A stretch of 64,000 bases of DNA from Pyrrhoderma lamaoense (lineage: Eukaryota; Basidiomycota; Agaricomycetes; Hymenochaetales; Hymenochaetaceae): contig NBAZ01000011.1 of assembly GCA_002794735.1 (NCBI GenBank), positions 434,001 to 498,000 on the forward strand. The letters are read 5' to 3'. Below are positions 1 through 64,000 of this stretch, one piece after another. Position 1 is the stretch's first letter. Each line of letters begins with the position of its first letter. The notes below the pieces were generated by a model. The model had not been told where the DNA came from. It saw only the letters and a program-made list of their open reading frames with translations, and made no database searches. A program made the position numbers and the translations under genes.

Positions 1-916
1 TGATGAGTGAACGCATATACCTCAGCTCCAAGAGCTTTGGCAAACATAACTGCGTAATGCCCTATTTACACGATCCCTGATGTTAATCATTATTGACGAG
101 AGTCTGTATACCACACACCAATCCACCAATTCCGATTATGCCAACCTTCTTCCCGGGACCAGCACCATTACGCTTTAGTGGAGAATATACTGTTAGTCCC
201 CCACATAGCATGGAACAGGCATCTGCAGATGATATGGAGTCTGGAATAGGGAACACAAATTGTTCATGAGCAATGATCCCTGTTGAATAGCCTCCTTGAG
301 TACGGATGCCGTCCGGATGCTTGGAGTTCTTTGCCCCTGGAGGTCAGCCAGAATGCATTAGTCGTCACAAGTGGAACATACGTACGTATGTGTCAACCTG
401 TTTAGGACAGTAGTTTTCGTTGTCACTTTTGCAATATTTACAGCTATAGCACGAAGCGACTTGAGCCCCGACTCCAACGCGATCACCAGCCTTTATATCT
501 TTAACCTTTGAGCCTACACGTACTGCAGTCCCAGCAATTTCATGGCTTTTGTAAATAATGTCAGTGAGAAAGCGAGGATGTGCAGGCTCATGTCTCCCGT
601 ACCCAACTACGAGAGGAGTTTCGATAGCTCCCCAGCCGGATGTAATGGTGTGAACATCTGAACCACAAACACTAAGGTGTTATAGAGGTTAAGACAAGAG
701 TGGCAATAACACGACTAAGGACTGTACCTACCCACAATGAGTGATAGCCACTTCAACGTCAGTCTCTTCCCACTTCTTCGACTTGAACTCGATGATGCTG
801 AAGTCGTTCCACTTGTTTGCATCTAGCAAAGTGCTAGATAGTTAGACAATATGAGAGGAAGAATCGACGTTTTTACATACCAGTGACTGCATAACCTTTG
901 AATGTTTTTTGAGACA
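1..916 (-). CDS. Zinc-dependent alcohol dehydrogenase, CAD/ADH6-7 type (partial)
   Basis: Medium-chain zinc alcohol dehydrogenase, expected to reduce aldehydes with NADPH in the cytosol. The start is ATG at 914-916 (MSQKTFKGYAVTD). Exons separated by introns near 833-881 and 670-730 read on as EEDTDV-like text ending ITHCG|SDVHT, which holds the catalytic zinc Cys. Then come the second zinc-ligand region (GYGRHEPAHP, differing from the usual GHE form), GDRVGVGAQVASC and a structural-zinc lobe with CYSCKYC and ENYCP. The Rossmann loop GIGGLGHYAVMFAKALG is reached after an intron at about 67-112. The 3' third lies outside the window. The N-terminal text most resembles yeast ADH6/ADH7. Orientation matches the neighbouring minus-strand genes but no operon-like logic applies. 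The family call is firm; the substrate is not known. Confidence 0.85.
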
Positions 917-1725
917 TCTTGAAAGGGGATATCAGCGTGAAAAGAAAGGTCAAAAGCAGATAGTATATGAGAAGATATACTCCCGTGGACTCCGCAGACG
1001 GGTTTGAAATGAGTACATCAATGACGTAGTACTAATAGTAGAGCCAGCCCTCCTCGATGGCAGGAAATGGCACCTTTTGATACAAGAGTCATAATCATAG
1101 CATAGAAGAAGCTCAAAGTAGCTATTGCGAGATATTTCTCTCTTACCGAGATTAACCAACCAACAAGATAGTTATTGTTCCTCAGAGCAAGTACGACTCG
1201 AGTTACAAGAAAGGGAGTTAGCCATGTAGTCAACCAGTATACCGAGGCATGTTGCATGTATCTATTGAAGATATGCTATTGGCGAGCTGGAGTTTTGACA
1301 TTGTGCTTCATTAATTTTGATTCTTGACACATTGTACTCTCAATTCAAGAGAATTGCGGTGCATCCTTCATTGTGACGTCGCGTTCGTCACATTACCTAT
1401 TAATAGTCTTCTATGAGGCATGTGATCGCGTTACCTCTCATTTCTGCGATTCTAAGGTAATCTATAAGAAAGCTGGTGATATCATTATAGCCCGTGGTCC
1501 GAAGGTATACACTAGTTAAGCATGCGTGATACGGCGTCACTATGTAAGTGAATAAAGAGGGTGAAATATGATAAGGTATAAAAGAAAGATATGCGATCCA
1601 AAAAAAGCAAACAAATATATGATAAGTGTTCCGATGATTGAAGTGAGAAATATGGTCGTTATAAGCAAGGGAAGGGAAAAACAATGTTTGTGATGAGATG
1701 GGATGATATGTCAGTGTTGCTTTAT
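917..1725. other. Intergenic, no gene seen
   Basis: This stretch should hold the promoter of the alcohol dehydrogenase (reading left) and the 3' region of the coiled-coil gene ending at 1726. The open frames here are short, lack family resemblance and overlap in several frames. Confidence 0.6.
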
Positions 1726-3348
1726 TTACCAATTCCATTCTTCACTATCAGCATCAGATCCAGTAAGAATCTTGACGTCTTGTTTAATCATAGCAGGCGG
1801 AGCGCTCGTCTGTATAGGTGTAGGTCTGGGCTTTACTCGTTCTGGAGAAAGCGAGACCATGCTAGTACATTGTATATCAGACCCAAGAAAATCATCGTCA
1901 TCAAGTAACGATTGAGGCGAAGGTGTTCTGTTTGTATCTGAAGGACTTTGAGTAATTGCAGACGATCCTAGTGCGGCAAAGAAAGAATGTGACGCATCTG
2001 AGAGTAGTGTAGATGCACGCTTGGGGAGGAGTGATGTTTGGGCAGTGTTGTTCGAACTTGACGACACAGAAGACGAGGCTGAGAGTTTTGCAACTGGCCA
2101 AGCCGGCGACCGACTCCTCCAACCCATGAAGCCAAAGGCGCTACATTCACTCCTGGTATGGAAGAAATGGGAGGGAATGAACCCTGAGACAGGCTGGCAC
2201 GTTTCTGGTGTCGAGTGTGACTATCCTTCTTGTTCGTGGAAGCCATACGAGGTGACTTAAAGGAAGACGAAGGTGTAACGAAGGCTCCGGTGGCAGAAAC
2301 TGGAGTCCTCGGTGACGAAACGAAGGTGAAGGAGTTGAAGGAGAGGATGGTTCATACGGTCGTCGGCGTATAGGTGTAGAAAGCGAATGTCTTTTCAATT
2401 TAGAATCAATGAGCTTCTTATCTTCCTGTTTTGTATCGCGTTCTTCATTGATTTCTTCCAGTAAACCGATAGAAGAGAAGGATGACTGAGATAAGCGAGA
2501 CGAGTATGTAGAGTCTGAAGTTGTTGAAATAGATGAATTCGACCCGTGCCCCAAATCCGGTGGATGAGTAGCACCAAGATCGCCTAGCTGCATCAAAATC
2601 CGACCAACCTCCTGCACACCTTCTTTTAATCCGGAGATTACTGCTCCTTGAGACGAGGCATCCGCGTCGAGGGATGATACAGAGGACATTGGTCCACTTC
2701 CATACCCTCGACTGACGATTCGTTCCCATTTCCGTTTGAGTGTCAGAAGCTCAGCTTCATGCATCGCTAATTGAGAGCGTAAATCAAGACATTTTGCTTC
2801 TTTCTGAGCAATGAAACGCAATAAATCCGCATGTCTTCGATGGGTAACATTTTAGTTTTACAATACAGGAAGAAGTGACATCTGACAGTTCATGTAGACT
2901 TACTTCTCCGCAAGCGTCAGTATTGGTGTTTTGGGAGCTTCTTCCGGCGTTTTTGTACATTGGGCAACTTCATCCTTCAATTCCGAGCTTGTAGATGAGA
3001 TGTTCGTGTCCTGGACTATAGAAGACCGCTTCGATTGTGAAGGATGCTCATTCTCTCCCGTTATATGACCATCTCGTGCCTGGGAGACGTAGTATATCGA
3101 TGACTGCCTTCGTGATTTCTTTGATGAAGAAGCTGGTGAGCGTGAAGTAGGTGAGGCAAGCGAGCAGCCTGAAAAAGTTTCTGCACCAACAGGAGAACCA
3201 GCCTGAGGTACTTCGGAAGAACTGTCGCGTATCGACGCGATTTCGGAGTTCTTATTACTTGAGTTTGGAGAAAAGGTAGTGATTGACTAGTAGATGATTG
3301 TAAAAGGGAAAGACGCTTTAGAGACCTGCTTGGCGTAGCAGACGACAT
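1726..3348 (-). CDS. Coiled-coil, Ser/Thr-rich protein resembling DUF4048
   Basis: Cytosolic or nuclear protein of unknown function. It starts MSSATPSRSLKRLSLL at 3348. Exon 1 ends at 3259, and a 56-bp intron (3203-3258, GTAATA..CAG) leads to a Ser-rich exon (2904-3202). A GTAAGT intron (2835-2903) then joins to give LAEKHADLLRFIAQKEAKCLDLR, followed by a predicted coiled coil through LKRKWERIVSRG. Further downstream are a block ending APLASWVGGVGRRLGQLQ, then PKRASTLLSDASHSFFAALG, and an acidic C-terminus EEWNW before the stop. These blocks match my memory of a fungal family annotated DUF4048, with RKASVLLS-like and WVG-like motifs. A 50-bp intron near 2293-2342 explains one frame change; the last change, near 2050-2110, I could not place exactly. 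The gene is likely real and intact apart from that. Confidence 0.7.
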
Positions 3349-5649
3349 TATTTCATCTGTTTTGAATGTAGTTTATAAAGAATGCACGCATAGGAACGAC
3401 TCAGGTGGATCCCGCAGTCCGGTCTCATTTCGCTTGTTGATAGTAACTACCACCACCTCTCAGTTTACGGTACTTCAAGAAAAATCGTCAGTGTATGGAC
3501 CTTTTATTCATCTTGAAATCATAAACTTTGTTATTAATTATACAGTGTTTCCTAAGATATCTATGTGATTTACAAGTTGACAGTATTCTAGTATCTTAGT
3601 CATGCCCAAGGATGTTATATAATAGCGATATGTATTGTAACTATTGCGGGTCTAGACTAAAGATCAAGTATGAGGGCTACGAGTGGTTCAGTGGATCTTC
3701 TTTAATCAATATGACACGCACCAAGCCACAAATTTTTCTGGCTATACACACATTAACTCAAGTTTACATCCACTACGACTCGCGAGCAGTGACCAGCCTT
3801 TGTGTTTTCCGTGTCGCTACCCACACAGATCCGTGATGTTCTCACTGAGGTCATGATGCACTTTTCTCGGGTGGTACTCTGACTGAAACCCCGGTGAGTC
3901 AGTGTTTGATCAGTAGATCAATTTTACCCACGTATCTAAGTATGGCCAATTGAACGTCAGTTGTCAATGAAGACTGTATCAGTAGATATGCGAAGATAAA
4001 CTGAAAATTTACAAAGAAGCTGTTAGAAGCTCAAACCACCTTTGGACACTCTGTGCGAGAGTATCATTCTTTTTTCCCAGACTATGTTCTTTCTTTCTAA
4101 ACCCTAGGCTGATTGCTTTCTGTGTTTAAAAAGCCCACGAGGCAAACATACATCATGTTTTAGGCGAAGTCATACCGACAGAAATATGATTAAACACTTT
4201 ACCCACGGTAAGACGTAAAACAATCATGTACCAGTGCTCGGCGTATCGTTACCGATTATCTATATTATCTGCACAGGTACTCTGGCTCTTATAACAACTC
4301 TGCTGCTTCTCATTTTCTCTCACTAAGTTTTTCACGTACTTGCATTGTCATCCCCCAAAGCATATATAAATCCTTATCAGGATGGTCATTCATGTAGTCA
4401 AAGCAAACAAGATTCTTGATTACTATCATGGAACAATCATCTCACAGTATTGTCAAATCTCCATAAGTTCCCTCCTTGTCTACGACATGAGTTGAGTTGC
4501 CGAATCCTTGTTCTTGAATAACTGAAAAAAACTTATCATTGGCTATCAGTTACAACGCTTGACAGAGAAGTAAGAATTATAAACTGTAAACTAAATATCC
4601 TAAGCCTTGTAACTCATGGACGTGATCTTATTTTTCAGATAGAGTACTATTGGGTAGGTTCGGTGACTAAAGTTTATATCACTGAAAATTTAGCTAGCCT
4701 TTCTGTCCATAGAGCAATCCATATCGGCTCAATAGTCTATTGTTTTTCTTTGTATGCTCTGATTTGATTCCATAAAAGAAAAGAAATTACAATTAAATTA
4801 TTTGTGTTAGAATCGATATATCGGTATCACCACGGCCCTCCTCACAAACTGGTGTAAGCTATGTTAATCATTCATATATAGTAAAGCATAGTCTAACATA
4901 CAACTTACTTTTGATTATTCACAGTCAATACATTTAACGAAAATGAAATACTGTAAGAGGATCAACGAAGCATCACAAATTATCTCATTCAAAACAAATA
5001 CCTTTAATACAATTAGATGTAAGCTGGCAAAAATCACGAAATCAATATCGTGTCGTATTGAAAATATCCGCATCTCCATACAGGCTGTATAACATATTGG
5101 TCACACGTTGTTGCCAGTACGTTGGATTTATGCGATCATATGGCCATGCTGCTCACTAAGAAATAGACTGGATAACGATTCTTCTGATTGACTGTGAGTG
5201 TCCTTTGTATGTATTCGTCATATTTATGGATATATAAGATCTCTGAAACAAATATGCTTGAATAGATATCCTTCTCAAGAGAGTTGTCGCTTTGTATCTA
5301 CATAGTGAGGGATGACGTTATAATCCGTTTAAGATTGTCTGACTTGACATCGCCTCAGAGAGAAACATCAATTACGCCTTACATGTTCTCTTCTTTCTAG
5401 AAGCGCTTATAGAGCTTGCGCTATTGATTTACGTGAATCTATATCAGGGCTGTGAGCTGTGCCCGGTTCCTGTGACAAAGAAACTTACATTGACAAAACC
5501 AATGAAATTTCACAGTGACTATTGGACAATTAGCAGATGGCGCAAGAATATGTATGTTCGTGAATGTAGTCCCCGCAAATTGGGGGTGGCGTTCTGGTAC
5601 AGTCTTGTTCAAAGGACAAGAATATTAACACGACTAATAATATACCCCT
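3349..5649. other. Intergenic, 2.3 kb without recognisable gene
   Basis: AT-rich and full of stops in all frames. The small open frames at 3362-3568 and 3612-3836 have no domain, no splice partners and no codon pattern that suggests coding. I see no RNA gene, LTR end or tandem repeat. Confidence 0.5.
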
Positions 5650-5905
5650 TAGGATTGTTCCGATGGTTTACGAAGTTTTACTTATGTTCTTAGCTCTGCA
5701 TAGAGCGGGTCAACACTTACGAGTGGTAAGAGGTTTGAGTGGTTCGCGCCTGATCAAAATTCTTTTAAAAGACCAAGCGATTTACTTCCTTTTGTGCGTT
5801 CTTACTCCTTTTGTACTATGGCTAAGGACCATATCTCAGAATATTTCAATACAGGGTGGTTTCGTGCAGCGTCGCAAACATTGCCGCGAATCGCATTTCT
5901 GGTAA
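5650..5905 (+). pseudogene. Fragment of a multi-pass membrane protein (DUF6533/DUF6534-like), probably degenerate
   Basis: The frame PRIVPMVYEVLLMFLALHRA followed by GSRLIKILLKDQAIYFLLC is a strong textual match to the last two or three helices of a large Agaricomycete family of seven-helix proteins of unknown role, in which an R-D-x-A-I-Y-F motif follows a short loop. I could not find upstream exons for the first helices in the AT-rich 4.4-5.6 kb stretch, and the frame ends soon after the motif. It therefore looks like a relic. A short intact gene with unusual exons cannot be excluded. Confidence 0.4.
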
Positions 5906-6624
5906 TGGGTTTCTTGTCCCATTTCTTTTAAATGTCCTCGGGAGCCCAAGCCTTTTATCTGTTTTAGGCAGCCATATTCTTTTTCACTTAAACCAAGAAT
6001 TGGATAATGAAAGGGAGAGGAGTGGTGGCCTGTGGTTTGATACCACAACCGAAACAAACTCCGAAATTCGATTTTCATAAGAGGAGATTCGAAACCTTTT
6101 TTGGGGAAAATATATATGTACTAATATATTCTATTTTATCTACAACGTCATCTAATTGCATGTAATGGCCTAGCTACAACTGAGTGGTTTGAAGTAAGGA
6201 GTGGCGCGTAATAGCAATATTATCTTTTGTGATATGTGAATAGGATGGCTATTGTTATTTAATACGCGTTGGCCATCCTATTCGATATACAACGAGAAAA
6301 CAAACAATACCTGTTGCATCGTGACTTCAAAAGCTTGCCGAACACTATATAAGTATCGTATCCTTTGTTCAGGCTTCACCTCATCTCTTTCCCTTTGCTC
6401 GATTATCGCTTTGATACCACTGCATCCAATTTGACACCCCACGCCACACTTCCATCATCTTTGCATCTTGATCAATATTTGTGCGACATCAGAAAAGTTG
6501 ATAATTTTACTTTAAAACCACTATCATAAAACATTCCCATTTCACATTGCGCGGAACAGGGGGTTAATTATCATTCTGTTTTTAACGACATTGTGATTTC
6601 ATATAAATCAATCGAATATTAAAA
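5906..6624. other. Intergenic and presumed promoter of the small gene at 6625
   Basis: No gene seen. It holds a perfect 12-bp inverted repeat (6238-6249 with 6272-6283) and a TATATAAG at about 6345-6352 followed by a pyrimidine-rich stretch, which could be the core promoter for the gene at 6625. Confidence 0.5.
6238..6283. repeat. 12-bp perfect inverted repeat with 22-bp loop
   Basis: GAATAGGATGGC at 6238-6249 is the exact reverse complement of GCCATCCTATTC at 6272-6283. It sits about 340 bp upstream of the start codon at 6625. It could be a regulator-binding palindrome, a remnant of a small transposon end, or chance in a 64-kb window. Confidence 0.6.
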
Positions 6625-7244
6625 ATGCCTGCTCAGCAAACCGTCGCATTCAACGGAGAGGAAGTATTGCTCCCTTCCAGGTCGCCTAGACAATTGGCTC
6701 CGACTTTGGACTCATCGGATGCTCACAGTACGCCAATGTACACTGATAACTTTGTTTCCTCCCCCACGTCTACAGACGGTTTTCCTCCCGAGAGTGAGAG
6801 TAGCGACGATACATATGACGAGGAATGTGGTTTTACACCTAAGGTTGGTTTTGCTTCTCGAACCACATGACTTATAAAATGATGTTCACCGACCAATATC
6901 GATTATTTTAGGTTGGACACTACGTGTGGGTTAAATCCAAAGATATAGACGATGATGTTATCTGGTATCGCGGTTGTGTACAAAAAGAGACCCTTGTTGT
7001 CTTACAGGAGGATGTTGGTCATTGAATAATTTGTATCTCAAGAAGTATTACTAACTTATGTGCTTATTATTTTTAGGAAATAGAAATCAAAAAATTCCGT
7101 GTCCACTATGTCACGGTGAGGTATCATAAAATCCTCGCTTATTTCTCGCCTCTTCTCGGAGACATAAAACCTGATACACCTGAAGTTTGCCAATCGCTAA
7201 TGCATGCAAACTGTAGGACGTTCAATGGATTATATGCTAAATAA
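6625..7244 (+). CDS. Small conserved fungal protein with a Tudor/SH3-like C-terminal half (three exons)
   Basis: Exons 6625-6843, 6912-7013 and 7077-7244 join in frame to about 162 residues. The N-terminal 70 residues are Ser/Pro-rich and acidic (SESSDDTYDEE). The second half reads VGHYVWVKSKD, VIWYRGCVQ, KKFRVHYVTVRYHKILAYFSP and GDIKPDTPEV. A Y-V-W-V strand, a W-Y-R-G turn, a change to V-x-Y and a closing D-I-K-P-D-T-P-x-V motif look like a small beta barrel of the Tudor, agenet or SH3 kind. I have seen similar KPDTP-ending proteins in Agaricomycetes without an assigned function. Acceptors TTTTAG at 6906-6911 and 7071-7076 support the introns. The role may be chromatin or protein binding, but that is a guess. 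Confidence 0.7.
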
Positions 7245-8640
7245 AAATTGAGAGACTGTAAAAACTAACTTTTTTCTTATACCCAAACCAAAGTGCAATA
7301 ATCTAGATTATTGCATTTCAAGCTATCCTCTGTGTTCTGTATTCGTTATAGTCGAAAATAGTATATTGTATTGTAGTTATACTAGTTATAGTATAAAATA
7401 ATATTAAATGTAGAACAGTATCAATCTTTCCAGAATTCCGGTGGAATCAAGACCTGCGTAAATTGGTTGTTATTACTTATGAAGGAAGGATGTAAGTTGT
7501 TTTTACCTTGCGAGACAAAACTGTATTAGCACGAAGGTCATCATACGCCTTATTCGCATCTTTGAGAGGGACCCTATCAATCACGGGGTGAAGAAGGCCC
7601 TAGATATCAAATATTAAAGTTAGTTTTATATAATTATAATATGAGGTTATCCCACCTTTGATAACAAATCGAGAACTTCGACTAGATCGGATCTTACTCC
7701 GTACAAAGAATAACGGACTTGCATTATATTGTAAGAGATTTTATGTAGAAAAGGTAGAAGGAGATTTACCGTCAATAGCTGCCACAATGCTATCAATAAC
7801 GTTGGTGACAAGGTTCTGGTCGCTAACACCAACCTGAGATAGCAGTCAGACGTTCTTTCAACTCAAAGCGTAGGGGGTTGGTCTCACAATAACAATCCTC
7901 CCATTCTTTCTGAACTCTGTGTCTATTTCAACCTTAGATACTGCAGTAACCTCTCTTGTAAAGGCTATTTAGGAAGCTACCTTAGTACGGGTATCAGGTA
8001 AGACGTCAGGAGAATGACTCACTTGTATTGGTACTAACGAAGTCGATGGCAACATCGACGGCGAATCCTTTGGCGAGTTCAGCGTCAAGCTCAACGATAT
8101 CGAATGCCTTTCGTGCTCCAAAATGGAGTGCTAAATCACGACTAGTTGGTTTCATGTCGACAGCATAGACCTCGGCACCAAGAGATACAGCAAATTGGAC
8201 AGCAAGAAGTCCCAAGCCTCCTATTCCAGTTATCAGGACTCGTTCTCCCTTCTTGATCTGAGTAGAAATAGCAGAGATATTATTAGATTAGTCAAGGTTA
8301 TGAAAGTATAAGATGATTACCTCGGCGGTGGTCTTAACTGCATGCCAAGCTGTGATTCCTGCATCTGCAGCGACGGCAGCATCCTCGGGCCTAACGTTAT
8401 CCGGCTATCAGATCCATTAGATTTAAATATTCAGATTTCTATGGGAAAGAATATTATGGAACAACTAGTTACCACTGGTACAAGGAATTGTTCATCAACA
8501 ACTGCATATTCAGCGTGCCCACCGTTCCCCCAATACCAAAGAATGGTGTTCCAAGGAACTCTTGGGTTACAGTCTCTGATGGTGTGACCTTGATATGATG
8601 CATCTTAGAAATGCATGCAGCGCAACCTCCAATACTTTGT

Positions 8641-9410
8641 TGTAGGACCAGCTAAGTGTTTGGCCGGTCGTAGTGCATTTATAATGCACTTTCTAACTCG
8701 CCCGAGAAGTCCATTGCTACTACTCGGCCGCGCGCCTCGTTCATTTCTCTTACTATTTAGCTTCACTTTCTACTCTTACTCGAGGGTAGGGTTCGTTTAT
8801 ACGACCCCCTCGTTTCTGATAGCTTAAACCCTTCGTCCAGTGGCATATAGCCACCTGGACACCATGCTTTCCTTATTATCTAACCTTTATCTCGCGTTTT
8901 GCTATATAAGCCTCCAGACTTGAGGCCGTAGTTAAGGAATTAGTCCTGAATCAATCCCCAGTGAATTCCTAGCTACTCCTCTCGGTCGCTGTCTTTCTAC
9001 ACCCCCCCCCCCGAGTAGCTCTCTACTAGTCTTCTGTACTCTTTATCTACTTCTCTACTGCTTTATTAGGCTGCCCGGGCGCGCTCGTAACGCTCTGACC
9101 GTACCGCAAGCCGTCCGGGCGGGCTGAAATACATACACTTTTACCTCAAAACTACAGTTTCGGTCGGGGCTCTGTTTATACGTTTCTACTACTTTTACTG
9201 GTCTGTGAAGTCTCAGCTCGCCTCGAGGTCCCTATCAGTCTCTACAGTCCGACCGAGATCTCGGCCGGACAGCCGAGGTCGAGTATCTCGCTATTTAGCC
9301 CCTAAATCTTAGCCTGAGCATCGTGTCTGGTGTAGGCAGACTCTAAACCCCACGTCCTCGCCACTAAATACAACACCAAGGTCAAAATCTGACCAAAAGT
9401 TTAGTTTTCA
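8641..9410 (+). repeat. 5' LTR
   Basis: 770 bp, TG..CA ended. A TATATAAG at 8903-8910 is a good core promoter, with the transcription start presumably just downstream. A run of 11 C lies near 9002-9012. It differs from the 3' LTR only by C-run length and one T/C substitution near 9302, so the insertion is young. Confidence 0.93.
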
Positions 9411-9412
9411 TC

Positions 9413-9430
9413 TGGAGCCCACCGCGAGGG
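9413..9430 (+). other. Candidate primer-binding site
   Basis: TGGAGCCCACCGCGAGGG begins two bases after the LTR. TGG would pair with the CCA end of a tRNA, as in most LTR elements. I cannot name the tRNA without the host tRNA set. Confidence 0.45.
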
Positions 9431-9868
9431 GGTTCTTTCTGTCTCAACACGCGTTTTTAGGCTAAGTTACCTGCTCCAAAGCCTTCAGGGTCACTCAGGG
9501 CCGACTCTACTGCCCCTGGGCCGAGATCCGAAGCACCTAAGGCTAGGATAAGCCTTGGGCCGAAGCCAGGCAAGCAACAGACGGCCCCAGACCCCCAACA
9601 ATCAACCACCACCTTAGAACTCCTTAGATCCCTTCAGTACATCGGCCAGGACCTTCTGGTCGCCTCCTGGAGGTTACTGGCACCTCCTAGAGCCTTCTGG
9701 GCACTGCAGGACGTCCTCTTGCCTCAGAACTCGGGTGGTAAGCCTCCAGGCAGCCCCTACTCCCTCCAGACTCTTTCTACAAGAGTTCTTTCGCTTCTGA
9801 CCCCTCCTATACCTTCTACAACACCTCCTGACGCCTCCTGCTCGTCCTAGACCCTCGGCCCACTTACA
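9431..9868 (+). other. 5' leader of the retrotransposon
   Basis: Pyrimidine- and CTCC-rich untranslated leader between the primer site and the gag start. I see no ORF of note. It probably carries packaging and dimerisation signals, which cannot be recognised by eye. Confidence 0.5.
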
Positions 9869-11602
9869 ATGGCTTCCCCTTTCATCTCAATCCCTTCTGC
9901 CTTTGATCCAACTGCCCCAAGGTTTGATGGATCAAAACCTACCTCTCTACTTCGCTTTTTGGATGAGGTTTACAGTCTGGCAGCTCTGGCATACCCCAAA
10001 GACCTTAGCCAACTCAAAAGGCTGCTTGGAAGGTATGTGGATTATGATGTCAAGGAGCTATGGGAATGCCTCCCCCAGTGGCAGGATCCCTCTTCTACAC
10101 CACAGGAGCTTCGAATGGCCATCCTAGACCTTTACCCTGAGCTAGATAAGAGCTCCAGACACTCCTTTGGCGCGCTGGAAGCCCTCCTCAAGGCCTCAGC
10201 TTCTTCTGACTTCAGGTCCCCCATGGAGCTTGCTGGGTACAATAGGGACTTTCTACAGTTAAGTACCTCTCTTCTGGCTCAGAATCTAATCTCCCCTATG
10301 CAGACTGGCTCGCTCTACATGCAGGGCTTGCCCCAGTCTCTTAGGAAAGAGGTTGAGTACCAGCTTCGCCTCCAGGACCCTTATCATGACCCAGAAGCTC
10401 CATACGGCATGCCTGAGGTCCAGAAAGCGGCAGGCTATGTCCTGAACATGCAGTCTACCCAGACGCTCAAGAATCAGGGCCATCCGAGCCGGCCAAAGCA
10501 TCCTTTACCTTCAGTCTCTCCTCCTACTTCTCATGCCTCTCCTCAGCCTACTCCCCCCATTTCTACTCCTCATAGCGCGATGACCATGCATCGGACGGAC
10601 TCCAAACCTTTTCCAGTAGCCTCCCCTGATTCCACAGATTCATCTGAAAGTGGTTTGAGCGATTCAGACGAAGATTTGGACGAGGAATTGCGAGTAGAAG
10701 AGGAGGCTCTTTACCAGGCCAGGAAAAGGCTGCAAGTACTGCTTGCCAACAGAGCAGCTCGCCAGGAAGCCCACCTGGAACCCCCCAAACCTATTCCCCC
10801 TCCTCTTCAGACCTTATTCGCCCATCTGCCGCAGTCTCAGCCGCCTCCAGGTAGTTCTGGGAAAGCTATCTCAAAGAAGGTCTCATGGGCCACCCCAGCT
10901 CATACCTCTCTTTCCTCAGCTCTTCCCCCTGCCTTAGATTGCTTTGGCCGGGCTCGGTACCCCTGCTACTATGCAGACAGTCATTCTACTGACTTGTCTC
11001 AGGGCCCAGGCAACTCTTCTCTCAAGAAAACCCTCAGAAAATGCGTCCAAGAAGACCTCATGTCTCTCACCACCTCCAAGGCCTCATACCCCTCTCCTGG
11101 CTCACCTAGCCCCCCAACCACCTTCTGTGCCCTTCCAGCCGGCACTAGTGCTTCCACAAGCCCCTACACGAGCACCCCTAGCCAACAGATGCTAGAAGAG
11201 GACTCTGAGGCGCTCATAAGCACCCTTGACATGCCACATGCCCATCAGATGGCATCATGTCCTCCCTCCACCTCTACACCTCTTTCAAAGGCCTTGGACG
11301 GCTCGGTCGAAGCTGGGACACCCTTGGACAAGTCTGAACTACTCTTGGACGAAGTACAAAGGCCCCCGGATCAGCCAATCTCACAGAATTGGCCTCCTTC
11401 TCCTAGTACCTCTCCTAAACCTACCCCCTCATCTCTCCATCTCTCTACACCTCTGGTCGACCCCAGGCTGCCTCCTGAGCAGTCTGTTAACTTCATTGGA
11501 CCCCTGGCCCACTACTCTAGCCGCCTGGGTGCTCCAAATCACCGGACTCCGCCACTAGGTCCTCTACAGTGGCTGCCAAATCATACTAGGCCCCCAGACT
11601 GA
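9869..11602 (+). CDS. gag: Gag-like protein of the LTR element (577 aa)
   Basis: Starts MASPFISIPSAFDPTAPRFDG. The first 200 residues have the helical capsid-like layout of fungal Ty3/gypsy Gag: a F-x-G segment, a R-Y-V-D..ELWECLPQW block, DLYPELD and MELAGYNRDF. After about residue 205 it becomes Pro/Ser/Thr-rich with an acidic patch (SESGLSDSDEDLDEELRVEEE) and a short coiled coil. I find no CCHC zinc knuckle and no protease triad. The ORF is uninterrupted, which fits recent activity. In this element the product would form particles that are filled with an enzyme from another copy. The fold assignment rests on pattern, not alignment. Confidence 0.8.
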   Translation: MASPFISIPSAFDPTAPRFDGSKPTSLLRFLDEVYSLAALAYPKDLSQLKRLLGRYVDYDVKELWECLPQWQDPSSTPQELRMAILDLYPELDKSSRHSFGALEALLKASASSDFRSPMELAGYNRDFLQLSTSLLAQNLISPMQTGSLYMQGLPQSLRKEVEYQLRLQDPYHDPEAPYGMPEVQKAAGYVLNMQSTQTLKNQGHPSRPKHPLPSVSPPTSHASPQPTPPISTPHSAMTMHRTDSKPFPVASPDSTDSSESGLSDSDEDLDEELRVEEEALYQARKRLQVLLANRAARQEAHLEPPKPIPPPLQTLFAHLPQSQPPPGSSGKAISKKVSWATPAHTSLSSALPPALDCFGRARYPCYYADSHSTDLSQGPGNSSLKKTLRKCVQEDLMSLTTSKASYPSPGSPSPPTTFCALPAGTSASTSPYTSTPSQQMLEEDSEALISTLDMPHAHQMASCPPSTSTPLSKALDGSVEAGTPLDKSELLLDEVQRPPDQPISQNWPPSPSTSPKPTPSSLHLSTPLVDPRLPPEQSVNFIGPLAHYSSRLGAPNHRTPPLGPLQWLPNHTRPPD

Positions 11603-11894
11603 CCTATTGGACTTTCCCCCTTTTCCCCCTTCGCAAAAATACCCCTTTTTACTTATTTAACTTCATATCTCATTAGTTCTTACTTCTATCTTGACTTATG
11701 CACCTTTATTCTGGCCGCTTTTAAGGACTTTTGACTCCTTTTGGCCCATCTCTTCTTATGCTCTATGCCATATGCCCCCCCATCTTATATGCTTTATTCT
11801 CTTATTTCTTATTATCCCCTTCGCATTCCCCTTTTCCTATGACACCCCCTGATTATAGGACAAGTGGGGACACTTGTGCTAAAGTTCCCGGGGA
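11603..11894 (+). other. 3' internal region of the retrotransposon
   Basis: Pyrimidine-rich and without coding potential. It ends GGACAAGTGGGGACACTTGT and then CGGGGA directly before the 3' LTR, the only purine run that could prime plus-strand synthesis. Confidence 0.5.
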
Positions 11895-12666
11895 TGTAGG
11901 ACCAGCTAAGTGTTTGGCCGGTCGTAGTGCATTTATAATGCACTTTCTAACTCGCCCGAGAAGTCCATTGCTACTACTCGGCCGCGCGCCTCGTTCATTT
12001 CTCTTACTATTTAGCTTCACTTTCTACTCTTACTCGAGGGTAGGGTTCGTTTATACGACCCCCTCGTTTCTGATAGCTTAAACCCTTCGTCCAGTGGCAT
12101 ATAGCCACCTGGACACCATGCTTTCCTTATTATCTAACCTTTATCTCGCGTTTTGCTATATAAGCCTCCAGACTTGAGGCCGTAGTTAAGGAATTAGTCC
12201 TGAATCAATCCCCAGTGAATTCCTAGCTACTCCTCTCGGTCGCTGTCTTTCTACACCCCCCCCCCCCCGAGTAGCTCTCTACTAGTCTTCTGTACTCTTT
12301 ATCTACTTCTCTACTGCTTTATTAGGCTGCCCGGGCGCGCTCGTAACGCTCTGACCGTACCGCAAGCCGTCCGGGCGGGCTGAAATACATACACTTTTAC
12401 CTCAAAACTACAGTTTCGGTCGGGGCTCTGTTTATACGTTTCTACTACTTTTACTGGTCTGTGAAGTCTCAGCTCGCCTCGAGGTCCCTATCAGTCTCTA
12501 CAGTCCGACCGAGATCTCGGCCGGACAGCCGAGGTCGAGTATCTCGCTATTTAGCCCCCAAATCTTAGCCTGAGCATCGTGTCTGGTGTAGGCAGACTCT
12601 AAACCCCACGTCCTCGCCACTAAATACAACACCAAGGTCAAAATCTGACCAAAAGTTTAGTTTTCA
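11895..12666 (+). repeat. 3' LTR
   Basis: 772 bp, same ends as the 5' LTR, with a run of 13 C and TATATAAG at about 12157-12164. It is followed by TTGT, matching the bases before the 5' LTR. Confidence 0.93.
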
Positions 12667-13090
12667 TTGTACTGCATAACGCTTATTCTTCTCTATTTTC
12701 GTCACCTCGGATCCCAAACTATTTGACGATAACTTAGAAATATCAACAGTTGCGAGATCTATTAGAGCTACCTGACGGCAATTCCAGAGGCTTCGTGGCC
12801 CATGATATATGTACGTGGGTCTGCAGGGAACTGACTCAATAGGAAGACCTAAGAGTATAACAGTGAGCATTCAAGAGTCAGAGTCATATGATAGGATGCA
12901 ACCATACATCAGAGTGACAAACCCCCGAAGCCTGTATCTTAAGGAGTACTTCCTTCTTTCCAGGCTTCGGTATCTCGAAGTTATCAACAATCTTTAGTAC
13001 GGGAGTGTTGGGCTCATGAATAGCGGCTTGCATGGTGTGAAAAATAGTCGGATTCCTTTGAGGTTGGACTGATACTTTCTTCCTAGACAT

Positions 13091-14355
13091 CACAGGCTTT
13101 TTATACCCAAGAAAACAGTAATTTCGAAATCCTGAAGCTAGACAATGTTATGAAATGAAAATGGGAAAAACATTATTTAAGGTACGATTTGAGAATGTAA
13201 CTAGTCCGTAGTTACCCATTAAGGGTCGAAAATCTTGGTAGAGATCCGTTGTGACTCTATAGCAAGTTTCTGGATCATGTGCGAATCCATACTTGTGGTA
13301 TTTCAAATTTAAACACCACTCCTCCCAGTTCAATACAATTCAATTTTCCATCGTACGTGGCTGACCAGCGGCATCAACTGGTCATTTTGGAAACAAGAGC
13401 TCATAAGCAAAGCATGAATAACTAGTAACATAAACTCAACTCGCCTTGAGCATGACCAACATTGACTAAACCAATCTTTTGAATCTAATTCTAAACTCAT
13501 GCTTCATTCGATATGTAAGTCATCCTATTTATGATGTTTCACAATATTTGCTTTTTCCATATGCTTCGTTCTACCGTTCAACGTTTGAAGTTGACAAATG
13601 GAGTATACCAGATGAGCCTAGGGAGAGTACTGGCAGTCATATATATTTTGTCCCGTATTAGAGTTTCCAGCCTCTCTGAAATCCAACTATATCAGGAACT
13701 GACTGTAGTGGTTTCAAAAGATTAAGTAACATAACAGAGTGAGGAAAGGTCGAAGTCCCTATGTAAAGCAGAGTTACTGGTTACATCAGCTATAATCTTG
13801 GTTCTGCATTATAGCAAACTATGATTAGGTAAGATCCCGGCTTTGACAAGAAGGCCTACTCGGCGGTTTTTTGAATCTAAGTTTTGTTTCATCATGGGAT
13901 CCATAGTTTCAACCAAAATGCGATTTGGAAGAAGTCACGCAAGAAGGAAATAATGTGTAAATCATTTTCACCAGAATTCATTTGTGTCGCGATCCTTTCT
14001 CTGGTTTTAGATGGGCATTCTCATTATTAATTTATCACTTTCAGTAGAAGGTAAGCTCAGTGCAAAGAGGAGAGAATAAGTTAAAGGCGTTACAAAGACA
14101 TGCCGATCGAGGGATGATCCGCGTGTCGGGTGTACCTTTTCAGTAAAAAATGCAATCTTGCTGAGCTACACATTAGGCAGTTATCTCACATGTTTTTAAG
14201 GTACGTAATAAACTATTACATTTCACAATGATTTTCTTATGACCCCTTCTTCGTTGTAACAGTAACTAACCGGTTTGTAGGCAACATTTAATCCCTCTTT
14301 CCCAACTACTATGAGGTTTCTTTGGAGCTCATGAAAAGAGTTCTCAGACCCCGAA
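13091..14355. other. Intergenic, no gene seen
   Basis: Upstream region of the disrupted alcohol dehydrogenase and 3' region of the first OPT gene. Open frames at 13148-13333 and 13479-13725 show no family text or splice partners. Confidence 0.5.
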
Positions 14356-17300
14356 CTATGCAGTTAACCGTAAACAATAATCCGGATTTCCTTCTGGGTT
14401 CTAAAGAAATAACAGACTCAACAAACTCAATCCGAAATTTAGAGAGGCTAGAAATCGGACATACCAAAGCCCATAAGGGAAATGGCCGAACGGTCCCAGA
14501 GCCACCACCAACCTTAGGATGAGGGAAAAAGTCGTTAGATCAAGTTCAATGGAATGGGGTGGTAGATACTTACAGCGAATGTATAGACAAAGACCATCAC
14601 TTGGGTTCCACCATCAAGGGCTGCGCTCATCAAGAAGTTGTACTTGCGGAACCATCTCGGGCGATAGCGGCGCAAATAGTACTGGGAGAAAACGGCAAGG
14701 CAGAATGTGGTGAAGACGGACGTGTTAATTCCTACACTAAGATACCCCAAAGTCCAGCACAGAATGGGAGTGATGACACGGTCTGCTCCTAGTTTTGGAA
14801 ACTTCTGATGTAGAAGCCAAAACGGGACGGGGATGACAAGGCCTATTAGGATTGAAAGTGGAACAATCTGGATTTTGTATCAGCATTCCAAGTTTCAGTT
14901 ATAGTTTCTCTAGAGGAAAAATATGCATGCTACTAACGCCATATCTTCCATTAGGGGTATACAACTTGTTACCCAGAGCTCCCCAGGACACAGCATCAGC
15001 GTTAAATGACTTGAAAATGGTGAGTCACATGCTACTATTTGTAATAAGTGGCCCCACTAACCTGGACCTGTTGTCCACTCCAAACGTTTGTCCCCTGCAC
15101 ATCTAATAGGATCTCGCGCTGAGCATTAATAATGACTCTCATTATGACATAGTTCAGGAGTCCTCCAACTATGGTCCCCATGCTCTGAACAAGGAATAGG
15201 ACTCTGGGTGGAAGCTGCATAACAATCAGATTTGTGGCTCAAGATCCAGAAAGGGGATAACCTGTATACCTTTGTATACTGTCCCATTTTCAGATCACGA
15301 ATGAGACCCTGTGCTTGCTGAAGGGTGTTAGATCCGTAAAGGGTAAAGTACATATTTGCTTGTGGATTCCCTGGAATAATGGCCCCTCCAATCATCTAGA
15401 TATCAAGTCTGATTAAAAGTGACTCCAAATTATGCCTATGCAACATACTTGAACTAGACTGGTAATATCCGGAGAAAATCCAGTTATTGCATAGACAGTT
15501 ACCACGAACGGAAGGAAGATTGTACTGATGAGAATTCCAACGATCAGCCCCCACCAAGGCAAGTTTGAATGTCCAGTATAGATTGTTGCCATGGCCATGG
15601 CGAAACTAACTAAGAAAATGAGACCATACCACCATGCTGGTACTTCGGGATATATTTTCATCTTTGCACGGTGTGGATCCACGACTTCTCCGGATCGTTC
15701 GTTTCTGATCATGTCAATGATGTCACGCCCATACCAGAGGAACACGTGCACTATAGTGGCTCCGATTGCTAAATTGTTTCCGACTTTTATGGACAGTAAG
15801 AAAACATCCAGATGAGTTTGAGAAGGATGGTAGAACTCACTTTTAGTAAGGACTTGAGAAGAGGCATAAAACGGCAGTCCAACAGCCTCTAATTTTGCTT
15901 CGTCCAGCAGGAAATTGTCGTCAAGGATAGCCAATTGATCGTAATTCGTTCCATTGAAATTATACAGAGCTTGTGATAACCATGGGAAATTCTGTCCATG
16001 CCAAACGTTCTTGGCATAAACTGCACAAAATGCGATACTGATAGGTAGGAGACGTTAATTCTCTAATAATAATAACCATAAATAGGAACGGTGACTTACA
16101 TACATATCATTGTACCGAAATATAATGAAAGTTGAGTAGATAAGGGCGTGAACAACGCTCCCATGCTCCCTCCTCCAGATCCAACGTAGTTCCAGTCAAG
16201 GCAGAATGCAAACATGCCCAAACCCTCGTTCCCAGCAGCACCACCGAATATGCGCGTAAACCATGCAGACTTTCGGTTAGCGAGACAGAAAATACTAATG
16301 CCTGTGAGCGTGGGAGCAATATATTCCGGGAACCATTCCCAAACGAAGATTCCGATGAAGACAAGCCAAAAGAATTTAACTCGCTTCTTTTGTAGGAAAA
16401 TACCTTTTCCACGGTGTAGTGCATCGAATAATTGAACAGTTGGGAGAAGGTTTGGAAAGACAATGTACGTTGGATATACAAGGAAAGTACGCATCAAGCC
16501 ACCGATGCCGTATCCTATCAGCTGAGAACCGATAAGAGTAAAAATACCGACTGCCGCATTAGGGTTGATATTGTAGTATAGATCGTCTGCCTATACAAAT
16601 CATCAGCCACCACAATCTAACGTCTAGATAAAGCTGCACGAGACTTACCGCGAATATACTGATAGCTAAGGCAGACTCAGCGGCAGTAGTAGAAAATATC
16701 GTCACAGCGACATGTTCCTTAATGTCTTGAAGAAGTAAATGAGATACTTGATAGATAGAAGAGTAAATACATGAGTATAGCTGATAACTTACTGAAAGGC
16801 CCGGGGTTCATCCACTTCCAAAACCAGCTGTCGGCCATTTGTAGCTTCTCATGAGGATTACCCGTACCCGGAACGAGCTCAGCCATAGCTCTTCCCATTA
16901 TATATCCGATAATTTGAAGGAATAGTTGAGATACAAATACAGTTTGAGGTCGAAAGTACTAGAGATAGAAATAAAACAGGATATCAATCATATGCGATGT
17001 AAGTACTTGATTCATGCACGACTTCGAGTGAGGAAACGACTGACAAAAATCTGGCCAAGGACAGCTCCAAAGCAGCTTAGCCCAAGACCGAGGAACCATG
17101 TCCTGAAAGTCATAATCGGAAGTGTCGGATCATCCTCTAGAGAGATAAGACGTGTAGCTACGTCAATATCCGTTTCTGGAAGACGAGGCATTAGTCAGGG
17201 AACAAGACCATAAACATATATGTTTAAGAAGAGATGATGTGGTTGCCTACCTATAGGGCGTTCGTGCCCCCCTGAAGTACCGTCGTCCCAAACGTCGACA

Positions 17301-17401
17301 GGAGTGGAAGAGACACTGATAGAGTCTTTCTCATGCTTTTCGTCAGATAAGTCTTTGCGTTCTATGTCAGATGGTAAGTCTGTGAGCGAAGGCAGAGACA
17401 T
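14356..17401 (-). CDS. OPT family oligopeptide transporter (copy 1)
   Basis: Proton-coupled small-peptide transporter of the plasma membrane, with about a dozen exons. It starts MSLPSLTDLPSDIERKDL at 17401 with a Ser/Asp-rich cytosolic tail. The membrane part begins PIMTFRTWFLGLGLS, then FRPQTVFVSQL, GNPHEKLQMADSWFWKWMNPGPF and IKEHVAVTIFSTTAAESALAI, all OPT landmarks (NPGPF and KEH). Later exons give GGLMRTFLVYPTYIVFPN, GNEGLGMFAFCLDWNYVG, EVPAWWYGLIFLVSFAMA and GYLSVGINTSVFTTFCLAVF. The last coding exon reads NPEGNPDYCLRLTA before a TAG at 14356-14358. The usual W-W-G-N near the C-terminus is not seen in this model (PFPLWAL instead), so the last splice junction could be different. It forms a tandem pair with the gene at 19054. 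Confidence 0.9.
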
Positions 17402-19053
17402 ATCGTCGAGCTATTGTCAGGAGAGTGGTTACGGAAGGAGGAGAGAGATCTATAGAAAGTTTACAGAGTGGAAAGAGAGCACCCTTCACTGACAAAGAGT
17501 CCCTGCCCCTTCAAGTCTTATTTATACTTTATCAGGTAGAATGCCCCATGAGAGTTCCACCAAACGCGATATCGTACCCAAAATAGCTACCCAAACTCCC
17601 ATATGGAACTTCATGATAAAGAATTGAATGAACTAAGGTAAGAAGCACATAGTTTTTCGCACACGTTAGATAATATGAAATAAGCAAAGCAAACGAAGCA
17701 TATGGTTTCTTGATTTTGTAGAGGTTAAATAAAGAGACAGGTGCATAACGGAACGCGGAATGATCCATCGTGCCTATTCTCATTTGGCAAAAAGGACACG
17801 ATAAAAGGCACCAACCACAGCATAATATCGTACGCAGCGATGTTTCACTAGTACAAGAGGAGTAGCTTAGCACATAGAGCCACCTCCTGAGAATTCATAC
17901 AGGTACCGCCAGGTCAACAGAAGCAAGTTAGCTTCTTCCAACTTTGTGGAAAAAAAGACTTGAGGGTGAGATTAATGTTCCCAGAATAGCGATAGAATTT
18001 CAACTTATATCAAGGATGGAGGTAAGAGCGAGGACATGTCTGGTGAGCACATAAAGATAAGAAATTGGTCTTGCTCTTCGCAATAGCTTCCGATGGAACA
18101 TAATTCTCCCCTGGTCGAGGTATCTTTATTACGCTCCGAAGGAGCCGCGATCGCAAGGACCTCATGCTGTACGTGCTAAGGAGTAGCTACCTGCAAGCAA
18201 ACGTTAACCGGTGTCTAAACTCAGGTACTTTGGATTATTTTAATAATTAACAATGATATCATGCAATTCAATTGGGGGTATAGAGCCTTTAGAATCGGTT
18301 CAAAACCAATTCACGAAACAACAGCATCGTGCATCTGTACTTCAGCCCTGAAGTCGCTGACATCAGTGAGCGGGACTGCCCGTCAATGGATGCAGAAACG
18401 TACAGGGATGAGGCCACCTAGACAACCAATATGGTAAAAATAGAATCAAAGGGTACCTACAAGACGAAGGTAAACTGCGGAAAGTCAATTGACCCTGGAA
18501 GAACCATATTTATAACCTTTAATATTATGTCATCGTCGCCTCGAACTTCGGCTGACTTCGAGTTTTACTAGATACTGGCTTCCGTCAGGTGAACTAAGAA
18601 GTTTATGCACATGAAGATATTGATTTCGCTGTTGAAGGATCGAAAGATTGTTTTTCTTTTCAAATTCTTGGATTCAAAATGTCAAATAACTGATAGACTT
18701 ACAGATTGCGTAAGCTTACTAGTAAGGTTCGATAATACGGAATCTATCAAAGATTCGGGCCGGATGCGAATGTCATTGATTGATATATGATGATGGAAAT
18801 TATACGTTGTTCTAGAGAAGCAGTAATACACGATAGAAGAATACCAGTGTCCACTTGGCACCTGAAGTTTCGCCCAAATCCCAAAACGAAATCAAGACAA
18901 CTAATAGGATAGTGAATACAACATAAAACTGAGATAAAATACATAAAAATACTGGTGCATCAGATATTGTCAGTTCAGGAACCAAAGCAAAGGAAAGAAG
19001 CTCCGACAGTGATGGTAACAGGTGAAAAAAAGAAATACAAGAGATTAGAATGT
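17402..19053. other. Intergenic between the two OPT genes
   Basis: 1.65 kb holding the promoter of OPT copy 1 and the 3' end of OPT copy 2. I find no convincing gene. The frame at 17532-17873 is uninterrupted but has no recognisable protein text. Confidence 0.5.
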
Positions 19054-22046
19054 TCACCAGGCGCTAGGTCCGAACTTTGCATTCGAGCCAAGCCCAAGAT
19101 TTGGTTGATAGTTGAAATCGTCAGTCTTTTTATACACAGTATTTCCCCACCAATTTAATAAGCCATCCGAACCAATGGAACCATTTTTAGGGTACTGTAA
19201 TGCAAAGAAGATAATCATGACCGAGATTGCGTAGCCAGAGTCCAAAGCGGCACTTAGCACGTAATTGTACTTCGTCCACCAAGAAAATCCACGTCGTCTG
19301 ATAATGTACTGAAAGATAAAACCAACCAGGGTCCACGGTACATAATTACTTGCCGAGGCGGGAGGTATTAAACTAGTACCGGCGAATATGACAGGCAAGC
19401 TAAAAAAAGATTTGTCATTATCAGAACGGTATTGTAGAGCATCGATGAAGAGCTTACTTTATGTACCGAAGAACGGAGTTCGGCCAGCGCTTCATCAGTG
19501 CCCATGGTATAAGAGGAGCAACGGCACCAGCAAGGAAGAAGTACGTGAGAGAATGATATAACTCTCCCGAGGAGAACTGTAACTTTGGACCTATCACACC
19601 CCATACCACGCTCGCAGTTCCAAACACTTGTGTGCTCGGACATGTGAATCCATCTTCTTGATCGGAAGAGCAGATATCTGGTATGTTCTCGAACATCCAT
19701 GCTTGAACTCCCAGCTGAACGGTCCCTGCTAGTGCAGTAGCTATCGTTTGGGCAACAAAGAGGATTCGAGGCGGCACTTTCATATAGTGACCGAGCTTAA
19801 AATCGGAGCTGAATTGTAGTGCCTGAGCCATAGTAGTATAACCCCAAGTCTTGAATAGCATCATGGCAACCGGTCTACCCGGAAGCGCGTATCCAATGAT
19901 GAGTTCTGTGATCACATTTAACCCAATCTGTTGGTTAGTTATCGCTTGTATGATACCTAAAAAGCATTCAGATTCAGTACTAGCTGGAGACTTGGAGTGT
20001 GCGTACCAACGGGGACTACGTATGCAAGAGCTATTGAATAGTAAAGTCAATATTTCTCGGAAAAACAAGGAGAAGAAACACTATTCACAGATGAGAAGAG
20101 CGAGACAAAAAGCCCAGACAGGCATTTGAGAATCCCAAACCTCGATTCCGATGACTCCAAATACAAACATGCTAACTATACTCCTAATTAGTAGCTGGTA
20201 TGACAGTGAAACGCACATTATCTAGACCTACCAAAAATACAAAGATACCACCAAGTGGGCACTTGTCTATAACGGCTCATGAGGCGGGCATGAATATCAG
20301 GTTGTTCATTCAGACTTCGTCGACTTTGTATCCATATTTGCTTCCTAAAATACAGGATTGTGTGCATAATCGTAGCTGTAATCGCAGCAAAGCTGAGACC
20401 ATAACTCATCACAAATGTCGTTGAGAGGAACAGTGGGCTATAAGAATGGTATGCTGCCTCGTCAAATGTACCATTGGGCCTAAGAATACGGTTTAGATCA
20501 TATTGTGATCCTGTATTGTCATAGCTTGTACGACTCGATATCGGCATGTAGCGAGCATACCACGTATTCGTGAAGTATAAAATTGGTGTCAAGATCCAGA
20601 AGAAGATCGCGAAACCAGCTGCTATATTTGCTTCTGCCCACCAAGGAGTTGCTAGTGGACTACCAATGTAAGCAATTTGACCCCAATCAAACTAAGTAGA
20701 TAGTAAGTAAAACATACGATACACTGCTGGGCTTCTACTTACTGTCAAGACGCTCATGCCTAAGCCACTAGTATATCCAAAGAGTTGGTTTACAGTCCGA
20801 TTCTTGGGAAATATCCAAGTCACCCAGCTAAAAGTAGAAAGAGCGGTAAAAAGATAGCAGGGAAGAAAATGCCAAAAAACAGATCCTAAAAATGCGAAAA
20901 TGAAGAAACGTTCTCGACTGACACCACCGCGAGAACCTACTCCAGCATACTGTTGAGAATGAAGAGTATTAAATAATGCACAAGATACAAGATTTGCAGG
21001 CCATACTATAGTAGAATATATATAAGCGAATATTTCCCAGATTCGAACTGAACAATACGTACTCATTGATGGAGGGGAAACTAAGAAACGCTTCCCTATC
21101 CCACCCATGGCAAAGCCCAATAGCTGAGTACTCATGACAATAAGCCATTGATATGAGAATGGGGGGTGTTGCTTATAGAAAACTCGTTGTACCGCAATGA
21201 TATCAGTTGCGTAAGCAGATGCCGCACCAACACCACCCATGATGGTAACAAGTACGTGTTCCTTGACGGTAAAAGGTCCCGGGTTAAGTGGTATACCTCG
21301 GATAGACACATTAGGTACAGTTGCAGCCCATAGCCTGCCTAAGGGAAAGGAAAGTAATTGAGGTACAAGCTAGAGTAGAAGATAGGAACAATAAACTTTA
21401 GAGGTTAGCTCGGGAAGAAGAGAAGTACTCACTCCGGTTATTGACACCGATGGGTATCGAAAAAAGAAAAACTGATTGAGTCCAGGTATGAATATAGCAA
21501 ACACAGCGCCAAGGATCCATGTACGTATTGTGTTCACTGGCATTTCTGGATCATCGGTATTAGCAACAGCGGACCGTACCTCTGGATATGGTGAATCGTC
21601 CTCTGTTAAAGTCAAGTCCGAGGTATTAGCACACATACATGCGAAGATGATTTTATTTTGACACTTACCATAAGACATCCCTTGTATCTCATATTCGAGA
21701 TTTGGATCATCAAACTCCACATCCTCAGGGGTATCTATTTCTATCATTAACAAATAGAATTTGTCAGGAATCGGAAGCAGGTTTACTCACCATATGGATG
21801 TTCCCCTTTCTCCATTTCAGCTTTTGCATCATATACATATCTTTGAGAGCTATAGCTAGTTCTTCTCTCCAAGCTATATGAATAGCGATATTGTCCATAG
21901 TTTTGAACGACGTCTTCTTCATAAGCAGGTGAACGATGTTCGTGTGAATTGGAGGAACTGTGCCGATGCCCGTTCTGCAGACTAAGATCACTCCCACTAG
22001 CCTCACTCTGCTCGGTGCTGTATGAGCGCCGTTGTTCATCCGTCAT
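19054..22046 (-). CDS. OPT family oligopeptide transporter (copy 2)
   Basis: Second tandem OPT transporter. I take ATG at 22044-22046 (MTDEQRRSYSTEQ); the frame is open further 5' to about 22109 but holds no ATG, so an extra first exon is possible. A long hydrophilic Ser/Tyr-rich tail is followed by EVRSAVANTDDPEMPVNTIRTWILG and the landmarks NPGPFTVKEHVLVTIMGG, PSMIWPANLVSCALFNTLHS, PCYLFTALSTFSWVTW and ATPWWAEANIAAGFAIF. Then come YRQVPTWWYLCIF, NVITELIIGYALPGRPVAMM and GHYMKVPPRILFVAQ. The C-terminal exon carries LLNWWGNTVY and ends GPSAW with a stop at 19054. Apart from the doubtful 5' end it appears intact. It is clearly diverged from copy 1, so the duplication is old. Confidence 0.9.
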
Positions 22047-24801
22047 GCCTTCGATGAGGTAGTTGTGATAATCAGCTTCCTCTCTAAAGCTTAACGATGA
22101 TACAAGCACTCGTATTGTAAGGCCTCGTTCGTATGTGGGTTAGGAAAGCCTGTCTCTGACCTAGCCGTGAAGAGGAATGACGGGCTGAACAACAGAAATC
22201 TTGGTAGCGTTGGGGATAGTATTGGTCAAAAGATAAGATGAGAACGTGAGAGGTCAGAATAAAGGGCGTAATGGCATCCAGATTTCCATGGTTAAGAGGC
22301 GATGCAGATCAAATTACAGGTGCGTTGAGTTTATTAATATAATTTTGTAATGTAATGGGATATTACTTGTGACACGAAATCGTATTTTAAGTAGTAAATC
22401 TGTTTACCAAAGCGTTACTATATCAGTATTAGACTGTCACAGCCAATACATTTTGGGTAATAACAAACATGTCCCGCACTTTTTCCACGCGGGATTTTTG
22501 TGTTTCTCCGATTTATCGTCCGCAACGTCCGCAAGCTCTTCTTTCACAATACCATTGTTTATTTTATCTTCTTTGCTATGGAAATTAACATTATGCTTCC
22601 TAGACTGTATAGCTTCTTAGCGAACTCACGCCACATGTAGCATCCGTATATTATCTGATTAACGATAAATAGTGTCGATTTTTCTGCGGTTTGGAAAAAG
22701 GTACGTTTGCTTTCTATAGCCTAGTGTCTTCGTCTTCAGGCACATCGGATAGTCGTCGTATTCCCACCATCTATGCACCACGTGATATCTCCGGTCTTCG
22801 CATTCGCTGAGATACTACCATAATAGTACTATCCGTTCTCATGTTATGTGCTGGAATTTGCGTCATCATCAATATCACAAATGTATTGAATTGAATCTAT
22901 TGCAAGTGGACATAAATATAATCCACCGACGTGACAACCTTAATCGAAGTCCCCTGGCTCCGGTGTAAACTCTAGTCACTGTGCCTGCCCAGATTCCGGT
23001 AATTATAGTCTTAGAACACATGTTTTCTTAGAAAGCGAATTACATAACCGTACTCTTAACCTACAGAAATGTTTTATTTCTAATTTTACAAAGTTTATAA
23101 TCTGAGTTGGTAAGTTGATATTGTCGCTCAACTTCTAACATTGTGATCAAGCCTGAAACAATAGGTGAGACGTGATGACCGAGCTTACATAACAGTTATA
23201 CTTCTCTCACGACTTCTATTGTAGTTATGGAGAAAGGGTGAGAAACTCTTTCAGAGCATAGTCAATAAGCATTATATTGCGTCCACAACGACCCCTCTAG
23301 GATATACTTCTACTCGTGATGATACCTGTATATATGATATTGAATAAGACTTATCAAGTATGCCCATGTGAAAAAAAAACGATTATTGGACCAATTTGTT
23401 TAGAACTATTTGCATGCGGCTTCAAATTACTTTGTCGTAACCAAAGAGAGGCTATGCTCTTTAGCCTTACACCCCTCTCCTCTTTGATTTTATCTGTTTT
23501 GACTTGCACCTACTGTCTAGGACAGTAATTTCAGACGTCCGGTATAGGTATGGCTAGTCAGAGGTGCGTAGCAATTAATCTGATGAGGAGAGTGTATTCA
23601 GTCCGAAAGGTTTGATCAGAGAACAAACTAGGGCGTTGATAGATCGAATACTAAATCTCTCACCCAGAGATATGGTATAAAAAAGTTAATGAGCTGCATC
23701 ATGATATAGACATGAATGAGTTTTAATTAGTTTAGTTAGTGAACAGACTCTAACAAATCGATGGCAATGTCACTAGCATGCCATTTGTTTGTAGCCAAGT
23801 TTCTTGCCTGAGCTCTGTTTGATATCAAGAAAGTATTGCTTGATACTTAGTACGTATCCAACAAAAAAGGATTACACATATCATTCTTCTAATGTCACAT
23901 CGGAAATTGACCTTTGATGGTATGATGCTACAAGTAATGAATCATGAGCGGCTAGTTGGTTGATGGACATCTCTTCTAAGGTTACACATATGGAGATGAG
24001 ACTAACTAGCTGTGGGAGGAGGTATAAAGCAGTAGGATTACTTATTTAAATGAAAAAATCGAGCTAGTTAACGATGTGTGATATATATGAGTATCACAAC
24101 CGTCAAAGAGGTGAAACTCAGAAACTTTCAGCAAAGAACAACAAGGTATCAACTATCTTCCTGATCGGATTACACAGTGAAAAAAAAATCATTGATTTTA
24201 GTCGGAAATCTGTACCCGTATGCACAGGTTGTGCGCTCCCAGGGCAAAACTTTGCCGATATCGAATAATATACACAACAAAGATTGTCTAAGGTTTGAAA
24301 TGGAACACTATGACATCGCGAAAATTAGATAAATATAATCTGATGGCTTCTAGTTTTAGATCGAGCAGCAAAGAAAGGAATAGAAGTTGCAAGAGATAAA
24401 GAGTGAAGATAGAGCTTCAAATTTTGTTTTATGACTTGTGAGAATAGACTAATGTTAATCGGCTGATCGTTGACACAAGTCGCGTATAGTGTGATGTATG
24501 CGCTCACACACGTCCGTCCCGTGAATTGTACTTAAACATGCATCAAAGCATTCTTCGTCCCCTTTCTGCCCGTTTAGTGTATTCTCTGTACCCGGTACAC
24601 CATAAGGCAGTTCTCTGGTAGGACTATCCGCAAACCTTCGGGCTAGGTAGCTGCTGCTAGCTCTGCCGAAAGACTGGGACTCAAGCCGTCATATCTATAT
24701 TAGAAGCGTGGAGTAAGGGAGATATAGAGCGAGAGAGTCAAGTGTATGTGTTATAATTGAGTAAGTTCCTATTTCCTATTTCTGTACCACCTAGATAAAG
24801 A
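22047..24801. other. Intergenic, 2.75 kb without recognisable gene
   Basis: Divergent promoter space between OPT copy 2 (reading left) and the mucin-like gene (reading right). Several frames of 60-83 codons occur (for example 22369-22620 and 24074-24268), none with family resemblance. No LTR remnants or tRNA-like clover leaf seen. Confidence 0.5.
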
Positions 24802-27800
24802 ATGGCTCTATCGTCATCGTGTTCGTTCTTACCCCTCGTGTTCTTCACCTTGATTTGCAAGCGTTGAACATGCTTTCTCTGGTTCCTTAACCCATTTCTA
24901 CTTGCTGTTCGCTTTGAAGCTGTCTGACTGAAATTATTGGAACCTCTTCAAAATTAGCATATAGACCAATTTTAGATTCTCGAAGCCAAGAGAATGCAGA
25001 GAATCAAAAGGCAGGGGTCAGAAACCTTCTCAGGTAATGTACAAGACATATCCATTCATATCCCGCCTCTCCTTTAATCATCATTACTCTGCTTATACCA
25101 ATCTTTCTAGAGGTGGGACTATCAGGAGATTCATCAACATCTGATAACTCTGGAGGTGAGAACTCGGACGTTTCAATTAAGCGGTGATATATATTCTGAG
25201 TGGCTTTTTATGCGTCACATCTCCATTGTTTTCGTGTCCAACAAACAACCTTCCATCGGAATTTGTTTGCGACTCTTCAGCTGAATCCAAAAGCTTGCCT
25301 TCAACCTCTGACACGACCCAAGAGACTGCGGGAGCTTCAAATACAGAGTCCACGGCTATTGTATCCCGAACCGAGGGAACAAGTGCTCCGTCCGCAGTTC
25401 CTGCCGGTACCACAGGAGATCCACCGATACTGAAGTTACAGTAAATAGTACACTGGGTGCCGAAACTACAGTACAAACTGTTCCTAGCACATGTAAGCAT
25501 CAAGTCTAATGATAAAAAAATACTGGAAACTATTTAGCTCATTATTTCAAATTAAATCATTGAATCGTCGAACTAAATTGCACTGCATTATGAAACTCAT
25601 GAAAACGCGGTGCTGTAGCTTCCAGTTCCTCCCCCTTCCATCCACGAGCGTCGGTACGGGTACCGTTGTAGACACTAGTCCTACAGGGAGCGAGACTACC
25701 GAAACGAGCTCAGGTAGAGAGATACATGGTTATTAATTCGGCTTAACATTTTTTCTCAAACTTTCCATTCCATTTTTTTCTTTATCCATTCAGTTACCCA
25801 AACTGCAACTACCCCAGAAGAGACTTCCGCTTCTACACCAAGCGTGGTTACGAGTGCCGCCAGTGAAGCAACGAATAACACATCCGATCCCAGATCTATC
25901 ACCGTGACTTCAACTATAGATAGCTCGCCTGCCACTTTCCCAAGTATGTCTCCTCCGCATTCTCTCCGAGAAAAAAGAAATATTAGCTCATCAGTTTATT
26001 TATGGCTTGTTATCATCGCCTACCTCACCATCACAACGTACGCCACATCCTCTACCTAATCCTATCTTGTAGCTTCTGCATCTGCGACACAGATAGCTAC
26101 GGACCCACCAGAAACTTCTGGTAGTCCCACTCTCCAGGCAACAACGGAAGCCCAATCAGGGTCAGCTGCTACTGGGACCACAGACACATTCACGTTAGCT
26201 ACTCTCACAGGGTCGTCTTCTGCGTTGACCAGCACTGGGTCACCCAATACTGTATCAGGTAGAGCAGAGAGCTCAGAGAGCTCGGAAACTTCCAATACGA
26301 GTACCGACACTACGCCTATTGAAGGTCCTGACCTAGCTGGACCTACCACTTTCTCGGATACTGTGGACTCAACGTCAGATGTGACACCTACGGATGCTCA
26401 ACCTAGTGCTAGCTCGAGTGGCGAGTCTTCCTCGGGGGATGATGTACAAACTTCCACAGACTCCAGTAGTGTAGGCGCTACGTCCACAGACCCGGCTGCA
26501 ACCGCATCAACTTCCCTATCATCCGAGGCATCTTTATCTACAGTTGATTCTGAATCAGTAACTGACTCTCAATCAACGTAAGTTTCAGATATAGTTTAAT
26601 CAATAATTCACTTTTTCTGACAGCCACATCTAGAGATATATCTTCTACGTCTTTCTCAACTATTACAGGTAGTTCGACAGAATCTTCCTCTTCTTCAGTA
26701 CCTAGTGCATCTTCATCCAGTTCTAGCTCGGTTTCAAGTACCACGAGTCAGACAACCTCTTCAACAACTGCAGATCCAACGTCAACAGAGTCCACTCCTT
26801 CATCGAGCTCTGCTAGTACCTCTCTCACCACTGTAACTTCTGAAATTGTGACAACACAAAATGGCCATTTAACAACTGTTAGTAGTAAAGTGTTTCTTCG
26901 AAAGATGTTCTATATTGAATATGACACCAGATATTTACTCCGGTTGCTACTCTAAATACTACCTCCAGTACATCAAGCAATTCTAATAAATCAGCCATTA
27001 TTGCTGGCGCAACTGTTGGGGGGGTGTTACTTATAATCTTTTGTTTAGCCTTTATCTTCGTTTGTAGACGAAGACAAAAGAGGTCTGCGGATAATTCGCA
27101 TCGATATCTCCCTACTCCTCGGTCCGTGATGCTGGCTGGAGAAGATGACTTTGATCTTGCTGGACCTAGGACTCAAAGAGGTTTGAGGTTCTTCGGGAAC
27201 ACAAAGCCAAAGGGTGGTAGTAGGGATATAAATGAATATCAAGATGGAGCCCATAGGTCCCGGGGCGTAGCTGAAGAAGGTGGTTATCCTGAGATGCAAC
27301 AACTTGATACTACACCTCCTCGTATTCTCAGGCCAGTTGCCTCGAAGACCGGAAGTTATTTCCAGGAAGCTGTGTGGCCACCTCCTGAAGAAGGCAGTCG
27401 GATTGTTGATCCACTTATGGCAGCCAGTAATGTCGATCTAGGAAGTGTTGTTGATGATGTTATGGGACGCAGCCCACTTTCAGCGGTGTCAAATACGAGG
27501 TCTAGTGGGAGTTTTGAAGCAGGGCCATCTTCGTGGCCGTCGTCCAGGCTCCGTGGAGGCGCTGAAGAATTTGATCCCAACGCCGCTGAACTTGGTTTCA
27601 CTGGTCGATCAGTACCCTGGCATACTGAATCGCCGACGATGTCTTCAATTGGTGGTTCACCGGACCACGATCGTGATGGCTCCATGCATCAGAGGATGGA
27701 AGTGTTTCATCAGAAACCGCTCTTCTTTCTAGTATGGATTCTAGTGTGCATACCAGGAGACGGTTTAGTGGGAATTCTTGGACGTCACAGGCATCGGGTG

Positions 27801-28411
27801 GCTCTACTAGTTCGCCACCTATACCAGTTGTGAGAACAGTCACCCAGCCATCACCATTGCGTGTAGTCACCGACCCTCAATCCATTGGTACCGTTAGCGC
27901 CTCTGCTTCATTCTCTTCTGGGGCTATTGCTACCGCTGCTGGTATTTCTAAAAAAGGTAAAGAAAAGGAAGTCGCTCAAGACCGACGCTCGTCTCTCGCA
28001 ATCACAAATCCAGACCTTTTTGACACTGAAGGAGAGGGTGCATCTAGTAATTTAAACAGAAACAATTCTTCTACTGTTACGCCCTCCTTCTCATTCTCAA
28101 CAAGCTCAACTCACCGCCAAAGAGGGTCGGCGAGCGTTATCCATACGCCATTCGCGGATGATTCTGATTTAGATACATCTTCGACCTCGAGAGCGTTTTC
28201 TAGAGTCAATCTACCACCTGAAGGGACTCTTGTTCCCCCTGTACCTCCAATGCCGAGGCCCCCTCCAGATGAGATTCCACCGCGATATAATATGATTCGA
28301 AGAGATACAACCTCGTCAGAAGCTGCAGCGCGTGATGCCGATGAATTACTTAGCGGAGTTGAGCCTAGACAGAGGCCCTTATCAGGACAGACAATTGGAA
28401 AAGCATTATAA
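24802..28411 (+). CDS. Mucin-like Ser/Thr-rich single-pass membrane protein
   Basis: Probably a cell-wall-facing glycoprotein or sensor. ATG at 24802-24804 gives a signal-like MALSSSCSFLPLVFFTLIC. Small exons follow, including LEAKRMQRIKRQGSETFS near 24985-25031. A very long Ser/Thr-rich ectodomain (about 25290-26930) is split by several introns. One transmembrane helix, IIAGATVGGVLLIIFCLAFIF (about 26998-27060), is followed by CRRRQKR and a Pro/Ser-rich cytosolic tail of roughly 450 residues that ends PLSGQTIGKAL at 28411. The layout is like fungal wall-stress sensors of the Mid2/Wsc kind, but I see no WSC cysteine pattern. Two frame changes are awkward: near 25405-25420, where no normal intron fits, and near 27654-27694, where a 41-bp GT-AG intron fits. 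The N-terminal exon chain is tentative. Confidence 0.7.
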
Positions 28412-29074
28412 TGTGTAACTTTAAATCTCAAAGGACACTTCTCTCGCTTTCGCTTTACTTCGTTTCTATACATGTGTATACTTTCTTCCATTTTGGTCAT
28501 CAAATTCCTTTCTCTTTTTGAGGTAGTATCGATTTGCTTCTCCCTTCCCCTTTATTCCTTCGGACGCTATTCTCTTTCTTTTTTCACCACGGACTCTCAC
28601 ATTTTTCATAAAGGAAATATTTTTTTCTAGTAATGGATGAATATACCATCCTTTGGCAACAATCACTCTGATACATATACACTTTCAAAATTACTGACGA
28701 ATCTAACGATATACAGATAGATGATCTTCAATGGACACTACCCTTCCATATGCTTTCGTTTTCTTTCCTTGTACACTATCCAAGTTGCTAACCTTGTTTT
28801 AATGTTAGTATTGAATGCTAGTTGCGTCGTTTTCTTATTACCGTTATTCGCAATGTAATTGCTTTCATTATTCCCTCTACTTCGTAGTAGTTTTTTGTCC
28901 ATGATATGGTCCATGATATTCGAAGAAATAGTAGTTAAAATCTGTATTCATATTGTCCGGAGAAATCCAAAAAGAAACCTTAGTCTATATCGAGGAAGAT
29001 ACTCAAAAACGGGAGATAAGGATGAAATTATGGATAGACGGGTTGAAAGGATGAGGAATATATCCCGTTACAGT
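28412..29074. other. Intergenic between convergent genes
   Basis: AT- and CTTT-rich 3' flanking sequence shared by the mucin-like gene and the amidase. No gene seen. Confidence 0.6.
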
Positions 29075-31192
29075 TTAATCAAATCCTCGACGACCGGTCT
29101 TGGTCTTAACAACAATACCCGCATCGGCGAGCTTATCAACGAGATCTAGAAGTACAAAGTCACAGTTCCGTCTCGCAGCCAAGTCGATAGAGATAGGTAG
29201 GTACTCCGTTACACCAGTGATGTTTGACGTGAACGGGACTTCACCGATGGGAATAGCAACCTCTGGACCACGACTATAAACAGGTAAACGAGTATCGCTA
29301 AACCCGAATGGAACACTGCTCGCTGAAGAGATGTAGGTCTCGCGAGAGGAGTAAACTCCATAGGCGGCACCGTTTGGAGAAGCGAAGATAGTTTCTGAGC
29401 AGGATTCGGATGACTCGGGGAAGACGCTTGTTAGGGCCCAATCTTCAAAGGTTGAACGCCGGGTGAGTTCGTCGTTGTAGCCATCATAACCGCGTTCCTG
29501 CCCGTAGACCCAGCGTTTGAGTACAGCTGGATTGATGTGGGGCGTGCGACCCTCATTTGCAGCTGCATAATCAGCGAAAAGTTGGCTTCCGAGATTGTTC
29601 CATTGGTAAACAGAGATGAGTGTTGCATATGTCTAATTTGTATTTATTGACGATGAGAATTTTGTAGTTGTGCATAAAAATGTGGATTAAAAGACAGACC
29701 TGGTTAAGGTAGGTTGTTGCTGCCTCATTGACCCCCGATGTATTGTTCCATTCCTCCGTAAGTGAAAAGTTTTGAGTCGTAGCACCAAGGAAGTCCGTCA
29801 ACTTGCCCAAGAAAGACTCATAAACTACCTTGGCGTCCTCGTTCGTTAGCGAGTCAAAAGATGACGAACGAAGAACTTTCTTAGGGAAGTAAGGATAAGA
29901 AGTAAGATTCTCGTTTTCGCTATACCAAGCTTTTCCGAATTTTGTGAATAGTTTCGGGTCGCGAGTCATGAAACCCGCAGTATCAAGAACTGCAGAGAGG
30001 GGGATGACTTCGTCTAGAGAGATAGCACCGACGGAAGGACGAATGCCGTATAACAGATTAAGTCCAGCAGGTAGACGCACAGAACCCCCTGTATCAGAGC
30101 CTAAGGATACGTCAACCCATTCGTGTGCACCAGTACTTGATCCAGCGCCAGTTGATGATCCCGAAGGTTCAAAGTAGCCATCGCCACGTAAAGAGAATGA
30201 CGCATGATAATCAACCCAGTCAGCAGTTGCACGGTCTCCGTTGGCAAATTGTACAGTCTTGGTCATGCCAATGACATCTGCACCAAGACTGACAAGGCGG
30301 GACACTGCAGGTCCAGTCTTGTTTCGTGGCCCATATGTTTGATAGAAAGCACGATTTCCGCCACTGGTCTTTAGCCCTTCCAGATGATAGATATCCTTAA
30401 CAGTCACTCGTACACCTGAGAGTGGGTACTTGACGGAGTCTATACCCGTAGCATAAACCTTGGAAGGTGTTCCGATATAAGGTGATGAATCTGTATCACC
30501 TGCAGCAGATACAATAGCGAACGAACCATTCTTGCGAGATACGATTCCCTTGAAAAATGACTGAGTAGAGTCATACCTTAATTTCAAGGGCTTGTATAGA
30601 GCATGCTTGCCGGCAGAAGTTTTAGCAAGGATATATGGACCTGGTGCGATCTATGGGCCTATTAGATATTCCCCTATTACATATACTGTAATTCCATACT
30701 CACATCAAGTTTGGAGAAACGAGCAGCAGTATAATCAACAACTCCAAAATCACCACTTGCAAAAACTTTCTCGACCCCTTGCTTCTTAAGATATGTTGCA
30801 GCAGATGAATCGAGTGTAGCAGTTGAAGAACCGTTGTTAATGATGAGTACAGCTATTTTCGCATTTTTGTGTTTTTAGGATTAGTATATATATACTCGGT
30901 GTATCTGCTCACTTTGTAGGAAAGATTCACTGAAGACATCATCAAAGCTTTTCCATCCCTCTATAGTATTCTGTATGAGATTACCGGTGATAGTCTTTGC
31001 ATCTGTTTTCAAGACAGAGACAGTAACGAGCTCCTTTGAGATAGGTGAATTATCCAAAGTGACTTCTGCTTCTTGTGGAAGATAGTAGTCCTCGCCGCTG
31101 ATACGCAGTGTGCGTGAGATCTCAACGTCTACCCAAGCTCTTGCCGACGCTAAACACAGAAGAAACAGGGATGCGGACGAGATTCCGACCAT
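29075..31192 (-). CDS. Secreted amidase-signature hydrolase with Arp1-like N-terminal domain
   Basis: Hydrolyses an amide bond; the substrate is unknown. Start ATG at 31190-31192 gives a signal peptide, [20 protein letters not shown]. About 150 residues before the amidase core ([16 protein letters not shown]..) resemble the N-terminal domain of fungal proteins annotated scytalone dehydratase-like Arp1. The core has the Ser-cisSer-Lys triad: Lys in [11 protein letters not shown], cis-Ser in [15 protein letters not shown] and the nucleophile in [16 protein letters not shown]. Exons join across introns near 30651-30704, 30853-30912 and 29633-29699. The C-terminus reads [20 protein letters not shown], with stop at 29075-29077. 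All catalytic residues are present, so it is probably active and exported. It converges with the mucin-like gene. Confidence 0.9.
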
Positions 31193-33009
31193 CGTAATTA
31201 TATGAAAGAGCCACCGTCAAGCACATTTGTATATATTTTTTTCAAATGGGATTTATACAAAATGACTTATCATGTTCTGTATGCACTGAAGGGCCAAGAA
31301 GTAGTCTACATGCCTATCTAAGTCGCCGCTGTCCGTCCGGCTAGATATCGTGCCGAGTAACAACACGTCGGGCAAAGCTTGGGCCACAAAGATATCTATG
31401 AAGAACTGCTCATACTTCGATTTTGTACCTTGCTCTTAGTCATAGTTTGTGGATTCTGCGAGACATGGAGAACGCTAGCCACGATACGTTCCTTAATCGC
31501 TCTGATCAACTCTTTGGACCTTTCGGTTTTTCAATGTAAATCTATCTAATCACTCGCGTCAAGGTTAACGTAATCCATCTTTCTTTCAAGTACTCTGCGC
31601 CGCGGCCAATTATGAGTCAGCTGTCATACTACAGGCCATGATCGGTTTGTGTATGCAAGGTCTTTAGTCCTGTAGAGTAAGCCTGATCACCCTATTTTAT
31701 GGCAAATAACCTCCTTATCTTTGACAGAGCTAAAGATGAAAGATTTATAAGACTACTTTCATTTGTAAGACTACTCTCAGACGCTTTGATGAAGTCCCTC
31801 AAACCTGTATGTTTATCTAGAAGTCAATCATTTTTTCTCAAAATCTGAGGACATTTGAAATCATATAATTTACGCTTATCAACACAACTTCAAGACAAGA
31901 AACATTATTAACCACTGGATAACAGAGATCGGTATTTGCACAACCAGGTACGCATTTCCCTCTTAAAGATAGTTCTATCTCAGGAAGATTCCCTATTGAG
32001 GGATACAGGCGCATAATTACTCAAACTTCAATAATAAATATATCTATCAGATAATAGCAGTTATAATTGATTTAATCCATGAAACTGAACTCTACTGAGA
32101 CTTAAATGTGGATTCTAGAGTTGACGTCACAGAAAACATGTTTTTTAATACACCTTGAGAGGACTTGTAGCATATGGGAGTATCACCACGGAGCAAGGTA
32201 GGTGATCCTTGTGATTATAGATCCCAGGTCGCATCTATCCTTCTCTTATCTCTACAATCAATAGAATAAAGCCAGCGCTGTAAGAAGAAACCCCATAACA
32301 TTGATGCAGTGTAATGTAGATTGTATTAGTAGGGCGCTTAAATCACGGTAGGGCGTCTGTTTAGGCGCCTTCTCCAAGTGAGAATTCATATCCGATTGCT
32401 TCTATACTTACTCAAGATGTACATGTACACAATTCTGGGCATTATAACATAGAAGTAAACACATATGCATAAAACTGTGAGGTCATCCCGCAATACAATA
32501 TATATACAATATTCGTATCTGCTAACCTTCTCTTCTTTGATCAGAACTCGAGCAGGTCCCTACATGCGTCGTACATGAGGACGGAAAGAACTTTGATATT
32601 TCTCAAGCTTGTGCGAGCTTTCAACTCCTATAATCGATTCTGGTGGGGCCTATATCAATCGGATATGAGCATCATACGGCTCAAAGCTTAGGTGCTGAAA
32701 TATGTGATGTAAGTTATATACTATTTTGACGTGATTACATTTTGTGGCTCTGAGCTTTTTAATTATACTTCAATGACATCTTTCACTACAGCGTTTGTGT
32801 TTTCCTACTCGAACTCACATCTCTTCATTGGGGCTCAGTATGTGTTTATGTAGCTTTGTTGATATTTACTAGGAAATATAATTAAATGGATAGTTCAAAT
32901 CACATGCACTCAGTGGAACTCAAAGAGGGTATCACCAGACTGATGGAAAACATATACGACCAGCGTCTGAAATACTCAAAATCACTTCATCCTCAAGCCT
33001 AGTAGACTC
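31193..33009. other. Intergenic, 1.8 kb, no gene seen
   Basis: AT-rich, with stops in all frames. It must contain the amidase promoter and the 3' flank of RBR copy 1. Confidence 0.55.
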
Positions 33010-34222
33010 TCATATTTTGCAGCTTTTGTAGTGGTTTGTTTTTGCCGCTACGACGGCATTCAAGTTGGCCGATACTATGACCAGCTGCTTGCAACCGTAA
33101 CAAAAATGTCTACGTTCGGGAAAGTGTGAGATTATACGGCATTAATTCTGAAAGAATGACAATGGGACTACTTACGAGTTGCACCCGGGTGCAGTGCACT
33201 ATAGTTAGATAGTTTATGAGTTTCCAGTAGGGATCTAAGGTGAATATCATTATAACGTACCGACATATAATTGCAGCCAGCCGTTTTTTCGATCGGTGTT
33301 TTGCAGGTTGGACAATGTTTCCATCCAGTCTTATTCATAAGTTGAAGTAGCTCCTCGCTTCCATCACAGGAATGCGTGGGATTCTCCGCAGATATTACCA
33401 CCTCTTGTTGACAGTCTTTACACCACGAGTGGTTACAAGAGGGCAAAGGGCAATTCAGAACCTTTGTTTCCTGGTACTCTGCTTTGTCTACAAAAGCGCT
33501 CCCACCACAGCTATCACAGAACTCAATAATTTAAATCGTGGACTACAGAATAGAAACCTACCGCCGACAATTTAGTAAAATTGAAAAGCCGACGAGCTGA
33601 AGTTCATTATATATCTTTAGCGCATCCTCGGGGATCCCTAGCTGGAGAAGAACCATTTCATCAACGTCTAGATGAGCAACATATTAGTCAAGAGCTTCAA
33701 TATCTTTAAGTATACCTGCATCCTATATGATCCTCCCCCTCTGCACGAACAGAGCACACCGGACATGATATAGGGTATCTGCGATCCTCAATCTTCGATG
33801 AGACGTACGACCGGAGACAATCTCTACAGAATTGATGTTGACAGCCGTCGAGCGATGCAACATCGTCTAATGGGAGCGTCTCAAAGCAAATACCACACTC
33901 AAATATCTCTTGCTTATCCCTAAGAAGGTACCGCATCTGTGCTGTCAACTCATCGTTTTCCGCATTATAAGCAAGTTGCATAAGAGTAGCGAGCTCCAAA
34001 TCGTCGAATATTTCATCCTTGACCGGGGTTGATTGATTCAAACTCGGTACTTGTTGCAAAGGCTTATGTGCTAAGCCATCCCTAGGATAGGTTGTCCCTT
34101 GAAGGGTTTTCCCCTTCAAGTTGTAGTTGACATACTATATGAGTTGAGAAATTGTGTTTGTATGTTACAACATCAATACTCTAGCGTACCTCTGGTTGCT
34201 TTGAAATAGCGTAGGGTACCAT
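33010..34222 (-). CDS. RBR-type E3 ubiquitin ligase, short form (copy 1)
   Basis: Transfers ubiquitin by the RING/HECT hybrid route. A 33-bp first exon starts at ATG 34220-34222 (MVPYAISKQPE). An intron with GTACGC..ATAG leads to YVNYNLKGKTLQG. A short linker precedes RING1: ECGICFETLPLDDV, GCQHQFCRDC, SCPVC. A DVDEMVLLQLGI exon, an IBR with SCNHSWCKDCQQE and HSCDGSEE, and RING2 follow: HCPTCKTPIEKTAGCNYMSC|TAPGCNSHFCYGC. The Cys in NYMSC is the expected thioester residue. Joining through introns at about 33190-33262 and 33123-33173 keeps the frame to the stop at 33010-33012. All RBR zinc ligands are present. It lacks the N-terminal domain of copy 2, next to which it lies in the same direction. 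Confidence 0.88.
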
Positions 34223-35070
34223 AATAAACCAGAGAAATCGTAGAATCGCTAATGTACAGAATACGTATACTTATACGAGAGATAGACAGAGATAGCTATG
34301 GTGTAAGCTGGTGTATGGGGTATAAGTATACTAGTTTGAGGATGGTAGTGTCGCGATTGTCAAATTCTTACTAGTAGGACAAAAGAGATACTATTAGTAC
34401 ATCACTGTAGATAACGTTTTGTTCGAGAGCCCCTCAGATTTACTTCTCTCATCGAGAGTGTGCTGTACGCATTGTCTCAGCTCGCTCGTATGTATTACCG
34501 GTAGGCAGTTCCCTCATGTGCGAAAAGAGACTTGAAGTACCCATGATGCATGCACATTCAATGAAAACAGCAATAGTGTTCCATCACCATTACGAGAGTG
34601 AAGAGAAATACGATCAAATGACACTTTAATTTGACTGAGACTAGGAGCGGAGCTGACACTGACAATGTGGAGTATTTCTAATGTGCTGTGAGCTCATTAA
34701 GATCGAGACTAGCTATATGAATGGAGATCGATAGGCTAGCTGTGTTCGGGTCTGTGATGAGAAAACGCATAGTGATAGTGATCAAGAATGCAAACAAATG
34801 TCAATAATACGTCGTGTTAGGTCTCACTATACGAATAACTTGAAGCACATGGAATTAAGAGCATTCACTTTTAACAACATTAAATAAGATTGTCACTGCT
34901 CAATGCTTTCGCTTACAAGTAAATATTAATTTGAGTAAAAGTCGAAAGGGCGTATCACGCATTAACAATTCATGCACATATACTAGACCTATATGATATC
35001 ACGCAGATTACGAGCATTTGGTCTTTCACTGGAGAAAATCTATATAAGATTAGATGAGTAGCGATTTCAC
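34223..35070. other. Intergenic between the RBR genes
   Basis: Promoter of RBR copy 1 and 3' flank of RBR copy 2. No leftover of the missing N-terminal domain of copy 1 could be recognised here. Confidence 0.55.
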
Positions 35071-37371
35071 CTAGAGGATTTCTAACCATTCCTTACCATA
35101 CTGGAACAATTTACAAGTACTGTAGTGTGTTTGAATTGCATTATCGATGGATCTCTTATCATTTGATGCCACAATTAGCTGTCCGCAACGATAGCAGAAG
35201 TGACTTTAAAATGGTAAAGAAAATCAGCTTAAGCTATCGGTTTTAGAGATGGCGTACCTATTGCATCCTGGGGAGGGGCACTATTTCATAGCTATTAATA
35301 CAAGAAGCTAGCATGATAGGCGTTGCTTACCGTCATGTGGTTACAGCCCTCAGTTTTCTCCGTAGGCGTCCTACAACCAGGACAATGTTTCCATCCCTTT
35401 GTGTTCATAAGCTGCTCGATCTCTTCACTTCCATCACAGGAATGTACAAAACTATTTTCAGATAGTGTATACTCCTGTTGACAATCCTTACACCAAGAAT
35501 ACCCGCAGTTAGGGAAGGGGCAGTGGATTATTTTTGACTTTTGAAACTCTTCTTTGTCAATGAAAGCACTCTGCCCACAGCTAGTTAGCGTTGAAGAAAG
35601 TAGCGTGAGTAAATATGTAAAATGTACTTTGCCAGGGCAACACTCACCGTTTGCAGTCCATTGACACAGAAAACTTAGTCACTTGCAATTCATTGAAAGT
35701 CCTATATGCGCTTTCCGTTATCCCAATTTGGTGTATAAGAGTCTCATCAATTCCTATAACGAGTTGAGATTGGCAAATATAGATAACTTAGAAAACTTAC
35801 TTCCGGATGCAGTATTACCATCCTTATTAGTAGCGCACATAGGACAGGGTATTGGGTATTTCTTTTCATTCAGTTTTGATGTGATATAACCACGAATACA
35901 TTCTCTACAAAATATGTGTTGGCATCCTTGCAACCGAGCGGCATCGTCCAACGGTAGCTGATCAAAACAGATACCACAGTCGAAGGTAGCCTGTTTAACC
36001 TCAAGAAGTTGCTGCATCTGAGCTGCAAGCTGCTTATCTTCATTGTCAAACTCATTCTGCATGAGAAGCGCAAGTTCAAGGTCGCTTATCTTCCTCTTGC
36101 CCTTTGCACTAGTATCTGGGCGGACTTCCTTCTTGAGTGAAGAAGAAAAGCTAGATACTCCTGATCCTATATAGGCCGGAGAAGGACTTCGTCTTGTGGT
36201 TTGTGACTGCAGCCCAGAAGAGTTCTTGCTATTCATAGTCTTTCGTGATTTGCTAGTCTGGCCATAGGAAACAGTTTGAAAGCCTTCTTCTAGTTGCGCT
36301 ATATAGTTCTTGAGCTTTTGTGTTTCATCTTGTATTCCAGTTTTTTCAGCTCTAGCTGCAGTTAGCTGTTCTTCTAATCGTTTATTAGAATCTTGTAGAC
36401 GAACGATTTCAGTTTCCTGATGCTTGTTCTGGGATTCCAATTCTTTCACACGATTTTTCTCTAGTAATAAGGAGCAGTTTGTTTCCCGCATAACAAGAGA
36501 CGCGTCGAAAGCCATTCGCATATCCCTACGAGAACTAACAAAAAAATGACCAGATACATGGCCTAGAAGCTCAGCTTGCCATTGAAGACCGCTGTCAGGT
36601 GCAAAAAGGGACTCATCAACTTTGAAGAGATCTGCTAGATATTGTGCCGCTGATGAGGCAGATTCGCAAAAAATGATCGCGGCACCATTTGGATGTGACG
36701 GCCTAGAGTGGGAGTCGAGTATGACAATGAAGTCCCTCTTCGGGTGGGTGATCTTGAGGCAACTGACGATTTCAGGGGGTCGAGTGATTGCAATTGCACA
36801 TGAACGAGGTTTGTCGTCCTGGGGATAGCAGTAAGAGTCCATTCGTCTGGATGAGATCAGAGATACAATATAATGGGTTTAAACTAAGATCTTACTTTAT
36901 GATATGTTTAAACATCTCTTTCCCTGCTTTCCCAAAGCTAGTATGTACGTGATGTAAAGCTGCATTGTAAAACGGAGTTTTGTGTAACTCGTCTACTTCG
37001 AGGTGTGCGTCAGATGGCCAGAAAGTGGATATAGACATTATTTCCTGCCTAAATTATCAACAGTGTTAGCATATATAATAAATGTGTTGGCTCACGTCTA
37101 GGAACTCTTTCTGTGTCATTCTCGCAGCGAGCGCATCCCCAGTCATTCCGTCAACTTCAAGAGTCAGAATATGCTGTATGAAGTTCATGGATACTAGACC
37201 ACATGCAGATGACGAGAAACCATCTGAGTATTGACTTGTACCTGCGTGAGTGCAAACATAATCTTTGTATGGAATCCCTTCCTTGATGTTTCTCAAAACC
37301 TCTGTATTGGTTGTAGAACCAAATATGTTTGTGACGAGTTTATTCGGTCGTAGCATCATGTCGAAAATCAT
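35071..37371 (-). CDS. RBR-type E3 ubiquitin ligase with N-terminal Cys/Asp-x-His protease-like domain (copy 2)
   Basis: Start MIFDMMLRPNKLVTNIFG at 37371. The first three exons (to about 36520) form a globular domain with CTHAGTSQYSDGFSSSACGL, then FIVILDSHSRPSHPNGAAII and LLGHVSGHFF. A buried Cys in S-A-C-G and a D-S-H later in the chain are what a papain-fold peptidase or deubiquitinase uses. A coiled coil (LLLEKNRVKELESQ..LEEQLTAARAEK) and a Ser-rich linker follow. RING1 is CGICFDQLPLDDAARLQGC, CQHIFCREC, CPMC. The IBR has CPFPNCGYSWCKDC, and RING2 has HCPGCRTPTEKTEGCNHMTC|PSPGCNR|HFCYRC, with the catalytic Cys in NHMTC. The chain ends YGKEWLEIL, stop at 35071-35073. I estimate about 700 residues. 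All RBR ligands are intact. The N-terminal enzyme idea is inference. Confidence 0.88.
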
Positions 37372-38670
37372 TGAGTTTTGGATAGTTTCTATAAGAGATA
37401 GGCTCCGTATGTGTTGACCGAGTAAAAGTCATTTTTCTGTAGCAATATTTGTAGCAAGGTTAAGATTAAAAAGTCCAAGAGTTCAAACTGTACATGTACT
37501 GATGTGATGCCTGTTATGTGTTACGTCACAATTGTAAGGATCGAGATATTTCCTTTTTCGTGTGGGTATCACTCAACGACATTCAGCCTCATGTTGTTTA
37601 TGCCGTTATTGCACTATCGATGAAGTTCTTCCTCATGTTATAGGCCTGTTACACTTCTTGTATTTTAGCGCTCGTAGAGAAGATACCCTTAATGATGAAT
37701 TATGCCTTTTTTGATTTCATAATGAAGACTAGCCCTTTCGCATGCAATCATGAAAGGTCATAAAATCTGATTAGAGCATTACTTTTCCGGTACAGAGGTA
37801 TAGGGGTACTCTTATTTTAGTAGATTTCTCTAAGAGGAATGATATATTTGAGGTGTCTCTTCTGAGTTAATCGAAATATCGTCACTTTGAAATCATCTGT
37901 TTATATTGACCAGAACAGATTATTTTCATATATTCATGGTAAGCTAATCTACTGATATAACTACTAAGGCCCTCTATCTGGCTAAAGATCTTGGCATAGA
38001 ACGACGGAATCTGGCCGCAATATGCAAAACTGATAGACTTAGGTTTTTCTCAATCAACTCCGCTAATCTCAATTTTGTTTTCGTTTAGTATACCCTCTAT
38101 ATCATCTTATCCACCATACTATACAGGTATAGATCTATAATTTTTGGTACCGAAAAATACCTTTGCAACACCTACAAGATCGAGTAGCGCACACAATCAA
38201 AATTATTTCAGGGTTGTACTTCGTATGGTATCACTATTATTTTATCTCTTAAAGGAAAATCATAGGTTTGGGACGGAAGTTCAACGTGACGTTGAACGCC
38301 AACGAAATCGGTGTCAATACAGTCACGCATACGCGAACCGTCCTTTTACCCGGAATCATCGAGTCAACGCGTCAACTCTTTACTCTGAAGACCATTTTTA
38401 TAATCTATATTCCATCCTTATCTATCCAACTCTTTGTATAAGATATACATTATTCTATTCTAAGATGATCAAATATAACTTCTCATATGAGGTTCCTTTG
38501 GGCGCCAGGCATTACAAATTGTTCGTAGTCATTTGAAGGATATCGAGTTATAAGTATATATAACCAGGATATAAGAAAACACATCCTCAGTACATCACTC
38601 AAGTACGCTAGCTAGTTCTCAGAAGTGCGCGGCCAACCCTACCCGTTTCATAGCTCCAACAACTTTTGAC
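37372..38670. other. Divergent promoter region between RBR copy 2 and giant gene 1
   Basis: 1.3 kb between two genes that read away from each other. A TATA-like run lies at 38551-38565, about 105-120 bp before the ATG of the giant gene. Open frame 38144-38536 has no recognisable protein text. Shared regulation of the two genes is possible. Confidence 0.5.
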
Positions 38671-41600
38671 ATGGCCAACTATCATCAGTCCAATACATTC
38701 GGTGCTATCAATTTTCAAGGCGTCTTCCCTCCCGGAACGAGTGCCTTTGCGCCAACACTTGATACCTCTCACTTAGACGATTACTCGTCTGGTAATATCT
38801 CCAACTACATAGGATACGACGAGTCACACATAACCAGAAAACCTGAAGATGCTTTACTGAACAACACAGATGATGTTTACCTTTCAAACATTGACTCTGA
38901 CTCTGACTCCGACCGAGCCAGTTTCCACTCCGTAGATAATATCGAAGATGAGATTTCCAAGGTCTCAAAGGACCAAAATATGGTGATAGATGAGCCTTCG
39001 GAGCCAGTTCTAAACAAACTACCAACAAGTAACGAAGTAAGTCGTCCTTTCCTTATCAAGGCTCTTGTTTACTAACACCAAGAGAAGGAGGGTTTAACAA
39101 ACCCAAATACCACACCAGGGAACTCGGCTGCAACAATGAGCTCCCACAAAATGTATACTGTCCAACTCAGACCCTCGTCTAAGACTATCGATATATCGAT
39201 GTCTGTAGATTTAGTGGACAAAATTAAGGGAATGTATAGAATCCTTGATATATTGTCCGACACCGGTAGTGGGGGACTAGGTAGTTCAAAAATATAATCT
39301 TGTCAATGACTCGGACTTATAGCTCGTATGAATAGTTGACAAGGTCGTCATAGATCAAGAATCCGTCGGTCGATTCATCAATCATATCCGTCCCGGCGCT
39401 TATAAAGACCTCACGAACATCAACTTCCTAGACATGGATAACCTAGCGATAAAACCTATTGGAGTTTATGGGAGCAAGAGCGAGATAGTTCGACTTCTAC
39501 TTGAATTACAAGTCATCGATCAGCCTATGTATGTTTTTCATGGTTAAATACTATAGTAATGGAGATTTAATTCTTGTCTTGCAGCGCTTCCCTTCTCAAT
39601 ACGACCAATCCCTCGATATCCACCTCTCCTCATCTCCGATCCGGATTGTATGCCCTGATTCCCGGTCGACATTCTTCAGCAGAACGACCTATCTACATCA
39701 TTTTCTGGCCAGACGATGAGACGTGGAACGATGCAGCTGATTCTACTGTACGGCGTAATAGATATACGTTCATGAGGTATTCATACATTCAATCTTAACA
39801 AATAGTATCACTAAGCAAGTACGGATAGATATCTATCAAAAATAACGGATCAGATGATCGCATTGATATCAGAAGAACACGCAAACATGCTTGTTTGGAA
39901 ACAATCTAAAAGCATCGGGGACGACGATGACTCCTTTGTACTTGACGAGGAGGAAGAGGAGACGGATAGGTTGTTTACTTTTGAGGTACACAAAGCAAGC
40001 GAACAAGAGGAAAGTGTCAGTTTTCATGAAGGAATAAATGTGAGAACCACCTTCATAAACGAGAGTTCTGTTTCTAATCTGTTAAAATACAGATAAATGA
40101 CAATCGTATCAAGGATGGAGAGGCTTCAGATCAACTAGCTGTCACTGCTGCACAGCTCACAGTGAGAATGATCGGTGGTGAAACGAGGCAAGCCATTATG
40201 ACTGTAGAATATGAGCACCCAGGTGCTAAGGAAAAGCCTTTCCGGGAGGACTATAATAATCGGTTTCAGCTCATAGGAAAACTGTGAGATTCAAGTACAG
40301 AGCCTATTAATCGAGTATTATTGACACTTTCAATAGCACTGAAAATCATGCAACAATTTGCCTAGGGAGGGATCTCTCATATGATGCGGCCAAACTGCTC
40401 GCATCTACAAAAATAGCCGAACAATATCCAAAACCTTTCAGTTGCTTTTCTAGTCGTGATTCTGCTATCAACGTAGAGATAGAATGTGCGAGGAAGGAGA
40501 ACGCAGATAAAATGAAAGACATTTTAGATGAAATGGCGCCAAAGCTCATATCAGCTCTTGAGGTTTTCCTTGTAGGCAAGATCGTCGAACGATTAGGGTA
40601 AGCAAAATCTATTTTTTATCCTATAGTAAAAATAGGAGATTACTGCTAAAAGTTAGTAAACAACACAGCTTAATCAACGAAGTGGATATATATTTTCATA
40701 TGGGTAAGGATATGCCTTCAAAAGAGAAGAAAGAAGCCAATAAAGGTTAGTGAATGTGTTACATTGTGTACTTAAGTGGGAAGCACTCTGATAACTTCTT
40801 AGACTACATGAGAAACTTATTCAATACTCACAACTCCTTGGAAAGTATGCTAGATAACGAATCAAGAGATGTTCTTCTTTTGGAAACTCGTGACGAGAGT
40901 GCAAAATTCTCAAAGGCCATGCGTGGTATTTATATTTGTCAATACCTTTTCGATAATAACGAAATATCCTTTGAAGATCGCGTTGCTATAAGCCAGTATG
41001 TAAGCTCAAATAACATGAAGGAAGCCTCGAATTATGTGAAATCGAACCCAGTTGCAAAGGGCTCTGTCCTCGATGGTGTCATATCTGTCGGTCAAAGCTT
41101 GCTGAATGTTACATGGCCAAGATGGGGCATTTCAAAAAGTCCTGTGGATCTTGCAAGGGAAGCATGCCGAGCTAAACGTTCCGACAATTTCTTTGCAGAG
41201 GCAAACAAGATAGTCAGTTCCTGGCCCGAGTTAATACCAAATTTCGAGAAGGCGATAGAAGCAGCCTGCGAACACTATGCTAAGGCTGTTACACGTATTA
41301 CAAATAGATTACGACACAGAATACTTGGCATGCATGAAACTCAGCTGAAAGCACTTACCGGGAACCAGGTTGATCAGATCGCAAACGAGAAGAAGCGAGA
41401 GTCACTGTCTCTGCTCTTTGACGAACTTAAAGATTCGGGTGAATCCGACTCGTGAGTAGGGATTTAATTTCATTCAGTACTAGGCTCTAACTGATTCCTC
41501 TAGTGAAAACACCATTATCTTAGAAAAACTGACACTCAAAACGAATACTTATCACAACAGTAGGTTTTAAGAATTTTGCTTATATAATTGAACCTAAAAT

Positions 41601-44600
41601 AATTATTAGCTATCTCTGGGTGTATTACTGGCCGCCGCAGAGTTCGCCCCAGTCCATCCCTAAAGTACACGATTTATCCACTTGAACTCAAGGAGAAGGA
41701 TAGACAACAGCTCAATATCGATGCAACGCATATCCCCAAGCCTGTAATCGCTCCCCACAATGCTTACAATTTCAGGCTACCGTTATCCGCAAGCATCAAG
41801 TAAGTTCCATAGTAGATTTTGAAATCCGCCTGCTGACTGACACTCGATAGGTTTATTAAACTTCTGGGAGATGGTAAATGTCTAGTGGTCATCGAAGGTC
41901 AAAATCACGACCTAGATGTCTATTTGGAAGACTTGAGCAGCTTAGAGGGGGCAATTCGTCACAAACATTGGAAGAAAACGTTCAAACGAGAGAAGACGGG
42001 GGAAGATATTCATCTTGCATATGATGAAAAGACGAAGAAGATTCTCGTATGTGGCATACACAATCAACCAGTGAGTTGCTAATCTATCTTCCGTAACCAT
42101 CACTAACAACTCCTCAGTCTTCAATTCAGCTCTGGGTCTATGCTTTCAACGATAACTACATAACATTACAAGCCGCAGGTAGTTCAATTAACTTAACATC
42201 AAGCTATAGCCAAGGTGTTCCGACACTCTATGATATCCACTTTGTTAGTGGTTGTGATGAGTTTGCTCTAGTCGAGACTTCGGGGCTCGTACGAGTGTTC
42301 TCTACAGTCACTCAGCAGTTCAGACCAGCCATCCTGCAACTACCCTCCACACCTCACTGCTCATTCACAACTCCTGAAGGATCATGCCTCGGTGTCACCT
42401 GTTGCGACGACCGAGGAATGAGAGTTATCTTCTATCACTGGGCATCTCTCAGCTCGCACCCTGGCTTCTCGTATTCACTTCCTGGTAATGTGTTGAAGAA
42501 CCAAATTCCCATCATATCCGCATTCGATGATAAGAAGAATGTCCATCTAATCTGGCTGGATGAATCCAACCATTCATGTCAATCAATTGGTCTAAGTATC
42601 ACTCAACAAATTACAGAATTCCAGTTCTGCGAAAAGGGGTCCAAAGCACTCGCAAAAGACGCGCAATCTCACACAAAGATTAATTCTTTGATTGATTGTC
42701 ACTCTGAAGTCTGGACTCGTTTTCCAGTCATACCAGCAATCCAACGTCGGGCCGTTACATCCAGTGAACTTCGGAAGAGCCCTTCCATTATGTTTACAAC
42801 AAGCAAGCCATCGGACTTCCCCTTCCCTGAGTACTTCCAGAATATGATTCAGGAACTGGAGAGATCAACAAAGAAACCTGCCACAGCTGTTTTAAACCAA
42901 ATCCAAGTAGCTAACTCAGAGTTCGCAGATACTATTATTTATGCCCAAGGAAACATTGACGTATCAACTTTCAAAGCTGGAGAATGGATGGTTGACATCT
43001 TCTGTTTGATTCCAATACAGATTGCTCTTGCTCGAGACAACCGATTTATACCGATTAAGGATGGTGTGTGGTCACCAAAATTCGAGAAATCGTTACTTGG
43101 GATGGACGTTGGAACTGTTTCTGACAGTCTCTCATTTGGGTGGTACGAAAGTATTTTCCGATCATACATGTCTTCTAAGGTATATTACTCCTTTTCTTGC
43201 TACTGATAGTCCGTAACTGATACTCTTATAGCCGGTGAAGGTGATATCGTCTATGGGTAGGCTATCTTCGTGTGGAATATAGTATAAGTACCCCGAACTA
43301 ACGTATCAATAGGAGAACAATCTGTCGGGAAGAGTTTTGCGCTGAATCACCTTGCAGATACGTCCTTTGCTGGATCGGCGATGAGGACGACTGAAGGAGT
43401 ATGGATGTCGGTGACGCCAACAGACACAGATCTCGTTGTCGTACTTGACTTTGAGGGTACGCTTCTCTATCACATAAAATAAACCTATACTTACGCAACT
43501 ATAGGGGTACACAGTATCGAGAGATCTGCTCAAGAGGACACGTTACTTGTTCTATTCAATGCAGCTATCTCGAACCTTGTAAGCGGTCAGATCGTTACTT
43601 TTGTGAGAAAAATCTAATAGCAATGTCTAGGTTTTATTTCGAAATAACTTTGCATTATCTCGGGACATTGCGGATCTCTTCCAGAGTTTCCAGGCATCTT
43701 CATCGATTCTTGATCCAGAATCGAATCCTTCTTTATTCCAGTCTACGTTGGTTATCATCATTAAGGTATGCGAGTCAATAGATGGGACTCGGAAGTTTGA
43801 AAGGCTAAGTACAAGCTTAGGACGTTGTGGACTCAGATCGAATTGAGATTACGAAAGAGTAAGTTGCTACAAGTCGAATACAAAATTCGATAACTTAATT
43901 TGACGATGTTCCCTTCGTATAGATTTAAATTGAAGCTTCATAAGATTGTGCAAGAGGAACAGGCTGCAAACTTCATCTCTCGATTATACAGAGGGCGGGT
44001 GGACATTATACCGTGGCCGGTTATTGAGAGTCGACAGTTCTATACATTGTTTTCAACTCTCAATAAGAAACATCTTATAAAACAATCGCTTACTCCCGAG
44101 AGAGGTAGTACCTTCCTTCAGAAGCTCAAAATGCTCATGGCTAAGCTCAAGGTGATGTACCTTCCCCTTTCCTCAACTATTAACATTTATCGTATCAAAT
44201 ATGTAGACAAATGACTGGGGTTCTATGACACGCGAGTACTGCTGTTCTATGCCCGCAGCAATCCACTGAAGAATCTGTTTTTAGAAAATATATCAACTCA
44301 TAGAGCACAGTTTATGCTCTCATTTTTGAATCAGGCGCTTTCTACAGGTTTCTCAGAGAGAAGTCCCGATGATGAACCTCTGAGGGTGAATCCATAATCC
44401 TTTCACTTTAATAGTTATACTCACTTCGAATTTTGCAGGACTTGGAGACTGGAATCATTCTTCCATCAGAAGACACTGACGCAGTGTTTTATATTGAGAG
44501 TATGGCGGATCAACAGGGGGACAAAGAAAGTGCATTGAGAGACCTTATACACCGTTGGCCCGAGTATAAACTCAGAGGAGAGGAATCAGTTCAGTCACGG

Positions 44601-47600
44601 ACAACTCGGTTGTGCAACTTCCTGAATGAGCTCGCCGATAAGCGTATCTCTCATGTCCAGACATGGATTAACGCCAATCTATCCCAGTTTCAAGAGAGCA
44701 ATGCTGCAATCGAAGAGCTCCGTCGCGCTATGGAAACCAAAACAATAGAGATTAAACGAGGAATATCTATCTGCAAAGTGCAGTGTGAGGACTGTCATCT
44801 TCTATGTCTTCATCCTCCTTTCCATAGCGGTAGACATGATTGTGAGACGGATCATACATGTCACTCCCCTTGTCAATTTTTTGAGGAACATTATGAAAGA
44901 AGATCATGCGGTCTACAGTACGTTCCAGTACTCTCATATTTCCGTAAGAAGCTACTGATGAGTTTCATCGCAGAGCCGGACATGAAGGGAAACATATGTG
45001 AGCAAAAGCATTCAATGAAAGTGCCCAAGCTTACCATATACAACGTGTAGTTGCGATCCATCAATGCATCTATGTGGGAAGGAATGTGCACGTAATGCGA
45101 ACAAGGGATGCCAAGGGAGATGTACAAAGGTAGCCAGTCACTCTGACGATGAACATCTATGCTCTGCCCGCCGACACTTTTGTGGAAAGGTAAGCTCGTT
45201 TTTGATTGCAAAAGTCTTTTTTCAAAGCTTGCTTCTTTATCAGCCTTGTGATCTGAATGATGTCAAACTTCACGATGGCTCAATTTACACCTGCCGGGGA
45301 AGTTGCTCTTACTTATGGTGCGTAACGCGTACAATACGTCTTAATTGAAAATATATGCATTCTGAAGCAAACCAGGGACGAAGCACATGATCTGCATGCG
45401 TGTGATGTTACTTCTTGTCCTATAACGTGTCAACTATGTGGTCGTTTATGCGAGTCTATTGAGCATCTACACGGTTTAAATGAAAGAGAGGTTCATTTGT
45501 GCGGGTAAGCTCATGGTAACTGTTGCGATGCAATCATGTTATATACAAACGGATTCTAGACAGGAGCATATGTGCAAGGAGAAATGTCAGAGTATCGGTG
45601 TATGCGAGATCGACACTGTTCCACACTCAATACAGGAGACTTTTAATGGAGTTCATGATCAATTTCAATACACAAAGGTGAGTTTGTGGATGATTCATTA
45701 CTCAGTCAAAGTACTCACATCAATCCGTAACCAGTATAGTCAAGGTAACTCAAATGCATGAAACCCGTAATGCACATTAAAGTTCTTTTTCAAGATACCA
45801 AGCGTCTTCCATGCGCGATTCCTCTTCCGTCTGGATGTCTTCAGCATACTGGTCCTCATGTTCATTCGATTGCAGCCGATGTCTTTCACTATTGCGATAA
45901 GCGGTATGTTTATTTTTCTTTTCTCCTGTTGAAAATATTGATTTATTTTCTAGATGCGAGAGCTGTGGATACGTATGTACGCTGCCTCAAGGTGAGTAGC
46001 AGCAAGACGTAGCATCAATATACAGTTTTAGTTGACTTCTACTACAGGCCACCCACAGCCAGAGCATTCAACAAACCACGGGTCAATGTCTCAGACTCGT
46101 TGGGCAATCGAAGGGCAGAATGAGAGTATCGAAGTTGATAGCCACAAGTTTGGGTCTAACGACGATGGAGCACCGATGCTTTGTAACTTAGTATGCAGCA
46201 ATATGGGTCGACATGTTCATATCGACTACTGTCGTTCACAAGATCCGAATGTCTGTAACACAGCTGAAACAGTGCATATTACGACAAGAATGGATCCAAA
46301 TCCAGATCAGCCTAAGGATTGGGTCACACATAATCTACATTGGAGACGTTTAGGATTCAAAGGTCGCGATTTGACACTACTAATAAGAATAACATCTAAT
46401 GGGGTTCTTTAGATCCATATTCAAGAGAGGAGCGTGCAAACTTTGCTAAATGGTGCGGAACAGTTGCTGCTCATAAAATTGTATCTTTATGAACTGACGT
46501 TGTTATCATGCTACTTCAGTGACGCGATGTGTTGTGGTAAGATTTTCCATGTAGCATATTTTACCAACTCAACTAATGATTAAACTAGGCCCTGAACATA
46601 AGGATCCTCCTGTTCCATCATACTGCAACTTGCCTCATTTTCACCCACCGGCTCCATTGTCCCAAGCACCTGCGAATGGACATGTTTCTAATGATGGGCA
46701 TGTTTTCATATGTAAGAATCCGGCCGTTCTCAATCAAGCATTCCACGTGTATGTCCATTTACTAGCACGTATTCAGTATGCTTTTACTCAATGATGAAAT
46801 CAGGATATTTGTTGTTGATAGGTAGCTTTGCTATGATCAAATAGTATAACTAAGGATAACAGTTCCTCCATAGGTCGGGGTCTATGAGTTCCACAGACCG
46901 ATATCCCCTTCCAAATCTTCCTGCAAGTCCTCGAATAAGCCAGGTTGCAAATAATCGACTTGGAGCAGTGTATACGGCATTATGCTCCTTTTGGATAGCT
47001 CGACATGCAGCAACGAATCAAGGGGCTGCTCAGAATAGGCGCGATGCGTATTCTATGATTCTTTTTAATAGCAGCACCGCCGAGATATATGCGAACGATT
47101 TCAATAGTACTCCAGACCAGTTGATTGATCCTCTTTTACAACAGCGCTCTGGCGGTGGTACGAACTTCAATAACGCGCTTGTTAAAGCTAATGAAGTGAT
47201 GGAACGGCATTGGAGTACTGAGAGGTTAGTCTCTGTGCCGACAATATCTCAACTCCACTTCAACCTAATATACTCGCCTTATTAGATCCCCGATCATTAT
47301 ATTTCTTTCTGATGGTGAATGTTCTATGACAGACGGAAAGATGTATGATCTATGTAGGAATGCAATTCGACTAGGGTAAGAATCTCTGTTTTGTTCTCTT
47401 ACTTTTCAGATATGTATAACCTTGTGATAGTCGAGGACTATCTTTTCATGCTGTATCATTTGGACCAGATGGTTCATCGACATGGTTACGACGCATGGTA
47501 CAGATTGCGAAAGAGGTGCAAGCTACGGCACCTCGTGATCCACTTTTACCAGCAACCGCAATTGTCGAATCGTCATATGCTGTTGCTCTTGATTCAGTAA

Positions 47601-47737
47601 GTTTACTTAAAACATGTTATTCAGAGCTATATCTGAGCATCTGATATATATGCATCTCACTGTAGGTCCGACTGGCTGAGACATTCTTGGGTATTGCTGA
47701 GTCTTTGCGGAAGACACGTGGTGGATTGATTAGATGA
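38671..47737 (+). CDS. Giant GTPase / zinc-cluster / VWA protein (copy 1, intact P-loop)
   Basis: Roughly 30 exons and, by my estimate, more than 2,000 residues. An acidic Ser-rich start (38671-39036) is followed by a conserved N-terminal module with GVYGSKSEIVRLL and FWPDDETWNDAA (39703 on), a helical part (40754-41455) and a beta-rich part (about 41620-42900). A G domain then has Walker A GEQSVGKS (43256-43335, split by a phase-1 intron), RTTEGVWMSV as a switch-like segment, VVVLDFEG as G3, and IIKDVVD as a G4 candidate. Next is EELRRAMETKTIEIKRG, then a Cys/His-rich stretch (44770-46420: CKVQCEDCHLLC, HSGRHDC and many more). A VWA domain follows, with MIDAS D-R-S-G-S, GGGTNF and LSDGE. The stop is at 47735-47737. 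The G domain order resembles the GBP/very-large-inducible GTPase group. I know of no named fungal gene with this layout. Confidence 0.82.
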
Positions 47738-47902
47738 TAGTAATCAATAATTTTGAGATTTTTTCGTGTATTCCATAGTGTATCATCGGTGAACAGTGTA
47801 TTATATCTAACAGATGTCTTTATGTACATGCGTAACAGATCCTGGATATGGCTCTCGTTGTCCGTTAAGACAGTATATTATGAGTACAACGGAGAACGTC
47901 AT
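47738..47902. other. 3' flank of giant gene 1
   Basis: Short AT-rich stretch between the stop codon and the solo LTR; nothing else seen. Confidence 0.5.
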
Positions 47903-48643
47903 TGTAGGACCAGTTAAGTGTTTGGCCGGACGTAGTGCATTTATAATGCACTTTCTAACTCGTCCGGGAAGTCCATTGCTACCACTCGGCCGCGCGCCTG
48001 GTCCATCTCTCACTATTTAGCTTCACTTTCTACTCTTACTCGAGGATAGGGTTCGTTTATATTGCCCCCTCATTTCGATAGCTTAAACCCTTCATCCAGT
48101 GGCGTATAGCCGCCTGGACGCCATGCTTTCCTTATTATCTACCCTTTATCTCGTATTTTTCTATACAAGCTTCCAGACTTGAGGCCGTAGTGGGGGAGAA
48201 AAACTCTCGGCCAACCCTCAGTTAATTACTTCTGTCCAACCGATCTATCTACCCTGCATCCCCCCCCCCCCGAAGTACCTCTCTGATTGTTGCATGTACT
48301 CTTTATCTACTACTGTGATGCTTTAACAGGCTTCCCGGACGCGCTTGTAACGCTCTAACCGTACTGCAAGTCGTCCGGGCGGACTGAAATACATACACTT
48401 TTATCTCAAACTATAGTCGAGGCTCTGTTCTATACGCTTCTACTACTTTATTGGTCTGTAAAGTCTCAGCTCGCCCCAAGGTATCTATCTCATTCTATGC
48501 TCCGGTCGAAGTCGAGTTACTCGCTTTTAAGCCCTCACATCTGAACCAGAGCATCGTGTCTGGTGTAGGCAGACTCTGAATCCCAAGTCCTCGCCACTAA
48601 ATACGACTAAAAGGTCCAACCCTGACCTAAAGTTAAGATTTCA
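47903..48643 (+). repeat. Solo LTR, diverged relative of the element at 8641
   Basis: 741 bp starting TGTAGGACC and ending TTTCA, alignable end to end with the 8641 LTR, including the C run, but with many substitutions and small gaps (I judge roughly 80-90 percent identity). No internal region or second LTR adjoins it, so it is what remains after LTR-LTR recombination. Flanks share at most two bases, so any target duplication has decayed. It lies between the tandem giant genes, in their orientation. Confidence 0.9.
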
Positions 48644-49711
48644 ATGGCATTGCTACCGTTGATACTTAGCTCAACAATGATATATCAATAGTTTTATGAT
48701 TCACAACATCTATTCTATGGCCATTATAGATAATGGGATCAACTGATGCCATGATACAATGTTCAAGTGTACTGTCGCAATCGGAATTTGCTCGATTTCT
48801 TGTCAAAATGAATCAGCACTGCATCTTGTGCGGCAAGGCTTCGATATAGAGAGGCTGTTAGATAACAGTCAGTAAATGTACTTGAACGTACCATAGTGCA
48901 TTCATGAATTCTCCAGCGATAAAAGTTTATAATTAACTAATGGTAAGTTATCAATCTGCTTTCCTTCCTCATCTTCACCTTTGGATCCGAAACATAAATG
49001 AATTCACTTATGGAGTCAGAGGACCAAGATAAATGTAATTTTAGAGCTCAGGATCTCAAGATTCAGATGTACCGCAGTAGCCCCTATCAACCGAATAGTT
49101 GTAGAAGTAATTTAGCGCTCATCATTATCACTATGAAAGGATATCTAAACTTATAACATTGAACAGGATTTGAGCGGGCGTCTATATCAGTAGGACACGC
49201 TTCCAATCCACATTTTGGGGTCACATTTACTTGTACACTCGTCCTACACGAGGTGATGAAGAAGTCGTGCAGGGCTCTGGGAAACGAAAAGCAATGCAGT
49301 TTATAATCAAATAGCATCAGTAAGATAGTAAACGATTCTATTAATGATAATTATCATGCCGTATAAGCGCTTAATCTAAAAATAATGTGAGATACAAAGG
49401 AATTTGATCAGCTGAGTTATCGACAGCTGAAACAGAGCTTACAGTTTCCCATTTTATTTAATCTAAGATGGTCTGGTTCTACATTAGCTTCCAAAACCTT
49501 GTATTGCGAAGGCGTCTACTTCTCAAAGCTTTCAATAATAATACTACTGTAAAGCCATATGGCTGATTGACTATGGCCACAGCGAACCACCGCTGATGGC
49601 AGGAAATTGGGTTTCCTTTAGTCTTCTGATTTAAGCCGATCTATAAGATGTCTATAAAACCGGGCCATTGTGTATAATGATCCAAAGTATACGTGTCCCC
49701 TCAATATCAAT
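48644..49711. other. Promoter region of giant gene 2
   Basis: 1.07 kb, no gene. TATAAAAC at about 49653-49660 lies about 52 bp before the ATG at 49712 and may be the core promoter. Open frame 49087-49317 shows no family text. Confidence 0.5.
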
Positions 49712-52700
49712 ATGAGTCCTTTCTCCCCTATTCAAGTAACGAATATGAATACGGCTACGAATCACTCTACTCAAAATGGGAGTATTTCGGAAAATTCTCC
49801 CTCAGTACCTCAGGTTCCCTGCATTCGACCTTCACTATCGCTAGTTTCCCCAGTACAAAGAATACATCCTTCCTTTGAATGTGATGGCTATATCTTAGAT
49901 GACACCTCTGACGTTGGCTCTGATATCTATCATTCAACGGATGAGGGTACTAACACACCGAATGCCCTATTGCACTTGGAATCTGATGAAGATGAACAAG
50001 GGTCATTGGTATCGAGGCTTACTGACTATCCGCACCATCTTGGCGTAATATAATTATTTAGTAGACTATCATCCTGCTTGCTAATTCTCGGGATTCACAG
50101 GTACTACAAGCTCATCCTGGAAGTATCACTTCTCATGAGAACTATACAAACGAGGTCCCACCCAGGTTGATCAAACGCTTGTGTTCATCCAAAACTATTG
50201 CTGACTTGACTTAATTGATAGGTTTGATGGAATGTTCAAACTGTTAAATATTAATATGGAGACTGGAAGTGGTGATTTAGGTATGTTTTCGATTCGTGCT
50301 TGAAGTAGTTCCTATGTCTTAGTGATTATAGACCAGGCGTCTCTTGGCCAGTTTATCAATTATATCAGTCCCGGAGCATTCGAAAGTATCTCAGACATTA
50401 ATATACAGGATATGGAGCGCACTATGGTGAAGCCTGTTGGAGTTTATGGAAGTAAAAGCGAAATTATCCGTTTTTTAACCAGAATTGGTTCGATTAAACT
50501 ATATAGGTCTATTCTTCGGAAATAATTATTGGCTCCTTGTACTGATAGTTTTCTAGTGATTCCTCCATACAATTACCTACACTACCACAGCTCACACCTT
50601 TAGATATGACTCCTGGATTATATGCACTCGCTCGGAAGGGGTCGTCGTCTCGGGAAGTTCGTCTCTTCATCATCTTCTGGCCAGATGATGAAACCTGGGA
50701 TGATGGCGCTGACATCACTAATCGGGAGAGCCGACATATATTTATCAGGTTCTCTCAAATATTAGAGCTTTTAGCTGTTACTCAGTGCTGACTGAAGTAA
50801 TGGGTAGCTACTTGTATCGAATAACGAATCATGTTATTGCGCTCATCTCAACTGAGCACGAGAAGAATCTAGTTTGGGAAGAAGATGTAGTAGAAGAACA
50901 ATACGATAAACCGTTCTCTTTGGTGGTCCAGGAAGTCATTAACCAGGATATAAATATTATTCTCCAGGATGGTATAAAGGTATACAAATCTCTTACACGG
51001 TTTAGCTATGGAAATTTACAAACATTGGCATACGAACTATGTAGCACTTTGATAATCATATCAAAGGGCAAGATATACCGATACGACTAATTGGTGGAGA
51101 GAGCAAGCAAGGTCTTCTAACCACGCTACGTAATCCTCCAAAAAAAGTAAAAAGGAACTTTAGGGATAAGACACAATTCGCAGAGATCCTGTATGTTTTT
51201 CATGTACTTTCAATAATAATTAAATTTACATAACCTTTTCAGTTCTCAAGAGAATTCTATGCACGCTATCATATGTCTCGATAGAGACCTTTCATATGAT
51301 GCGATCCTATATCTTGAAGGATCTGTCGTTAAAAGGGGACTAGAGATAGTGTTTTCAAATTTCTTACGACGCGATAAGTCTATTACCGATACTTTAGAGA
51401 AGGATAAAGAAATAAATGCAAAGCGCATTCTTAGCTATTTGGAAGAAACAAGGACCAAACTTTCAGATGCTTTCGTGCTTTTGCTTGTAAATAAAGCAGT
51501 CGAGAAAAATACGTGAGTACTTTGGACTAGATCTCAAAATTAAAGATATCATTCTGATACCCTGCGACTGATGTTGTAAAATAATCAAGTCTTCTTGAAA
51601 AATCGCGGCTATATGAACATCTAGAGATACCGACGCCATCGCCTTCTGATGAAAGTATACATAAAAGTAAGCAAATGCAATTATTAGTTCATGTCCTTAC
51701 TATATAATACTTCACAGGCTTTCTCGATGGGCTATGTGAGAGTCACACTTCTCTGAGGGCTTTGTTAGAGAAACACCCAAAATCTATTTTCTGCCCGAGT
51801 CTGTATAGTGAAAGCTCGAGGATCTCAAGGGCACTACGTTCTGTATTCATCTGCAAACATCTCTTCGAGAACAACGATTTGAATCATGTGGAGCGTGAAA
51901 GCATCTCCAGACTTGTACGCGAACGTATGGGTCTCGAAACCCATGACTCGACACTGGTTCCTCACAGTACAAACTCTACATTATCTATTATTAATGAAAT
52001 TAATTATGATTCCACAAATTTCAAGAACGTTTTCACCTCTCCATTGGTGGGTGTGCTATTTGGGCCAGTAGATGAAGCAAGAGTTGCTTCTCGAGCCTTG
52101 AAGCTTACTGAACTTCTCAATAAAGAGAATGCAGAGCGTATGGAAGATAGCTGGCCCGAGCTACAACCTAATATTGAAGCCGCGACCAATGCAGCTATCG
52201 AGCATTACTCGAAAACTATCAAAGAATATGTTGAGGTGCTGTGTAATGAAGTACTCGACTCTATGGAGCAGAACTGCCGGTCTGCAATTAGGGAGAAGCT
52301 CAATGAAGATCATGCGAGAAGGAAAAAGGAATCTCTCAGAGAGTTCTTTGATGAACTAGAGTGTGACCATGGCTCTAGTCATGTTTCGTACGTGACATGC
52401 ATATGTTTATTCTCGTTCTTGAAATATCTAATATCACGCTGTTACCTATAGCGAGAGTGCTACATTGTTAAAGTGTTTGACAGTAAATAAGTCAAACATT
52501 GAAGGTAATTAGCACCTCGTTTATAACTGATTATATATGCACCTAGAATCAAGCTAAAGATGATCTCAGGCTTTTTCATCAGTCATAAGGCTAGCTGTAT
52601 AAAGTATGAAATACACAGACTAGAGTTAGCCGAAGGAGATGTGCTACGACCCGTATCAGCACCCGAGCAGAGTGCCGAGCCAGATATAGAAGCAAACTCA

Positions 52701-55700
52701 CGCGCCGCTTGTTATCATTTTAAGCTTCCAGAAGCGGCCACTATAAAGTGCGTTTAAGTACAAAACTTGTGACGTCATGTTCATCCTCCAATAAAAACTG
52801 TACTACACAGGCTTATCAGGCTCTTGGGAGACGGGAAATGTCTGGTCGTCATTGAAAACCACGATCTCGATGTATACCTAGAGGCCCTTGACGATATAAA
52901 AGGCGCAATTTCTCACAAGCGATATAAAAAGTGTTTCAAGAGAAGAAAGCTAGGGGACGATATCCGCCTCGCATATGATGAAAAAACTAGGAAATTCCTT
53001 ATATGCGGCGTGAAAAAACAACCGGTGCGCAGATATCCTTATTTACTGAATGTAAAAATAACACTCGAGTAGCCTGTCATACAAATTCGGGCCTATAGAT
53101 TTACTGATGAATACAGGTCTTTAAAAAAGACGGATAGATTCGACTTGGCATCAGGCTATGCTCAGGGTGTTCCGCCACTCTGTGACGCTCACTTGATCAG
53201 TGGTTGCGATGAGATCGCTCTTGTAGGTACATCGGGAATGGTAAGGGTGGTATCGGTAGGCACTCAACAATTTAGGTTTGTGAAAGGTTTATCTCTTGTG
53301 TTAGTCCTGTTCCTATTCTAAGAAGCTACTTAGGCCCGCTGTTCTACATCTCCCGCCTTCACCGAATATCTCATTCACCACTCCCGATGGATCATACCTT
53401 GGTGTTGTTTATCTCGGTAATGATAAAGCGAAAGTCATCTTCCATCATTTGGCAACTCTTGGTTCACACTCTAGCCTTTCGTATGCACAGCATCACAATG
53501 TCATGATGAGCCAGACCCCTATCATATCTACACTTGGTGATAAGAGGAATATTCACTTACTATGGTTGGATACATCTTCGCATTCTTGTATCTCCACCAA
53601 ACTAGTTATTCCAGAGCGGATAACTAGTTTACAGTTGCGCAAGAGACAAGAGATATTGTCAAAATCTGCTCATACTCCGACATTAAATAACTCATTGATT
53701 GATTGCCATCCTGAGGTATGGAGTCGTTCTTTGGCTAACTTTGGGAGAAAGCAGAAGAACACCTCTATTATATTTACAACAACTGAACCATCGTGCTTCC
53801 CATTTCATAATTACTTCCAGAATATGATTCAAGAATTAGAAAGGTCAACAAAGAAATCTCGAGCTACTATGATGAACGAAACTACTGTAACACATGCGTT
53901 GTTTGAGGACATGATTGGTAGTCTTCAAGGAAGCGAAGAAGCATCAACACTCAAAGCTGGTGAATGGATTGTTGATATCCTTTGTCTAGTACCGATACAG
54001 ATTGCTCTTGCACGGGACAATCAATTCATACCAATTAAGGATGGTGTATTTTCTCCAGATCTCGAGAAATCGTTATCCGAAATGGACGTTGAGACAATTG
54101 CCGGTAATCTCTCATTTGGGTGGTATGAGAGTATTTTCAGATCATATATATCCTCAAAGGTAAGCTCATCTTTCCCCCTTATTGTACTCACCGTATTAAC
54201 GGACATACAGAATGTAAAAGTGATCTCGATCATGAGTAAGATATATAAATTTACACTTGATGAAACTACGTCTGGGTCAAAAGCTCATAAGTATGACAGG
54301 GAAACGTTCTAGTGAGGATGTCTTCTCTCTGGATTGCCTTGTCAGTGTGCCGCTCGTTGGGTTAGCGAGAAGAGTATATGAAGGGGTATGGATGTCTGTC
54401 AAACCACAAAATGATAGTCTCGTTGTAGTATTGGATTTCGAGGGTAACTTTTTTTGCACTTCATAGAATTGACGAGTTCGTCTAACATTTAATCAGGGTT
54501 AGGTGATAATACGACATTTAGTCAAGATAATATGATGATTAGTTTATTTTCAATAGCAATGTCTAACATCGTGAGTTTTATGGTGTATACATGTTTTGAA
54601 ACATTTCTCAGTACGGTTTAGGTATTTACCCCTGCAATTCTTTGTTAAGGGAGAACATTACCGATCTTTTCCAATGTCTCCAAAAGACATCATCTATAAT
54701 CGACCCCTGCCGCAATCCCACTCTCTTTCAATGTTCTTTGATCCTTGCTCTAAAAGTATGAAATTATGTTTATGAAACTAGGAATGAGAGTTAGCTAAAC
54801 AGAGGTTTAGGATTGGGCCAATCCGGACCATAATGGAGTGAAAAAAAAGCGAGTGCTGAATCTATCACAACATGTCTGCTGTGTATTGATGGTAATGATG
54901 CTAGAATACGAGAGGAGCTTGGGAAAATCGTTGAAGAGGAAGGTTCCGCGAACTTCCTTACACGACTCTTCAAAAATAGAGTAGATATCGTACCTTGGCC
55001 GCAATCCAATGCTTCACTTATCGATATGCTTGAAAATCACCTTAGGAGCTTAAACTCGCATGAATCAGGTAGAGATTTTGTTGCAAAGATGAAGATGCTT
55101 CTTGCAAAGATTAGAGTATGTTCTCACCTTATCTACGCTTATCTCATATACACGAGAATAAATTATAGAACAACGACTGGCGGCCTATATCACGTTAGTG
55201 CAGTAGTGCTAACTGTACGATAAAATGACAATTCAACTCTGTTTTTAGATAATATATCGGTACAAAAGTCTCACTACATCCTTCGTTCACTCAACGGTTT
55301 TTTGAGCATGGGTCTTCCTAGTAAAATTTCTCTTAATCAAGCTTACAAAGTAGAGTAATTTATTTCTTTCAAAATTTCATCGCCTCACTTTGATTATTAT
55401 TCAGGAAGCAAAAGAGGCCCCTATTACTTACTTGGATGACAACGATGCTATATTCTATATTGAGAACGAAGGGGATTACCAAGTGAAGAAAGAAGACGCG
55501 TTGAAAGCTCTCATTCGGCGATGGCCAGAGAATAACCTCAGGGGAAAGATATCGGATCAGATTTGGACGACTCAACTATGTAACTATCTGAATGAGCTTG
55601 CTGACAAGCGTATCTCTCATGTCCAATCATGGATTAAGGATAATTTATCCCAATTTCAAGCGAGTGGTACTGTAGTTGAGGAACTGCGTCGCGCTATGGA

Positions 55701-58700
55701 AACTAAAATAATAGAGATTAAACGAGGAATATCTATCTGTAAAGTGCAATGTGAGGACTGTCATCTTCTATGTCTTCATCCTCCTTTCCATAGCGGTAGA
55801 CACGACTGTGATACCGATCACACATGTCAAGCACTCTGTGAGTGTATCGGACATGACATACCATTGTCGTGTGATCTAATGTGAGTGTATCAATATCAAT
55901 GGCTAATGGCTAATAGTAACTGATATGTATGCTTAGCTCTGGGCACGATGGTGATCACATGTAAGTACATCTTTAATCATGAGTGATAGAACAATACCTA
56001 ACTATATATAGCTGTGCTTCATCTGTGCACTTATGCGGTAAACCATGTACTTTGAGTGCAAAAAAAGGATGCCAAAATAAGTGTATGAAGGTACGGACTT
56101 TATCCCCTTTTTCTTATATAACATTAGTAACCCATAATGGAATAAGACGAAGGACCATTCTGACAGCGATCATCTATGTTCTGCTCGTCATTTCTGCGGC
56201 AAGGTACGCACTTCATCACATTTTTTATGCACGCTCTCAGTCCATATTTTCTCCCACCAGCCATGCAGCTTGAAAAACGCTCAACTCCACGACGGCTCTA
56301 CATTTACTTGTAATGAATTCTGCATTCTCCCATGGTGGGTATATCCCAAACTTGATAGATTATCTGTGGTTTTGATGCATCCTAGGAACGAAGCCCATGA
56401 TCAACACAAGTGTAGTTCCGTATCATGTACTATCAAATGTGATCTATGTGACGATACTTGTATATTTGAAAATCACTTGCACGGTTTGAAAGGGATTGTC
56501 CGTCATTTATGCGGGTTTGTTTCTCATTGTCATACTATCTTCTCCTTTAGTTGACATTTGCTATCTGAAGGAATCGGCATGTTTGCAGCTCTCCCTGCCA
56601 AAGCCATGGTGTCTGTGAGATAGGAGCGGTTTCACACTCACCTGAGACTTTTAAAGGAGTATTTGAGCAATTCAAATATACGAAGGTGAGAATATTCTAA
56701 AGCTTTGACGACTAATGACTTTATTAATAATTCAATTTTTACCGAAATCAGTATTCACAAAGTATGCAGACCCACCCCTTCTGCCTCAAGTCAATAGCCT
56801 TTCTCATAGCAATTCTTGTGACAGCTTCAAAGCGACTGAAATGTGCAAAACATATACCTGCGGGACGTCTTCAGCATGATGGCCCCCATATTCACTCAAC
56901 GTTACCCGATATAACACATTCTTGTAACAAAAGGTTTATTCTCTGTCACAATACAACTCAATTGTGTCATACTGATACAAACCTTAGCTGTGATAACTGT
57001 GGATACTTATGCACACTACCTTATGGTGAGTGATCTGAAATTTGATGACAGTTTAGATAGTCTTATCTTCAAAAAAACGGAAGGGCATGCGAATGAGCAT
57101 TCTACATCTCATGGCTCAATGTTCAAAACTAAATGGGCCATTGAGGGACGAATAATAGCATACAAATTGGCAACCACAAATTCGGGTCTAGCGATAATGG
57201 TGGTCCGTTGCTCTGTAGTATGATCTGTAGAAGTTTGGATCGTCATGTGCACATTGACTACTGTCAGGAAAACTCTCAGATTTGTAGTGGTCCTGAAAGC
57301 TCTCACATTATGAAAAGAATGGAACCAGATCCACAGAAAGCAAAAGATTGGATTACTCATAATCTGTACTGGAAGCGTCAAGGGTTCCAAGGTACTAAAA
57401 TATTGTGAACGCAAATTAAACTTACATTTAAACCGACCTACTGTTTTATCAGATCCTTATTCCAAGGAGGAACGTGAAAATTTCACTAAGTGGTACGCCA
57501 AGTTCTGTAAAGTCTTTGTAACTCCTTGACTGATACTGGAGTTCTTTAGCGATGCACTCTGTCCTGGTCCGTAGCTTACCAATATCTCACTCGTTGTAGT
57601 CGTAATATTTCGTACAGACCCAATGCATGAACCTCATTCTCCATCATACTGCGATTTGACCTTGTTTCATCGCCCATGTACTCCAACAAAAGGCGTTTCA
57701 GCCAATGGTTATGTCTCGAACGATGGCCATTCTTTTTTGTGCAAGATGCCAGAAAGCAACCCCCGTATCATATGTAAGTGCTATTTCGAGTTTAATTTTC
57801 TTGCTACTGGTGCTCTTCTGATCCCCGCTGCATAGTATACTCGTTATAGATAGGTTTGGTTTTTCTACTTGAGTTCTGCGAGCTGTCAATCTGATACAGT
57901 ATCTTCATTAAAAAATTCAGATCAGGTTCAATGTCTAATACAGATAAGGCGCCACCACCAGGCTCTCCATTGATACTTCAATCCGAAAATAATAGGCTTG
58001 GATCAGTCTATTCAGCAGTCTACGAATTTATGAAGTCTAGAAATATGGCCTGTACATGCGACACAGTTTCTATAATCCTTTTTAGTCATTCTGCCATTGA
58101 GGTAGATAGAAATGGGACTGACAATACTCCAGATCAAATTCTTAACTGTCTTCTACGTTTCAAGCCAGATGGAGGCACGGATTTCAATCAAGCGCTTATT
58201 CTAACTAAAGCTCTCATGCTGAAGTATTGGAGCCCTGAAAGGTAAAATACCGGTTTTTACTTTATCATCAGTTAAGCTTACCTCATCCTATTTGTCTTTC
58301 CTTTTTTCTAATACAAAGGCCACCGGTTGTTATCTTCCTTTCTGATGGTGAGAGCGAGATGGATGATACCATTATGCGCGATCTTTGTCAAAGTGCTTTG
58401 CAACGAGGGTATAGGTTGTTGATTGTTTATTCTTATAACTGAACCACGCTAACCGACAAGAACCCTGACGAATAGACATCCATTATCTTTTCATGCCGTA
58501 TCCTTTGGTTTAGATGCTTATTCTTATCACTTGAAGCGTATGGCTTGTATTGCACAGGAGGTGCAAGATGGGAGTGGTGAAGGACAGCTATCACCGTTGA
58601 GCACGAGTGTAGACTCATCGTATACTGACGCTCTCGACTCGGTACTTCTTATCCAATCATCTCCTATGGACCTCTTCTAACCTTCTTTAATAGGTTCATC

Positions 58701-58762
58701 TTAGAGATGCTTTCTTGAATGTTTCCAACTCACTCAGAAGAACACGTGGAGGACTGATTTGA
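49712..58762 (+). CDS. Giant GTPase-like / zinc-cluster / VWA protein (copy 2, Walker A lost)
   Basis: Colinear paralogue of the gene at 38671. ATG at 49712 (MSPFSPIQ); the frame is open upstream but has no ATG. It has KPVGVYGSKSEIIRFL, FWPDDETWDDGA (50675 on), a helical part (51720-52390) and a beta-rich part (52830-53750). The conserved YFQNMIQELERSTKK and FGWYESIFRSY lead into the G domain. At the P-loop (54300-54322, same phase-1 intron) the text is RKRSSEDV in place of GEQSVGKS, though YEGVWMSV and VVVLDFEG remain. The zinc region (55740-57405) keeps CKVQCEDCHLLC and HSGRHDC. VWA keeps MIDAS D-R-S-G-S-M, DGGTDF and LSDGE. It ends RTRGGLI, stop 58760-58762. The frame appears open throughout with sensible splice sites, so I call it a gene with a pseudo-GTPase domain, not a pseudogene. 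Confidence 0.8.
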
Positions 58763-59329
58763 TCGTTAGCATACATGTAAATGCATGGACATCGCCCTGT
58801 TTTGTTTTATCTTTTCTCCGGTTCGCTCGATCTTCTTTTCTCCCTTTTACGTGGCTCGCATGTTCGTTGTGATTTTTTTTGTTATGGTAGCTGCATGTGT
58901 TTTTCTACACGTCTAACTAGCCAAGAAACCATGTAGTATCGTATCTAACCATGTTCTTATTTTAACTTTCAAGTTCACACTGTATGTAGAAAGCAAACTC
59001 GTTCGGCATTGAATACCAATCCTTCAGCTTTCTCCACTAGTACTTGTATAGAGCAAATCAATAGCGTCGTCAACCAACTTACTATGGCAGCAAGGCATAT
59101 ACTTTCCTACATCTACAATTCATAAAACGTAGATGATATTCGAAAAAAAAAGAGACAAAAGGTGCATGATGTATACTCTGCACTGGTATCAAGATATACA
59201 CAGAGGGAGAGTTATTATACATTTTTTTCATAATCGATTACAAACAGGATGAAACGTCATCATCAGGTCATTGAATGTCAAAAAAAAGAAAAGAAAGAAA
59301 GGAGGGTAAGCGAGTGCCGCCAGATGTGA
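58763..59329. other. Intergenic between convergent genes
   Basis: 3' flanks of giant gene 2 and BTA1. Pyrimidine-rich then A-rich, no gene seen. Confidence 0.6.
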
Positions 59330-62273
59330 CTAAACCTTCTCTGCCTTCCACAGCGATGCATACCTAGCATATAGTGTTAGCTTAGTAGTCAATAGTCAGT
59401 AGTATAGCATCCTGGGTACATACATGTTTACTCTGTCGATAGCTTCTCTGGAACCAGGTGTGCGAGAACTCAAGCACGTGACTTTAAATCCGGATGAAGC
59501 AAAACTATCGGATGGAAGTAGGTAACAAATTTTTCTTAGAGTCTGCAAGATAAATACTCACGTCTTCATATACCACGGATCCCTAGCGGCTGATCGAAGC
59601 AAGACAAAACCTCCAGAGCTAATAACGCGGAAAAGCAATGTAACTTCCTCGATAACATCCTGGCTGTCTTCAGAGAACCAATCCAGATGGTCCATAATAA
59701 CAGCCCGACTCAGTGATGAATCTTCCATTTCACTTAGGACACTAGGCATAAATCATTAGTATAAGATATTTGTTATCGAATTCATTCATAATCACTAACT
59801 TAGAGATCGTGTTCGTATGAAGCTTGATAGAATCCATCACGGCTCCATAATTAGATCTTAGCACTTCATATCCTTCTCTGGAGAGATACAAAGGGCAAGA
59901 CGATTCAGTATACCGACCCATGAGAGTCTAATGAAGGTATTGTAAAAACTATTAAATCAACTGAGTATACGTAAGACATACCAAATAATAGTGATAAGAG
60001 CCATTCTTAAGTATACCCAAAGAAGGGATTGGGTCCAATGTATCCTTGATATACTGCATTACACTTCCTTCGTTAAGAAGCATACGTAACTGATTCATGG
60101 GTACACCAAGGGCACGCCAGCAGAACATGCCACCACTCAATAGGAAAGCGGTCCAACGGTTAACAAGTACCGGCCGCAAACGCTCGCGCCAAATCCGTTC
60201 CTGCTCTGATATCGTACTCGCTTCACAAAGCTGTTGAACATCTTTGGCTCTTCCGAAGACTTTGAAAAGAGCTCGAGCAAAGCGTAGAGCAGCACCCGAG
60301 TGTCCATACATGTAGAGAGTTTCCGATGACGTGAACATAGATGCATTCATTCTCCAGAACTGGTAGCAGGGAGCGGAGATCCAGGGTGCCAACTTGGAAT
60401 TAAGGACTTCACGGAAAGTGGGCAGCTGACCACGACCAAACATGGAAAAAAATTCGTCATATGATAGCGCGGTTAAAGCTCCTAATTTCAATTCGAGAAG
60501 ATGTCCCTGACTTCATACATAATTCAGAAAGATTCGTCAAAGAAAAAGGCTTATTGATCCATACCAAGGGTTGACATCAACGCAATGAATCTACAGAGAA
60601 TCTGTCAGAATATGTATAATATCAGGGTTAGTCATTGATTGTCTCTACCATTTTCGGTCTGGCCTTCAACGCATAGTGAAGTGCGTTATCACCTCCCGAG
60701 GTGATCACTAGTAATGAATCTGTATTTCCGATGTTCAGATGCCTCATATCATCGTAAGGGTCCTCCTGGGTTAGCAGAATATTTTTTAATATCATGAGTT
60801 TAGTATGGCTACTAAACACCTTACCCAAGTAAACGAGTACAAAAAAGTTTTCATATCTCTCTGCATTGGATGTGTATCATATTTTATTCTCCATGACTTC
60901 TACGAAGGAGGATTTGATATTATACTTCGGAAAGACAAAGTAGGGGTTGTGAAAGACGAACCTTATTACAGCCGATATCAAAGTTATGAAAGCCACCCTC
61001 TAATGTCTCAGCGACTTCTCGATTTTGATCAACATTGACACGGCGACCAAGCCATATATAATAAGGGCTGAGTCACATTTCAGTCAAAACTCTAAAGGAG
61101 AACACATGATAACTGCCTCACATTTGGATGAACGGCAAGGCATATCTATTACGCCCGTTGAAGTTTTTTATCTTTATATATCGTATTACTTGATCGACTT
61201 TCAAACAGAAGCTATACAACCACTTACGGTGCTGAACCTATGCTCAAGGTAGTCTCTTCTCTGAGGACCAAGGTGAACACGGTCGAAGTCGAACCAGATC
61301 TGCCAAAACCAGCGAGAGAACCAGTTGCATTCTCTTTTGATACCCGAAATTTCTGAGGATTGTTGAGGAGATCTCGAAGACGTATAAAAGTCGACGACAG
61401 ATATGATGCCAACTTCCGGAATAAGAAGCCGGGAGATCCTATCCAGAACAGAGAAGAAATTTGGTATCTTTAACGGAAAATGCAATGATAACTTTAGTTG
61501 AACATGGTTGGTTCCAGATGGAGATGGACCTTTGAATTACCATAGACAGAGAGTAACTTAAAGTTAAGAAACTGATCGACGCTTCTCCATCCCCTCGCCA
61601 GTCCATTTCGGGAAGCATGAATCTTTCCGCATCCTGGCAGAGTACATGCACGTTTGTCCAACCACGGGCAGCAAACCGTTGCCGAGCTATCTCGAGTAAA
61701 GGCTCACAGATATCAACGACATAGACGGCGTCAAAGCTGCTGATCGGAAGAAACTCGTCCATGGCTTCGATGTTATAGCCTACATATCACCCATGATTTC
61801 ATAAACCAGAGAGCCAGAAAAATTCGCATGCTATACATGTAGTACATACCTGTACCACCCCGACATCGACCCATATGAATCGCCGACGCGAGAGGGATGC
61901 TCGTGATGCCTTTATTTGAGCTGCAGCGAGCTGCAACATTGTCTTTCTACCCCTAAGGAGTTTTTCCCTCGTAAGGTCATAGATATCCGCCTGTCCTGCA
62001 TAAAACTGGTTTTATACTGTAAGTTGACTACCCAGCTGAGCAAATATGAAATATTTGCCTTGTCAATAGAACTTTGATGATCGTCCTGACCATTTAAAGC
62101 GATGAATGTGTGCCATATGAATCGAGGCCAACTGGCTAGATATGACGCGTTTATGGTGGCCCTAGTGAGGTTGTTTGGTTCATTACTCGCGCATTAGACA
62201 GAGTTGAAAAACAATACGCTTACCTTCTGATGAAGATAAACGCGACAATCGATGCAAGAACCAAGACTGTCAT
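59330..62273 (-). CDS. BTA1: Betaine lipid synthase Bta1 (BtaB-BtaA fusion)
   Basis: Makes the phosphorus-free lipid DGTS from diacylglycerol and S-adenosylmethionine in the ER. I start at ATG 62271-62273, which gives a short membrane segment, MTVLVLASIVAFIFIR; an upstream exon is possible. The N-terminal methyltransferase half has QADIYDLTREKLLRGRKTML, FIWVDVG, SSFDAVYVVDICEPLLEIAR and NVHVLCQDAERF. The C-terminal half is the aminocarboxypropyl transferase (DUF3419, BtaA): TFLYSFTW|EDPYDDMRHLNI, LLVITSGGDNALHY, HCVDVNPC, LSYDEFFSMFGRGQ, WISAPCYQFWRMN. It closes with GGFVLLRSAARDPWY and KAEKV. Stop at 59330-59332. A one-base shortage in the glycine loop (61857-61861) breaks the frame in the plain reading. 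Converges with giant gene 2. Confidence 0.88.
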
Positions 62274-63446
62274 AGACTGGAGAAATGTATCTCCCCCAAA
62301 AACTGGTGTGCAGCATTACCGTCATAAAAGCGAACGTTGAGAGCAGAAAGCTGAGACTTTGCAGGGAAAAGCAAGATACAGATGGCAGAGGCGAAAGAGA
62401 TGAAAGAGAAGAGATTCTGAGAGTTGGATTCGGGTTTTCTGACTCTCATCATGCTTGGCCACATCTTTGGTGGACCGGTCGAGCGACGGCACTCTCAGAG
62501 TCCTGCTGTACTTTTTAATAGTAATTCCATTATCTGACAATAAAAGGCATAAAACGGGAAGCGCATCCCCATCGTACAGAAATGGTCGAACGTGGGATGT
62601 AGGCAGAGTTTGATTACCAAAGAGGAGCTCCTGCTTGACATTGAACGTGTATAAATACAGAAGATGTGTGCTTGCACATGCCAGTTAACGATCGGCACTA
62701 GTAACATATTTTTTAAAAATTCATTTATCTACTAAAATGAGTTTTCTTACTTTTTATGGCATTTTCGACTTTATTTTATAGATGCCGTGACAGGAGGCTA
62801 TATGTGTGTATCAAATTACTCAAAATCGACCTTATTCTGAATGTCCGTTCCATCCGTCATTTTTAATCGTGTAGCCCCGATGTTAGAAATTGATATCTTA
62901 GCTACTCAAAGTTCTTGTGCGGTCACAAATGTGATAAAGTGCATAAAGTACGTAGAGTCGATCAGACTATTCTGCAAGTTTCTTCTGCATGATCTGACCC
63001 ATGAGTAAACCTGAGCGACATCATGATCTCGCAAGCTTGAGATTCCGGATAGAAAAGTCCTATAGCTCTAAATTTATGGAAAAACAACGTAACTCACATA
63101 ACACACAAATCACTACATCATGAGAGCTCTCCTCTTACAGTCAACGTATCAATCAGTGGATTGATTGTTGATAATTATCTTAATATATATTTGTCATGAC
63201 TAGCAACAATCAACAGAAAGTCACCCAGGCTAGCGAGCATCTTCAGACCTTATATCTCCAATACTAGTGGGGGTGGGCACTCAGTTATCGTGTTTAGCAC
63301 TTACTAGTACATGCAAGAAAATGTTCGATAATATGCCCTCTTCTTTTTACTTTCCGATCCGGGAAGACAACAGACATTCATGTATGTGATTAGTTTTACA
63401 TTACTAGTAGTGGCTTATAGACCCGAAACTTCTAGCTGAGATTCTA
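62274..63446. other. Presumed BTA1 promoter and intergenic
   Basis: The first 250 bp may include an extra 5' exon of BTA1: frame 62270-62464 on the minus strand begins MWPSMMRVRKP and has a hydrophobic stretch. The rest is AT-rich with no gene seen. Confidence 0.45.
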
Positions 63447-63790
63447 TTAAGCACAAGCAATGGGAGGGAATATAGCTTGAGCGCCTTCATCGCCTTCTTT
63501 TCTCTTCAAATACTTGGCGGACATGCTGGCATCCCGCTTATACTTTTGACCTTTTATCTTGCCAAGGGTGTACGAAAGCATCCAATGCTCGTTAATTTCA
63601 TGTTTACCTTTGTTATATACTCCACCTCTTTCTGTATCCTGTAAGTACACGACATCAGAGTTATAGCTCTAAGACGACTAATTCACTCCTTGAACAGTCT
63701 CTATCTTGGTAAGCAATTCGGACCGGAGCCTCCCCATTCGGTCTGTGCTATACAGGCTTCTCTGATATATGGGACCGCTGTCTTGTTAGT
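63447..63790 (-). CDS. 3' end of an unrecognised protein-coding gene (partial)
   Basis: The last exon (63447 to about 63616) reads DTERGGVYNKGKHEINEHW, then MLSYTLGKIKGQKYKRD, and ends PPIACA with a TAA at 63447-63449. A GTGAAT..TTACAG intron (about 63617-63662) joins it in frame to YSTDRMGRLRSELLTKIETV. The even codon use and clean intron suggest a real gene whose 5' part lies further right, perhaps beyond the window. I do not recognise the family. Exon limits to the right of 63740 are uncertain. Confidence 0.5.
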
Positions 63791-64000
63791 AGTTCAGCTT
63801 TCTTATATTATGAAGATACAAAGCTCATGTTCCTTTCTGAATAATAAGGACACCTGCTGCTGGCTTGTCTCTGGTTGTCCATGTATGCGCATCTCATATG
63901 AAATGTCGTAATCCTCATCTTAACAAGGAATAGCTCTGGTTTAGTCTCCGTGCTGTATCCAGAAATCAACCATCAATAGATGATAATACGTTTAGAAAGT
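63791..64000. other. Right edge, unresolved
   Basis: Probably intron or further exons of the partial gene ending at 63447. I could not assign them. Confidence 0.3.

Follow-up and report, generated by a model that had tools for sequence, protein, structure and literature searches.

The window analysed here, a stretch of 64,000 nucleotides from contig NBAZ01000011.1 of Pyrrhoderma lamaoense, contains two colinear, intron-rich genes of about 9 kb on the forward strand, termed A and B, which align to each other nearly end to end, as a preliminary description of this DNA had claimed. The exon models of both genes are computational, and the start of A at 38671 is the ATG of the gene model. In a protein-to-genome alignment with a profile of 13 relatives, A shows neither a stop codon nor a frameshift; B has one frameshift near 57149 and a doubtful splice at approximately 57774-57900. 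Each block holds a single gene, as had also been proposed, because the best 120 of 552 relatives in the protein database are without exception single predicted proteins (120/120, 1944-2600 aa), 117 of which have at least 2139 aa and 102 of which align to 98-100% of the query. The domain order runs from an N-terminal alpha/beta module through a hypervariable region, a beta-propeller, a G domain, a stalk and a zinc array to a VWA domain (Table 1).

Table 1. Features of genes A and B (positions within the window)
Feature	Position	Strand	Details
Gene A	38671..47737	+	~39 exons, introns mostly 45-75 nt; ~2,330 aa; intact
A: family-matching part	39205-47734	+	2,168 aa, 38 exons
A: N-terminal alpha/beta module	39205..39898	+	GVYGSKSEI, FWPDDETW; fold from structure prediction of relatives only
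A: remainder of N-terminal part and hypervariable region	39899..41644	+	core residues ~331-650, from ~40455
A: beta-propeller (WD40-like)	41674..42597	+	predicted by homology to modelled relative P0003
A: G domain	43125..44049	+	G1 GEQSVGKS ~43312-43335, G2 RTTEGVW, G3 LDFEG, G4 IIIKD
A: stalk, G domain to zinc array	44050..44765	+	helical in structure model
A: zinc array	44766..46743	+	82 Cys/His, 70 of them shared by >=90% of the 120 listed relatives
A: VWA domain (MIDAS present) plus conserved C-terminal tail	46744..47734	+	tail RKTRGGLIR; Pfam, alignment
Gene B	49712..58762	+	~40 exons; diverged tandem paralogue; start from gene model
B: position of lost P-loop	54299..54322	+	RKRSSEDV where A has GEQSVGKS
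B: zinc array (approximate bounds)	55732..57770	+	69/70 conserved Cys/His kept
B: most of VWA domain	57900..58759	+	alignment

On sequence evidence, A and B belong to a family of giant fungal GTPases in the GBP/RHD3/URGCP class that is ancient and apparently unstudied. Where named, the best 120 of the 552 relatives are from Agaricomycetes, and further members occur in Glomeromycotina, Endogone/Jimgerdemannia and a chytrid, a distribution that is based on these 120 proteins and, in a second search, on the best 120 of 308. The agaricomycete relatives are annotated, automatically as far as seen, as "VWFA domain-containing protein" or "Guanylate-binding protein N-terminal domain-containing protein". 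PNOK_0440200 of Pyrrhoderma noxium (P0001) belongs to the same family and shares 60% identity with A over 100% of the query; in a search of the P. lamaoense genome with P0001, copies were found at this locus only, the counts being lower bounds. Among the relatives listed, five from Phellopilus lie on contigs that are all 743,496 bp in length, which points to a multi-copy array. Schizophyllum commune also has the gene, and paralogues are present in Scleroderma citrinum and Pisolithus as well as Phellopilus. Searches for viral or prokaryotic relatives gave 15 and 49 pattern matches; all of these failed in tblastn, and no such relative was confirmed. Neither P0003 nor P0215 had a match in PADLOC or NCBIfam. 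No paper on the family was among the best-ranked literature listings; the earlier description knew of no characterised fungal member with such a layout.

The G domain, zinc array, VWA domain and many-intron single-gene structure, as well as the loss of the nucleotide site in B, are established as far as sequence comparison reaches. Among the best 120 of 552 relatives, regular expressions detected the P-loop in all 120, DFEG in 118 and KD in 106. The mean conservation of the G domain was 0.92-0.95 in the five 25-residue windows from 1126 to 1250 and 0.81-0.84 in the next two. In a Pfam scan of 21 family members, every one is matched at E<=0.5 by the models GBP, RHD3_GTPase, URGCP_GTPase and VWA_2, and URGCP_GTPase also matches six of six more members. 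Scores for GBP are 23.8 bits in A and 24.4 bits in P0003 (cut-off 21.1). The closest solved structure by sequence is GBP2 (E 9e-4, profile), with which G1-G3 align; the structure model of the domain has pLDDT values mostly below 50. Taken together, the Pfam class matches and the GBP2 match bear out, at the superfamily level, the earlier proposal that these are a fungal arm of GBP/VLIG equipped with zinc and VWA parts of their own. In its narrower VLIG sense the proposal finds no clear support: URGCP_GTPase reaches 18.9-42.6 bits in the eight proteins with printed scores, below the cut-off of 55, although PF25683 is in the database's precomputed list for 16 of 120 proteins (best 120 of 308). 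Moreover, vertebrate VLIGs have their giant coding part in one exon, whereas the family has many introns, the family-matching part of A alone being divided among 38 exons.

With GBP and atlastin the family shares aligned G1, G2 (T-x-G-[IV]-W-M) and G3 (L-D-[TF]-E-G) motifs and the predicted fold of the N-terminal module; however, its P-loop, G-x-Q-S-x-G-K-S, lacks the arginine of atlastin (Arg77) and of GBP (GLYRTGKS), and its members are giant multidomain proteins. Among the Pfam models for the G domain, RHD3_GTPase gives the best match to A, P0003 and P0217 (by E-value in the first two), although A (31.9 bits) and P0003 (31.6 bits) remain under the cut-off of 42.4, which P0226 exceeds (56.1 bits); RHD3/SEY1 proteins are not known to have a counterpart of the propeller, zinc array or VWA domain. 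These three parts are likewise not known in VLIG/URGCP/GVIN proteins, which resemble the family in the URGCP_GTPase matches at E<=0.5, giant size and tandem copies. CPRas-VWA proteins join a GTPase to a VWA domain and to what may be a zinc finger, and have a scattered distribution, but are of approximately 840-970 aa, of unknown function, and carry a circularly permuted RAS-type GTPase that is not of the GBP class (PMC2430557). The fungal MxF proteins are uncharacterised, Mx-like large GTPases related to antiviral proteins and subject to gene loss and expansion; they possess an Mx/dynamin G domain and form a family separate from A and B (PMC11789081).

The dozens of Cys/His noted earlier in the zinc region were confirmed in A, with the near-invariant positions of Table 1 counted among the best 120 of 552 relatives. 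A unit H-x2-4-H-x-C-x3-4-H-x-C-x3-C is present three times, the predicted ligands are retained across phyla, and the zinc motifs may resemble those of the VLIG C-terminus. Zinc fingers of the NF-X1/ZNFX1 type were considered and rejected, as the Pfam model zf-NF-X1 gave no match at E<=0.5 in 21 members. The VWA domain of A scores 40.2 bits with VWA_2 (cut-off 27) and has the MIDAS pieces DRSGSM, GGTNF and FLSDG; among the best 120 of 552 relatives, DxSxS was found by regular expression in 104 and LSDG in 120. A full MIDAS had been described in both genes; it is clear in A only, and in B the DxSxS exon has no in-frame join under a simple splice model.

The common N-terminal module of the preliminary description is kept in both A and B, including GVYGSKSEI and FWPDDETW. 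Its fold as predicted in relatives resembles the G domains of GBP, atlastin and SMG9, the module itself having no nucleotide motifs, and the first 34 structural matches include SMG1-8-9 and SMG8-9 entries, so that a G-domain-like fold is suggested with moderate confidence. In hhalign comparisons, no sequence homology between this module and the G domain was detected with 16 versus 9 sequences or with 152 versus 229 aligned sequences. The hypervariable segment diverges fast between close paralogues. Structure modelling strongly supports the presence of a beta-propeller in the family. The preliminary description mentioned neither the propeller nor the hypervariable region, nor that the N-terminal module looks like a G domain.

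The nucleotide site found in P0001 is missing from gene B. The claim that GEQSVGKS is present in both genes was rejected, since of the two only A has it; LDFEG stands for both. Switch I of B reads RVYEGVW versus RTTEGVW in A, and LDFEG and KD are its only remaining G motifs; its G-domain retention is the lowest among 201 proteins. Since P-loop and switch I are lost while 69 of 70 zinc ligands are kept, B is either an early relic or a paralogue that has become a pseudo-GTPase. That B is simply a decaying pseudogene without a role is a reading whose chances come close to even. The frameshift and doubtful splice, a tree branch of 1.06 versus 0.25 for A, and the lack of any relative closer than P. 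noxium (43%) among the 28 matches of a search with B, in which the 7982 candidates sharing most words were scored, are consistent with decay; however, approximately 2,100 codons over 40 exons are otherwise open despite saturated synonymous sites, and it is the G domain that has lost most, with 127 of 140 near-invariant zinc-region residues remaining alongside the ligands.

The family is best read as a giant scaffold, switched by GTP, in which the propeller and the variable segment would recognise something intracellular. In A, GTP binding to the central G domain would drive dimerisation: this domain might pair in cis with the N-terminal module, which holds no nucleotide, or in trans with another protomer, by analogy with SMG8-SMG9, in which one G domain is empty and one binds nucleotide. 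The propeller and hypervariable segment would bind the ligand, the zinc array would act as a rigid scaffold, and the MIDAS of the VWA domain would hold a partner via a metal ion. Having kept the scaffold and lost the switch, B could be, or recently have been, a nucleotide-independent partner of A. The likeliest job would be to recognise or contain, in a cell-autonomous way, an invader or a foreign nucleoprotein. As a whole, this account, from ancient giant GTPase family through G-domain pairing, recognition by propeller and variable segment and a nucleotide-independent B to a cell-autonomous job, is tentative and falls somewhat short of an even chance. A defence role, which we infer, is plausible: tandem copies and a segment that is hypervariable between close paralogues support it indirectly, and because it joins a GTPase of the animal-defence type to a propeller, a large zinc array and a segment that changes fast, the family is a candidate fungal internal defence or surveillance machine. 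It is doubtful whether the boldest version applies, namely a fungal cell-autonomous immune machine that dates back to the divergence of chytrids, Mucoromycota and Basidiomycota. Its giant GTP-switched sensor would pair through an empty G domain of its own, use some 70 invariant zinc ligands for its scaffold and recognise targets by a hypervariable segment that diversifies in tandem arrays; B, having given up GTP but not the scaffold, would serve as a helper.

An unlikely alternative to the GTP-switched sensor is a housekeeping scaffold of the dynamin superfamily, such as a membrane-tethering, ER or vesicle factor, in which the G domain would work as in SEY1/RHD3 or atlastin and the zinc and VWA parts would serve cargo adaptors. 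The RHD3_GTPase matches and the very high G-domain conservation would fit, and coat proteins often have propellers and VWA domains (Sec23/24 type); nevertheless, this is disfavoured because multi-copy arrays, fast-diverging segments and pseudo-GTPase copies, all of which are seen here, are unusual among housekeeping genes; nor did a membrane anchor come to notice. Quite improbable is a factor in RNA or ribosome surveillance resembling SMG8-SMG9 or ZNFX1, in which a pair of empty and active G domains would regulate a bound enzyme and the zinc array would bind RNA or ribonucleoprotein. The structural matches of the N-terminal module agree with it, as does the pairing of SMG8, without G motifs, and nucleotide-binding SMG9 (PMC5473137). 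However, SMG8 and SMG9 are distinct polypeptides within a kinase complex for RNA decay, with no detected sequence relation to the family: 21 members gave no SMG8, SMG9 or NF-X1 match in Pfam at E<=0.5 and no recognised RNA-binding domain in the same scan, and searches of PDB sequences with thresholds of E<=1 and E<=10 gave no SMG8 or SMG9 match. That the gene models are artefacts, or the motifs matched by chance, has a negligible probability, for although the exon models are computational, there are single-protein predictions of equal extent in many species, the G domain is conserved and the zinc ligands persist across phyla, and chance matches are excluded because of this conservation across the family.

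Cell-autonomous defence in animals has one of its main arms in the large GTPases of the GBP/VLIG class. If the defence reading is true, mushrooms, mycorrhizal fungi and wood-decay fungi would have a candidate internal immune system that is testable by gene removal; even if the role is housekeeping, a protein of approximately 2,200 residues without known function, whose G, zinc and VWA parts have been kept from chytrids to mushrooms, represents a real gap. At this locus, one intact copy and one copy devoid of the GTP site adjoin in a single fungal genome.

Genes A and B, a canonical giant-protein gene and its diverged paralogue, were recognized as a colinear pair on the + strand by stop-to-stop reading and paralogue comparison. 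Protein-to-genome alignment to a profile of 13 relatives gave 38 exons with no stops or frameshifts for A and 40 exons with a single frameshift at ~57149 for B, in which no simple in-frame join was found for the first exon of the MIDAS (the metal site of the VWA domain). At least two copies are present in this genome (30.65 Mb, 72 contigs), A and B being the only ones found.

Coordinates of features in the window
Feature	Position	Strand	Remark
Gene A	38671-47737	+	Spliced model
Gene B	49712-58762	+	Spliced model
Low-pS stretch in A	~44630-44900		Stalk end and zinc-array start
Low-pS stretch in B	~55600-55870		Stalk end and zinc-array start
Three ORFs	15416-21369	-	OPT oligopeptide transporter matches
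Amidase ORF	29574-30650	-	Upstream of gene A
RING-finger ORF	35757-36878	-	Upstream of gene A
583-aa open frame	9851-11599	+	GC-rich part of window

Searching databases with A recovered 552 relatives (E≤1e-3), the best 120 of which show 40-60% identity and cover 98-100% (102 proteins) or 64-79% (18) of the query; the named proteins among these 120 are from Agaricomycetes. The closest named relative among the matches listed is from Pyrrhoderma noxium (60% identity). A second search, with a query made of a relative's G, zinc and VWA parts and a length window that excluded full-length proteins, gave 308 relatives, with Glomeromycotina, Endogone, Jimgerdemannia and the chytrid Rhizoclosmatium among the best 120 (34-40% identity). 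The N-terminal module profile also hits the Rhizoclosmatium protein, but none of those checked from Glomeromycotina, Endogone and Jimgerdemannia, some of them being incomplete. Family proteins are already in databases under automatic names; public records label two members, P0142 and P0197, as 'E3 ubiquitin-protein ligase TRIP12' and 'cytochrome P450 family protein', names that look like wrong transfers or fusions. No paper on the family was found in the literature searched (for broader queries, among the matches listed). The family is a new form of large GTPase, not a separate new kind. The MxF proteins of fungi, kin of antiviral large GTPases, are also uncharacterised (PMC11789081).

The established domain order is N-terminal module, variable segment, propeller, G domain, stalk, zinc array and VWA, the propeller and a G-like fold of the N-terminal module being predicted by modelling. 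Zinc ligands are clearly conserved: A has 82 Cys/His within core residues 1496-1935, 70 of them kept in at least 90% of the best 120 of 552 relatives, and 192 of the 201 proteins with enough coverage retain at least 0.9 of covered ligands (P0194, P0183 and P0201 have 0.68-0.76 and six others 0.84-0.88). Retention of covered ligands is 60/61 in the chytrid, 69/70 in Endogone and 70/70 in Jimgerdemannia. A contains three copies of the unit H-x2-4-H-x-C-x3-4-H-x-C-x3-C, versus a mean of 0.002 and a maximum of 2 in 2,000 shuffles, and no NF-X1 finger was found in 21 members (Pfam, E≤0.5).

The nucleotide site present in A is lost in B, which lacks G1 (the P-loop) and switch I. Among 201 proteins with both sets covered, B has the lowest share of near-invariant G-domain residues (0.50, 56/114), versus 0.91 (127/140) for the zinc region (Fisher p 1e-13); its other parts are intermediate (N-part 30/48, propeller 32/43, pre-G-domain part 28/34, stalk 23/35, VWA 47/61). 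In a midpoint-rooted tree, B, A and P. noxium form one group (support 1.00; order within the trio, 0.26), in which the branch of B measures 1.06 and that of A 0.25. With B as query, 28 relatives were obtained, the closest from P. noxium (43%), in a search that omitted the VWA part and scored only candidates with most words in common. Of 242 database proteins in which G1 is covered, 6 have a degenerate G1 sequence, though faulty gene models may explain some of these. Altered P-loops are seen in P0165, P0179, P0200, P0204, P0237 and P0159, so the nucleotide site may have been lost more than once in the family, unless gene-model errors are the cause.

Synonymous sites are saturated between A and B (pS 0.76, pN 0.33), with a dip in pS to 0.51-0.70 from the propeller through G1 and a sharper one to 0.39-0.40 at profile residues 1458-1549. 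The latter points to local gene conversion, a process that would in itself help to hold that stretch alike.

Core residues 331-650 are the least identical of nine regions in all nine comparisons hand-picked from the 120 relatives, A and B (six within-species paralogue pairs, two Sanghuangporus species, A vs P. noxium and A vs B); the G domain is the most identical, or tied, in seven, all but those of Armillaria borealis and of A vs B. Two Scleroderma citrinum relatives, encoded on contigs of equal length, have 42-62% identity over five adjacent 50-column windows inside this segment, 80% in the next and 85-100% elsewhere bar one at 71%, although part of their difference looks like a gene-model insertion. 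The lowest windows of the two Phellopilus pairs shown also lie there (0.66, 0.50), with weaker contrast. From this pattern, the variable segment is read as a putative recognition segment, the alternative being a relaxed linker.

As a recognition segment, it would act together with the propeller, while the zinc array may serve as a scaffold and the VWA domain could bind a partner via metal. The switch would be GTP-driven pairing of an empty with an active G domain, for which SMG8-SMG9 provides a precedent (PMC5473137). Such a system might be used in defence or surveillance.

Elsewhere in the window, the 583-aa frame has no Pfam match at E≤0.001, and the three OPT ORFs probably represent exons of a single transporter gene or of several in tandem.
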